Source of the DNA: Lunularia cruciata
Taxonomy: Eukaryota; Streptophyta; Marchantiopsida; Lunulariales; Lunulariaceae
Direction: 5' to 3'
Assembly: GCA_948567375.1 (NCBI GenBank)
Contig: OX419762.1
Location: 53,896,841 to 53,960,840, forward strand
DNA length: 64,000 bases
Positions 1-64,000 of the stretch are shown in pieces (position 1 is the stretch's first letter; every line of letters begins with the position of its first letter). The notes beneath the pieces are model-generated. The model was not told where the DNA came from and did no database searches. It saw only the letters and a program-made list of their open reading frames with translations. A program made the position numbers and the translations under genes.

Positions 1-1454
1 TTCCCCTTTTTTCTAGCCTGATCCGTCTTGGCCTCATTGTCAGAATTGACCTTGCTTGGCCCAAAAGGTTTCCTACAGATTGCTCTTCATCAGATTGGTC
101 ATTGGGTTTCTTTTGTGTAGGTTCTCTTGCTTCCTTGTCTCTTGATTCCTCAATCATCTAAAGCTTCCTATGTCTTTTCCATGCCATCTTCTTTGAGATG
201 GAGGTAGTGTTGAACTTCCTCTTCTTTTCCTTCTTGAGTGGGAATATGAATTCTCTCAATTGTAGGCATTGTTCATCAACTGCTTTCATTTTTTTTCAGC
301 TCCATTTGTTGAGGTCATTTGGGGTACTCTTCAAAGTAGGATGGCGCCACATATGACATAAAACCCTTATTTATCTTCTTTTATACATAGGTTGTTTTTC
401 TATGTAGAAGTGGGCAAAAAATGGCATTAGGTAATGAGGAATAGGTCCATAAAAATGCCATACAACTTCTACATGTATTTATGAAAGATGAAGCCCTAGT
501 CAAATGGGTTGCTAGAGAAGACATATTCAAAGAACAAAACATGTGAATTGGTCAAGTAGGTGGTTATTTGGATTTGAAGATCTTCATCAACACTCCTATT
601 ATTCCTTTTTATGTTGGGTTTTGTAGTTTTCCACTAGCCATCCATTTGATGGGTTCTTGTTGTGGACAAAAGCTTTGGCTATGTGCTTCTACATCTTGTT
701 GGTAATTTCAAATTTGTTATCAAATAGAAATCATCTTGCCACTCTAGCTTCTACTCCCAATGCCTTTCTCCTCTTGAATTACATCCAACACTTCACATTT
801 GCTCATAAAATGTAGAGTGCTACATACTTCATTCCCTTGATCTCCAATGCCATTGCCATTGAGGTGTACTCCCCATTCCACAATAAGAAGCTTAGGTGCA
901 ATTTTCAAAGGAGAGATGCATGATTGATAGGTCTTCAAATTCAACACATTCTTCCACACCATCTTGATAGAAACTTGATCAAATTCACACCACAGTTGAT
1001 TCTTCATGCTCACTTAACTAATTAATCTATGGTGGCTCTTCTTTGACAGAATTTCCAATTTTTGTGCACCTAAGTGTGAATCCTCAACAATGTATTCTCA
1101 GGTTTATGTTGCTCATTTAGCCACCAATAATTGTCCTCATGTGTTAAGCCACCTGCATGACTTTTATGAATATCAAGTACAATAGATTAAATCATCTTGC
1201 AAAAATAGATCTATTGCCTTCCAAAGATTTTACTATTCAAAAAGAGGGTAGCCCACACCCAAAGAGGTGATCCCTCACCCAATGATTACCTTCCTCACAT
1301 TTTTATGGGTTTTGTTATTGGTTATATACATCACCAACTTTCTTGGAGAAAGTTATTCTATCTATTTTAATCTATAAAAAGGAGACAAGTTTCCACACAT
1401 TCCTTTTTATAAATTAACATTTTTAGTGAGAACACTAGAAAAATAAAAATTTCT
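1..1454. other. Unassigned AT-rich left edge
   Basis: I see no gene I can support here. The longest open stretch (minus strand, 744-1013, 89 codons) has no motif I recognise and no splice context. The stretch just before 1455 gives no clear homology to other parts of the window. It probably consists of decayed transposon or intergenic DNA. Confidence 0.4.
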
Positions 1455-2815
1455 CAGTACTACAATAATACTGACATTTAATTTTGATACAACCATGGCT
1501 AATCAAGTTAAGCAATTGGAGTAGAGATTGGCTAGCTTGGCTATAACTCAAAGGAGATCAGATTCAAGTGTTGAGGCTTCCACTCTTATGCTGGTGAAAG
1601 AGATGTCCTTGATTTCATGTGTACATCAACAGTGGTAGATGCATTTGTTGCAATGGCTAGGAGTGCAATACATACTCTTGAACTCTGGAGGAGAATCAAT
1701 AGAGTTGGACCTACAAAGAGGAGAGATTGGTAAACAAGTCAAGTTTCCTTAGTCTTTCACACTTTCTATGATACTACAAACAACATTCATGGCTCCCAAA
1801 AGTCATAGCACAAGTGTGGTAGGTGGTAATGGAGTTTAGGATAGACCAAATACTACATGGACACCTACTTTTATTGAAGCTTTGTATAGCATAACATTAG
1901 GGTGGCTTAGTTGATTATGTGCTCCCCTTTGTTCTTAGCCACCAAAATGTTTACACCGGACGTTGACCCAACTCTAGTGGTCCAATTAGATGCCACTTTG
2001 TGATAGTAGGGATGGTATGGTTACTTCCTCTAGTAGAAAGATGGAGCCAACTTGGTTGAGGAGCATGGGATCTATTTTACTACCAATGGCTTGTGGCAAG
2101 CAATAGTTGCTAGATTATAGGAGTCACTTGCTAGATTTGCATTTGAATGAGCTAGGTTTATACTTGGGATTGTCTTATTGGAAAACCAAAGTGATATGTT
2201 TAGTTTGGTTGGACCTTTAAGGAAGGTCTATACACCATAGAGGATATTATTAGCCTCTAATGCTCAACCCCTTAGGTTAAAGAAGGTTGCAATTCTTGGT
2301 CATGAGCTACGGAAGACCAATGTTGAGAGATGTTCACTTTAGAACTAGATATCTCTAAGGAGTGGCTCTACCTAGTACATCACACATGAGGAGCTCATTT
2401 TCCAAATTCAACCCAACTATCTAGTCAATAGTTTTGTTATGAGAACCCATGTCATTGCAATAATAGTAGAGTAATATGATGTGTTAGTTGGTGGAGCAAT
2501 GTTGTGGTTTGTTGCCTTGTAACCTTTAGAAATCACACCTATTGCTTGGAAATATTTGGTAAAGGGATTATGCCTATTGAATTTTTTTGGTGTGATCAAC
2601 ATTGGACTGGCTCCGGTATTACAAATAGACATATAGGTTTAGAGGTACTTATATTTGGAGAGGGATGAGATTGATGAGACTAAGTCTCTATGCATCATGT
2701 GGGACACTTTGTCTACCAGTATCTTGCATTAGAAGTAATGTCAGCAATTAAGGATAACCAAAAGAACCTACCATCATACATTTCCTTGCTAATAGTACAA
2801 GATTCAAAGAAACAT
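1455..2815 (+). pseudogene. Decayed fragment of the DNMT-encoding retroelement (gag linker, protease, start of DNMT)
   Basis: Read on the plus strand, this stretch aligns by eye, with many substitutions and small indels, to 23390-25115 of the large element at 20357-30100. Shared landmarks in the same order are the ATGGCTA start of the gag-protease linker (1495 versus 23408), the protease segment (about 2240-2520) and the beginning of the methyltransferase domain around motif I (about 2570-2760), where a G-rich LELFGG-type segment has decayed. No reading frame stays open. It stops exactly where the LTR of the chromodomain element begins (2816), so that element cut it off. It is therefore a second, much older copy of the same family; gag, RT and integrase parts are not visible here. 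Confidence 0.75.
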
Positions 2816-3182
2816 TGTAACAATATGGAGTTTAGCAATGTAGTTAGTAAGGCTTACGAAGTAAAGAATAAGCCAAATTAGCTTAGAATATTCTAGAAGC
2901 ATCTAGGAAGCTTCTTAGGAAGCTTCCCAACTAGTTATCTTGTGCCCCAAGTAGGTAGCATCTAGAAGGAAGCTTCTAGAAGCTTCTAAACTAGCTTAGC
3001 TTGCACGCCAAGTAGGCGGCTTCTAGAAGGAAGCTTCTTGAGAAGCTTCTCAAGGGCTTTGTATGCTACCAATACAAACCAAAGCCGAAGCTCATGCTAG
3101 GCATTTGGAGTTTTCACTCATTCAAGTGTCCCAATGTGAGTTTCCATTCTCCTATTTCTCTCCTCGGCCTTGGTCTTTTACA
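2816..3182 (+). repeat. 5' LTR of the chromodomain element (56-bp deletion)
   Basis: It starts TGTAACAATA and ends TTTTACA, and matches 8712-9134 along its length. It is shorter (367 versus 423 bp) because about 56 bp are missing between two copies of a GAAGCTTCTTGAGA-like motif, a typical repeat-mediated deletion. It contains the same clusters of alternating GAA/TTC pentamers as the 3' LTR. Confidence 0.9.
2886..2986 (+). promoter_or_regulatory. Heat-shock-element clusters in 5' LTR
   Basis: At 2886-2898 there is GAATATTCTAGAA, three perfect alternating GAA/TTC units with 2-nt spacers. At 2969-2986 there is GAAGCTTCTAGAAGCTTC, four perfect units in a row. In plants, three or more alternating nGAAn units are the consensus binding site of heat-shock factors (heat-activated ONSEN elements are the known precedent). 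That these sites drive heat-induced transcription here is inference. Confidence 0.65.
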
Positions 3183-3183
3183 T

Positions 3184-3198
3184 TGATATCAAAGTAGG
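3184..3198 (+). other. Primer-binding site (initiator tRNA-Met), decayed
   Basis: TGATATCAAAGTAGG lies one base after the 5' LTR. It matches the plant initiator-Met primer site TGGTATCAGAGCAGG except for three changes, all G-to-A or C-to-T. The intact version of this site is visible in the other chromodomain element near 46017-46029 on the minus strand. Confidence 0.8.
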
Positions 3199-3570
3199 AA
3201 TGGGATGGATAGAATTTATGGACCACCAAATCCACTTCCGCCAAACCATTGGGATTTTCATGTCCAAATATTACCTAAGCATCATTTCACACAATTCATC
3301 ACCTTGTGCTTTGGGCAGGATTTCTACATGTGATCACCGTGTCTAAGGAACCCTTGATACTTCGGGTTGTAACTTATGGAGAACAGTGGACATGCTGCAT
3401 CTATGTGCTAATCAATTAGATAAATTTGGAGTAGTGGGATAGAGTAGTAGCTATGGCGGCAATACCGGACGTTATCCTTCTGATGCAGCAACAAATTGAG
3501 CACCTTACTTGATTGCTAGATGAACAAGATTAGCAACAACAAGAACATTTAGAGAGAGCGCCAATTTGAG

Positions 3571-4370
3571 ATGGAGAAGATTGCATTTGATTTCCAAAAC
3601 CCAAGGTGTTTGAAGGCAAAGAATCTTTCGGGCATAGTGGAGAATTTTGTGTTTGACTGCAAATGTTACTTTGAAGCCACCAATCTTCAAGATGAACAAA
3701 AACAATTCTCTTGGCTTCTAGCCAATAAGATGGTGTGGCAAAACTTTTTTGGCGATTCCAAGTGAAGCAAGAAGAACAACATATTGTTGCACCAATTTTG
3801 ACATGGGCAGAATTCAAGGATGCAATATTGGGTTGTTTTCAAACTATAAAATGCCACCCGATTCGCACAAGATAAATTAGCAGAGTTGAAGCAAGTTAGC
3901 TCAGTAAGGAGCTACATCACACAACTTCAAAACATCATCATGCAGATTCTAAATATACAAGAAGGTGAAGTTCTAGATCGATTTGTGCGGGGATTGAAGT
4001 CACAAACCAAATTGGAGGTGACCATGTGGGAACCACAAAACATAGAAGAAGCCATGCAATTGGCTGAGTGCTTTGATTCCTTGGTGGCGACAACTTGGTC
4101 TTGACCTCAACCTACACAAGGCCTACCAGTACACTATGCACGGGTGGAAGAACCGGCACCAATGGAGATTGATGTTATCCAACAGAGACCACTTGGTACA
4201 ACGGATAAAGAAAGATTGTGACAAAATGGAGGTTGTTTTTATGGTCACCAAGTTGGACATCGCATTGTTGAATGCACACTTAGGAATATGCGACCTCAAC
4301 AAGTTGCCCAGATGGAGTTTGTGGAATAGAATGATTAGGGAAACAAGGTATCCCAATAGGAGATTTTGAG
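3571..4370 (+). pseudogene. gag relic of the chromodomain element
   Basis: Two in-frame open pieces (3571-3765 and 3886-4104) and a shifted one (to about 4370) show the usual retrotransposon gag layout. A charged alpha-helical segment with DFQNPRCLKAK and a CYFEATNLQDEQK-type block is followed by RSYITQLQNIIMQ and LDRFVRGLKSQTKLEV, which resemble the Retrotrans_gag family. No intact CCHC knuckle is readable; the region where one is expected (4230-4330) is frameshifted. It would encode the capsid/nucleocapsid precursor and is clearly non-functional. Confidence 0.7.
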
Positions 4371-4392
4371 CTGCCTATTGGAAGCTTGATTA

Positions 4393-4770
4393 GTGATTAG
4401 CCTTCCTATGGGATTGAAGGCTCAACTTATGCAAGTTTGCTTCACTTGCAAGGTACAATATCTAATTGGGATTGTTGATTCTGGAAGTTCAAAGAATTGC
4501 ATGTCTATGCAAGTTGCAAAGGAATTGGGTATACCTATCAAGCCAATGATTGGGAGTAGTTTGATGATGGCGGATGGTAGAAAGGGTTCTGCATTCCGCA
4601 CCTCACATCCTATTATCTTCAAGATTGGGAAGGAGTATTTGGAGTGAGATTTGTAGTGACACCTCTACATTATGATATCATTCTGGGTCTACCTTGGCTT
4701 GAATGTCATAAGGTTCAATTCGATTGGACCCAACAACAAATTCAAGTACAACACCAAGGTATGAATTTCT
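4393..4770 (+). pseudogene. Aspartic protease relic of the chromodomain element
   Basis: The reading shows GIVDSGSSKNCMS, the catalytic D-S-G-S motif of retropepsin-like proteases in Ty3/gypsy pol. It is followed by the flap-like segment LMMADGRKG and, after a frameshift near 4647, by the second hydrophobic-Gly block YDIILGLPWLE. The order and spacing fit a protease at the N-terminus of pol. It lies directly downstream of gag and upstream of RT. Confidence 0.8.
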
Positions 4771-5099
4771 GATTAGGTTGTTTGGCACCTCTGAGTAAGA
4801 CTTCTAAGAATAGTCAGTCCCAAGATGGGAAGTTTGTTGAGAAGGTAGCCATAGAGCAAACCTTGAAAGGAGATAAGTCCCAGGATGGGAAGTTTGCCTG
4901 GAAGGCAAACATGGAGCAAGCTTGGAAGAGAGATGAGTCCCTAGAAGGGAAGTTGGTTAGTAAAGCAGCCATAGAGCAAGCTTTGGAGGAAAATAAGTCT
5001 GTATTCGCAATGTGGATCAAGCCGATTGCACAAGAAAAATCTAGGGAGGGTCAAGGGCCTCATCAAGCAATGGTTGATTGGATAGTTCAGGAGTTTGCG

Positions 5100-6500
5100 G
5101 ACGTGTTTCTAGATGATCTACCAAAGAGATTACCCTCTGATCAAGGTATGCATTTCAAGATTGAGTTATTGCCAAGGAGTAACTCTAGTGAGTAGACCAA
5201 TCTATTGGCTCTCACCAAAGGAGTTGGAGGAGTTGCAAACAATACTTATAGAGTTGTTGGAGATGGACTTCATACAACATAGTACCTCTCCTTGGGGAGC
5301 ACTAGTACTATTTGTTCCAAAGAAGGATGGAGGACTTCATTTTTGTATTGATTACCGTGGGCTCACTAAGCAAACCGTGAAGAATGCATATCCCTTGCCT
5401 CGGATCAATGACTTGCTTGATCAACTAAGTGGAGCACGCTACTTTTCCAAGTTGGATTTTTGCAGCGGCTACTAGCAAATTCCTATTGATAGAGAGGATG
5501 TGCAAAAGACTACCTGTCGCACAAGGTATGGGCATTTTGAGTGGAGAGTTCTACCTTTTGGACTCACTAATGCTCCAACAGTCTTCATGGATCAGATGCA
5601 TCGGGTGTTGGATGGACTATTGGATTGGTCCGGGGTGGTGTTCTTGGATGATATCTTAATCTAAAGTAAGACAAAGGCAGAACACATGAATCATGTGCAA
5701 GAAGTCCTAAGATGACTACAACAATGAAAATTTTACTGCAAGAAATCAAAGTGTTCCTTTTTGCAAAAGGAGGTTACCTTCTTGGGTCATAAGATCTCAT
5801 CACAGGGGATCAAGATGGAAGAAGAGAAAATCAAGGCCATTACTGATTGGCCTACCCCAAAGAATGCTACAGAAGTACATGTGTTCAGTGGATTGGCCAG
5901 TTTTTACGCTCATGTGGCTGCACCATTGACTGACCTCTTGGGAAAGAACTTGAGCTTCCAATGGACCACCAAGCATGAAGAAGCATTCCAAAAGTTAAAG
6001 CATATGGTGTCTTCAAGACCTATTCTTCAACCATATGATCCTCAACTATCTTGCATGGTTGATTTTGATATTTCTAACTTTACAATTAGAGTTGTGTTGC
6101 AACAAGAATTCTCAGATGGACTACATCCCATTGCCTTTGTGTCTCGCCAACTAAATACAACTGAAAGAAACTACTCTTCTCAAGATAAGGAACAACTTGC
6201 AATGGTATATGCCACCAAGGTATGGAGGCATTATCTCTTGGAGAAACACGTGATCATGTGAATTGATCACAAGCCATTGTTGCAGACCTTACACTTGGAA
6301 CACATGAAGAGTCGGCATCATTGATGGGAAGAGCAATGCCAATTGTTTGACATCAAACTTGAGTACAAACCAGGTCAGTTCCATGTCATCCCTGATGCTC
6401 TATCACGACGACCTGATTTGAAGTCTCTTCCTCTCATCACGGTGACAATTACGACGATGTCAATTGATCCCAAGGTCCATAATGAGTTTTTGTCAACTTT
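5100..6500 (+). pseudogene. RT / RNase H relic of the chromodomain element
   Basis: Reverse transcriptase landmarks occur in order: [60 protein letters not shown] and the catalytic FLDDIL (about 5640-5660; canonical F/YxDD). RNase H follows, with QPYDPQL...MVDFDISN, SSQDKEQLAMVYA and IDHKPLLQTL. Stops (for example after the SGY block and before SKTKAEH) and frame changes show it is dead. The family reaction is synthesis of element cDNA from RNA in virus-like particles. Confidence 0.88.
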
Positions 6501-6522
6501 ATAACAAGATCCCTTCTTCCAA

Positions 6523-8250
6523 ATGGTACATGGTTGTCTGCCAATAGGCAATAAGGAATACAACACCTTGTTCAAGGAAGGCCTTCTATTCCATGCGGAC
6601 CGGATCTATGTTCTAGCCAAAGGGGATCTCCGACTTACGTGCTTTCAGGAAGCCCATGATCTACCAATAGCTGGTCACATGGAGGTAGACAAGACCTTGG
6701 GTACCCTCCAATGCCAATGGTGGTGGCCCAACATGCCACGAGATGTTCAAGCGTTTGTCCGATTGTGTGAGAGTTGTCAACGTAACAAGGCCAATAACCA
6801 GAAGCCGAGTGGACTCATTCAGCCACTTCCCATTCCAACTAGTCATTGTGTAATACTCCGAGGACAGGAGAAGAGAGAAAACACAGATTGCACACTCAAA
6901 CAATCGATGCCCCAAAGGACCTTCTCTTTATTATATAGACAAAGAGGATCTCCTCCAAGGAAGCTCCACCATAGGATTAGGGACATAGATAGATGACATG
7001 TCAGCAAGCTCCACCCTTGGATTACTTACTTGGATGGGTGACATGTCTGGTCTAGGTCCTTTCTGGTTGGTCAAACAAGCTTTGATCGGAGGGAATCTTT
7101 TAGGGAATCTTGTTGTAGGAATCTCAGAATCACGTGAGTAAGGTACCGTTGGAAAGCTCTCGACAAGACAAAGCAGGGGGAGGGAAGACCAGCTTTTCCT
7201 TTGTTGGGGAAGGAATCTGCACATTTTCGAGGCCTAATTCATCCGTTTAGGCCTCCAAAATTGCCTTCAAAGATTTCAGGCATATTTTGGTTCCTACTCT
7301 ATTAGTAGAAGTCCCCTTTTGGTGATACCTCTTTCTGATCTGTTTAGTCCATCATGTGTAATATCCTTCCAGATGTTACCAAACCAATTCTCACCTTTAA
7401 ATCACATGTCTAGCTATTGGTTCTAAGGTTCTCAAGTCTCTTTCAGTTTTTGCCCTATTAGTTGAAGTACTCTTTTGGTGATACTTCTATCTTATCTATT
7501 TTGACCATCATGTATAACATCATTCTAGATGTTACCAAACCGAATTTCACATCTAGATCATATGGCTAGCTCTTGGTATTACACATTGGGAACATGTGAG
7601 CTTAGATCTCATCACTTCCTTGCCCAAGACACAACAAGGTCACACAGCAATTGTGGTGTTTGTGGATAAGCTTAGTAAGCAAATCCATTTGACACCAATG
7701 GTTGATATTGTGGATGCTCCAACCTTGGTGCAACTCTTCTTCAATAATGTATTCAAACATCATGGGATGCCACATGTACTCATCTCCAACCGTGATCCTT
7801 GTTTCACCAGAAATTTTTGGCAAGCCCTCTTCTAGATACTTGGCACCAAGCTTGCTTTGTCCACAACCTATCATCCTCAAACTGATGTACAAATTGAACG
7901 TGCAAATTGCACCTTGGAAGACATGCTTCGTGCCTTTGTTAACATTCACCATACCAATTGGGATGAATATATTGCAGTTGTGGAGTTTGCATACAACAAT
8001 TCTAAACAAGCAAGCACTGGATTCTCTCCTTTCTTTCTCAATTTTGGCCAAGATCCACTTGTCCCATATTCTCTTCTTGCTCCTCCCCCGTCTTAGGTTC
8101 CTCATACTTCAACGTTCTTGACCACCATATCCAAATCTCTCCAGCATGCCAAATCTCACCTCCTTGTTGCTCACAATCATCAAAAACAATATACGGACCA
8201 CCATCATTGTGATCTCACCTTTGAAGTTGGTGATAAAGTTATGTTATCCT
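6523..8250 (+). pseudogene. Integrase relic, split by a solo LTR
   Basis: Upstream of the solo LTR is the HHCC zinc-binding domain (EAHDLPIAGH...LCESC). Downstream, from 7584, comes the catalytic core: SLDLITSLP (first Asp), VLISNRDPCF where the second catalytic Asp is expected but Asn is read, and TDVQIERANC (Glu), followed by FAYNNSKQASTGFSPFF. Removing 6849-7583 plus one CATTG copy restores the coding junction at the start of the core. The Asp-to-Asn change, together with a stop at the end of the ...FWQALF segment, means the enzyme is dead. Confidence 0.85.
6849..7583 (+). repeat. Solo LTR (TGTAATAC family) with 5-bp target duplication CATTG
   Basis: It has perfect 8-bp terminal inverted repeats (TGTAATAC...GTATTACA) and is flanked by CATTG at 6844-6848 and 7584-7588. 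No coding sequence lies inside. The same LTR recurs at 32947, 35677, 46030, 47670 (inverted) and 58057. It carries an internal tandem duplication of about 150 bp in its last part (each unit includes a CTATTAG...CTTTTGGTGATAC block). It arose by insertion followed by LTR-LTR recombination. Confidence 0.92.
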
Positions 8251-8469
8251 CTAGTAATCCACCCCTCCTACTTGATACATAAGTTTGTAAACTTGCCCCT
8301 AATTGGATAGGACCTTTTGATGTCACCCAAGAGAGATAATTCCAAATTGTCTCTCTTGTTGCTTATCAACTTGCCTTGCCTTGTCATATGCGCATCCATC
8401 TTGTCTTTAATGTTTCCAAGTTGAAACCCTTTGTTCCTAACCCTTGTTCTTTTTCCTCTTGAGTCCACC

Positions 8470-8692
8470 CTCCTCCTCCCTCTATCCCTATCAATGATCA
8501 TGAGGAGTACAAAGTTGATCATATCCTTGCGTGTCGCCACATCCAACAAGGACGCAAACAACATACAGAGTACAAGGTCCTTTGGAAAGTGTATCCCCTT
8601 CATGATGCCACATGGGAACCTCTTTCTCACCTCCAAAATGCACAGATGGCCATCCAGGAGTTTGAAGCTTCAATGACGACAAAGACGTCACC
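8470..8692 (+). pseudogene. Chromodomain at integrase C-terminus
   Basis: The reading EEYKVDHILACRH, EYKVLWKVYPLHDATWEP, then an alpha-helical tail, is the chromodomain pattern (Y-x-V-E-x-I ... Y-L-V-K-W-x-G-Y ... T-W-E-P). In chromoviruses this domain steers integration to particular chromatin marks. Here the Gly-Tyr position is altered (KVYP), and the segment sits in frame just before the purine tract and 3' LTR, as expected. Confidence 0.85.
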
Positions 8693-8696
8693 AACT

Positions 8697-8710
8697 AGCA
8701 ATGGGGGAAT
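8697..8710 (+). other. Polypurine tract of the chromodomain element
   Basis: A short purine-rich run (AATGGGGGAA core) lies directly before the 3' LTR start TGTAAC at 8712, the place where plus-strand DNA synthesis is primed in LTR retroelements. Confidence 0.6.
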
Positions 8711-8711
8711 A

Positions 8712-9134
8712 TGTAACAATAAGGAGTTTAGCGACGTTAGTAAGGCTAACAAATTAAAGAATAAGCCAAATTAGTCTAGAATATTCTAGAAGCATCTAGG
8801 AAGCTTCTTAGGAAGCTTCCCAACTAGTTATTTTGCGCCCCAAGCAGCTAGCTTCTAGAAGGAAGCTTCTAGAAGCTTCTAAACTAGCTTAGCTTGCAAG
8901 CCAAGTAGACGGTTTCTAGAAGAAAGCTTCTTGAGAAGCTTCCTAGTTAACTTGGCTTGCACTCTAACAAAGCAGCTTGGGGAAGCTTCTTGAGAATCTT
9001 CTCAAGGGCTTTGTATGCTACCTTTAAATACCAAAGCCAAAGCTCATGCTAGGCATTCAGAGTTTTCCCTCATTCAAGTGTCCCAATTTGAGTTTCCGTT
9101 TTCCTATTTCTCTCCTCGGCCTTGGTCTTTTACA
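8712..9134 (+). repeat. 3' LTR of the chromodomain element
   Basis: It starts TGTAACAATA and ends TTTTACA, and is 423 bp long. It matches the 5' LTR apart from substitutions and the extra 56 bp at about 8943-9000. It holds heat-shock-element clusters and a TTTAAATA box (about 9022-9029) placed downstream of them, a plausible promoter layout. Confidence 0.9.
8779..8942 (+). promoter_or_regulatory. Heat-shock-element array in 3' LTR
   Basis: There are three clusters: GAATATTCTAGAA at 8779-8791, GAAGCTTCTAGAAGCTTC at 8862-8879 (four uninterrupted units, preceded by TTCTAGAA at 8853-8860), and TTCTAGAA plus GAGAAGCTTC at 8914-8942. A TATA-like TTTAAATA lies about 80 bp downstream of the last cluster. 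The motif density in about 165 bp is far above what surrounding AT-rich DNA shows. Confidence 0.7.
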
Positions 9135-12100
9135 TTTGGACTTGAAGATCTTTGGATCCAAAGACAATACATTGATTTGAATACACCACCACTTGGATAA
9201 GAATTACTACCCATGACCATTTTCATTAATTGAGGGCCTTGCATGTGTGGAGAGTAACTTCCCATCTACTAGCAACAAAACACTAGCTATAAAATCAAGT
9301 TTATTTAAAGCAATTTCACTTTCTACTAGCATTTCTCAATCTCAAAGCCAAAGAGCAAATAGCAACTCCTAACCTTTATAGTTGTTCAATTTCAATCTTA
9401 GCACCTAATAAGAAACATGGTATTTGTCCAAAAATCTATGAGGAAGGTCCTTGGAGCCATTCCATAAACAAATAGGTAGTTTACTACATGAGTGAGGTAA
9501 TTCGAAGCCATCAACTTTCTTTCTTGCTTTAGAATTAGGAGTTGAGTGAATTTGGGATCATCCATGAGATGAAATGGAGGAACAAGAGAGCAACAACACT
9601 TGAGAGGAAACTCTTACAATTAGACCAATGAGAATTAGCAAATAGTTGTTAGTGTAGATGCAAGACTAACAAGAGTCATGACTCTTGATGCAAAGTTCAA
9701 GCTAGTACGCAAAGCACTAAGTGACCAAATTATGGCATCTTTTATAGAGAAGAGGTCAATCAACAATGGCTAGAGGATGGGTAGTTACAAAGATCCAACA
9801 AAAGGGTGGATGTCAAAGCACTAATAAAATTGTCTTGATAAACAAGAACAACTTAACTCCCCAACAACCTAGCAAATTTCTTCTAATGCATGTATTAGGA
9901 GGAGCCAATCAATCAGGTGAACATGTTCAACTTTTAGGTGAGGAGCTTGCATAGAGAGTTTGAAGAGAATGGCAAAGTGATATACTTGGCCCCCTTTTGC
10001 AATTCATTTATACATGAGGTTAAACTTGTTGAAAAGGAAGAGTGCACAAAAATTCCCTAGTCACTACTATCCAATAGGATACTTCACCTCACAACCCAAA
10101 GGAAATTTTGTCATCAAGAAGTATCAAGTGGCCAAAGCTAATTCTGCAACAACTTCCAAATTGTACCAATGAAAGAAGAAGGAGCCACCACAACAAAGAA
10201 GAGGACAACTCTATTGAGGTCTCAAAAACCAACAAAGAGACCAAGAATGAATCCTTAGGTAATAAATATATCTTTAGAGGAGTCAAAAGAGTCCAAAGAA
10301 AGGATCCTTTGCCTTGTAGAGTTGCTTTGGGATCAAAAGGATGAGAGCAATACAAAGATGCACAATCTACCCCAATACCCAAAGCAGAATGAAGACTAGA
10401 AGGACTAGGTTAAAGACACTCAAGGAGAAACATTACATTGGCCCAAAGAACCTCCTAGCCACACCCAAGAAATATATCCTCAAAGAAGAGTAGATGGAGA
10501 CCAAAGAAAAACAAGAAGAAGACTTCACAAGGTTCAGAATGAAGGACCTCACAAGGCCAAAGAACAACATCATGAAGTGGGAGAGAGAGTAGAGGTGGAG
10601 GAGAAGACACAAAGATCCTCAAGCAATTGGAAGATCAGTTTGCAGCATTGTTAAAGGAAGTAGCTCAAGGGAAAATAAGGAAGGTAAAGTTGCATGAGCT
10701 GAAGTTGTAGGTTCAAAAAGGCTGGAAGGAAAGACATATGAAGACAACATGATGGACCAACTAGTTGTTACACTTAGAGAACATACAAATAGGAAGTTCA
10801 TTGAGATATGTGATACTTATTTCTTAGAAATAGCAAGTTACAAGGGGCAGACTGAGCTTCTTATTAGGAATTGTAAAGGCAAAGGTAGTTCATTGCAGTA
10901 AAACTTTAGGCCAAAGACACTTCATTGAATGAAGTTCTTTGTAGTTGTAAACATTCATAGTTAGTGAAACCTTTGGAGTAGTAAGTACACAACACAAAAT
11001 TATAAGTTGTCTTTGTTGCAGAATTGATACCTTCACTAACACCTGTAAGGCACCTAATTAACCTACATGTTGGTAAGATAGGATAGGACAAGACCCAAAA
11101 TGTGCAATGTAGGTGTAGGTAGGAGATCTTTGGAGTGCTTCAACCACTAGATTTGCAACTTTCAGTAGAAGATGCTATTTAAGGCTTTTGATAGTGTAAA
11201 TATGCATGCATTCATCTATCCATGATCTAACAAAAGAGCAGAAAGCTCTTCGGCACTATATGCCTTAATTTTGAGTATTGGTGGTTATTCTTATCGAGTA
11301 GGGATTAGGAACTTTGTAGTAGGCACATAGGCACTTGAGTGTATGTAAATATTTGTACTTGATTTGGATGTGTGATCCTTGAGATTGTGAAGGAGTGAAG
11401 CAACACCTTGACAGATCAGAAATGAGCTATAGTGTTGAGAGTACCATGGAATACAAAAAGTAAAGACTAATTACTAATGCAAAGAAAATTTTGGAATTGT
11501 GCCTTTTGGGAAGGGTAGTGCGCAGCCTTCTGACTTGATGTCTTTGTGGTGAAGTCACCAATTTGGATTGAGTGAATCATCACCATCATGATTAATTTGG
11601 AATTTACTTGTAGTGAAAGTGATTACTTTAATTTTCTATTTGCCAAAGTGCTCCATATGGGATGATACTACCCTCGTATGGGAGTGGATCTTGCGCAAGT
11701 GGTTAAATAAGTAACAATAAACAAAGTGCAAGATAGTGACATTTCTCTTCAATTCTAGTCATTTTCTACCCATGTCCTTAAGTGAATCACCTATTACTTC
11801 CTTTTATATAAACCAATTTTTTATCAATATTTTGTTACCATACATGGTAGTTTGTGTAATATTCAACCCTTTTATAAATAATATATCTTACAAAATTTAG
11901 TTATATTTAAGCTATTTTATAAATGTCTGGTACAAGATTTAATCTTATAATCTCTGGTTTAAGATTTAATCTGAGCTCTTTTTTAAATATTTTTAAATTT
12001 TGATGAATATTTAAAATATATAATTAATTAATTAATTATATGAATAAATTTTTATTTTAAGATTATATTTTAATATATTGTAACATCTATCATGAGTCCA

Positions 12101-12980
12101 TCAATATAGAATTATATATAAATGATAAAAAAATATCTCTCAAACTTTATGATTTATTGGTACATTTTATTCTATTTTATGTTATTGAAAAATTATCCAA
12201 GTTTTCATGCTACAAATTTCATGAAATTTTCTTATAATGTCCCATACTTATCTTTGGGAGTAACTTATTAGAAGTTAAAGATATTGATTTATTTTTAAAA
12301 TGCACTTACATGGAAAGTGTGTTAAAAAGTAGATAGATTATGCTTATTTTTATCATGAATGTGTAAGCTTATCTTAGAGGACAATCTTCTCAACAACTTA
12401 CCTACATATTAATGATCAATTTAGAGTACTAATCTTCTCAATAAATTACAAACTAGACAATCTTTTCCATAAGTCGAGATTGATGCTCATGTGAACAAGT
12501 AGCTAATTTGATGGAATTGAGGTTGATAAAACTTCAAGCTATTTAACTTCGTTATAATAATATATGAAATAATTAGAAGTCACATAAAGCATGGAAACAT
12601 GATGTGGGTTAGGAAAGAATGAACTCGTTAAGTTATAAGCTTCTAAACCCTTACTAATATATCCCTAGGAGAAGGAGTACTTTAAAGAACCTTCTGATTA
12701 TTCCAGATAAAGTTGCAAGCCCTACTTATATGTGCTTGATTGAATTTCGTCTTTGAGAAAGTGACTCCTCCCTCCTGTACTCCCAACCAACATTCAGAAA
12801 TAGTACAGCTTCAAATGGTTGTGATGAACAGTCTTATAGCTTATGATTTTTAATCACAACCTGAACATATACTTGGAAGTGAGAGAAGAGGGGCATATCT
12901 GGCAACAGTGAGCAGTTGAAGAGGTAGACACCATTTGAGTTGAAATGAAAGGGTGTTCAAATCCGATCTTGTGGCAATAG
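9135..12980. other. Unassigned intergenic / decayed repeat DNA
   Basis: I find no gene with recognisable motifs. Short open stretches (for example plus 9766-9954, minus 10089-10382, minus 10619-10801) lack conserved motifs. The purine-rich 10400-10700 segment looks like decayed coding or repeat sequence. 11800-12300 is very AT-rich, with a TTAATTAATTAATTA run near 12023. Confidence 0.4.
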
Positions 12981-15700
12981 TTTATGATGACACAGTATGG
13001 GTGGGAGATTCTTCACATTGTATAGCACCTGTTGTACTGTTTAGGCATTCCGAAGGACCATGAAGCAGCAGCAGCACCAGCTGCTGCTGCTGTTCATGAG
13101 TCTCTGTACACAAGGCGATGAAGAACTGAACTGAAGTACTCGGCCTCGGCCGTTGATTCTGAGCCATGTCATCCACCAGAATCTCTACCCCACAAGAGGA
13201 GAAGAATAACTAGTTCGGATGTAGGACATGGCGAATTTTCCAGTAATTCTGTCCGAAGGAAGTAGATGAGTATATCTGTTACCACGAGCACTGTTCACGA
13301 GATCGGAATGGAGCCGAGAGATGGTGCTTTATTCGAATTAGTTACAACACGGGGAGAATGATATTTGTCTTCATGCTTTAGAACACGTCAGGTAGGTTTA
13401 TCCTCTTCAAGGAATATCCACAAAATTCCAACAGAAATCGGATTACATCCATAGCCTTTTTCTTCAAGGCAGTTCGTTTGACGGTAGAAGACCAGTTCAA
13501 CTGCTGAAAAGAGGGTGTAGAATTGTCAACTGGGAGATTGCAGAATTGTAGAGTCTATGCAAAAATTTAACAAGTAGAATCTGAATCTCTGTCGTGAGTG
13601 ATCCTCTAACTCTAATTCAGCTGCAAATTCATGATTTTGCGGTCGTTTGGAGATGAGTGTGTCTATTCTGTATAACTCGGGATTACAACGACCGGCTGAG
13701 TGGAATCCTTTAGTCTTGTAAGAGAAAGATAATATATTTAAAACTTAATGAATCGTTTTCTTTCTCTAACTTACCACCTTCCCCGGGTCTCTCTCGGAGG
13801 ACTGTAGCACTGCGCATGTGGGGGCTGCATATTACATGGTCGCTTTGACTTGAAGTATTCCTCTCTTAGAGGGAAGGAATACAAGAAGAGGAACCAGACA
13901 CTAGCACCATGTTCTTAGTTCAACTACCTTCGTTCAAAACTAAGAGATGCCGATCTGTTCTATGCAGGACTATCTGAGTCTGTCGGTGGAAAGAGACGCT
14001 TGGAATACTGGAAGAAACACCTGTGAATGTTCAGATTTGTCCATACAAGTAATGGTTTGTGTCGACATACGGTATGGTTTGTTTCCTCTGATCCATCTCC
14101 GATGCTTGACCTTCCTTCATCTCTAAGGTCCAAGGTTGGGGTAGGACAGACGACGCAGCAAGGGGACGTCATGAATTGACCTGACCGTATGGTAGTAGAT
14201 TTCGGAGTCCTTGAAACACTTGGGGGGGAGAGATTCTCACAATACAGCTGTCATTGCCTTCGGTTTTTCACAAACTTTTGGAGAACCACGGCTCTGCCGA
14301 TACACAAGTCTTCTATTCCCTGTTCTCCTTCTGCCTTGCTAGTTAGCCTCCGAGCAGCTGTATATTCTGGGGCGTGGACTGGTGAGAGGATCTAACCTCC
14401 ATGAGGGATATGTACGCCTTCACTAGGAGGTACAACAGACCCAACCGCGGGTAAACTAAATGAGGAAGCTTCTCTTCAACCCTTCCACAAAGAAAAAGGG
14501 TTACAAGTTGTTGCATACGTTCCAGTGTATTCCGGACAGTCTCTGAATATTCCGAAGAATTGACCTTCAAAGTGTCAAGCCACTTTCTTCCCATCTGACG
14601 CTCATTTTAACTTCTACAGTGCTTGTCTCTCTACAGGCAGCTTTAAGAGGATCAAATCATGGAAACCCGGGATAAGTCCTAAGGTTTATGTGCAAGCACA
14701 TCTTTCCATTGGTATTCATTTCTGATCGCCATGGAAACCCATTACCAGATGAGTGGTCCTACTGCAATTTTTCTCCTTTCCACCTGTAAAATAGCGCTGC
14801 GGACGTAGACATGCAGTCAATACAAAACTTGGAAAGCGGTGAAGTCTGCATCTCCTAACCGTCCACCGCAGATACTTGAGCTTACGTGCCGCGTTAATTC
14901 ACAATAGGAACTTAAGCTGAGGTTGCTGCAACTGAAACGAGTTCTCTGCCAGTACATGCATGTTCAGGAATAATTTGACAACGTTTGTTCATACGCACCA
15001 GAAGCTACATATCTTCGGCAAGCTTTTTCATTCAACATTCCCTTGCGTTTACCCTGGGTATACAGTTGCCTCTTTTGGTATACAGTAACACTGTTTTGCC
15101 CGGCAAAACAGTGTTATTGAAGGACGTGACTTGTAAGAGATTACCCAGTCCCATTACCCATGAATACTAGCCTATATCAAAATGACCAGAAGCTACAATT
15201 AAATCCAGTGCTTACACACTAACAAGAGGCATTTAAGAGAGGAGCTTATAACAAGTCGAGAGCGAATCAACACTAGGGGCTGAAATCATCTGAAAGAACA
15301 GGATCCTACAACGAGATACATGACAAGCTACACAGGATGTAAGAGGTACCAATTGGGAAGAACCCACAGAGCCTTTTGAGTACGGTATTTGCTTTTATTG
15401 ATCCGTTGTTATCTAAAAAGTAGATGAGAAAATAGAGCGAGTTGGGGATCCGTGGAATAGAACAGCTACAAGACCGAGACTTAATTGAACGTGCAATCAC
15501 TCGCATCCTCCTTCCTAAGACTGCCTAGGTGGCATTAGTGCTCACCCAGTTCGCGTTCACGAATACTTCTCTTCTGGCCCAATATGGACACATATTGGTG
15601 AACAAATTATGATACATCCGTATACTAAATGAGGCAGAGGTCAAAATGTATAAATGTATAAGCATTGACGTGCTTGCATGCCTGTATCTTCCTTTTCTGC
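12981..15700. other. Unassigned mixed-composition DNA left of the cis-prenyltransferase
   Basis: This stretch has a more balanced base composition than the flanking transposons and includes a CAG/CTG-rich imperfect palindrome at about 13064-13093. I could not assemble exons with recognisable products. Short minus-strand open stretches (13960-14172 and 14343-14594) have no known motif. The part near 15470-15560 may hold the terminal exon of the minus-strand cis-prenyltransferase. Confidence 0.4.
15086..15116. repeat. Perfect 15-bp inverted repeat with 1-nt centre
   Basis: TAACACTGTTTTGCC (15086-15100), one C, then GGCAAAACAGTGTTA (15102-15116). The arms pair without mismatch and pairing stops at the next base on each side. 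It is not part of any element I can define. Confidence 0.9.
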
Positions 15701-15718
15701 ACATTCGAAGGTACAGTT

Positions 15719-17750
15719 TCAAGAAATCCGCTTACCATATCGCCGATCTCTTTGCTGGTAAGTAACCAATGCAGCTTTAAAATCTTCAGTCTCGAAGTCA
15801 GGCCACAGTATATCTAGGAATATAAATTCTGAATAAGCTAATTGCCACAACAAAAAGTTGCTTATACGTTGCTCCCCACTAGTGCGGATTAGTAGGTCAG
15901 GTTCCTGCAGGGCTCCAAGTTCGCTCATGAATAGCTGTCTTGTAATAGCTGCCTCATCTATGTCCGCAGGATTCAGACGGCCCTCTGCTGCTTGTGCTGC
16001 GAGCTCTTGACAAGCACGAACGATGTCTGCTCTACCACTGTAGCTGACACAAATGTTGATTATCATTCCGGTATTATGTTTTGTACTCTCCTCTGCCCTT
16101 TGAACAACATTTTGCAACGACAACGGCAGAGAGATGATATCTCCGATAAATCGCAGTCTCAGCTTGTTCCTGCAATCAGACGAGTGTGTTTTAGATTCAC
16201 AGATTTGTCCTTCAGGATAACACTCTGGAGGTGCTCCTTCCGCAAACACGGCATACGAACACCACTTTTTTGAGAATACATGAAATGGTATGCTTTCCAT
16301 CACTTGATCTTGGAGCTTATTTAAACAGGCAGATGATACACGACAGATGAAACTCACATTATTATATTTGGCATCTCTGTTTGTAGCTTGCTCTCAAACA
16401 ATTGCATCAAAAACTCGACCTCCATCTGCACGTTGAATGACGATCACGTAACGTTCACCACCGGCTACATGCTTTAAAGATTTCCTAATGACATTCAGCA
16501 CAAATGAGTTGGATATATACGTGAAGGTGGATATCCTAAAAAATTGGTGTAATTTCTCTTTTTTCAGCAGGATCTTCAGGTCAAATACCATCCTTCGGTT
16601 GATCAAGAGAATACTGAGAAACCTTTTGAGGAAGTAAGGGAAAACTGCGAAATGTGAGACTGGCGTGCGAGCAAGGAGTGCTGTAACCTAAGCTGCAGTT
16701 CTGTTCACATCTGCTCTGTTCTTCTGTTCAAAAATCTTAGCGAAGGCTAAAGCGCAAATCATCAAGCAGAAGTTCACTAGCAGATTAGAATGGATATTCT
16801 AAATCTGCTAGAGAGAAAGAGAGAAACGAAGACTCAAAGCTGACATGATCTGCAAGGAGCAGGTGGAGGACGGAGCTGAATGTCACAACCTTGCCCCAAT
16901 ATCAAATAAGTTGACAGTTTGTAGCTTCTTTCTACTAGACCATACAACTGGATTACAAGACAATAAGAATGGAAAAGCAAGTTAATTCCTCAAAGTGCAT
17001 AAATCGACCTGCTCAACTTGATAGCGAATATGAAATAGGGTCAATTTCTATATCAAAATTGAGATTACACACTTGTGGACGTAGCCAATTCTCCGTCGAA
17101 AAAGCGAAAACTGTCAAAACCTGAATGCCCCAGGAACTGGCAAGTTTAGCCACTCTCTTCAAAGCTTCAGCCCCAGCAGCATGTCCAAATCCTGAGTGCA
17201 TTCCTCTACGTTTAGCCCACCGTGAGTTGCCATCCATGATTATAGCCACATGCTTGGGCATCAACTCCGGTCTCAAATCACGTGGCAGAGGTACCTGTGG
17301 GAAATTCTCCTCCCTGCTCTTCGCATCAGCAGGTGACAATGAAACCTGTGGTTTATGGCGTCCACCACGCGAAGTCGTTCTATACTCCACTCCGAACCCA
17401 AAAAACTGTGAGGAGGTCAACTGCCCGAATGAACCCAAAACCTTCATTTTCCTAAAATTCAATCCTTTCCTAGCTAAAATTCCAACCCAAAACCCGACTT
17501 CTACTCTTCCACGATTGGAACTGGAAACTGAAAATCCCTGGGCAACACCACATCGATCCCTACGCCAACTACAGCTCAAACTCCGTCCAGAAAACCCTGG
17601 TGCACTGGTACACCCCGAGCATGACCCTTGGCTATACTGTTCCGCTGTTGCTACATCCGAGCTTCTCGACCCCAAAGAGCTCAAAATCACCCGAGTCCTC
17701 TGCATCAGCAGCCCCATAGCTGCACTGCTTCTCCGCCTCCTCCCTCCCAT
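15719..17750 (-). CDS. CPT: cis-Prenyltransferase (dehydrodolichyl/polyprenyl diphosphate synthase family), probably organelle-targeted
   Basis: It condenses isopentenyl diphosphate in cis onto an allylic diphosphate to make Z-polyprenyl diphosphates. Exons (minus strand) are 17073-17750, 16358-16425 and about 15719/15736-16169. Donors are GTGTGT and GTGAGT, acceptors are TGCAG, and the phases join in frame to about 398 codons. All five family regions are visible. Region I has [17 protein letters not shown], with the catalytic Asp. The others are [22 protein letters not shown] then [23 protein letters not shown]; and [17 protein letters not shown] with WPDF. About 160 residues precede region I and are rich in Arg, Ser and Gly, suggesting a plastid or mitochondrial transit peptide. 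The start ATG at 17750 directly follows an in-frame TGA. After DRRYG the sequence ATG|GTAAGC is a good donor, so a short last exon near 15500 is likely; otherwise the frame stops at 15719. The exact isoform and product length cannot be told. Confidence 0.92.
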
Positions 17751-18620
17751 TCACTCCATTTTCCAATTTCCACCCACTGCTTCAGATCACTTCAGTTCCA
17801 TACAATCGTCTTCCAACTTTTTCATCCAGTGAGCTACTGGGCAAAACCACAATTCAAACATCTTTCTGTCATAAGCAGTACAGAAGTAAAGTGCTTTGGG
17901 AGTGCCCTCAGGCCTGAGACTATTTCTAGTGAAACCCGCAGTCAGGACAAAGAGAGACAGGCCGACATCACCTGCTCATGAATCTCGGTGGAAACAAGTA
18001 CTGTGTATCTACCTACAGCAGCTCTGTCCTTGGACAAGTCCCTTCAGCTCTCCACCCTTTCAGTCTACAAGTCACTCACTCACTCAATCCAGACAAGAAG
18101 CCTCACTTTCTTTCCACGAGAGGAAGGCCAACATGTGCCTTGTAAATCGAAAGATCCTCTGATCATCAGCATCAAAATCAATTCACTGCTGTCGACAATG
18201 TTTGAAGGATTCGAATGGAAAGAGGAAGAAGTCATGGGAATCGATCGAATTTCCAATTCCAGTTTAGGGTTGGAATCGATTATATGTAAATAACTATTAT
18301 GTTTTCTTTAAATTAAACTAATAACCTCTAAACTTGACGTGTCTCGAGAAATTATTATTTGGATATTCAAAGATAATATTACTTGAATATTTTTCATTAA
18401 ATTATTATTATTATTAAAATTTTCATTATTTTTCGCTTTCGTGATTGATATGTCTTCTTTGGAGAAAAAGTATTACCCTTTTGATCATAGTCTCCTTTTC
18501 CTTTCTATATTCACATTATATCCATTTACCAAGAACATTCAGTTACTGAACCTCTTGTTCATTCAATAATACTTATGGACATTTCACGGTGATGTGAAGT
18601 GCTGGATCAATAGGGCGTTT
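17751..18620. other. Upstream region of the cis-prenyltransferase
   Basis: This is the 5' flank of the minus-strand gene. C-rich and pyrimidine-rich sequence near the start codon becomes AT-rich beyond 18290. Open stretches on the plus strand here (to about 18290) have no recognisable motif and are best read as chance. No TATA box can be assigned with confidence. Confidence 0.4.
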
Positions 18621-18659
18621 CAATAACACCTTTTTGGCTTCCCCGTAAAAACCCCTTAC

Positions 18660-18791
18660 AAATCTGGGTACTCAATAAAGTATTTATTGACAGGGTGCGG
18701 TGGGGTACTCCGAAATTTTATTGGTACTCAATAAATTATTTGCGGGCAGAGGCGGTGAGGTGTTTCAGAAATTTTGCGGGTGATCACCCGC
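18660..18791. repeat. Degenerate tandem duplication ending in a 16-bp perfect palindrome
   Basis: Two roughly 60-bp units begin GGTACTCAATAAA (about 18667 and 18723). Each runs through a GCGGTG block to an AGAAATTTT-like or CGAAATTTT end. They are followed by GCGGGTGATCACCCGC (18776-18791), a perfect palindrome. No coding potential is seen. A MITE-like origin is possible but unproven. Confidence 0.5.
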
Positions 18792-19374
18792 TGAGTATGG
18801 GGTTTCAAAAACTGTTTCTATGGGATGTTTAGCGGGTAGGTGGAACCCCTAACAAGATCAAGTTCGCTGACCATCCGAAATTATTATTTGCCCCAAAAAT
18901 AAACCGGATATAAAATATTTTATGGAAGTATACAGGTTGTTTTATTGTTTTATCTTCTCTATATCTGATTAAGAGAAAAAGGCAACCGCATAGGAAAAAT
19001 GAAGGAGGAGAAAAACCCCCATCAAGCCGTACAAGGGAGAGACAAAAATAGTAACATGGGCTATGCCCCAACATAGTCTATATGAGAAATCTGCCCTACC
19101 ACACCTAATATAGCCGAGCTATGCAAGTCATACAGTCTACACACAACTAGAAACATCACCTAATGTGATTGCTCTCCTATGGATTGCACCAGCCACTGCA
19201 CTCTGTAGAGCAATGGACACACGTTGTCTAAAATATGCTACAAAGTATGAGAGTGAGAGTTGTACACCCTGATGCCTAACATGATAAGCTCTTATGCATT
19301 CCCCGACAAATGTGTCAAATGTTGTGTCCATCCCTCCATATAACTCCCAAGGCTAGAGGAACAAAGAGGTGACC

Positions 19375-20356
19375 TCACTGCATGCCCCTATACTTGGAGA
19401 CCTTACGACCAGCTGTTGCACTCGCCGCACATCCATGGGGATGGGTAATCAGTCCCTCCAAAACTAAATCCCACGGAAGGTCCGTAACCACGACATCCGC
19501 TATTGTCACCTGATCATCTCGGACCAAATATAAGTCTGCACTAACACATGTTGTATGCAAAGCATACAAATGCTCCCTCCAAGCCAAGTATCCACTCTCT
19601 CGTGCCATAGCAAACCCTATGTCTCTAATGGCATCATGGGTAGTTATCCTTTGTCCTCCAAAAGGACACTGTGTCATGTGGATTGTTGCTGCATCTACTA
19701 TAGAACCACACTCACAAGTGAGTAATGAAGATGTAGATGGGTGGACCAAACCTAGGCAAAACCTCATCATTGTAGAGAAAGTAGTTGGTGCAAGTCGGAA
19801 TGCCCTAATGCATGGTCGAGCTAGGATCCAAGAGCCTACACCCTTGCCAGAGCAAGAGTAAAGATGTGCTCTAGTAGCCTGAGGAATGGACGAGTCGACT
19901 AAGAGAGAATGTAATGTATGCTCACACTGTCGCTCCATCAAGGAAGACTGTAAACCTCTAGTCCAATCTGACGATATTGAAGCAAAAGGTGGAAAATCCT
20001 CCCGTGCTTGTGGGGATGGACTATCTCTTGTCTTCCGCAATAACACCTGGAGAAAAAAGGATCCTTCCTCCACCTCTATCACATAAGTCTCCAAAACCGG
20101 CCTATCATTAACCACAAAAGGAGAGGAAAGTAGGGGTGCCAAGAGAGCACAATTACCCAAAAACACTATAGGTGTCGTCTCCTCCATAGATAGCAAGCCA
20201 ACCCCACCACATGAGATTGGCAAAGCCGCCTATTTATGTGCCAAATCCCTTATCACACACTCAAAAGTCCTTGGTCTAATAATATCACCAAAGACTCCCA
20301 TAATCCTCCTATAAAATGCTCTTAGATGTGAAAGGAAGGACGATGAGGGAGGAACT
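19375..20356 (-). pseudogene. LINE reverse transcriptase, C-terminal part (3' half)
   Basis: This is the minus-strand continuation of the LINE whose 5' part lies at 30101-31652. From the junction it reads VPPSSSFLSHLRAFYRR, then after a stop at about 20232 a 282-residue open frame with ISCGGVGLLSMEE. Near the end comes a Cys/His-rich segment, TCECGSIVDAATIHMTQCPFGGQR followed by HDAIRD, typical of the C-terminal zinc-binding region of this LINE group. It includes the thumb and C-terminal domain but no catalytic residues. A stop codon and its separation from the RT core make it non-functional. Confidence 0.8.
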
Positions 20357-20805
20357 TGTCACGCCATTTGTAGTTCCGCATCTAGATGCTCGGGCACTGG
20401 AGTTCCAATGATGGTAGTTAGAGTTATTCTAGCAGTTTCTCAGGGACTACTTTCCGACGGTTAGATTTCGTGTTCGGGGTACTGACTTCACGGTGGGGCC
20501 CACTGTCACTTTGCACCGTTTGCACCATCGAGTGTGCCGTCAGCGGGACCGTTAGGGTTTCAGGGCTAGCTCAAGTCCAGGGGGTATAGTTTCAAAGTGA
20601 GCTCCAGAGAGCTCACTTCTCTGATGTTGAGCCTTCGAGTTCCTGGCTATGGTGGACAGAGGCCGGCGAGCGTCACCTAGATTCTCTATGCTTGAGTGGG
20701 TGTGGCTTGACTGTAATCAGTGTCCAATTGTTGGCAGTTTATAGAGTGACAGATCAAGTACTGATCTGAGTTGAGTTGAGTGGAGAATGTTAAGCAATCT
20801 GATTA
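20357..20805 (+). repeat. Left terminal repeat (unit B, 449 bp)
   Basis: It begins TGTCACGCC directly after the AACT target copy and ends CTGATTA, where it runs on as CATCAGGG. It matches 29546-29994 over the same 449-bp length with about 19 differences by hand count, 18 of them transitions. Unlike a full LTR it lacks the 105-bp A unit that follows B at the right end. Confidence 0.9.
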
Positions 20806-21986
20806 CATCAGGGAAGTGAAGTCAGGGGGAAATCGGGTGCAGGAACGTTGAGTGTTGGTGGTATCTCCAAGCTCGGTGGATCGTGGTAGCTCAATTCAGG
20901 TTTTGTGTTTCCCTAGTGTGCAGAAGCTTGTGTAGTTGATGCAAATTTGGCAGTTAGGCGGACGGTGTGCGGAAGCGCTGGCCAAATTTTGAGCAAAGAA
21001 AGAGCAATTTTCGAGCAGTATTGTGATTTTGAGCTCAAGAGGTGAAGGCAGGACCAATTTGCTGCGAGTTGGGCTCAGAAAGTGAAATTGAAGGTGGAGT
21101 TGGAAAGCTCTTCTCATGAAATTGTGATTTGGAAAAACCCGTTTTGTCAATTTGGCTCGAGTGGAAAGTTAGCGGGGGATTTGGCGGACATCCATCTTTA
21201 GGGTTTATGTCAGATTTTCGGCATTTCGAGGCTTCGAGGCATAGGGCTGTGGGCTAGAAGGGCCAAAAGGGCCAGCAAGCCAGCTTGCTGGCGCGAGGCT
21301 AGCTAGTTTAGTGTAGATCTTGGTCATTGGTTGGCAAAATCTGCCTTTCTTGCTAGATTGTGCGCAACAAGGTTTGACCCCTAGATCTCTTGTTCCTAGA
21401 CTGGTGCCCTAGCCAACTGGTCCACCCTCACTTGTTGTCATAGTGACTGTGCCACTATTATCTATACACATGTAGCTTTGGCTAGGAGAGGCAGTTTGAT
21501 CCCATTCTTGGTGATCCTGGTAGCTTAGGACTTAGATACAAACTACTCTTATGTCAAATGCCAAATGGTGGCAGAGTCAGTCCCGTGTTGTGTTATGAGA
21601 TGGAGGGTTTTCGTTTAGATTTCTTGTGATTGGATCCCCTCCATTCTCTGCTTCCTGTTTGTGCACCACGTTTGTGTGAGGTGCCCTAACTTTTGAGCGT
21701 TGGTGCTCTGGTGTGCTCTCGGTGGTGAGGCTGGAGTGATGACCAGTCAGACTACCTTTGTTTCTCTCCGGTGAGGCAAGAAGTGATGACTTGCAGACCG
21801 TGAGAGTGCGTGTTATGATGGCAGGTTACAGGTTGCCTTTCCCCTAGTGTAGTTATCTCGGTTAGAGTTACATTAGTGGGTGGTGTTTAGTTGGTGTTGG
21901 CATGTGGTGGTATTGGTACTTGGTGGGGTACTTGCGGTTGCGACTTGCGGTTGTAGTTGGTGGTTCGGGTTTGTTGTTGTAGTTAC
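20806..21986 (+). other. Leader of the DNMT retroelement, candidate primer site at 21566
   Basis: About 1.2 kb with no convincing reading frame lies between the B repeat and the gag start. A clear tRNA primer site is not found next to the repeat. TGGTGGCAGAGTC at 21566-21578 matches 10 of 13 bases of the Met primer TGGTATCAGAGCC and is the best candidate, but it is about 760 bp from the repeat. Open stretches here are G/T-rich and without motifs. Confidence 0.4.
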
Positions 21987-23335
21987 ATGGTCACGACGGA
22001 GTTCTTTGGAGATTCCAGAGGAGTTAGCCCTGCAGTATGGAGTGGGTTTACTCGGAGTGGTGCTCGGTATCAGCCTGTATCTCAGGTCCCAATGAGGGAG
22101 GAGATTGACTCTGAGTTGGAGTTCGACACAGGTGCTGATTCAGTTGAGAGTGCACTTGGTGTGTCCGCACCGTTGTTGTGGGACATGGACGAGATTTATG
22201 GGGCCTCCAAAGGCCTTAGGCGTTACTCTGGTACAGTGGGTACCATTGAGTTGGATGACTTCATCCAAGAGTTCAATAGTTGGTGTGATCTACAGCAGAT
22301 GCGGAACCCGACTTTGTTCACACCCTTCATGGCATGGAAGGGGTTGTTTTAGCACTTGGAGGGTCCACCGATAGATGACTACCATGAGTTCAAGAGAGCT
22401 CATTTGGAGGAGATTGAGTTATGGAGATAGTATTGGTCTCCACACTATGTCTCCATCACTTCAGGCTTGGTGGCCAGGAGTAGATCGGCTGTACCCACGA
22501 GTTCTAGCTCGAGTAGTGTTGGTGGAGCTAGTGGAGGTGCACTAGCTGGAGATAGTGCTCCTACGAGTGGAGGTACCGCTGCCGGAGGTGGTGTGGTACC
22601 GGGGTTTAACCCCATGGTTGAGTTCTTCCTATGTTGAGGCAGAACTACCAAGGAGTGCGGACTGACAAGCTGAGGAGCTTGCAAGAGTTCCAGCGGAAGG
22701 CTGGAGAGAGCCTACGCGAGGCATATACTCGCATGAGGCGGCTGATCAGTTTCACTCAGGGAGTTACTGAGGCCCAGGCAGTCCAGTTTTGGTATGGGAT
22801 ACTGGACAGGGAGTTGCGACGTAGAGTTCGTGATGCTACATTGTTGCATGCTACTTCGCACACTTTGGCAGTAGTCTTTGGTTTGGCTAAGCATATTGAG
22901 CTCAACATGGTGGAGGAGAGAGTGGTGACAGCTGGATTTGGTAGGGAGACCTCATCCACGGTTGTGACTTCTTCTAGAGTGCAGCAGAGTGCACCACGCC
23001 CAGTTGGTTTTCGAGGACAAGGTGGACAGCCCAGATCCTATGGAGCGAGTGGAGGGCCTAGTGGAGTTAGACCCTTACCCTCATTTTTGGGTCAGCAGCA
23101 GCTAGTGAGTGGTGGTGTTGCTTGTTGGACTTGTGGTGGACCTCACCATAGGAGAGAGTGTACTCAGGGCAGCGGACCTGATACCTCTGGTGCATCAAAG
23201 CCAGCACAGAGGCAGTGTGAGCATTGCCACAGATTTGGTCACACTAGTGACCGGTGTTTTGACCTACACCCGGAGTTATGGAGTGGTAGGGCTGCTATGG
23301 CAGGTAGTAGAGGAGCTCCAGTTCATGGAGGATGA
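21987..23335 (+). pseudogene. gag of the DNMT retroelement, two CCHC-type zinc knuckles
   Basis: It starts at ATG 21987 (MVTTEFFGDSRG), chosen because the homologous-looking acidic segment follows in frame. A capsid-like helical part follows (DDFIQEFNSWCDLQQM; later KLRSLQEFQRKAGESLREAYTRM and EAQAVQFWYGIL). A Ser/Gly-rich linker lies at about 22490-22610, with a frameshift near 22620. At the end come two knuckles: CWTCGGPHHRREC (C-x2-C-x3-H-x4-C) and CEHCHRFGHTSDRC (canonical C-x2-C-x4-H-x4-C). In-frame stops: TAG at 22350, TAG near 22430, TGA at 23333; the first would be CAG (Gln) and the last CGA (Arg) before a C-to-T change. It packages element RNA in the family. Confidence 0.85.
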
Positions 23336-24860
23336 GGTGGTAGAGGTGGTGGTAGAGGATCTACACCTAGTAGGGTTGCAGTACCTGCCCTTACTTCTGA
23401 CACAGCTATGGCTACTCGAATTGAGCAGTTGGAGCAGAGATTGGCTAGTATGGCTATTGCTAAGAGGAGATCAGATTTGGGTGCTGAGGCTTCCACCTCA
23501 TATGCTGGTGATAGAGATGCTTTGGACTTCATGTGCGGAGCAGCACAGGTGGATGCATCTGCAACAGTGACTAGGAGTGCAGTACGTGCTCCAGAGCCTA
23601 GAGGAGCATTAGTGGAGTTGGACCCACAGAGAGGAGAGGTTGGGAGACAGGTCAGACTTCCCCAATCTTTCATGCTATCTGAGGCATTACAGATGACATC
23701 CATGGTTCCTAGACGTCCCAGTGTAGGTGTGGTAGGTGGTGATGGAGTACCTGCTAGTCAACCACTTGCTACTACACAGACTGAGTCTAGCATGATGTTG
23801 GGGGCGGCTCAGCTGATTATGCGGCATCCTTTATTTTCAGCCAGTGACATGTTTACATTGGGAGTTGACCCAGCCCTAGTGTTCCGGTTGGCTGCCACGT
23901 TGTGTGAGAGTAGGGATGGTGCAGTTCCTACTACTAGAGCAGAGGTGGTTGGTAGTGGAGCTGACTTGGTTGAGGAGCATGGGATCAGTTCAGCGACTAG
24001 TGGTTTATGGCAGGCAGCAGCGGCTAGACTAAAGGAGTTGCCAGCTAGACCGGCCTTTGAGAGAGCGCGGTTTACACCTGGTGTTGTCCTATTGGATAAC
24101 CATAGGGGGATCTTTTGTTTAGTGGGACCTTCAGGGAAGGTCTATACACCACAGAGAGTCTTGTTAGACTCTGGTGCGTAGCCCCTTATGTTGGGGAAGG
24201 CTGCAGTTGTCGGTCTGGAGTTACGGAAGACCAATGTGGAGAGGTGTCCATTTCAGATCCAAACATCTCTTAGTGGTGGTTCGACACAGTACATCACACG
24301 TGGAGACCTTGTTGTCCAGGTTCAGCCTGGTCATCCGACTGATAGCTCGGTGGTGAGAGCTCAGGCTATTGCGATGATAGCTGAGTCATATGATGTGCTA
24401 GTTGGGGGAGCAGTGTTATACCCTATGGGTTTCAGCATTAACTATTGGGAGGAGACAACCTCTTATAGACCTGGTTGGCAGTCTGGTGAGGGATGGGTAT
24501 GTTGCCTACCAATACGCTTCAGTAGTGGCAGTCTTGGCTCACTACAGTTCGGGACCATGGCAGCATCAGTTTAAGCTTTCAGCGGTGCAGTTACTTGGCC
24601 AGGTGACTTGTTGGAGGGGAACGTCCCTGCAAAGGATACTCCAATACCAGAGGAGATCACTCGGCTATGGAGTACGAGTGGGATTGTTCCATCCACCTTG
24701 GATGTTCCTTTGTGGAGTTCAGAGGAGGCATTGCAGCAGCATGCGGATCAGTTGGTGCAGTAGGCTTGGAGTGGAGCCTTCGTACCATCAGGGGATGAGT
24801 GTGAGGATGAGCCTCCAGAGGCGATTGCTTTGACACCTCTAGATACCACACTCATTGCTT
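23336..24860 (+). pseudogene. Aspartic protease and linker of the DNMT retroelement
   Basis: It continues the gag frame after the TGA at 23333. An RG-rich tail and a coiled-coil-like start (RIEQLEQRLASMAIAKRR) lead to the protease: VLLDSGA, a TAG at 24179 where Gln is expected, then PLMLGKAAVVGL, the flap-like ITRGDLVVQV and the closing hydrophobic-Gly block YDVLVGGAVLYPMGF. D-S-G-A is the catalytic triplet of retropepsins. A double frameshift lies at about 24490-24580, and an acidic linker (PSGDECEDEPPEAIAL), with a TAG at 24761, leads into the methyltransferase. The protease would mature the polyprotein. Confidence 0.82.
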
Positions 24861-25860
24861 GGCAGTATCCAGTAGAGGGGATATGCCTATTGGAGTTGTT
24901 TGGTGGGATCAGCACCGGACTAGCTACGGTGTTACAAGCGGGTATCCGAGTACAGAGGTACTTGTATGTAGAGAGAGATGAGACTGCTAGGTGAGTCTCT
25001 CTACATCATTTGGCACACTTGGCCTATCGGTATCCGGAGTTATTACCGATGTCTGCAGTCAGAGGTTACCATAAGGCCTTACCAGGAGACATTTCCTTAC
25101 TGGGGGCGCATGACCTAGAGAGACATGGGCCTGGTGATTTTTGCACATGTATGTCAGGGACATACACGTGCGGGCCGCGGTTTGGGTCTTCAGGATCCTC
25201 GTTCTGGTGTGTTTTGGGAGATGTTACGGATACTACGACATCTCCAAGTTCATCAGTCTGTTTCTCTAGCTTACCTTTTGGAGAACATTCCTTTGATGGG
25301 TGATTCTCGCACTAGAGTGGTGGCGAGTACACATCAGGTCCATTCTTGGATGGGACCTGCTGTATTGTTAGATGCAGCCAGAGTGGGATCACGGGCTCAT
25401 CGTCTTCGTCTTTGGTGGACAAACCTTTTACCCAGAGAGGTTCTACAGCGTAGTTATGATAGGATTCAACGACTTGACCACATCCTTGTTGATGATATCT
25501 TGGATGTTGGGCGTCAGTCTCAAACAGTGGTAGTGGCTGATAGGTCACCTATGGCAGTGGTGAACCTAGTTGGACAGCCTAGAGCTGCATTTCCCACACT
25601 CATGAGTTTCCCAGGCTCTCATGCTTTTTGAGAGGGAGAACCTGGACTTGTTTGGGACTCATAGTTACAGCAGTTGGTGGAGCCCAATGCTGATGAGAGA
25701 GAGCGGGCGATGGGTTTTTGCACCGGTATTACCGTTGTTCCAGCAGTGTCAGAGGCATCCAGGCGTTAGGTGTTAGGTCAGGCTATGGACCTGAACTGTT
25801 TGACCTGGATTGTGAGCCTTGGTTTGGCAGAGCAGCGTAGGATGCACTTGATAGGCATCA
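24861..25860 (+). pseudogene. C5 cytosine DNA methyltransferase domain inside the retroelement polyprotein
   Basis: It transfers a methyl group from S-adenosylmethionine to cytosine C5. The conserved motifs appear in canonical order: I, LLELFGGISTG then VERDETAR (24883-24991); IV with catalytic Cys, VIFAHVCQGHT (Cys codon 25152-25154); VI, LLENIPLMG (ENI at 25281); VIII, LLDAARVGSRAHRLRLWWTN (about 25365-25425); IX-X, EPNADERERAMGF and VLGQAMDLNCLTW (to about 25810). The AHRxRxWWTN block and the LELFxGIxTG motif resemble DNMT3-type enzymes; plant DRM enzymes have motifs in permuted order, so it is not DRM. The Pro before the catalytic Cys (PCQ) is read as Val here. Lesions: TGA 24992, a frameshift near 25120, TGA 25629, TAG about 25665 and 25767. 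It is in frame with the RT downstream. Confidence 0.88.
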
Positions 25861-27989
25861 CCACTCGGACACTTGTGAGCCTTGTGCCTATCAAGACGAT
25901 TCAGGCACATGCTGGGGGCGATGGACCGAGTGGACATGGTATTCTTGGGACACATCCAGTAGCTACTAGGGAGAGTGGTCTACTTGGAGTCCATCCAGGT
26001 GAGCGTGGGCTACTTGGATTACACCCTTGGTCCACATGGGATGCAGCCAGAGGACGTATGGAGCTTGCAGCCAGAGTGGAGGGAGTTTTTCACACAGAGG
26101 TTGGGACCTCTAGTGGTCGGGAGCATGACACCATTGCTCCCAAGGGCCCAATGTAGCAGCCAGTCAGTACGTCTTCCACTCCTACTACAGTTACAGAGGA
26201 TACTTGGGAGCCAGATCTTGGACCCAAGCTTACTGGAGAGGAAAGACGGAGGGTTTGGAGGTTCTTGAGGAGTCACACGAGTTGTTTTGCCTTCAATATG
26301 AAGGATTTGGGTGCTTTGAAGGGACTTGGTATACGGATTGAGCTGACTAGTGACACACCAGTTTTCCGACGTCCTTATCGATATAGTGAGATGGAGAGGA
26401 CATTGATTCAGAGCCAGAGTATTGACCTTTTTGAGGCTGGTTTGGTGGAGATTTCACATGGAGAGTATGCATCAGCGACAATGATGCCAACCAAGAAGGA
26501 TATGCATGGCAACTATACAGATAGGCGGATGTGTGGAGATTACCGTCCTATCAACCGACAGACCAGGGCTGATTGGTATGCCATGCCTACACCGGAGGAG
26601 ATTTTTGATGCGATTGGGCATGCAAAGGTCTTCAGTACTTTGGATCTTCGAGCGGGATATCATCAGTTGCTGATCAGGGAGGAAGATAAGTCCAAGACAA
26701 CATTTTGGGCTATTGATCCTCATGGCAAGGATGTGTTATATCAGTGGAGGTTCTTACCATTTGGGTTGAAGAACGCTCCTGCTGAGTTCCAGAGGGTCAT
26801 GGATAGGATCCTAGGTGGATTGGATTTTGCTCGGTGTTATATTGATGACATTTTGGTCTATAGCACTACTGTGGAGGAGCATGAGAGACAATTGTTGGAA
26901 GTGTTTGAGAGGTTGAGATCTCATGGACTCAAACTACATCCTGGGAAGTGTAGGTTCTTCCACGAGTAGGTTGAGTATTTGGGTCACACTATCTACCCCG
27001 GAGGACTTGGTGTTCAGCAGACCAAGGTGGATGCTATTGCACGTATTCCTCGGCCTACGGATGTGAGCAGAGTGCGAGCATTCCTTGGGTTGGTGAACTT
27101 CTATCGCCGCTATGTTAGAGGATTTAGTGCCATTGCCAAGGCCTTGACAAAGCTGACCAAGCTTACACAGGAGTGGTGTTGGGGAGATGAGCAGGAGAGA
27201 GCTTTTGTAGAGCTCAAGGAGAGGTTGACATCTGCTCCTATTTTGAGGAGACCGATCAGGGGACGACCATTTCAGGTTCACACTGATTGGAGTATGTTGG
27301 GGCTTGGAGCGGTGCTCACCCAGCATGATGATGAGGAGAAGGAGTTTGTGGTGGCCTATGCTAGTCGCTCCAACAATTCAGTGGAGGCAAAGTATAGTTC
27401 ATATGAGGGAGAGTGCTTGGCAGCAGTTTGGGCAGTAGCACATTTCCGATGTTACCTATTTGGTAACCCCTTCACTCTCATCACTGATCATCAGCCACTG
27501 AAGTGGTTGATGGAGTCCGACAAGCTTTCAGGGAAGCTTGCACGATGGGCTCTGATTTTACAGGAGTATGATTTCATGGTTGTTCACAGACCTGGAGTGG
27601 TGAACCGTGATGCAGATGGGTTGAGTAGAAACCCATGTCCCAGCCAACAGGATCAGACCGGAGCACGTTGGCATGGTAAGACAGATGAGGAGATGGTGCC
27701 AGGTTGGCATGCATCGGCCTTTCTGTGTATATTTGCAGAGACTTTGGTGGTATCTCTCTCAGCGCATACAAGAGGAGTTATTGAGGTCACAGATCCAGAG
27801 AGTGAAGATATTGGTACAGTTCAGCGAGACATTCATGATGATGTCTTAGTGATGGACTATCTTTGCACTGGTGTTGTGGGTGGCACAGTTGGGGCCAAGG
27901 AGAGAGACCGTGTTCTTCAGCAAGCCAGACGGTTCAGATTGGAGGGTAGACACCTTTTGCTGTATGGGAGGATGGTAGAGTGCGAGTAG
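25861..27989 (+). pseudogene. Reverse transcriptase and RNase H of the DNMT retroelement
   Basis: In the same frame as the methyltransferase. A linker with repeated LLGVHPGERGLLGLHP ends at TAG 26154 (Gln expected). RT follows: RPYRYSEMERTLIQSQ, MCGDYRPINRQTRADWYAMP, FSTLDLRAGYHQL, FLPFGLKNAPAEFQRVMD and the catalytic YIDDILVYS (26838-26864). TAG 26967 interrupts at the palm-thumb border. Beyond it are YLGHTIYPGGLGVQQTK, RAFLGLVNFYRRYVRGFS, then RNase H with VHTDWSMLGLGAVL, YEGECLAAVWAV and LITDHQPLKWL, so D-E-D are present. Both domains are otherwise unusually open for this window. The class is Ty3/gypsy. The frame ends at 27989 through a frameshift into integrase. Confidence 0.93.
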
Positions 27990-29124
27990 TACCACTTCCA
28001 TCACAGAGACTACAGTTGGTCCGTCATGCTCATGAGGAGCTAGGACATTTTGGAGTAAAGCGTACATATAGCTTACTTTAGAGTCATTATTGGTGGCGCG
28101 GTATACAGACCGAGGTACAACAGTTTGTTGCCAGATGTATGGTTTGTGACCGAGTTAGAGCATCATTCAATGCTCCTACGCCACAATTACACCCATTACC
28201 TATCATGGGATTGGGTTACCGTTGGAGTTTGGACTTCGCCGGACCTTTACCGCTGACTGTGAGACATCATCGGTATGTTTTGGTGATGGTGGAGCACTTC
28301 TCCAAGTGGATTGAGTTGGTGGCACTTCCTGACAAGTCTAGTGAAGGGACAACTTACTCATTCCTGGATCAAGTTCTTAGTCATTTTGGTGCACCAGTTG
28401 AGGTTTTGACTGATCAGGGTACAGAGTTCTTGGGAGAGTTTCAGGTCTTGTGTGACAAGGCTTTGATTGATCATCGTACTACATCCCAAGATCACCCTGA
28501 GGCAGATGGCTTAGCAGAGAGAGTGGTTCAGACGGTGAAGAGAGGATTGCAAAAGTATGGTTTGCAGAGAGGCCACTTGGGAGATTGGGATCTCCAGTTA
28601 CCTTGGTTGGCCATGGGCTATTGGTTCAGCCGGCAAGCCTCCTTAGCATCCTTCTCTCCATACTTTCTACTCTATGGACAAGATCCAGATTTACCTGCAG
28701 CCATTCGTCGAGATGCTACTGTAGTTTTGGACTTGGATGACCCCAATGTATGGATGAGCGCATGTTCTCAGCGGGCAGAAATCTTTCGGAGAGTGATGCC
28801 GATGGCCTTTGAGAACTTGGCGATTGCTCAGCATAGAGATACTTTACGCTATGCTACCATTCGAGGAGGAGGTTATAGACCCTTGATCCGTCGATTTCAT
28901 CTAGGCGACTATGTATATCTACAGCAGACAACACCGACGACACTTGATGTTTCTATAGGCCGCACTATCTTGAGAGTGCGCGAGGTTTTGCCATCTGGAG
29001 TCCTTGTGTTAGAAGGACGTGATGGTGTTGTTTGGAAGGATCATGTGCGCAATTGTGCGCCATGCCACCTTCCAAACATTGATGGTACTATGGACCCAAG
29101 CTTGGCACTTGTACGTGCAGGCTT
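27950..29124 (+). pseudogene. DDE integrase of the DNMT retroelement
   Basis: In frame 2 from about 27975: HAHEELGHFGVKRTY, a TAG at 28078, then VARCMVCDRV form the HHCC zinc finger. The core has RWSLDFAGPLP (Asp), VLTDQGTEFLGEF (Asp) and HPEADGLAERVVQTVKRG (Glu), so all three catalytic acids are retained. The C-terminal part (FHLGDYVYLQQ...ILRVREVLPSGVLVLEGRDG) is the GPY/F-like DNA-binding module and continues directly into the PHD finger. The open run from 28139 to the stop at 29267 is 376 codons. Integrase-type insertion is supported by the 4-bp target duplication around the whole element. Confidence 0.92.
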
Positions 29125-29269
29125 GAGGTGTATGTTATGTGGCTCTTCTGGTGGAGCTGCTACTATGTTAGTGTGTGATAGCTGTTCGAGAGGATGGCAT
29201 ATGGCATGTATGACTCCTCCCCTCACGGTGGTTCCTCAGGGACAGTGGTTATGTCCTAGATGTACTTGA
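29125..29269 (+). pseudogene. PHD finger fused to integrase C-terminus
   Basis: The last 48 residues of the integrase frame contain eight zinc ligands in PHD order: C-x2-C (CMLC), C-x2-C (CDSC) after 11 residues, H-x2-C (HMAC) after GW, and C-x2-C (CPRC) preceded by the conserved Trp in QWLCPRC. The GWHMAC signature and the W two residues before the final Cys pair are typical of PHD fingers, which read histone H3 tails. Chromoviruses have a chromodomain in this position, so a reader-for-reader replacement is the natural inference. The domain is intact in this copy; it ends at TGA 29267. Confidence 0.9.
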
Positions 29270-29426
29270 CCTATAGCTAGTTCATTCTTTATATGGTATA
29301 GATTGCAGACAGGCGACTAACAATGGGGCTCCATAGCACCCGGCCTCCTGATCTTTGCCCATTAGAGGGTATACCATATACTTAGAGTAGATGGCTATCT
29401 GGAGTTAGAGGGACCTAACCGCCAGC

Positions 29427-29437
29427 TAGGGGGGCGA
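29427..29437 (+). other. Polypurine tract of the DNMT retroelement
   Basis: A run of TAGGGGGGCGA ends one to two bases before unit A (TGTGGCAC at 29439). It is placed where plus-strand priming is expected. No purine tract precedes the B repeat at 29546, which is why the A unit, not B, looks like the start of the 3' repeat in reverse-transcription terms. Confidence 0.6.
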
Positions 29438-29438
29438 T

Positions 29439-29543
29439 TGTGGCACTTTAGAGTCTATGTATGACTTATGTGTGAGTTGTGCTTCTATAGTGTATGATGT
29501 TGACAGCGATGTATGTTGTGTAGCGATGTATATATGCATGACA
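29439..29543 (+). repeat. Unit A (105 bp), internal copy
   Basis: It starts TGTGGCACTTTAG and ends GCATGACA. It matches 29996-30100 with three differences. It ends against the B unit through TGACA-GC-TGTCA, a 12-bp palindrome that looks like two LTR ends joined head to tail with a 2-nt spacer. Confidence 0.9.
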
Positions 29544-29545
29544 GC

Positions 29546-30100
29546 TGTCACGCCATTTGTAGTTCCGCATCTAGATGCTCAAACACTGGAGTTCCAATGA
29601 TGGTAGTTAGAGTTATTTTTGTAGTTTCTCAGGGACTACTTTCCGACGATTAGATTTCGTGTTCGGGGTACTGACTTCACGGTGGGGCCCACTGTCACTT
29701 TGCACCGTTTGCACCGTCGAGTGTGCCGTCAGCGGGACCGTTAGGGTTTCAGGGCTAGCTCGAGTCCAGGGGGTATAGTTTTGAAGTGAGCTCCAGAGAG
29801 CTCACTTCTCTGATGTTGAGCCTTCGAGTTCCTGGCTATGGTGGACAGAGGCCGGTGAGCATCACCTGGATTCTCTATGCTTGAGTGGGTGTGGCTTGAC
29901 TGTAATTAGTGCCCAGTTGTTGGCAATTTATAGAGTGACAGATCAAGTACTAATCTGAGTTGAGTTGAGTGGAGAATGTTAAGCAATCTGATTATTGTGG
30001 CACTTTAGAGTCTATGTATGACTTATGTGTGAGTTGTGCTTCTATAGTGTATGATGTTGACATCAATGTATGTTGTGTAGCGATGTATATATGCACGACA
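29546..30100 (+). repeat. Right terminal repeat, units B plus A' (555 bp)
   Basis: TGTCACGCC...GCACGACA, with TGTCA/CGACA ends. The first 449 bp (B, 29546-29994) match the left end of the element, and the last 105 bp (A', 29996-30100) match 29439-29543. It is directly followed by AACT, the target-site copy. It looks like one complete LTR, whereas the left end holds only B. Confidence 0.9.
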
Positions 30101-31652
30101 AACTGTGTGGATGAGGTAAGATGAGCAATACTAGAGGAGAGTATACCAAATGCCACCTGTGGATCTCCTAATAACGGAAGGTCATCCACATGGAGAACAT
30201 CCTCTGCAAGGGCAGCATCTAAGAAGCATATGACAAAATCCTCCAATCCTACTAGCACCCCAAGAACACGAAGTCCATCTATGGATGTGATACACCCCTC
30301 TAGAAGCTCAAGGTGGACAGGGATACCTAAAGAGAACCATGCACTACACTTTGACACCTTGATTCTCAAGCTTATTAGATGTAGCTTGGTAGTCAAATAG
30401 TCAAAGGCCTGCCTAATCTGATCTACATGGCCTACGATGTGTGTATCATCTGCCACGGAGGGAAATACAACACCTAGCATGGCCAAAGTAGTAGATAAGA
30501 GAGCTCTAAAGTGAGCCATGGCAAATAAGGGCCCTCCCAAAGGATCTCCTTAATGTGTACTAACAACTGACTCCAAGACGGTGACTCCTCCTATGGACCA
30601 CCATGTTGGTAGTAAAGAGAAGCAAGAGAGCCATAAAAAGACCGTACAAAAGGAATGAGACTTGCCAAGGATCCATCAACCTCCCTAAGACATAGGAATG
30701 TCTCCTCTCACTACTATTGTAGCCACTTGAAACAACTCGGGAAAACCACTAGAAGGATCATCTGCTTGGAAGCAATCTCTAAGGTGCTCATAAACCATCC
30801 CTGACAAGCCTCCTGACGAAAGGTGAGGGGTAGTGCACAATGCTTGTGCAAATAGCAACCTATCAAGACATAAAGGAACCTTAGGTTGATAATCTAAGAC
30901 CTCTAGTGGTAGTCTCTCTACTATTTAGGATGCAATGAGCATAGGGAAGAGATAGTCTCATCAGTAGGACTTGCCATAGACAAAGGGTGTAGGGCTCGTG
31001 CCGCTCTACTAAACTCTCTTGCTTGACCCAATGTCCTACACCGTCATAATCGAGTGGACTCTATGGTATCCTATGGCAATGCATGTCTCCTAAATTATAT
31101 AGCCCTAATAGATTCCTCCTGAAGGGTTGCCCAATCCCCCGCTTGGAATCGACAAAATCTAGCAGCCACCTCTCTATGCCCCACATATTTCCCTCTAGCA
31201 TAGCAAAGACACCATCAAGGGAGTAAGAGGAATAGGAACCATACTAACTCGTCCAATGATCACGTACAAAATGATCAAGTGGTAGGCAAAAAGCATGTCT
31301 AGCCTCATCATGAAGTGTGCAGGATAGCCTATGGAATAGACGTGGACATGGAAAACTAGTCTCAAATGACCCCAAAATGCAACCCACTTGAGAAGCTAAC
31401 AACTCCCATGACTCGATCGGTATCCTTGGAACAATCAACAAAGGGATAAAAGAAGCGTGAGTAATCTTGAGTGTCATTGCTATCAATGTGGTTGCTCGTC
31501 TCATGTGTGCCTCCCAAGTGGTCCAATCATAGTCCTTGTGCATCCTTCCCACATGGGTCTTTACTCCTTGCAAGGTAAAGCGTCGGTGACACATCGGACA
31601 TGGTGTATCCCGAGTCGCTCTAGGCGATCCCACATGGGAAGGTGTATCCATG
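30101..31652 (-). pseudogene. LINE ORF, N-terminal C2H2 finger and RT core (5' half)
   Basis: Minus strand. It starts at ATG 31652 (MDTPSHVGSPRATRDTPC). A C2H2 finger, CPMCHRRFTLQGVKTHVGRMH, lies at about residues 18-38. The frame breaks at about 31244. Further on are PHLSSGGLSGMVYEHLRD (RT motif 1-2 region), STHQGDPLGGPLFAMAHF and the catalytic VADDTHIVG (about 30440-30470). These are RT motifs of a non-LTR retrotransposon. The RT ends at the AACT junction and continues at 20356. Many frameshifts and stops are present. No endonuclease domain is recognisable. The group cannot be named beyond LINE. Confidence 0.82.
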
Positions 31653-32444
31653 GCTAGCACAAAAATAATGATAGTAACACATGATGCTCCTCTCCATATC
31701 TCCCCATATCTGCAAAACCATAACCCCTCACATCCCAACTCACATAAGAAAACAATCTCTCTAAACCCTAAAATATATAAACTCTCATAACTTTCAATTT
31801 CCATCTCCAAAATTTTCAAACTAAATTCCCATGGAACTTTCATGAAAACCAAGAGATTGGAAACAAAATTCCCAAAAAACTAAAAATCCTCATAACTTTC
31901 TACTCCATTCTCCATAGTCTTCAATCTAGGTACCAATGGAACCAAAATTGAAAACAAAGAGATCGACTATTCATTCGAGTGCTATATGATAGAAAGACCT
32001 TAGGAATTATAGATATTTTCTCACGTCACTCCCTCTCTTCTCTTGTCTCTACACTCTCCCACAGCTCCCGCACAGTCAAGTACTAAATTACGGGGATGAG
32101 ATCTGATTATGGGGATGAGAGATTAGGCAGTTATTGGCCAAGAGATTAGGTCAGTGAATTTTGAATGAATATAATTAATATCTAGTAATAAATATGATTA
32201 GAGTCAAGGTCTAATAAAATATTGATGTTTATACAAAAGCAATGTAGCAACTACATGGGTGTTTACTATGATTCGAATAGATGTGTAATTTAATTTTCCA
32301 ACCCACTTTCTCGACTCTCACTTAATCAAAGTCCTTCCAAAATCCAATGATATTGGTGTTTGGGCAGATCTTGAATTTGGAAACTCTACTATGATTTGAA
32401 TAGATGTGTAATTTAATTTTCTGATCCATCTCCTCAACTCTAAC
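31653..32444. other. Unassigned AT-rich flank of the LINE
   Basis: This probably includes the 5' UTR of the minus-strand LINE (31653 onward). A near-duplicate motif, TATGATT(C/T)GAATAGATGTGTAATTTAATTTTC, occurs at about 32267-32303 and 32390-32422. No gene can be supported. Confidence 0.4.
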
Positions 32445-33933
32445 TTGATCATACTCCCTCCAAAACCCAAGGATATTGGAGATTCTAACTTATTCCCTCC
32501 AAAATCTCACTTATGCAAGCTAGGTAGAGATTGCTTTGATGTGAATTTGTTAGTTCTTGGAAATTGGAAGTTTCAAAAAAAAGTTTTAATTTCATTAGTG
32601 AGCAGAAAGAATTTTGGCAATGTGCATTCATGGGTGGGAATGATGAAAAGGAATAACCACACCAGCCTAGGAAATGTGAATTTGAGATTCAAGACTGACG
32701 GCTATGAGATCCAACCACTTGACATAGGAGTTCTATTCCCATTATCAAGTTTCCATCCTCTTGTTGAATTGCAAGATCTTACTTCTCATGGTATATCTAA
32801 TCTTGAGCATTCTGTAGTAGTTGCTTCTCATCTTGTAGATTTAAATCCTCCACATTCTCCCAAGAAGTCTAGTTATGCCTTGCATTCTAATTCTCCCTTA
32901 TTAAAACTTCAATCTCTTCTTGCAATGGTTTCCTCTACTCCATAGTTGTAATGTTCCGAGGATAGGAGGCCTGAAGAGAAACGGAGAAGAAGAACACATA
33001 ATTTCACCCTGAACCTCCTATGCCCCAAAGGAGCACCTTGATTGTATTAAATAGCAAAGTGTACTCCTCCAAAGGAATCTCCACCCATGGATCAGGTACA
33101 TAGATTGATGACTTGTAAGCAAGCTCTGCCCTTAGATTGGTTGCATGCATGGGTGACATGTCAGTTCTGGTTGTCAAACCATCTTTGACCAAAGGGAATC
33201 TTTAGGAAATCTTCTCACAAGAATCTCCAAATCATATGGGTGAGGTACCGTTAGAAAGCTCTTGACAAGACAAGCCTGGGTGAGAGAAGGCATTCATCTC
33301 CTTCATTAGGGAAGACTCAGCACATTTTTGAGGCCTAATTCATCCGTTTAGGCCTCCAAATTGACTTTGAAGTTTCCAAACTATTTTTGGCTCGTGCCCT
33401 ATTAGTAAAAGTCCTCTTTTGGTGACATCTCTATCTGAACTACCTAGCTCATCATCCATAACATCCTTCCAAATGTTACCAAACAAATTTTCACCTTTAG
33501 ATAATATGTCTAGCTTTTGGTATTACAATTTCAAGCTATTTTTGGCTCTTGCCTTATTAGTAAAAGTACTCTTTTGGTGACAACTATATCTGATCTACCT
33601 AGCACATCATACATAATATCTTCCAAATGTTACCAAACTAATTTTAACTCTAGATGATATGTTTAGCTATTGGTATTACAATAGTTTGGCTTTTCTTCTG
33701 AAGGTGTCAAAGAAAAAGCTTTGGGTGTGAAATCCAAGGGAGGTGAAAACAATAGATTTAGAATGAAATCTCACTATTATAGTCAAATCTTGTATTATCT
33801 AAAAGACCCTGACTATTTCAAGCAAATACACAAAGGGAATAGTAAGAAACATGTAAACCTTAAACAAAAGAGCACTTCATTTAGGTATACTACTTATGTG
33901 GTGAAGTTTGAGAGAGGTTCCCATAATCTATGA
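32445..33933 (+). pseudogene. Unrecognised ORF split by a solo LTR
   Basis: An open frame of 166 codons (32445-32945) is cut at a TSD copy (ATAGT) by a solo LTR. Removing 32947-33680 plus one ATAGT makes the frame run on, in phase, into 33721-33933 (KSKGGENNRFRMKSHYYSQ), with only a TAG at the junction. The combined product would be about 260 residues, Lys/Ser-rich at the end, with no motif I recognise. Downstream sequence (34100-34810) resembles the minus strand of 57450-58056, so it is probably a gene of an undescribed repeat family rather than a host gene. Confidence 0.5.
32947..33680 (+). repeat. Solo LTR (TGTAATAC family), target duplication ATAGT
   Basis: It starts TGTAATGTTCC and ends GGTATTACA. 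It is flanked by ATAGT at 32942-32946 and 33681-33685 and is 734 bp long. It has the same internal duplication as the copy at 6849; a first GGTATTACA-like unit end appears near 33528. Confidence 0.9.
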
Positions 33934-35676
33934 CAAGAGATAGATTGCAGAAGAAATGGGCTCAATACATGACTTCTTATAATTGTTCTCATACATGGAA
34001 AGATAAATGCATAGAAGAAAGACTCATTGAGAAAGAAATCAAGTGAGGATGGAAAACCATTGATGATAAAATAAATCATCAATGTACACATTATTCAAGA
34101 ATGGATCTTATATTTGGTTCAAGAGCTAACATTTTTCCACCCGCACTAGTATCCTTAGGGGTTGAAAATGGAATTTTACAAGAGATGGTCATAGAAGAGG
34201 ATATGGGATGTTGTGTTACTTTTGAATTTCCATCTGAAGATTGTGCTGATCAAACATCCAAATATGGATTATGTGGTCCTAACACAAAGAGGTTTTCAGT
34301 TCCTAGCACCTAAGAGTCATTTTTCTTATGTACCATTGTCTCATAATTTCAAGGAGTATAATGTACAGGGGCAAGAGGATGAGAGTAGATCAAAATAGCA
34401 AGAGGATGAGATCAGATCAAAGGGGCAAGAGGACAAGAATAGAGAAAATTCAGATTTTGCTTACTTTCCATGTCCACCAAATACCTTTGGAGATGAGGAA
34501 CCACTTACAAGGGAAGCCATTAGAGAGTGAGACCATGAGGATGATTGGGAAGTGTAATGAGAGACTGGATCAGTGAAGCAAAGAAAGGTCTCTAGAGGCA
34601 AGATGCCTTCCTCTTCCACAAAGACACCACCTACATCAACTAGCACAAAGATACTTCCTTCAAAGACACCTTCATCATCAATGGTCTCCACATTTGCCCA
34701 ATATCTTTCTAATATGACAAAGATAAGGAGTAACTTTTTAGAGGCTAGGGAGAGATGCAAATTGGCAAAAATAAAAGTTCAAAAGGTGGCCAAGATGGGG
34801 AAGTTATGACTCAAAAACAAAACAAAAAAAGAGCTTAATTTTTTGTTTTGGAGAAAAGGAGAATTAAAGAGAGTACTTTATTCTACAAGAAGAGAATCAA
34901 AGAAAGAACTTACAAATCTAAAAGGCCTCATTCTATGAATTTTAGAATTGGAAAAAGCAAAAAAATACCCAAAGAGATCAAAAGTATAATGAGTATTATG
35001 CTTGATAGATACTACACTTGATATAAATAGTAGTACTCTTGTGGACATAGATAGTAACCATGTTGACAATCCCAATAATGATAGCAAAGTGGTGCGCCCT
35101 AGCAAATGCTCAAGGCTAAAGGTAGATGAGAAATGCAATGGCTGATCCTATATATCTCCTAAATCTATCTAGAGGAACTAGCACATGATCACATGAAGAT
35201 AGATAGATATGAATCCTCTAACTCAAGTATAAAAGGGAGTAAACATTGGAGGATGAATAACATTGTGTGGATTGTTCCTACAATATGGTAGGAATGCACT
35301 ATCCACTATCACTATAGCATGCAACCCTAAACCCATAGCCATAAATGCACTATAAGGTCTAAAAATATAATCTCTAAATTGGTCTTGATATCCATCGATG
35401 TCATCACACACACCTATGAGGCAACACCAATGTGTACACCCTTGAGTAAGAAACCATTGCTCCACATATATCTCAAAAATTTCTTGTAGTCTTACCTTGT
35501 GATGTCTGTCCAATTGAGTACCTCAAAATGAGTCACATAGTACTCCATGAACTCTCTAACACCAAGATGAGAGATATACCTAAAAGTAATACTTGCTCTA
35601 CATGGGACCCATCCATTCATCTCCACAAATCTAGATCATTGGCCCAAAAGACTATTTTTATCCCATATGATGTCTT
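33934..35676. other. Decayed sequence of an unknown repeat family
   Basis: Fragments of open reading occur on the plus strand (34101-34313; 34573-34809 with a Ser/Thr-Pro-rich stretch followed by RCKLAKIKVQKVAKM) and on the minus strand (35223-35513, 96 codons, no motif). The segments QFLAPKSHF and KLAKIKVQKVAK have counterparts in the minus-strand reading of 57450-58056 (FLFLAPRTK and CKLAKIKL), so this is repetitive. The function is unknown. Confidence 0.45.
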
Positions 35677-36418
35677 TGTAATACTCTGAGGACAAGAGAA
35701 GAGAGAGAAACACAAATTACACACTCAACATTTGGTGCCCCAAAGGAGCACCTTCACTTTATTATATAGACAAAGAAGATCTCCTCCAAGGAAGCTCCAC
35801 CATAGGATTAGGCATACAGATAGGTGACATGTCAGCAAGCTCCACCCTTGGATTACTTACTTGGATGGGTGACATGTCGGTCTAGGTCCTATCTGGTTGG
35901 TCAAACAAGCTTTGACTAGAGGGAATCTTTTATGGAATCATCTTGTAGGAGTCTCAAAATCACGTGAGTAAGGTACCATTGGAAAGCTCTCAACAAGACA
36001 AACCAAGGGAGGAGGGAAGGCCAGCCTTTCCTGTATTGAGTGGGGGGGAATCTGCACATTTTTGAGGCCTAATTCATCTATTTAGGCCTCTAAAATTGCC
36101 TTCAAAGATTTCAGACATATTTCGGTCCCTACTCTATTAGTAGAAGTCCCCTTTAAGTGATACCTCTTTTTGATCTGTTTAGTCCATCATGTGTAACATC
36201 CTTCCAAATGTTACCAAACCAATTCTCACCTTTAAATCATATGCCTAGCTATTGGTTCTAAGGTTCTCAAGTCTATTTTGGTTTCTGCTCTATTAGTAGA
36301 AGTTCTCTTTTGGTGATACTTCTATCTGATCTATTTTGACTATCATGTATAACATCATTCTAGATGTTGTCAAACCAAATTTCACATCTAGATCATATGG
36401 CTAGCTCTTGGTATTACA
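35677..36418 (-). repeat. 3' LTR of the minus-strand chromodomain element
   Basis: In plus orientation it starts TGTAATACTCTGAGG and ends GGTATTACA. It is 742 bp long and includes the internal duplication. It abuts the purine tract and chromodomain end of the element on its right. Confidence 0.9.
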
Positions 36419-36431
36419 GACTTCCATCCTT

Positions 36432-36614
36432 TTAAGACGTAACGTCCTCATTGTGCAATTGTTGCTCAAATGCTTGCACCAACACCGGTGCATGTGTCAA
36501 ATTGGCAACAGGCTCCCATGTTGCTTCATAGAGGGGGTAACCTTTCCACTCTACTAGATAGTCCACCCACGGATGGCAAGTACCACGCATGCATTTTTGG
36601 AGAATACTCTCCAC
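36432..36614 (-). pseudogene. Chromodomain of the minus-strand element
   Basis: The reading PWVDYLVEWKGYPLYEATWEP is a textbook chromodomain core (Y-L-V-x-W-x-G-Y ... T-W-E-P). It is preceded by the weaker first strand and followed by a short helix, LVQAFEQQLHNEDV, and a stop three residues later. It sits between integrase and the purine tract. An inverted second copy is at 47318-47656. Confidence 0.88.
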
Positions 36615-36677
36615 TTCATATTCCTCTGTGCCATCAATGAGTGTCGGACAAGGTCAAATGTCTTGGGTGGAATGACC

Positions 36678-37740
36678 CTAGCCTAAGCGGGGAACATATT
36701 TGCGTAGTAGGGAAACATGGAATATAGGATGAATCTTCATGTGTGGTGGTAGCTCAAGGTGATAGGCCAAAGTGCCGACGCAATGAAGAATTGAGAAAGG
36801 CCCAATAAAATGAGGTTGGAGCTTACGAGGTCCAACAAATGTAAGGTTGGTTGTCAATAACCACACTTGATCCCCAACATTGGACTCCATGTGCCTATAG
36901 TGTGCATCAGCATACTACTTTTGTCGATTTGGTGCAATTTGTAATCTGTGCTTGGCGCTCTCCACACCTTGTTGGATTCTAGAAACAAACGTGTTGATGG
37001 CATCAACCTTGGTAGCCATTGGACGGATCTTCATCAAGCTAGAAGGTGTGAAGGGATGCTCACTATACATGAGGAAGAACGGAGTGACTTGGGTGGATGC
37101 ATTCATTGAATTGTTGTATGTGAATTCCACCAACGGGAGTAGGGTGTCCCACCTCTCTTGCTCTTCTAAGGTGAAGCCACGTAACATGTCTTCAATTGTG
37201 TGATTAGCCCGCTCTGTTTGGCCATCTGTTGTGGGTGGTAAGTTGTGGACATGGCCAACTTGGTTTTGAAGAAACCAAAGAGTGTTTGCCAAAACAAACT
37301 GGTGAATTGAGTGCCTCTATTAGTGATAAGTACTCTAGACAAGCCATGGTGAAGGAAGATTGCATCTAAGTATAATTGAGCTAGTTGTGGAGCGGTCACA
37401 TCTTTGGTGGTAGGGCATACATGAATCATTTTGCTGAGCTGGTCCACAAAGACCACAATGGAGTCAAACCTTGAGGTGGTCTTGGGTAATTCACAGACAA
37501 GATCCATACTCACTTGCTCCCAACCTTAGGTAGGCATGGGGAGAGGTTGAATGAGCTTTGCAGGAGCTTGATTAGAAGCTTTGTTTTGTTGACAAAGTAG
37601 GCAACTATGCACGTGGTCTATCACGTCATTGCTCATCTTAGCTCAATAGTAATGGCGCTGGATTGCATCCAAGGTCTTGTCCACTCCGACATAACCTGCA
37701 ATGGCTGAATCATGACATTCTGCTCAAATGGTGGTGCGTA
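36678..37740 (-). pseudogene. Integrase of the minus-strand element
   Basis: On the minus strand: a zinc finger region ending HSCLLCQQNKASN (about 37570-37640), core start SMDLVCELPKTTSRF (Asp), then RVLITNRGTQF where Asn replaces the second catalytic Asp. A frameshift near 37225 leads to TDGQTERANHTIED (Glu) and FTYNNSMNASTQVTPFFL. A later frame gives NVGDQVWLLTTNLTF and HFIGPFSILHCVG, the GPY/F module. The Asp-to-Asn change plus frameshifts make it inactive. Confidence 0.88.
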
Positions 37741-38073
37741 ATTCTAAGACATTTGGGATCCATAATCCGCCATCACTGAAGGTGAGTCCTTGGGTCCTAG
37801 TGACGCCTTTGGATGATTGCGCTTCTATGATTTGTGGATCAGTTTTTGTAGCAGCCAAAATCTCTGGCTAAAATTCAAGGTTAATCTTAACCTCTGTCAC
37901 CAAGTTGTTTTCTATTGGCATGCGGGTGAATGCATCTGCAAGTTGCTTCTTACCTTCCACGTAGGTGATTGTCATGTTGAAGCGTTTTCACCACTCTACC
38001 CACCAAATCTGGCGATGAGATAGATCCTTCTGCATCTCAAGGTAGACTAGAGGTTTGTGGTCTGTGAGCCGGC

Positions 38074-38757
38074 TTGTCTCTCACTCAGGATTAACCTCTG
38101 ATGGCTATTATGGTAGCGCACCATGGACTAAGAAGGCAAAGAACCCGAACTCCATCATACTCCTCCAAGGCTAACACTCCAAGACTCAAGACATTGCTCA
38201 CTAGAGAACTCAATGAGAGAGAGATAGTTGCAAATGAAAGGATGTTGAGTACCTCCTCACCCCTTGTTTATATACTTGTAAAATAGTTACGTACCAAAGT
38301 TACTAATTACCGCAGTAACTCAAGTTACTAGACTAAAAGTCAAGTCAAGTCAAAAAGTTTGAAAGGAATATCCATTCACATGGGCATATTCCCCTAAGCA
38401 TGTGGTCTTATCTTGACCCAACCACTAAGTCAAGGATTCCTTCACATGGGCTATCCTTGGACTATAGAAGAATCCAAAACAAAAAGGCTTGCGTGCCCAA
38501 GAGTTCTCAACTCTTTCCTCAAAGCCAAACACCTAGGAATGATACCAAGTCAACACACTAAAATCCAAAATAGTGGTGCTCATCTTTTCTACTTCCTCTA
38601 AAGTAAGGTCCCCTCTATCTTAGCTATGACTAACTTTAGCTAACCATGACTAATATAGAACCATCCTTTATCTCTATATAAATAATATCTCTTAAGTACT
38701 TGTAATACCAAGCTAAATATCACAATACCACACATATGCACAAATGGGTATTACAGG
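38074..38757 (+). repeat. Repeat L3, copy 1 (about 684 bp)
   Basis: It matches 49857-50545 almost throughout (TGTGAGCCGGC...GGGTATTACA here; TGTTAGCCGGC...GGGTATTACA there). It has TG...CA ends and no coding sequence, which fits a solo LTR. No target duplication is found. It forms the left border of the block inserted in RNase H of the minus-strand element. Confidence 0.75.
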
Positions 38758-39617
38758 CCTGTCTCTACTACAAATGCCTTCTCGCCCAAATAGTGCTTCC
38801 AATGCTTGGTTGCCGAACAATGATGTGACAACCCGGCAAATATCACTTTTGCGGTAATCGGGTAAGTAAAGTTCGTTCCCGCAGAGATACGAGTCAGAAA
38901 TGTCCAAATACAAAGCAAAGTAACAATTTCAGTTCTTCTTGAGTTCTTCTTTAGTCTCTCAGGTAGAAACCACACCCAGAAGAGAGTAACAAGCACTAAC
39001 TCGCAGTCTTGTCACAAATTAACACTCCATAATCACAACTCCATCAATTATTTCCAAACAATCTTGATTGTGATGATTCAGGCTCTCCCTAAAATGACAC
39101 TTCACTGCAAAACGACTTCGCCTCAGAATTGTGTTCCACCCTTCCACTGAAGGCACAACTTCCTCGATTGAAATTGCTTCACATCAACTTTGCATTGCAC
39201 TCACAAATGCAGAATACTACCAACACTACAATTCCTCTCAGATCTGTCAAGGCATTGCTTCGATTGCACTTCACTCAGGATCAAACACACAGAATGAAGA
39301 TCAAGGCTGTGGAATCCAACATCCAACAAGCACACTGACTTGCACTTTGAATTTCTCCAAACACTCACAAACACAATTACAAAGTTGATACTCGGAATCA
39401 AGCTTAAGCGACGAGCACTACTTCACAGCACTTTGCTTTATCTATTCTCAGAAATAATGAGCACTGAACAACAAGTTCCTGCGAATGCCACTCTTAAATA
39501 GTGAAGCAATCGACAGTTCTAACAACTATACCGTTTCTACAACAACTGTTCTAACCTGCAGATCCAAAATGACAATGCACCTCTTCATATCTGCCCCTTC
39601 AAATCTCAAATCGGTTA
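38758..39617. other. 3' flank of the 722-codon ORF block
   Basis: A noncoding-looking stretch lies downstream (minus strand) of the ORF pair. It is CG-containing and less AT-rich than the surrounding gypsy sequence. I recognise no gene in it. Short open stretches on both strands overlap one another and lack motifs. Confidence 0.4.
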
Positions 39618-40049
39618 CTAATCCGATCCGATGTCTACTTCTTCCTCGGCTTTCAAACCCGAACCCGAAGTAATCTTACTTCCTACTATTCTGTCATCGG
39701 GTTTCACAACTCTTACATCTTCTACCAGATCCAGCAATTCTCCTTCCTGATCTGAAATTGCACTAGCAGGTAATCTATCTAACTCTTCATCTTTCGACCC
39801 ACTCTTCTCTACTGTTCCTGAGGCCAACTCCGAAGACATTTGGATCCCGATGTCATCTACGTCGGGTTTTGCTTTAACATCCTGCCAAAGCTTTTCTAAC
39901 TCTATTCTTACTAAGTCCAATCTAATCGCGATATTGTCTTCTACTTCTAAGATCTTCCTATCTACACGAGTTCTCAACTTAATCAACAAGGCATTCAGAT
40001 CTGTATCTTTCGCTTGCCTTCGCCTCGTCTCCTGCACTAACAACTTCAA
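39618..40049 (-). CDS. Acidic, coiled-coil continuation ORF
   Basis: 143 codons in a different frame, just after the stop of the 722-codon ORF (gap of 24 bases). It starts with a basic-acidic helical stretch (ETRRRQAKDTDLNALLIKLRTRV) and continues with an acidic tail (KDEELDRLP, DQEGELLDLVEDVR). The first part reads as a natural extension of the coiled coil at the end of the upstream ORF, so the two may have been one protein separated by a frameshift. The function is unknown. Confidence 0.45.
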   Translation of the reverse strand: MKLLVQETRRRQAKDTDLNALLIKLRTRVDRKILEVEDNIAIRLDLVRIELEKLWQDVKAKPDVDDIGIQMSSELASGTVEKSGSKDEELDRLPASAISDQEGELLDLVEDVRVVKPDDRIVGSKITSGSGLKAEEEVDIGSD

Positions 40050-40073
40050 CTCGTGCAGACGTGTTTCTTCAAT

Positions 40074-42242
40074 TCAAACACTGGCCTTTGTACTTAGCAT
40101 CGCGTTTACTCTGAGGACTATCTCCTGCAATGGCTCTAATCTTGTCTTCCTTTCTCGTTCCCGATCTGCAAGCCATTCCTCTCTGTACATCGCCAACTCT
40201 TCTTTGAATTTGGCCTTCACCGCGTCCTTCTCTTTCTCCTTCTGTGCAACCTTTTCTTCCTGATTACGAAGTAAGTCTCGTAATCTCTCTTCTTCTCCAT
40301 ATCTCGTAGCCAACTCTCGCTGCCAGAGTTGCTTCTTCTCCTCCATACTCTCCATCACTCGATCGAGCTCTTGATCCTTTGATGCTACTCTCGCCATAGC
40401 ATGGATGAGCTCTACTCTTGAATCAGCAAACTGTTGCTTCAAGATTTCAAATTCAGCTACTTGTGTCTCCCTTGCGACATCACTCTTCCTTGCAAGATCC
40501 TCTCGATAGCTCAATTCTCTCCTCAGGTCTTCGATTACCTGACTTCTCTCCACTGCCTCCAATTGTAGTACTTCTCTCTCCTTCTCACCTCGGGTCATAC
40601 TCTTCTTCAACTCCGAGTTTTCTTCTTCTAATCTTGCCAACACCTGCAATACAGTCTTTACCTCCGGACATGTGGACTGCATCTCCTTCTTCTTATGTTC
40701 TAACTTTACTAACAACGGACACACCACTTCCCGCAGGTACTCCACTCCATCACTCGGGATTACTTCTTCTCGTGTGGCTACTTCTCTTTGTACTTCGTGT
40801 TCATCCGATACTTCCCTTCTTCTCTGCAGTCTTCGTATCGGAATTGATGCTTCACTGCCTGAGCTTCCTTCTACTTCTTCTGTCACTCTACTTGGTCCCG
40901 CTTCCCCCTTCGCCTTACGTCTCGAGCGAATTCCTCGCTGTACTGCGATCTTCTTCTCCTTGAGCACCGGTACTTCATCTTCCAGCGCTGCATTATCTTT
41001 GGCTTTTACCTCGGCTTGAATTTCTTCTTTGTATTCTTCAGGCGTTGGTGCCGAGGTCATTTCTCCACCGACTTCACTATCACTGCTTGTATCTCCACTC
41101 TGCAGTGTCAGCTCAGGTTCCTCCTCATGTTCCGAGTCCTCCGTCTTGAGCTCGGCTTCGCCTTCAGAGTCTTCATCTTCCGACTCAATCACCACCATTC
41201 CTCGCCTCGGGTTATTTTTTTGCATCTTCCGAGGTTTCTTGTTTTCTTCAGCGTCTGCTTGCCGAGTTCTCTTCTTCGTCGGGTTACTTTCAACGACCTC
41301 CACGTTCTTCCCTGTCTTCGAGTAGTAATCGTTTGCGCTCCGGATTTGGAGAATGTATTGCTGCTCCTCTGCGTCGACTTCCTTTCGCACATCCGGATGG
41401 AAGTGCGACACCATCCGATTCCGCTCTGCCGAGTTCAGTAAATTGAGCCCGAGATAGAAATGCGCTGCAAACGGCACAATATAATGTGGAGGGGACTTAT
41501 CCCGCAGATTCCACACCATCTGCCTCGTTCTCCCGTGAAAACACCTCGCCCAATTAATTGGTTCTCCTGCAAACAATTTGTGAAAGAACACCGCTTGGTG
41601 TTTCATCACATAGGTAGTTCTCTCCGGCTTCAGGATTGCCATCAAAGCACTCACAATTCCTCTCTTGACAGGGTCTTTGTAACTTTCTACCTTGTACCCA
41701 TTCTTTGTTCTCTTCGACGAGAAGGCATCTCTCACCTCCTGAGTTTCTTGGGCTATCTCCCCTTTCCCCAAGAACGTGGCCCCCTGCTCCGAGCCTGCCT
41801 CCTTCCCGAGTACGAGTCTCCAATCCGACTCTGTCCAGCGAGCCGGATTTCCTCTCTTCCCTTCTTCCTCGGGACCATCGAGACATTTACTCTCGATGAT
41901 TTCTGTCATGAATCCTGGAAAAATTATGTTCCAATTCCATGCCAGAAAGGTGATCCGAAGTCGGCTCAAGACTTCGATCCTCGCTACTACATCTAATCTC
42001 CGAATTGCATGATTTCTCACTGCAAATTTGGAGTTCTTCTTCCCTCCCATCTCTTCTGCTTTCTTTCGGTCTCTCGATTTCTCTCTCTCGACTTCTCCCT
42101 TACGCACTAACCCGAGGCCAACGTTATGTCCCTTTCCCCGATCACCTGCAAGACGACTCCTCAACGGCGAAGGAAAATTGCTTGACATTTCGTCGTTGCA
42201 GTTTTGATTTTTATAGAGTTGCACTTCTTCGTCTTCCGTCAC
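40074..42242 (-). CDS. Intact 722-codon ORF, retroelement-associated protein of unknown function
   Basis: The longest uninterrupted ORF in the window, on the minus strand inside a block inserted in a dead gypsy element. The N-terminal part is basic (EREKSRDRKKAEEMGGKK). Residues about 90-330 look globular, with INWARCFHGRTRQMVWNLR followed by PPHYIVPFAAHFYLGLNLL; this resembles ORFs found in plant repeats (plant mobile-domain or gag-like proteins), although I cannot name a family. A bipartite basic stretch (KKRTRQADAEENKKPRK), an acidic region (about 350-430) and a long heptad-type coiled coil (about 520-720) follow. There is no RT, integrase or transposase motif. Its openness and retained CG dinucleotides suggest recent insertion or selection. 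Whether it is expressed is unknown. Confidence 0.6.
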   Translation of the reverse strand: MTEDEEVQLYKNQNCNDEMSSNFPSPLRSRLAGDRGKGHNVGLGLVRKGEVEREKSRDRKKAEEMGGKKNSKFAVRNHAIRRLDVVARIEVLSRLRITFLAWNWNIIFPGFMTEIIESKCLDGPEEEGKRGNPARWTESDWRLVLGKEAGSEQGATFLGKGEIAQETQEVRDAFSSKRTKNGYKVESYKDPVKRGIVSALMAILKPERTTYVMKHQAVFFHKLFAGEPINWARCFHGRTRQMVWNLRDKSPPHYIVPFAAHFYLGLNLLNSAERNRMVSHFHPDVRKEVDAEEQQYILQIRSANDYYSKTGKNVEVVESNPTKKRTRQADAEENKKPRKMQKNNPRRGMVVIESEDEDSEGEAELKTEDSEHEEEPELTLQSGDTSSDSEVGGEMTSAPTPEEYKEEIQAEVKAKDNAALEDEVPVLKEKKIAVQRGIRSRRKAKGEAGPSRVTEEVEGSSGSEASIPIRRLQRRREVSDEHEVQREVATREEVIPSDGVEYLREVVCPLLVKLEHKKKEMQSTCPEVKTVLQVLARLEEENSELKKSMTRGEKEREVLQLEAVERSQVIEDLRRELSYREDLARKSDVARETQVAEFEILKQQFADSRVELIHAMARVASKDQELDRVMESMEEKKQLWQRELATRYGEEERLRDLLRNQEEKVAQKEKEKDAVKAKFKEELAMYREEWLADRERERKTRLEPLQEIVLRVNAMLSTKASV

Positions 42243-42595
42243 TTCGAGTTTCTACCAAGAAATCACACCTCCTGCATGCACCCGTTACTGTCGCCTCACC
42301 TTCACACGTATGAGCCGCCAATTTTGAAACCGCCCCTTCTTGAATTTCTCGCCCCGACGAAAGGTTGTTAGACTGTCTTTGCCTCGGGTTGAGCTCCCCT
42401 CCCCGATCCGAAGACAATTTACTTCGTATCGTTTGCTGACACGGCATTTCAGAGTACTTCGCCTTATGACCCGAGGTCACTTTACTTCGGGTTTCACCCC
42501 GAAGACAGTTTTCGTCGTCTTCTTCGGCCAACCAGGCGCAATCCGACTTCTCTGTACACTTCTTCTGCTTTATTTTGAAAAAAAACAAAAAATGT
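42243..42595. other. 5' flank of the 722-codon ORF and right border of the inserted block
   Basis: A CG-containing leader with several TCGGGTT or CGAAG motifs ends in a T/A-rich stretch (TTTTGAAAAAAAACAAAAAA). Immediately right of it the minus-strand gypsy RNase H resumes (NYHTIE, stop, EELVICGA). No repeat matching L3 is present at this border. Confidence 0.45.
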
Positions 42596-43960
42596 GGGCA
42601 CCACAAATGACCAACTCTTCTCATTCTATGGTGTGATAGTTGCGCTCTGCTGGTAAAAAATTTTGAGAGAAATATGCAATTGGATGCCATCTGTCATGCC
42701 ACTCTTGTTGTAGGGCTGCTCCTATTGCTATGCTTGATGCATTTGTAGCCAACTTGATTGGATGTTTTGGGTCATACTACTTCAAGATTGGTGCATGTAG
42801 TAAGGCGGCTTTCAATTCTTGAAAGGCAAACTCTTGTGTGGTTCCCCATGTCCACTTCTTTCCCTTGCCATGTAGTGCCGTTAAAGGCTTTGCAACCTTG
42901 GAGAAGTCCTTGACAAATCTACAATAGAATCACGTCAATCCCAAGAAGCTCTTGAGTTGAGTCTGATCTTCTGGGGCACTCCATTTTTGAATGACCTCTA
43001 TTTTATCCATCAATACCTGAATGCCCTTTGCACTTACTCTATGCCCCAAGTAGTCTACTTCAGACTTGCCAAACTTGCACTTTGAGATTTTGGCATACAA
43101 TTGATTTTGTCTTAGAATCTGGAGGACCTCTTGTAGATGTGGTTTGTGTTTCGACATCTTGCTACTATATACTAAGATATCATCCAAGAAGACGATAATA
43201 GACTTATCCAAGTATGGACAAAATATGTCATTCATTAGACTCATGAAAGTGGCAGGTGCATTGGTGGGGCCAAAAGGCATCACAAGATACTCGAAGTGGC
43301 CATACTTGGTTCAAAAGGCAGTTTTGTACACATCCCCCTCTACAACTCGGATTTGATTGTAACCACTCTGCAAGTCCAATTTGGTGAAGTATCTAGCTCC
43401 ATGGAGTTGATCAAACGCGTCATCCATGCAAGGTAAGGGGTATTTATTTTTCACTGTTTCCTGATTGAGACCTCGGTAGTCAATGCACATGCGCATTGTA
43501 CTATCCTTCTTCTTCACAAACAAGAAAGGAGCCCCATATGGTGATATGCTAGGTTGGATGAACCCCTTCTACAACATCTCCTCAATTTGAGTCTTACACT
43601 CCTCCAACTCATGAGGTGATAGGCGATATGGGGCCTTACAAGGAGGTGTCTTCCCCGGGAGTGTCTCAATTTTATGATCTACTCTCCTTTTTGGTGGTCA
43701 TCCTGAGGGTAGATCATTGAGAAAGACATCTTGAAATTCATCCACCACAGCCTTCAATTTCTCAGGAACTTGTCTATTGAGTTGTGCACTCTGGACTTCT
43801 CTTATTAGACCCATGAAACATCTATCGGTCTTACAGACAGTTGCCGTCCCTATGACATATAGAGGCATAACTTGCCTGAGTGATTTTTCTTTAACCCCAA
43901 TGATTGACCATTGGTGGGTTCTCACTACTTTCTTCCTTCAATCTACCATAGGGTTGTAAT
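42596..43960 (-). pseudogene. RT and first part of RNase H of the minus-strand element
   Basis: Minus strand, in order: [93 protein letters not shown] and the catalytic [12 protein letters not shown] (about 43190). Then come [20 protein letters not shown] and RNase H start IKLATNASSIAIGAALQQ (Asp position decayed to Asn), then IAYFSQKF. Stops interrupt at several points (for example before TKYGHFEY and at SFLGLT). It is a clear Ty3/gypsy RT, related to but distinct from the one at 5100-6500. Confidence 0.9.
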
Positions 43961-44348
43961 GCTCCATCCATGGCATGCCTAAGATTGCATCATAACGAGC
44001 TAACTGTATCACTCGCTACTCAATTGCTTCCTGATATTCTCCTATAGAGAGTGTGACCCATCTAGGTAATGATTCAATCCTCTCTGTTTGTCCGTTAGGC
44101 AACTCTACTTCTTCACTCCCATCTCTCTCTAGATCCATTCCCAATCTTATTGCAACAGATCAAGATAAGAATTCTTTGTTGCTCTCGGATCGAATTAATA
44201 CTCTCACTTGATTGCCTTCTAGGACTCCATTCACGACAATCAATTGTGAGGTTGCCTTTTGGGATCTTTGCACATTAGTCTTCTTCCTTCCCTTGCTTCT
44301 CGTCTTCCTTATTGAGCCAATAAGGCTATGAGGTACATTTATTGGCAA
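43961..44348 (-). pseudogene. Protease relic of the minus-strand element
   Basis: The reading LIVVNGVLEGNQVRVLIRSESNKEFLS occupies the place of the catalytic D-S-G-A/S motif (V-L-I-D-S-G-S), here decayed to RSES. It is followed by ARYDAILGMPWMEHYNP, the hydrophobic-Gly closing block. It lies between gag and RT in the right order. The active-site loss makes it inactive. Confidence 0.7.
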
Positions 44349-45444
44349 TCTTCATTTTCCAAAGTGCTTTCCACCTCTTCCTCTTCAATGCGCCTCTCCA
44401 TGTTGTTCAAAGATTGCATGTATGAAGGCCGAGGGCCTCTAGGGAAATGAGTGCGACAGTTGGTAGATTGTACCCAATACGGCCACAATTCTAACAACGG
44501 CGTTGCTCTCCTCGAGTTCCTTCTCCTTGAGGAACTCCATCTCTTCGTTCTTCTACTCGTCCATGCTCTCCTTGAAGCGGTCGTGCTCCTCAATCTCAAA
44601 ATAAAAGGTTTCCCAATTCCATTGGTATGGGTACACCTATGTGTGGCATTTCTACCCAATAATGTTGAGGTGGAACTACTTCTTCACCTCCACCCAATGC
44701 TCTTGCTATTCTTTGTGCACAAGCAATGGCTTCAAATACCGTGTGAGGATTTTGCACCATGACTTCTTGGCGAATCCGCTCCTTTAACCCTTGTTTAAAA
44801 CTGTCAAGAGCCTCTATTGGACTCATGTTGGTTATTGCAACTTGTAGATCAAGAAATGTCTCCACATACTCTTATATGCTATTCTTCCGTCTCAATCTCC
44901 ATAGTCGGGTTTGAGCCATCTGCACAAAATCCACCAATTGGAAATTCTTCAACAATCCTTCTTGCATTGATGTCCACGTGACCTCCCTTCTCTATGCCAA
45001 CATGGATCGTTCCCAAGCATCATACCATGTGAGGGCTTTATTGGTCAAGTACCCACATGCAAACACGCCTGCAGCATGCTCCGTGATCTCTGTTGAGAAC
45101 AATCGGAAATATCAATTCATTCTTGAGATCCAATTTTCCACTACTCCCATCATATGTTGCTCCTTGTACAGCTCAATGTTCTAGGTCTTCTTCATCCGGA
45201 GTAGCAATGTGACTTTATCGTTGATAGGGTTCATAGGCATAGGTGCTTCTCCAAGTACATCAGTCGTAGGTACTGGGTTTTGAGATGAATCTCCTTCTTG
45301 CATGGCTTGATCGTTCTTGAGGATCTGCACTTGACTTTGTAATGTCTCCATGGTCATCTTAATCTCTTGAAATTCATTCAACATCCCTTGCATTCCTTGC
45401 ACCAGCTCTTGCAATTGCGGATCCATGGTTCTTGCAACACTCAA
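44349..45444 (-). pseudogene. gag of the minus-strand element
   Basis: It begins near 45444 with a glutamine-rich coiled coil (QLQELVQGMQGMLNEFQEIK). The Retrotrans_gag core follows: TWYDAWERSMLA, REVTWTSMQEGLLKNF, EYVETFLDLQVAITNMSPIE and DSFKQGLKERIRQEVMVQNP. A decayed CCHC knuckle (CxNCGRIGYN) is readable near 44480. Several stops are present. It encodes the capsid precursor in intact family members. Confidence 0.8.
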
Positions 45445-46016
45445 TTGCTAATGTCAACTTCAATACAGAGTCAATATGATCACTCTGGAAGGCGCACGAA
45501 CTATTAGAACAACCATTGGGACCTCAGAAGCTATCACTCATTGATAATACTCCTCGCCAAAATTTCTAACCACAAAATCTCTAAACATCACTTTTGGTCT
45601 CACTACATAACAGACTTCTACTTGAGTGTTGAAACAGAGAGGATTTGGGACATTCACATCCATATCATCATAGTAGAATGTATATTGTCAAATCTCACTC
45701 TCTATCATATATCACCACAAGTAGAATCACCAAAATTAGTGAGTTCATTGCCCTGTCCATGAATTCTATGTGAAAGTGATAAACTAGCAATACCCTCATT
45801 TGCTCACGTCGGATGTACATAACCTTGATGTGGAATGGATTTGGGAATGGAAAGCTATGTGCGGGAAATTGCCCTCCCGGTGCATCCATCTCGTCTGCTC
45901 TCTCAAGTCCTTTCTCAATCTAGCAACTACACTATGTTCTCCACCCCAAATTACTCAGTTTTAGTAGTTTGTGCTCTTCCAAGAGGGGTGATCCACTCTC
46001 TTGGACTAAGACACTT

Positions 46017-46029
46017 GCTTTGATACCAT
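46017..46029 (-). other. Primer-binding site (initiator tRNA-Met)
   Basis: On the minus strand, ATGGTATCAAAGC directly follows the LTR end GAGTATTACA. TGGTATC(A/G)AAGC matches the complement of the plant initiator tRNA-Met 3' end. This fixes 46030-46771 as the 5' LTR of the minus-strand element. Confidence 0.85.
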
Positions 46030-46771
46030 TGTAATACTCCAAGGACAAGAGAAGAGAGAGAAACACAAATTACACACTCAACATTTGGTGCCCCTAAGGA
46101 GCACCTTCACTTTATTATATAGACAAAGAGGATCTCCTCCAAGGAAGCTCCACCATAGGATTAGGCACACAGATAGGTGACATGTTAGCAAGCTCCACCC
46201 TTGGATTACTTACTTGGATGGGTGACATGTCGGTTTAGGTCCTATCTGGTTGGTCAAACAAGTTTTGACCAGAGGGAATCTTTTATGGAATCTTCCTATA
46301 GGAGTCACAGAATCACTTGAGTAAGGTACCGTTAGAAAGCTCTCGATGAGACAAACCAGGGGGTAGGGAAGGCCAGCCTTTCCTCTATTGGGGGGGGGGG
46401 CATTTGCACATTTTTTTAGGCCTAATTCATCTGTTTAGGCCTCTAAAATTGCCTTCAAAGATTTTATGCATATTTCGGTCCCTACTCTATTAGTAGAAGT
46501 CCCCTTTTGGTGATACCTCTTTCTGGTTTGTTTAGTCCATCATGTGTAACATCCTTCTAGATGTTACCAAACCAATTCTCACCTTTAAATCATATGTTTA
46601 ACTATTGGTTCTAAGGTTCTCAAGTCTATTTCAGTTTTTGCTCTATTAGTAGAAATACTATTTTGGTGATACTTCTATCTGATCTATTTTGATCATCATG
46701 TATAACATCATTCTAGATGTTGTCAAACCAAATTTCACATCTAGATCATATGGCTAGCTCTTGGTATTATA
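46030..46771 (-). repeat. 5' LTR of the minus-strand chromodomain element
   Basis: In plus orientation it starts TGTAATACTCCAAGG and ends GGTATTATA (final CA decayed to TA). It carries the internal duplication. It directly abuts an inverted internal fragment of the same element family (46772 onward). Confidence 0.9.
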
Positions 46772-46789
46772 GGCACTCAATTCACCAGT

Positions 46790-47656
46790 TTGTTTTGGCA
46801 AACACTCTTTGGTTTCTTCAAAACCAAGTTGGCCATGTCCACAACTTACCACCCACAAACAGATGGCCAAATAGAGCGGGCTAATCGCACGATTGAAGAC
46901 ATGTTACGCGGCTTCACCTTAGAAGAGCAAGAGAGGTGGGACACTCTACTCCCGTTGGTGGAATTTGCTTACAACAATTTAGTGAATGCATCCACCCAAG
47001 TCACTCTGTTCTTCCTCATGTATGGTGAGCATTCCTTCACACCTTCTAGCTTGATGAAGATCCGTCCAATGGCTACCAAGGTCGATGCAGTCAACACGTT
47101 TGTTTCTAGAATCCAACAAGGTGTGGACAGCACCAAGCACAGATTACAGATTGCACAAAATCAAGAAAAGCCGTATGCTTATGCACACCGTACGCACATG
47201 GAGTTCAATGTTGGGGATCAAGTGTAGCTATCGACAGCCAACCTCATATTAGTTGGACCTTGTCAGCTCAGACCTCATTTTATTGGGCCTTTCTCAATTC
47301 TTCGTCGTGTCGGCGTTGTGGCCTATCACCTTGAGCTACCACCACACATGAAGATCCATCCCGTGTTCCATGTTTCCCTACTATGCAGATATGCTCTCCG
47401 CTCAGGCCAGGGTCATTCCACCCAAGACATTCAACCTTGTTCGACACTCATTGATGGCATAGAGGAATATGAAGTGGAGCGTATCCTCCAAAAATGCATG
47501 TGTGGTACTCACCATCCACGGGTGGACTATCTAGTAGAGTGGAAAGGTTACCCTCTCTATGAAGCAACCTGGGAGCTTGCTGCCAATTTGACACATGCAC
47601 CGGTGTTGGTGCAAGCATTTGAGCAACAATTGCACAATGAGGACGTTATGTCTTAA
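46790..47656 (+). pseudogene. Integrase C-terminal half and chromodomain (inverted copy)
   Basis: The frame FWQTLFGFFKTKLAMSTTYH, PQTDGQIERANRTIED (catalytic Glu) and WDTLLPLVEFAYNN continues to NVGDQV. It stops at 47225 and resumes as HFIGPFSILRRVG and HPVFHVSLL (GPY/F module). The chromodomain PRVDYLVEWKGYPLYEATWE ends just before the LTR. The first two catalytic Asp residues are absent through 5' truncation. Confidence 0.88.
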
Positions 47657-47669
47657 AAGGAGGGAGGTC

Positions 47670-48410
47670 TATAATACCAAGAGCTAGGCATATGATCTAG
47701 ATATGAAATTTGGTTTGGTAACATCTAGAATGATGTTATACATGATGGTCAAAATAGATCAGATAGAAGTATCACCAAAAGAGTACTTCTACTAATAGAG
47801 CAAAAACCAAAATAGACTTGAGAACCTTAGAACCAATAGCTAGACATATCATTTAAAGGTAAGAATTGGTTTGGTAACATCTGGAAGGATGTTACACATG
47901 ATGGACTTAACAGATCAGAAAGAGGTATCACCAAAAGGGGACTTCTACTAATAGAGTAAGAACCAAAATATGCCTTAGATCTTTGAAGGCAATTTTAGAG
48001 GCCTAAATGGATGAATTAGGCCTAAAAAATGTGTAGATTCCCCCACCCCCTATGGAGGAAAGGCTGGCCTTCCCTCCCCCTAGTTTGTCTTGTCGAGAGC
48101 TTTCCAATGGTACCTTACTCACGTGATTTTGAGACTCCTACTAGGAAGATTCCCTAGAAGATTCCCTCTAGTCAAAGCTTGTTTGATCAACCAGATAGGA
48201 CCTAAACCGACATGTCACCCATCCAAGTAAGTAATCCAAGGGTATAGCTTGCTGACATATCACCTATCTGTGTGCCTAATCCTATGGTGGAGCTTCCTTG
48301 GAGGAGATCCTCTTTGTCTATATAATAAAGAGAAGGTGCTCCTTTGGGGCACCAAATGTTGAGTGTGTAATTTGTGTTTCTCTCTCTTCTCTTGTCCTTG
48401 GAGTATTACA
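47670..48410 (+). repeat. 3' LTR of the inverted copy
   Basis: It starts TATAATACC (first G decayed to A) and ends GGAGTATTACA. It is the reverse complement of 46030-46771 at similar length (741 bp), separated from it by only 898 bp. Confidence 0.9.
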
Positions 48411-49856
48411 CATCCTCTACATGGGACTCTACCAACATGGGCTTGAACTTATGCTCTTTGGACTTTATCTCTCTAGCTCCCTAAATCCTCTTTTCGAGTC
48501 TCTTACTCTCTTCATGCTTGAGGACAAACAATGAAGAAGGAAATAAAGAGGTTGGCTCATCCATCCATACAAGAGAAGGAAGAAGCAAGATAAAGCATTG
48601 TTGTGAGGGTGTGTTGCATCCTCTCCCTCTTTAGGTAACATCATCTACATAAACATAGCTTGACAAGTGTACAAGATACTTTCATTCATGAGACTCAAGA
48701 AAGCATTCAAGTGAATCCAAGGTATTACTCCATATATAATATCATTTATTTATATTTTACAACGGTACATGGAGAAAGTTAAAATGGTATGTTTCTAAGA
48801 AACATATCTATTAATTGACTCTCACTCACTCTCCTTATCCTAACTCTTGTTCTTGGCTCTCTTATCATGAATATATGCTCTCTCTTGGACTATGGTGTCA
48901 CAATCTGCCTCTCCTTCATCTAGAAATCCACTCTCCATGAACATATAAGTGGGAATTGACCCACAAATATCACCTTGTATCTCTAACCATCAGGCCAACA
49001 AATCATTTTTGTAAGAAGGCCATCCCTACACTAATTACCTAGAGCATGAGTTCCACCCAATCATAACCCTTTCCTGATTGCTGCAAGTGTACCCTAGACC
49101 TCTCAACCTTCCACTTCACCATAAAGCTAAGATACACATGCACCACCTTTAGTTGGCATGTATGGAGAAGGAAGGAGCAATCATTTGGAAAAATGGCTCC
49201 CATGCAAGATAAATGCACTATTGTGCCAAGTACCTTCTTGTTTTGTGATCTCATACATGAAACCAATCTTGCACAAGAGAGTAAGGGATAGACCTCCTCC
49301 TTCCATTCCCAAGTGGAAATGCAAAAGCTGCTCAAATCATCTCAAGAGTTACAGTGAATGGCCTACCACTCACTATACCTGCATGTGTAGTGGCATTCCA
49401 TGTCCTCACAAACTCAATGTAGGAACAAATATGCATGTGAAACACAAGAGAAACAACAAAGAAACAAAATCAGACATGTTAATCACACCAAAGATAAAAT
49501 AGATTTTGGCTGGGTTTCATTAAGGCATCAGGTTTTGCTAAGGTTTTGTAGAAGACTTGGGGATCTTGGAGAACATGAGAGGTTTTGCTAGGATTTTGTG
49601 GAAGTAAGGGGTTTTGCTATGGCTTTGTGGCAATATAGGAATTACATTTGTGTTTTGTTAGGGATTTTGGTTCCATTAGGGTATCGTAAAAGTTTTGCTA
49701 GGGATATGTTGAAATTTAGGTAGGGTTTTGCAAGAATCATGAAAATGTCACCAAGGTTTCTACAAAAATCCAAGGTGTTAGTGAGGTGTCGGTGGGGTTT
49801 GATGGAAATCATGAGGTGTCAATGGGATTTTTCAAAATTCAAGAGGATGTAGGACT
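48411..49856. other. Unassigned DNA with a degenerate GGTTTTGCTAGG-like repeat
   Basis: There is no recognisable gene. A 114-codon plus-strand open stretch at 49158-49502 has several Cys and His but no known finger spacing. From about 49515 to 49840 the sequence is built from degenerate copies of a phrase like AGGTTTTGCTAGG(A/G)TTTTG, roughly 20-40 bp apart. Confidence 0.4.
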
Positions 49857-50545
49857 GTTAGCCGGCCTGTCTCTCACTCAAGATGAACCTCTGATGGCTA
49901 TTATGGTAATGCACCATGGACTAAGAAGCAAAGGAACCCAACTCCATCATATTCCTCCAAGGCTAACACTCCAAGACTTAAGACATTGCTCACTAAAGAA
50001 CTCAATGAGAGAGAGATAGTTGCAAATGAAAGGATGATGAGTACCTCCTCACCCCTAGTTTATATACTTGTGAAATAGTTACACACCAAAGTTACTAATT
50101 ATTGGAGTTTATCAAGTTACTAGGCTAAAAGTCAAATAAAGTCAAAAAGCTAAAGGAATATCCATACTCATGAGAATATTCTCCTAAGCAAGTGGTCTTA
50201 TCTTGACCCAACCACAAAGTCAAAGATTCCTTTATATGGGCTATCCTTGGACTATAAAAGAATCCAAAACAAAAAAGCTTGTGGGTCCAAGAGTTCTCAA
50301 CTCTTTCCTCAAAGCCAAATACCTAGGAATAATACCAAGTCAATACACTAGAATCCAAAAAAGTGATGCTTATCTTTTCTACTTCTCTAAAGTAAGATCC
50401 CTTCTATCTTAGCTATGACTAACTTTAGCTAATCATGACTAAGGTAGAACCATCCTTTATCTCTATATAAATAATATCTCTCAAGTACTTGTAATACCAA
50501 ACTAAATATCACAATACCACACACATGCACAAATGGGTATTACAT
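49857..50545 (+). repeat. Repeat L3, copy 2
   Basis: It is a counterpart of 38074-38757 (about 689 bp), same orientation, with TG...CA ends and a GGGTATTACA terminus. No coding sequence and no target duplication are seen. Probably a solo LTR of a family whose internal part is not in this window, or a noncoding element. Confidence 0.75.
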
Positions 50546-51640
50546 TTACCCTCGAACTAAGTTTTCATTTTGTCCTCAAAGTGAAGGTAATACCTTTTAT
50601 AATACATCTTCAACTTATCATGGTTAATCCTATCAAAGTGTCTCCTCCCAACTCCTTGAGATCATAGGTGTAAATGCCCCACACCTTCTCCACTATGAAA
50701 AGTTCAAAGTACTTAGGCAAAAACTTCTTTTGCACTCTCTTGAATCAACTAGATACAAACAACATTACCCAATCACATTCTTTGAAAGGCTCCACCTTCT
50801 TCTTGCCTTGCCTCTTGTCATAGCTCTCTTTTTGTTTCCTTTGGGCTTGCTCCACTTGAACCATAGCAACTGCTCTTGCCTCTTCCAATTCCATGAGTTG
50901 ATCCTTCCTTGACTTCTATGCATCACCTCCTTGTGCTTTCTTCAATCTCCTATGAATGATTTAGAAGGTAGGAAGATCAAAGTGAATAGGTAAGGTAGAC
51001 TTAATACCATTTACCAATTGAAATGGAGAATATTTTGTGGAAGTCTTCATGGTTGTCCTATATGCCCACAAAACTGCATGAATCCTCTTGTCCCAATGAT
51101 GTTTAGCTCCCTTCATTTGTGCATCTTTGGCCAACATTATGCACAAGGTCTAATTGGTTCTCTTTGCCAAGCCATTGGAATTTAGCTTGTAGGATGTAGT
51201 TACTCCGTGTGATAGAGAAATGTTGTAGCATGGCGGTAGTAATGCTTCTTGGAAACTCTCCTCCTTTATTAGAAACCAACTTCAAAGGTCACCCAATCCT
51301 AGTGATAATGCATTCATAAAGAAATCTCCCAACTTCATCTTCATTCTTGTGCCTCAATGGTCTAGCCCCAACCCTCTTGGTAAGATAATTGGTATTATCA
51401 CAATATACCAATTGTTCCTTGGGGTTCTATTGAGAGGACCTACAAAATCAATTCCCCACTTTTCAAAAGGTCCTAACAATGGAATTGATCTAAGTGGTGA
51501 AGTAGAGGTAGACTTATCAGGAGTAGCTAGTCACTTCCATGGCCAAGAAGAAACCAAAGCAAGAGCTATGAATCTTTGTCTTTCATTTAGTAGACAAATT
51601 GGGTTTTTGAACCCGTAGGGATAGACTCAAGAAAAAAAGA
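50546..51640 (-). pseudogene. Integrase relic of a third Ty3/gypsy lineage
   Basis: Minus strand, in order: KWGIDFVGPLNRTPRNNWYI (first catalytic Asp, about 51440-51380), a decayed middle with KEESFQEALLPP, then AKDAQMKGAKHHWDKRIH and AVLWAYRTTMKTSTKYSPFQ (51146-50961). Downstream come EARAVAMVQVEQAQRKQKES and a GPY/F-like tail. The wording is of the Athila/Tat-like integrase type rather than the chromovirus type above. No LTRs, RT or gag belong to it here. Confidence 0.75.
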
Positions 51641-54589
<2,949 letters not shown>

Positions 54590-54990
54590 TGTAGAGAGAG
54601 TGGGAGACTTAGGAACTAGAGAGAGTGTCCTTAGAGAGAGGGAGTATGGTACATGAGAGCTCTACCTTAGAGAGCAGAAGTCCTCTATAGGAAACATGGA
54701 GTGTAGAGAGCATCAATTGAGAGAAAAGGAGTTAGAGATAGATGATACATAGTGTGTGCTTAGAGAGAGAGAGTCAGCTATTAGGGACATGGAAGAGAGA
54801 GAGCACAATGTTTGAGGGAGAGAGAGCTTTGTGTTGGTGATTTGTGAGGATTCCTTTTTGGCATTTACAAAAGGAGAGAGAAAGTGACATGGGAGAGCAT
54901 TGGCATGGGAGTTTTTATTAGCAGAGAGAGCATTGATGGAGGTGGCTTATAAGACCCAAAGTGACTCTTATCATAGACAGCTAATGGTCT
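54590..54990. repeat. GAGAGA-rich low-complexity stretch
   Basis: Dense runs of AGAGAG dispersed over about 400 bp on the plus strand, interrupted by unique sequence. No coding function is visible. Confidence 0.6.
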
Positions 54991-57449
54991 CTATGTGCTA
55001 GTTAGAGAGTACTCAAGCTGAGGTGGAGAGGACTAGAGTGGTGTTAGTCAATGTGAGAAGTGACTTAGAAGGAGCATCCAATCAAGTGAGGCACTTCCAT
55101 AGAGTTTATCCTTTGGGATCATCACTCAAAGCTTTCCATGCATGAGCACACTCAAATGGAGAGTTTGGATCTGATCAATGAAACCAATAGACTAGCAAGT
55201 ATCACTCTGGCTACTACTTATGCTAGTGAGATCAAGACATATGTTGAGGCAATGCAAATTGAGCCTTGGTTGCATGGATGACCAAGGAGAGAGCCTAGTT
55301 TGATGATTGCTGATATAGTTATTTGGAGACCTTACATCTTAGATGGTCTTGCACTTCCACCTCATTTCATCCACACCTCTACCTATATAGATTTGTTAGA
55401 GGAGAGGAGGATGATCTTTATTGGTAAGATTTCTAGACTTTCTATGATGCAAGAGTGGATTAGCTTGACTTGAGAGTTTACTCCATGCTTTTTTATGCTC
55501 ATGAGAGAAGGAGGAAGATTTTAGTCTTGGATATTGGTTGTTAGGTTGATGCTATGTGGGATAGTAGTAAGCTCTCTGGCTAGTGGTATTTGTTGGTAGA
55601 GTGGGTTGGATGGAACTTGTATTAAGCAAGGACCTCTTTTAGATATATATCGCCTTGGGTTTGAGGGTTTGTGGAGTTTTGTGTGTTCAGGTTTGAGGTT
55701 ATCTTGCGAACTAATAGCACTTGATAGGATTTCCAACATCTTTTGAGGAACGTGTGGGTCATGGTTTATTAACAGATGGTGTACAAACCAGTGCTTGATA
55801 CCTGACCTTTGAGGGCTCCCTTAGATAGATTTAGAGCCAACTTGCATTTAGCAATTAAGTTCCTTATTGAGGAGTGGATTTTGGGCCGGCTTATAGAGTA
55901 TGGTGTAGACCCTTTTGAGGGTTTAGCAACCATACTCCATGACCCTCCCATGCACAATGGAGAGTGGAATCTTCTTTGGAGATATATAGTTCAGTGTATA
56001 TTTGAGACCCCTCATGAGGCATATTGATGCAACATTGGAGCATGTTAGACTAGAGCGCATTCCACCCAAGGTCTCTATTAGGGGTGAGGCTATTAACAAG
56101 TCCTAGGCTAGAGGTGAGGCCATGGATTTTGAGGACATGGACACAACACCTCCACATGTTATTCAATCCATTCCCATGTCTTAGTACATTTGTATATCAA
56201 AACACTTCATGTATAGTAGGAGTACTTGTCTCCATTTCTTTTGCATTCTTGGCCATTTATATTTGAGCATCATTCACACTTATATTGCATATACATAATT
56301 TCACTTTGTTCTTTGAGTTCTTTGCTTATTTTGCATTACATAGGTTCACTTTCTTCTTTTAGTTCTTTGCTTTCAACCGGTGGGCTTTCATGCTACCCTT
56401 GTGACTTCATGTTCACTTGCCTTGATTCCTTGTGATTTCATGTCATTTTGATTGATTCATGGGTTCAGATTTGTGTTCATTCATGGCAACTTCCTAATGA
56501 TATTTGGGCATTTCTTGGCAATACCTTGGTGATACCCTTGTGTTGTTGGACTAGCAAAACCTAACAAACATAACTTGGGCACTTATCAACAATACCTTGG
56601 CATTGGCCATAGCACAAACCTAGCAATACCTTGGTGTTGGACAGGTCAAACCTAAAAAACTAAACTAAATTTGGACTTACGAGCGGAAAAGAAAACCCAA
56701 AATAGTGCATAATGAAACCTTGGTAGAACCCTTACAAGGCCTAACTGAACTCAATTTCAATGGAAAAAATAGAGCAACCCTACAATGGAACCTTGGTGCA
56801 ACTTTGAGTTTGGGTAATATTAGCCAATTACCAAATTGAAACCTTAATGACATCAACATGTTACCTGAGCAGAACCTTGGAATTGTCAAAGAAAAACCTT
56901 GATAACATGCTTAATGAACTATCCCAAATGTGTGAATGAACTTTGTGAACTAAACTCTAAAAACCACAAACAAATCATTGCCCTAAATTCTACCTAGAGC
57001 TAAACTATACCCTAAGTATGCAATTCAATCAACACTACATTGACACCATGTTACAAGGTTTGATTTGCTGATTAATGAACTAAAATCTTCTCTATACAAG
57101 TCAATCACAAATGTGCAAGTCAATCTTAAAACAGGTCAATCAAAAACTTTTTATCACATGTCAATCAAGTACTTTGATAGCAAGTTCCTCAAATAGGTTA
57201 CATTTACATAATCTTGCAAGCTCACTTGAATTTTCAATTGAATGCCACTTGTTATTTCAAAACATATAACCACATCCATTTTCACTCACCCTCACTTGCT
57301 ATTTCTATAGTCTTGCACTAATTAGTCTCACTTGCACTACAACACCAATCATTCTCACTTGAATTGACACCTTTATGCACTACTACTAAAACTCTCGATT
57401 GGGGGGGGAGTAATACCTAGGCCAAAGAGTAATGTCATAATACTCTTAA
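54991..57449. other. Unassigned DNA
   Basis: No gene can be supported. A 72-codon plus-strand open stretch at 55809-56027 (LDRFRANLHLAIKFLIEEWI) may be repeat-derived. 56500-56900 contains loose repeats of an ACCTTGG phrase. 57404-57411 is a G-run. Confidence 0.35.
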
Positions 57450-58056
57450 TTTCTATAGATGCTTTCCCAACTTTTGCCAATTCTAGTATAATTTGATGAT
57501 ATCTCTTGGATTTAGCCTCTCTTTCTTTGATCCTCTTTATCTCCAACTTGGAATTCCATAAATTCTTTTCTTATTCTCCCTTAATTTATAACTTCATTTT
57601 TGCCACCTTGTAAGCTTGATTTTGGCCAACTTACAACTTTCTTGAGCTTCCACAACTTCACTTTTTAATTTTGTCACATTTGAAAAATCCTACCTAGATG
57701 TTGCAACTATGGAAGAGGAAGTGTCTTCATTTGACCAACTTTTTTATGCTTCTATGAGTCATTCTCTTGTTCTCCATCTCTTTCACCATTTACCTCTTCT
57801 CTCTCTACCTCCTTGTATTTGAGGTTCTTCTTTGGTAGGTGTACTTGGTGGCAAGAGGAATTCTTGTGATATGGATGGCTTAGAGGATGGACATTGACTC
57901 TACTCCTCTTGAATTGGAATTGGGCTTTCCTTTTTGCATGGCCCTTGATAATTTGGTTCTTGGTGCTAGGAACAAAAAATGCTTGGGAATGTAATGATGG
58001 TCAGTAACTAGTTCTTGGTTGAGGTGGGTCACTAGTCCACTCCTCAATTGATCTCT
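57450..58056 (-). pseudogene. Fragment of the unknown repeat family seen at 34.1-34.8 kb
   Basis: On the minus strand the reading HYIPKHFLFLAPRTKLSRAM (about 58000-57940) and further on SCKLAKIKL resemble FQFLAPKSHF and RCKLAKIKVQ at 34250-34800 on the plus strand, in the same order. The frame is broken. A solo LTR begins at its right end (58057). The product is unknown. Confidence 0.5.
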
Positions 58057-58608
58057 TGTAATAGCTCCTGAAGGCAAAAGCACACAAGATTGGAACTCTC
58101 AAAAAACTCCACTGCTCCAAAGAAGTACATTGACTTTATTTATAGCAAAGAGGATCCCCTCCAAGGGAGCTACACCCTTAGATTAGATACATGGATTGGT
58201 GACATGTCAGCAAACTATACCCTTAGATTAGATGCATGGATTGGTGATATGTTGATCCTTGTCCTATTTGGTTGGTCAAACAAGTATGACCAAAGGGAAT
58301 ATTTGGAGAATCTTATTGTAGGAAACTTAGAATAGCATGGAAGAGGTATTGTTGGAAAGATCTTGATGAGACAAAAAAGGAAGAGAAGATACAAGTTTTC
58401 TCATGAGGGGAGTAACATTCCATTTTTTGAGGCTTAATTCTTTTTTTTAGGCCTCCAAACTTGGCTCTGAAGTTTGGTGTATTTTTGGGATCTGTCCTAT
58501 TAGTGGAAGTTCTCTTTTGGTGATTCCTCTATCTGATCTACTTAGATCATCTTGTACAACATTGTTAAAGATATTAACAAGCCAATTTGTCTAGCTAATG
58601 GTCTTACA
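58057..58608 (+). repeat. Solo LTR (TGTAATAC family), short form without the internal duplication
   Basis: It starts TGTAATAGCTCC and ends GGTCTTACA. It is flanked by TCTCT and TCACT (4 of 5 match). At 552 bp it has only one copy of the CCTATTAG...TTTTGGTGAT unit that is duplicated in the 735-742 bp copies, and is more diverged, so it may represent an older subfamily. Confidence 0.8.
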
Positions 58609-58610
58609 TC

Positions 58611-58732
58611 ACTCTAATGAACCTCAATATCCCTTTTTCTCATCTATGACCATGTCTAAAAATTCAATTCCACTCCAATGAAACTCAATATCCCCTTTTC
58701 TCATCTATGACCATGTCTAAAAATTCAATTCC
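58611..58732. repeat. 61-bp tandem duplication
   Basis: Two adjacent 61-bp units (58611-58671 and 58672-58732), each running from ACTC(T/C)AATGAA to AAATTCAATTCC, with only a few differences. They directly follow the solo LTR's target-site copy. Confidence 0.9.
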
Positions 58733-60088
58733 ACTCCTAGACTCATAAGGGCAAGGAGTGAAATATTGGATGTATTGCTAACTACAAATCCATTCTTGCA
58801 TAATGAGTTCATTGATGATTCAACTTATCTTCAATTTTTCTCCATCCATGCTTCAATTTCTTCTTGGTGAGCCCTTCACCCGTGCACTTGTCTTTCTTCC
58901 ATTTGCATGCTACTTTGTAGGAGGCCATATACCAAGTCCACTTTTAATCTCTCTTCACTAATAAATTCAGGAAAATTTTTCCAGAACTTCACAAGATAAG
59001 TGGCCATGTAATTGAGAACAACAAGCAGGTTTCTTACAAGTCCCTCCATGGATTTGACCAAAAATGTTCCGTGTAATCAAGATAGTCCAAAATTTGATTA
59101 TAATGGTGCATTATCATTCAAAACCTATCCTTCTCTTCATCCCTTGCTTTTTCTTTTCACAATTCATCCATTTCTTTCGGAAAACCTCCAATTGTGGAAG
59201 ACACCATAGATGCATTAGACACCATATTCAAAAGATGTTGACGTATAAATTGACACAAGAGAGGAAATGAGATCCTCACACTCGTGTAGAATTGAATAGT
59301 TTGGAGGGGAATGAAATCCTCCAATTCGGGTGGAATAGAATCAGTAACCGAATGAAATTAGAACATTGATTTTGGCTGGCAAGGAACCTATGCTTTCCAT
59401 ATTTGCTACCATGATTGCAAAGGCAACGTAATGCAATTACATTTCTCTTCCAGTTCTCAAAATGCTGGTGCAACAATATATCACGTCATTTCATCTCTTG
59501 GCACCCAAATTCTTCTTTGATAATATAGATTGCCAGGCAGTCCAGCATGCACATCAATGTCACTCTTAGTGCCCAAGCACTTCTAGTTCTACGATGGGCA
59601 CACTGCTAACAAGTAACCTGATTAAGCCGCGTCTAACAACCCTCAAGTCAAGGCCCAAGAGACAAACGATTTGTAACATTAGCACAGGCGGAATCTTAAA
59701 TATTGAAACTTTAGGAAAAACTTAGCACTAACTACAAAGAGAACAAGAGAATCTTACATTTTGAACATCCTTAGTGATTATGATTATGGAGCGAGCGGAG
59801 CAAGTTTCAATTCAGATCCATGTCGTGCTACGTATCATTTCCTTTGGTGCTAGTACCTTCTCTTATCACCTAATAATTCATGTCAGAAGTCGCGCGTAAA
59901 TAAGGGATAGTAAAATCTCACGATTGGAAAGGTTCTAGAAACGGCCTCTGTACAGTATTATGGATACCCCAAAAACAATTACGGGCATTTCCTTTTCTGG
60001 GTAGTTTTATTTTACGGGTAGCAGAGAAAACTTGTACGGGTACACCTCCATCCCCTGTAAAATAGTCCCGTATAAACCATTATTAAAG

Positions 60089-60090
<2 letters not shown>
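58733..60090. other. Unassigned DNA
   Basis: No gene is recognised. Minus-strand open stretches at 58876-59061 and 59276-59476 lack motifs. Around 59990-60080, several CGGGTA and GTAAAAT phrases in both orientations give a partly palindromic structure that recalls 18620-18850, but I could not define ends. Confidence 0.35.

Positions 60091-60119
<29 letters not shown>
60091..60119. repeat. Homopolymer C run (29 bp)
   Basis: An uninterrupted C tract. Its real length is uncertain because such runs are error-prone in assembly. Confidence 0.9.
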
Positions 60120-60123
<4 letters not shown>

Positions 60124-62382
60124 TTTTCATATTCATAACCTGCAACTCTAAGAATGTAAAAAGGAGTCTCGTTTCTTTAGTTTGTTGTCAAATGCAATTC
60201 TTGCTCGTGATAATTGGCATGCATTTCAAACAAATTTCAGTGAAAAAGGTTTCTGATATTTGAAATGACTAGATTAAATATTGTAAGTATCAGTAAAGGA
60301 ATAATAATAATAATAATTTTAAAGCATTATTCTCAAGACTGTATAATTATTTTTATGACACAAAAGAATGGTGAATAATTGTCATCTTCTTTATCACTCC
60401 AGATTTTAACTAGTTGAAATCTTTTGTGAAAACAGTTTTATAAAATTTGTTTCTTCTGTTCTCAAAGAATTGAACTTCCCTCGTTATAATATTCTCCTGT
60501 GTTCTAACTTTCTGAATTTTTTTATTTTTTTTTATTTTTAAGGCATGTCCTTCATGTGGTTCATATCTCTCTCTAAACTCTCTCCATTACCTTATTGGAA
60601 AAAGCATTAATATTTTCACATGCATTTTCTATTGCTTCACACCTTCCACTAACTTTGACAGTGTTAGATTATATCTCTCGTCAAGTTGGAGAATTCTATT
60701 TCCACAACCCTCTCTAATTTAGCGGTGGATTCCTAAACATCTAGGCGGAAATAGGAGTGTAGCGGGAGCATTGCTTCCGTGTGCAGGTGTCAGGAGCTCG
60801 AAGTATGAACGCCTGAGCTCGTTTTGGTTATATATGCCTATAGTCCGTGTCATCTCAATTTCGTGACTTTCATGTTCTTCATGCTCTGTTGCTTCTTGAG
60901 GTTCTCCTCTTGTGTGGAAAATGATTCAAAATTTAAGATTCAAGTGAATTTCTGGTTTATGTGACTGTAATGTGTACTAATTCTGAGGATGGTTTCATGT
61001 TATCTAAGGAGCTCTCTGGATTTCGTGTTATTTATTGATTACTATGGAAGCTTAATTGCCCAAGGTTTCGAATCGTGACGCGGTTCTTCATGTCCTTCCC
61101 ATGATGGTTAAATAGTCCGGATTTTGAGCTATAATTCGATCTGATTATGAGCTTATAGGACTTTCGGGAGAGAATTTGTCTTTGCCCGAGGTTATCTGAG
61201 TTTTGTTTGTCCATGGAAATTCGATTTCCTCAAGGCGTTAACACGTTAACTCCAACTTTGTTTTGATGAGATGATCCCATGGTTCAGAATTCATTTTAAA
61301 TCATTTAAGCAATTGAGATCTTTTGAAATAATTTGTATCCTCTTTGGCGAAAGACATAGAGAATTTCATGCCCTCGTTCTTATCCAGCTTCTTTTTCTTC
61401 AATCTATTGATTGAAGAAATTTTATTATTCTTCTAACCTATTGGGAGATCGTTTTTAAGCACCCCGAACTCCCATGGACTCAAACTAACTAAGTTCCAAT
61501 TTTCTACTGGTTATGTTATCCAATTCGAAACTCAAGATTCCAAGAACAAGTCAAGGTGAACCACAGCTGTTCATCTGACCAACCTCAAGCCAAAACTTAC
61601 ACATAGAGGTTCAACGACATACATAAGATCGGGAAGAGGTGGACCAAACCACATTCTTAGCATATACCAAGACGGAATATACCATGAGAGCGTCAACTTT
61701 TAGATATTTTTTAATAGATATTTGAATTATATTGAAAGAAGCTTTCATACAATTTTATAAAAATAAAATAATTTGAAGAGATTAATTATATTTTCATCAA
61801 CTTTTCATAATAGTTTATTATCTTTTCACTTGTCACGCTTAGAATATTCAATTCAATAAAATACAAACAATTAAAAAAAAACCCATAACACCGAGTAATT
61901 CGAACTTGAAAGTTTATTTATAATTTCCATCTTTGAGAGGCGACACGAATGGACTTGCTACGTAAGTTGAAAGGGGATATAAGGGCCCGGGACGCCACGT
62001 TAGAGACGAAACAGATGCCACGTCTGCCTGAGGAGCGCCAAGTCATGCGCCAGGGTATGGTGGAGTCCTTTGAGCAACTCAGGGTGCCAAGTTTTGAGTT
62101 TCTGGATCAGTAGTAGTCCTCGCGTCGAAAGGTCGTGTCAGGAGAACTCCCCAGGTCAGGTGATGAGGACTGGAGTGATGGAAATTCTGGCACATGTTTG
62201 TTTCATTATTGAGCTACGTAATACATGTCTACAGAAGCTAGCTATTCTGTGACAGCAACTCAAGAAACCTCTCGGTTGTTTGGCTCCTTGGGTTTTCAAA
62301 GGTCCAACTGAAGAAGTCAGGAGCATTCCCCGCTTTACTGTCAATCCATCCAGACTAAAGCGCCCCCTAAACTATAAACATG
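60120..62382. other. 3' flank of the aldehyde oxidase and unassigned DNA
   Basis: It includes an ATAATAATAATAATAAT run at about 60301 and AT-rich stretches near 61700-61890. On the plus strand 61949-62113 is a 55-codon open frame (MDLLRKLKGDIRARDATLET...) of retroelement-linker flavour with no firm match. The aldehyde oxidase 3' UTR should occupy the stretch just left of 62383. No other gene can be supported. Confidence 0.4.
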
Positions 62383-64000
62383 CTAGCACTCTGTGCCCAG
62401 TGAGTCTAAATATTCTTCCACGTTGTACAGGCCACATAAAGCTTTCACTTTCTCCATTGAAGCCGATGAGTCCATTCTGAAGTAAGTGCTTTCAGATTGC
62501 TTGCTGTCTGGACCAGATGAAGAAAGCTGTTTCAGATCTGCTCTTGCTGCTCTGATTGCGTCCCTGATAGCACTGTGTACTGAGGTTGCCAGCAGCAGCG
62601 GTGGTTCTCCCGCAGCTTATCGATCACAAACAAAAATTCAAGGTTGGGTCAGTTGTAAGTACTTGACAGAGGAAGTAAGACATTCACACTGATGAATGGA
62701 TTTCATGAGTGATTGAGAACTCGATGCGATTTGTAGTCGGACGCGAGCGAGCTTTGCTTTCATTGATGCGGTATTTAAGAAATCAGACAAGAAATGGAGT
62801 CTGTCACTAACCAGACTAGTTCCTACTTCTTCATACTTCAGAAGAAAGGATGTCAAGAAAGACTCTTCTGTAAGCATACTACTTAGGATCGGATGAGAGC
62901 GTTGGAAGAGGTAACAGAGGATCTGTAAGAAGAAGGAACGGAACTGAAGCGATTGTGCTTTTCCACTGTCGACCTGCGCTAACGCACTAATTTGATAGTC
63001 AATACTAACTAAACACGACTGTATAAACTTTTGAGGGGAAAACTTGTATAGGAAAGCAAGAAAGAAAAATACCTACAAGAAAGTAATATCTCAGTGCAGA
63101 CAAGGACCTAACCTGATTTAGTTTCAACTTCTGAAGATTATATATCAATGAGTAGTAGAAAATTGGACTTACTTTTGGACGAGAGAATTCGGTCGCTATC
63201 GGCAATATCCAAAAGTTCCACGTTGAACTGGCGTGGAATATTGTCGAGGTTGGGTGGTTTGTAAGTCCACGTTCCGTTAGTTATCAGAACCCCATTCTTA
63301 TCCCATTTAATCTCCTCCGTAACGTAGAAACCGATCCCTTGAACGAAGGACCCCTCGATCTGAAAATTCACATTCACATCTATCAGCATTTAAGTGGCAA
63401 CTTTTGGATCCAAATGTGATATTTAAAAAAAAAACACTTCTATGAACATCAAGAAATCCATCGGAAACCTTCATGGACTTGCAATTTGCTCACTACCTGT
63501 CCTATATCAACAGCAGGATTGAGACTTTTCCCGCAGTCATATAGAAGGTCTGTTTGAAGTATCGTGACGGCCCCTGTTAGAACATCCACCTCCACCTGAA
63601 ACATTCAGATGACAAGATGAGTCTGACGCTGTCTGTAAATCCTATCGTTAGTACAAACACCCAATAACTTCCCGATGACTTCAGCTTAAATCCAGCTATT
63701 TGGGTGAGTCATAACTTTCAGATTATCACGGAACTTTTCATTCAATGAAGAAACCTTGGCTGTGTTCTTGTGAAATCAAGCTTTAGGATTCATCAGTATG
63801 GATCCACATTTCAGTTGTTTCTATCTAAAGAAGCAACTGACAGATTCCAACTAAAGATTCGAGAAATCACAAACTTACCTCGCTGACACAAGCTCCAGTC
63901 GCAAGATACGGACGTGCTGTTGGGCCACTTCCCCTGGACTCTGATTCAGCTGACAGTTTTACCCCTGAGAATTTGGCCTGGAACCAGCAAGGAGAAGTAT
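62383..64000 (-). CDS. AO: Aldehyde oxidase, last four exons (partial, continues past the right edge)
   Basis: A molybdenum-cofactor oxidase that oxidises aldehydes (in plants abscisic aldehyde or indole-3-acetaldehyde, among others). Minus-strand exons are 63879-64000 and beyond, 63497-63595, 63173-63359 and 62383-62615. Donors are GTAAGT, GTAGTG and GTAAGT; acceptors are TTTCAG, TTTCAG and ATAAG, and all phases join. The reading gives [73 protein letters not shown], then [20 protein letters not shown], where the Glu of GEPP is the catalytic base in the family. The tail [18 protein letters not shown] matches aldehyde oxidases rather than xanthine dehydrogenase. It stops at TAG 62383-62385. 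About 210 of an expected 1350 or so residues are in the window; the flavin and iron-sulphur domains are outside. No lesions are seen. Confidence 0.92.

What the first reader, a model, noticed from the sequence alone, without database searches (positions are those of the whole stretch)
24861..25860. Cytosine DNA methyltransferase built into a Ty3/gypsy polyprotein
Seen: C5-MTase motifs I, IV, VI, VIII and IX-X in canonical order between the protease and RT, and in one shared reading frame with RT from 25125 to 27989 (interrupted only by stops). Known: retrotransposons carrying DNMTs have been reported for charophyte algae and dinoflagellates. Inferred: this is a related but possibly undescribed lineage in a land plant, able in its active form to methylate its own cDNA or its insertion site.
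Basis: partly seen in the sequence, partly recalled or inferred. Interest (0 to 1): 0.95.

Follow-up and report, generated by a model that had tools for sequence, protein, structure and literature searches.

The report
Jumping element carrying DNA-methylating enzyme
A many-copy jumping gene in what is probably a liverwort carries its own DNA-methylating enzyme of the DNMT3 type, and its end sequences suggest that it re-enters the genome from a DNA circle, a route usually regarded as a dead end for related viruses.

Summary
A decayed C5-cytosine methyltransferase lies between protease and reverse transcriptase of a Ty3/gypsy element (20357-30100). The window copy alone scores weakly (Pfam E=0.0035, under cut-off); relatives settle it, and sequence and fold place it nearest DNMT3. 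It is no one-off: relatives occur in Marchantia, Calypogeia and Sphagnum, and 20 same-genome copies (picked by the enzyme) all hold it 624 nt before RT. Two named green algae carry it after RNase H instead. A PHD finger ends the integrase.

Two things are new here. A TAG conserved in 20 of 20 copies, in a leaky-stop context, separates Gag-PR-methyltransferase from RT-integrase-PHD, so the enzyme is probably made with Gag. And the repeats are A-int-B-A-B, as reported for charophyte KnitGypsy-Dnmt3: 25 of 29 testable copies have exact 4-bp duplications at the A and B ends. Self-priming site and polypurine tract define the reverse-transcribed LTR as B+A, so the integrated form equals a 2-LTR circle opened at a palindrome inside one LTR. 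I infer a circle-junction pathway with a DDE integrase. Self-methylation of cDNA is untested; CpG content gives it no support. A new land-plant variant of a known kind.

The parts
20353..20356 (.). target-site duplication, left (AACT)
20357..20804 (+). repeat A1, starts TGTCAC (5' end of the element)
   Evidence: 95.8% identical to A2; layout; 4.2% diverged
20613..20627 (+). self-primer sequence inside A1, candidate start of R
   Evidence: complement of the PBS: 15 of 15 nt to the commonest PBS, 14 of 15 to this copy's own; RNA fold pairs it with the PBS
20805..20819 (+). primer binding site
   Evidence: same 15 nt in 26 of 31 copies read; this copy differs by one
22100..23330 (+). gag with two CCHC knuckles (broken frames); bounds approximate
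   Evidence: weak Retrotrans_gag E=0.0093, below cut-off
24150..24480 (+). protease, DSGA motif at 24167; bounds approximate, no Pfam match in this copy
   Evidence: (no match); aligned to Marchantia P0009 PR region
24863..25841 (+). DNMT3-type C5-cytosine methyltransferase, broken (one frame change, four in-frame stops)
26154..26162 (+). conserved in-frame TAG followed by CAGCCA (leaky-stop context)
   Evidence: TAG in 20 of 20 copies; CARYYA after it in 19 of 20 and in the window; background 297 of 100806 places
26265..26966 (+). reverse transcriptase
   Evidence: RVT_1 3.1e-27
26979..27620 (+). end of RT and RNase H
   Evidence: RT_RNaseH 1.6e-36
28139..29080 (+). DDE integrase core and C-terminal part
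   Evidence: rve 4.5e-13
29126..29266 (+). PHD finger at the integrase C-terminus
   Evidence: PHD 2.6e-11; CHD4, KMT2D and PHF21A fingers among nearest structures
29428..29436 (+). polypurine tract AGGGGGGCG
   Evidence: directly before B1 in the copies printed
29437..29543 (+). repeat B1
   Evidence: 97.2% identical to B2
29539..29550 (.). palindrome TGACAGCTGTCA at B1|A2, the inferred integrase site; 2-nt spacer GC at 29544-29545
   Evidence: sequence; spacer of 2 nt in 36 of 36 junctions read
29546..29993 (+). repeat A2 (self-primer copy at 29802-29816)
29994..30100 (+). repeat B2, ends CGACA (3' end of the element)
30101..30104 (.). target-site duplication, right (AACT)
1478..2723 (+). 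second, older fragment of the same family: PR region and methyltransferase motif I
   Evidence: 72% over 1478-2503, 74% over 2512-2723; translation

Best explanation
A decayed copy (A1/A2 4.2% apart) of a high-copy self-primed Ty3/gypsy family of a bryophyte. SHOWN: Gag, PR and a DNMT3-type methyltransferase precede a conserved in-frame TAG; RT, RNase H, DDE integrase and a PHD finger follow; repeats are A-int-B-A-B with TG..CA ends and 4-bp target duplications. INFERRED: (1) Gag-PR-MTase is the main product and RT-INT-PHD a read-through product, so the methyltransferase is Gag-level in particles. (2) The RNA starts at the self-primer inside A; reverse transcription from the PBS and the polypurine tract makes linear BA-int-BA. 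(3) Its ends are joined to a 2-LTR circle (junction A|B). (4) The integrase cuts the palindrome CA-GC-TG at B|A inside the LTR that precedes the leader, giving recessed CA ends with 2-nt overhangs at once, and inserts A-int-BA-B. (5) The methyltransferase acts on the cDNA or circle in the particle, or on chromatin at the site; the PHD finger steers the integrase to histone H3 tails. Step 5 is the least supported.
For: Methyltransferase. Family: 123 PF00145 matches in the genome (2161 candidates, 123 scored, a few of them host-like exons by eye); MTase and RT 624 nt apart in 20 of 20 copies, PHD in 19 of 20. TAG: 20 of 20, CARYYA 19 of 20. Layout in 40 copies: BAB at 36 of 40 3' ends, lone A at 33 of 33 5' ends read, TSD 25 of 29. 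A|B junction exact in 34 of 37; the three others carry +G, +A and +ACATC, the last being the first five PBS letters, as left-over primer copy would give. Self-primer: 15-nt exact complement, control maximum 11 in 1225 internal 15-mers; folds pair it in 2 of 2 copies tried, z about -2. Precedent: foamy-virus integrase cuts the palindromic 2-LTR junction after CA on both strands with 2-nt overhangs, and 36 of 40 of its junctions were exact (PMC1180852, section 8); HIV-1 integrase similar (PMC1905944 abstract).
Against: A 2-LTR circle has two identical B|A sites; cutting the other gives A-BA-int-B, seen in 0 of 33, and I cannot explain the bias. No circle, RNA or protein was observed. Four of 29 copies lack a TSD. 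L045/L046 ends in B alone and its 5' end was not found. CpG is not depleted relative to flanks. Selection on the MTase within the genome is not significant by the shared-versus-single test (p=0.19; RT p=0.011); pooled dN/dS 0.43 against 0.25 for RT-RNase H and 0.54 for integrase. Copies share descent, so conserved features are not independent events. TMV-type CAR-YYA leaky-stop rule is recalled.
Confidence: 0.72

Rival explanations
1. DIRS-like templated copying: the RNA spans A1 to B2 and the inner B1A2 is used to complete both ends, so A-int-B-A-B is copied as such and the A|B junction is inherited, not made anew by end joining.
For: Explains the constant orientation (33 of 33) and the mostly exact A|B junction (34 of 37); same layout as DIRS-type elements (PMC5890265 legend).
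Against: Rve integrase, TG..CA ends and 4-bp TSDs; polypurine tract exactly before B and PBS with self-primer exactly after A are ordinary LTR signals; the +ACATC junction equals PBS letters.
Confidence: 0.2
2. The layout is secondary: ordinary LTR elements rearranged by recombination between tandem or nested copies.
For: One tandem BABBAB copy exists (L013/L014).
Against: Same boundaries in dozens of dispersed copies, with different exact TSDs at those very ends (25 of 29); repeats of one copy only 0.2% apart (L027).
Confidence: 0.04
3. The methyltransferase is a passenger or chance insertion without function.
For: This copy is broken; within-genome selection test for the MTase is not significant.
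Against: Same domain in three bryophyte genera, two named green algae and many unnamed metagenome proteins with GW[P/E]CQ and EN motifs mostly kept; MTase and RT trees split at the same place; 10 of 18 ungapped copies have no stop in it.
Confidence: 0.06
4. The enzyme methylates RNA or host DNA rather than the element's own cDNA.
For: de Mendoza 2018 raise RNA methylation for the LINE type (discussion); no element-specific CpG loss.
Against: Nearest relatives by sequence and fold are DNMT3 DNA enzymes.
Confidence: 0.2

Closest known systems
KnitGypsy-Dnmt3 of Klebsormidium nitens (de Mendoza et al. 2018, PMC5890265)
   Same: Gypsy Pol, Dnmt3-related methyltransferase, DIRS-like repeat layout stated in the Fig. 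4 legend.
   Different: Charophyte, not land plant; the text read names no PHD (0 hits), no TSD, priming or stop signal; I found no Klebsormidium-named protein, so kinship is untested.
SymbioDIRS-Dnmt3 / SymbioLINE-Dnmt of dinoflagellates (same paper)
   Same: Retroelement with a methyltransferase; DIRS type has A-coding-B-A-B repeats.
   Different: Tyrosine recombinase or LINE machinery; here rve integrase and 4-bp TSDs.
Green-algal RT-RNaseH-MTase-INT-PHD elements (Haematococcus P0053, Monoraphidium P0045, unnamed metagenome proteins)
   Same: Homologous methyltransferase; RT clade neighbour; PHD at the integrase end in P0053 and many others.
   Different: Methyltransferase sits after RNase H; here before RT. 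Ends of those elements not seen.
Tf1/Sushi and plant Tcn1 self-primed gypsy elements (PMC6317226, passages)
   Same: Self-primer in the LTR, PBS right after it.
   Different: Ordinary LTR layout and chromodomain; here split repeats and PHD finger.
Foamy virus and HIV-1 integrase cleavage of 2-LTR junctions (PMC1180852, PMC1905944)
   Same: Palindrome cut after CA on both strands with 2-nt overhang.
   Different: There the palindrome is the LTR-LTR junction; here it lies inside the LTR and the junction is elsewhere.

Membership tests
Ty3/gypsy retrotransposon | domain order PR-RT-RNaseH-INT with rve integrase | tested here: met
   for RT, RNase H, rve; PR by motif only
Ty3/gypsy retrotransposon | two like LTRs at both ends | tested here: not met
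   A at the 5' end, B-A-B at the 3' end
Ty3/gypsy retrotransposon | short target-site duplication with TG..CA ends | tested here: met
   4 bp in 25 of 29 testable copies
DNMT3 family | nearest match by sequence | tested here: met
   DNMT3A 1.8e-20, DNMT3B about 1e-17, DRM 1.9e-9, HaeIII 2e-7
DNMT3 family | nearest fold | tested here: met
DNMT3 family | clade membership in a tree with DRM, DNMT1, CMT | not tested
   tree had one long-branched DNMT3A row only
DRM (rearranged DNMT3) | permuted motif order | tested here: not met
   motif I before IV
KnitGypsy-Dnmt3 | DIRS-like A-B-A-B repeats on a gypsy Pol with Dnmt3 | tested here: met
   against the legend
KnitGypsy-Dnmt3 | sequence kinship and domain position | not testable with these tools
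   no Klebsormidium-named protein
DIRS/tyrosine-recombinase elements | split direct repeats | tested here: met
DIRS/tyrosine-recombinase elements | tyrosine recombinase, no TSD | tested here: not met
   rve and no phage-integrase family in the eight pieces scanned; 4-bp TSDs
chromovirus | chromodomain at the integrase end | tested here: not met
   PHD and no chromodomain family in the integrase piece
Tf1-like self-priming | PBS complementary to the LTR | tested here: met
   folds 103, 104

The most novel reading that the evidence does not exclude
An LTR-type retrotransposon lineage whose normal integration substrate is a 2-LTR circle: the integrase site has moved inside the LTR, so only a circle (or LTR-LTR joint) gives its A-int-B-A-B form, and it packages a Gag-linked DNMT3-type methyltransferase that could mark that circle before it enters the genome.
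Probability: 0.5. Interest if true: 0.92.

Novelty: new variant of a known kind. Interest (0 to 1): 0.82.

Why it matters
DNMT-carrying retrotransposons were reported from charophytes and dinoflagellates; [quoted passage not shown] A high-copy, recently moving family in a bryophyte makes the question testable in an experimental land plant: why would a mobile element carry the very enzyme that silences mobile elements? Separately, whether 2-LTR circles can be integration substrates has been argued since foamy-virus work; here the integrated structure itself seems to demand one.

Tried and rejected
First idea, that the extra LTR piece at 29994-30100 marked one odd 2-LTR-circle insertion: rejected when the same layout appeared in 36 of 40 3' ends. 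CpG depletion as a sign of self-methylation: nothing. CHG in the old fragment is low (0.22), fitting decay after insertion only. RT open frames of about 1037 aa (27 of 150 rows) first looked like MTase-RT fusions; one search shows that length fits RT-to-PHD after the TAG, so they say nothing about the MTase. Viral contigs: P0047 found nothing; A3 found 28 MTase loci (27-53% identity), which I did not pursue. Four further stretches for copies without a 5' A gave no A or leader match. The paper search for circle-integrated gypsy gave no such report in the listings. No library match to a phage integrase or chromodomain was seen in the pieces scanned.

Limits: copies were picked by methyltransferase matches; the 20 pol stretches were chosen for long open frames, so their intactness is biased. 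MTase tree used 78 of 99 database proteins (those with a span of about 290 aa or more) plus one copy of this genome and DNMT3A. Domain orders: 28 front, 48 rear, 23 methyltransferase only, of 99.

Full report
OBSERVATION. The six-frame reading shows methyltransferase motif I in frame 1 and the later motifs in frame 2, between a DSGA protease motif and RT. Pfam alone is weak: DNA_methylase E=0.0035, 17.2 bits, cut-off 22; nothing for the N-terminal piece; RVT_1 3.1e-27, RNase H 1.6e-36, rve 4.5e-13 and PHD 2.6e-11 are clear. Against solved structures the C-terminal piece finds DNMT3A at E=0.0034.

RELATIVES. The protein search gave 45 hits (E up to 10), among them Calypogeia fissa (70% identity), Marchantia polymorpha (65%), Sphagnum troendelagicum and S. 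jensenii, and Monoraphidium neglectum. A second search gave 44, with Haematococcus lacustris named (only the 7995 candidates sharing most words were scored); a third 14. Of 99 proteins, 28 have the methyltransferase before RT (PR-MT or MT-RT), 48 after RT or before integrase, 23 show it alone. The labelled groups fall on two sides of one branch in the methyltransferase tree (100/100; 19 front, 44 rear rows of 80) and in the RT tree (99/97; 6 front, 20 rear of 27). So the simplest history is one methyltransferase lineage travelling with its element and one change of position; the root is not secure, the only outgroup rows being long-branched.

THE GENOME. The window is G000:C12:53896841-53960840 of a 566-Mb, 74-contig assembly; 123 PF00145 matches were scored of 2161 candidates. 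A few best ones (L001-L004) look by eye like host DNMT3, DRM and CMT exons. RT search: 150 matches scored of 36625 candidates, all 94% or more identical. Twenty pol stretches, chosen for long frames, all have MTase, RT and integrase; PHD in 19. Host: probably a liverwort, judged from relatives only.

TRANSLATION. In 20 of 20 copies the linker between methyltransferase and RT is 624 nt, same frame, with a TAG at codon 105 (index 104); the window has it at 26154. The next six letters fit CAR-YYA, the leaky-stop context of tobamoviruses (recalled), in 19 of 20 and in the window; this pattern occurs at 297 of 100806 places. A 1428-aa frame at two MTase matches and a 1037-aa frame at 27 of 150 RT matches fit Gag-PR-MTase and RT-INT-PHD. 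Read-through is inferred; internal initiation is possible.

REPEATS. and one search showed A-int-B-A-B. In 40 copies (window, 19, 20 more): 36 with BAB at the 3' end; 33 with a 5' end, all lone A; TSD exact in 25 of 29 with both ends read (misses L017, L027, L041, L119; 11 not testable); spacer at B1|A2 two letters in 36 of 36 (GC 25, AC 5, GT 3, AT, GA, AG 1 each); A|B joint exact in 34 of 37, else +ACATC, +G, +A; PBS the same in 26 of 31. The commonest PBS is complementary over 15 of 15 letters to A; the longest complement among 1225 internal control 15-mers was 11. RNA folds of two copies pair the start of R with the PBS in minimum-energy and centroid structures. A1 and A2 differ by 0.2-10.1% in 27 copies, window 4.2%; 305 transitions, 35 transversions.

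MECHANISM. A polypurine tract right before B and a PBS right after A make B+A the LTR of reverse transcription; its outer ends (ATTGTGG....CTGATT) lack the TG..CA that the genomic ends have. The genomic ends lie inside this LTR, at a palindrome CA-GC-TG. Cutting after CA on both strands yields both processed ends with 2-nt overhangs, as shown for foamy-virus integrase (section 8 of PMC1180852). The A|B joint is then the circle joint; its PBS-derived +ACATC variant fits end joining. Unexplained: only one of the two equal sites is used (0 of 33 of the other form).

SELECTION. Pooled NG86 dN/dS: MTase 0.43 (18 copies), RT-RNase H 0.25 (17), INT 0.54 (16), PHD 0.37 (19). Shared against single variants: MTase N/S 1.19 against 2.07 (p=0.19), RT 0.54 against 1.56 (p=0.011), INT 1.64 against 2.74 (p=0.34). 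The long-term case rests on conservation across bryophytes and algae.

METHYLATION. CpG observed/expected is 0.45 in the element, 0.46 and 0.36 in the flanks, 0.09 in the old fragment: no element-specific sign of self-methylation.

LITERATURE. PMC5890265: parts 1 and 2 of the full text, sections 9 and 11 and passages. PMC12344493, PMC6338049, PMC6317226: passages. PMC1180852: abstract and section 8. PMC1905944: abstract. All else: listings. Searches for a land-plant DNMT retrotransposon; only de Mendoza 2018 matched the narrow terms. Most subscription papers are not in that library. PMC6338049 already mentions green algae among hosts of methylase-bearing retrotransposons.

Noticed in passing
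1478-2723: Second, much older fragment of the same family (72-74%) with PR region and methyltransferase motif I; CpG O/E only 0.09.
   Followed up: partly
19375-20223 and 29992-30540 (minus): Flanking minus-strand ORFs look by eye like parts of one LINE-type element (an ADD motif on the right) split by this insertion; no Pfam match.
   Followed up: partly
3600-6300: Another decayed gypsy element with an unrelated RT (used as outgroup).
   Followed up: partly
15719-17750 (minus): Exons of a cis-prenyltransferase host gene (Prenyltransf 2.2e-49 and 2.6e-20).
   Followed up: no
40074-42242 (minus): 722-aa open frame without any Pfam match, in a stretch of strong GC skew.
   Followed up: no
L013/L014: Copy with a doubled 3' end (B-A-B-B-A-B), about 710 bp repeated.
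   Followed up: no
L046: 3' end consisting of B alone ending CGACA, no A2-B2; 5' end not found within the 9.9 kb looked at. Could be a one-LTR product.
   Followed up: partly
P0047, P0062, P0069 C-termini: Algal relatives carry a further conserved region after the PHD finger that resembles a Tudor-like fold by eye.
   Followed up: no
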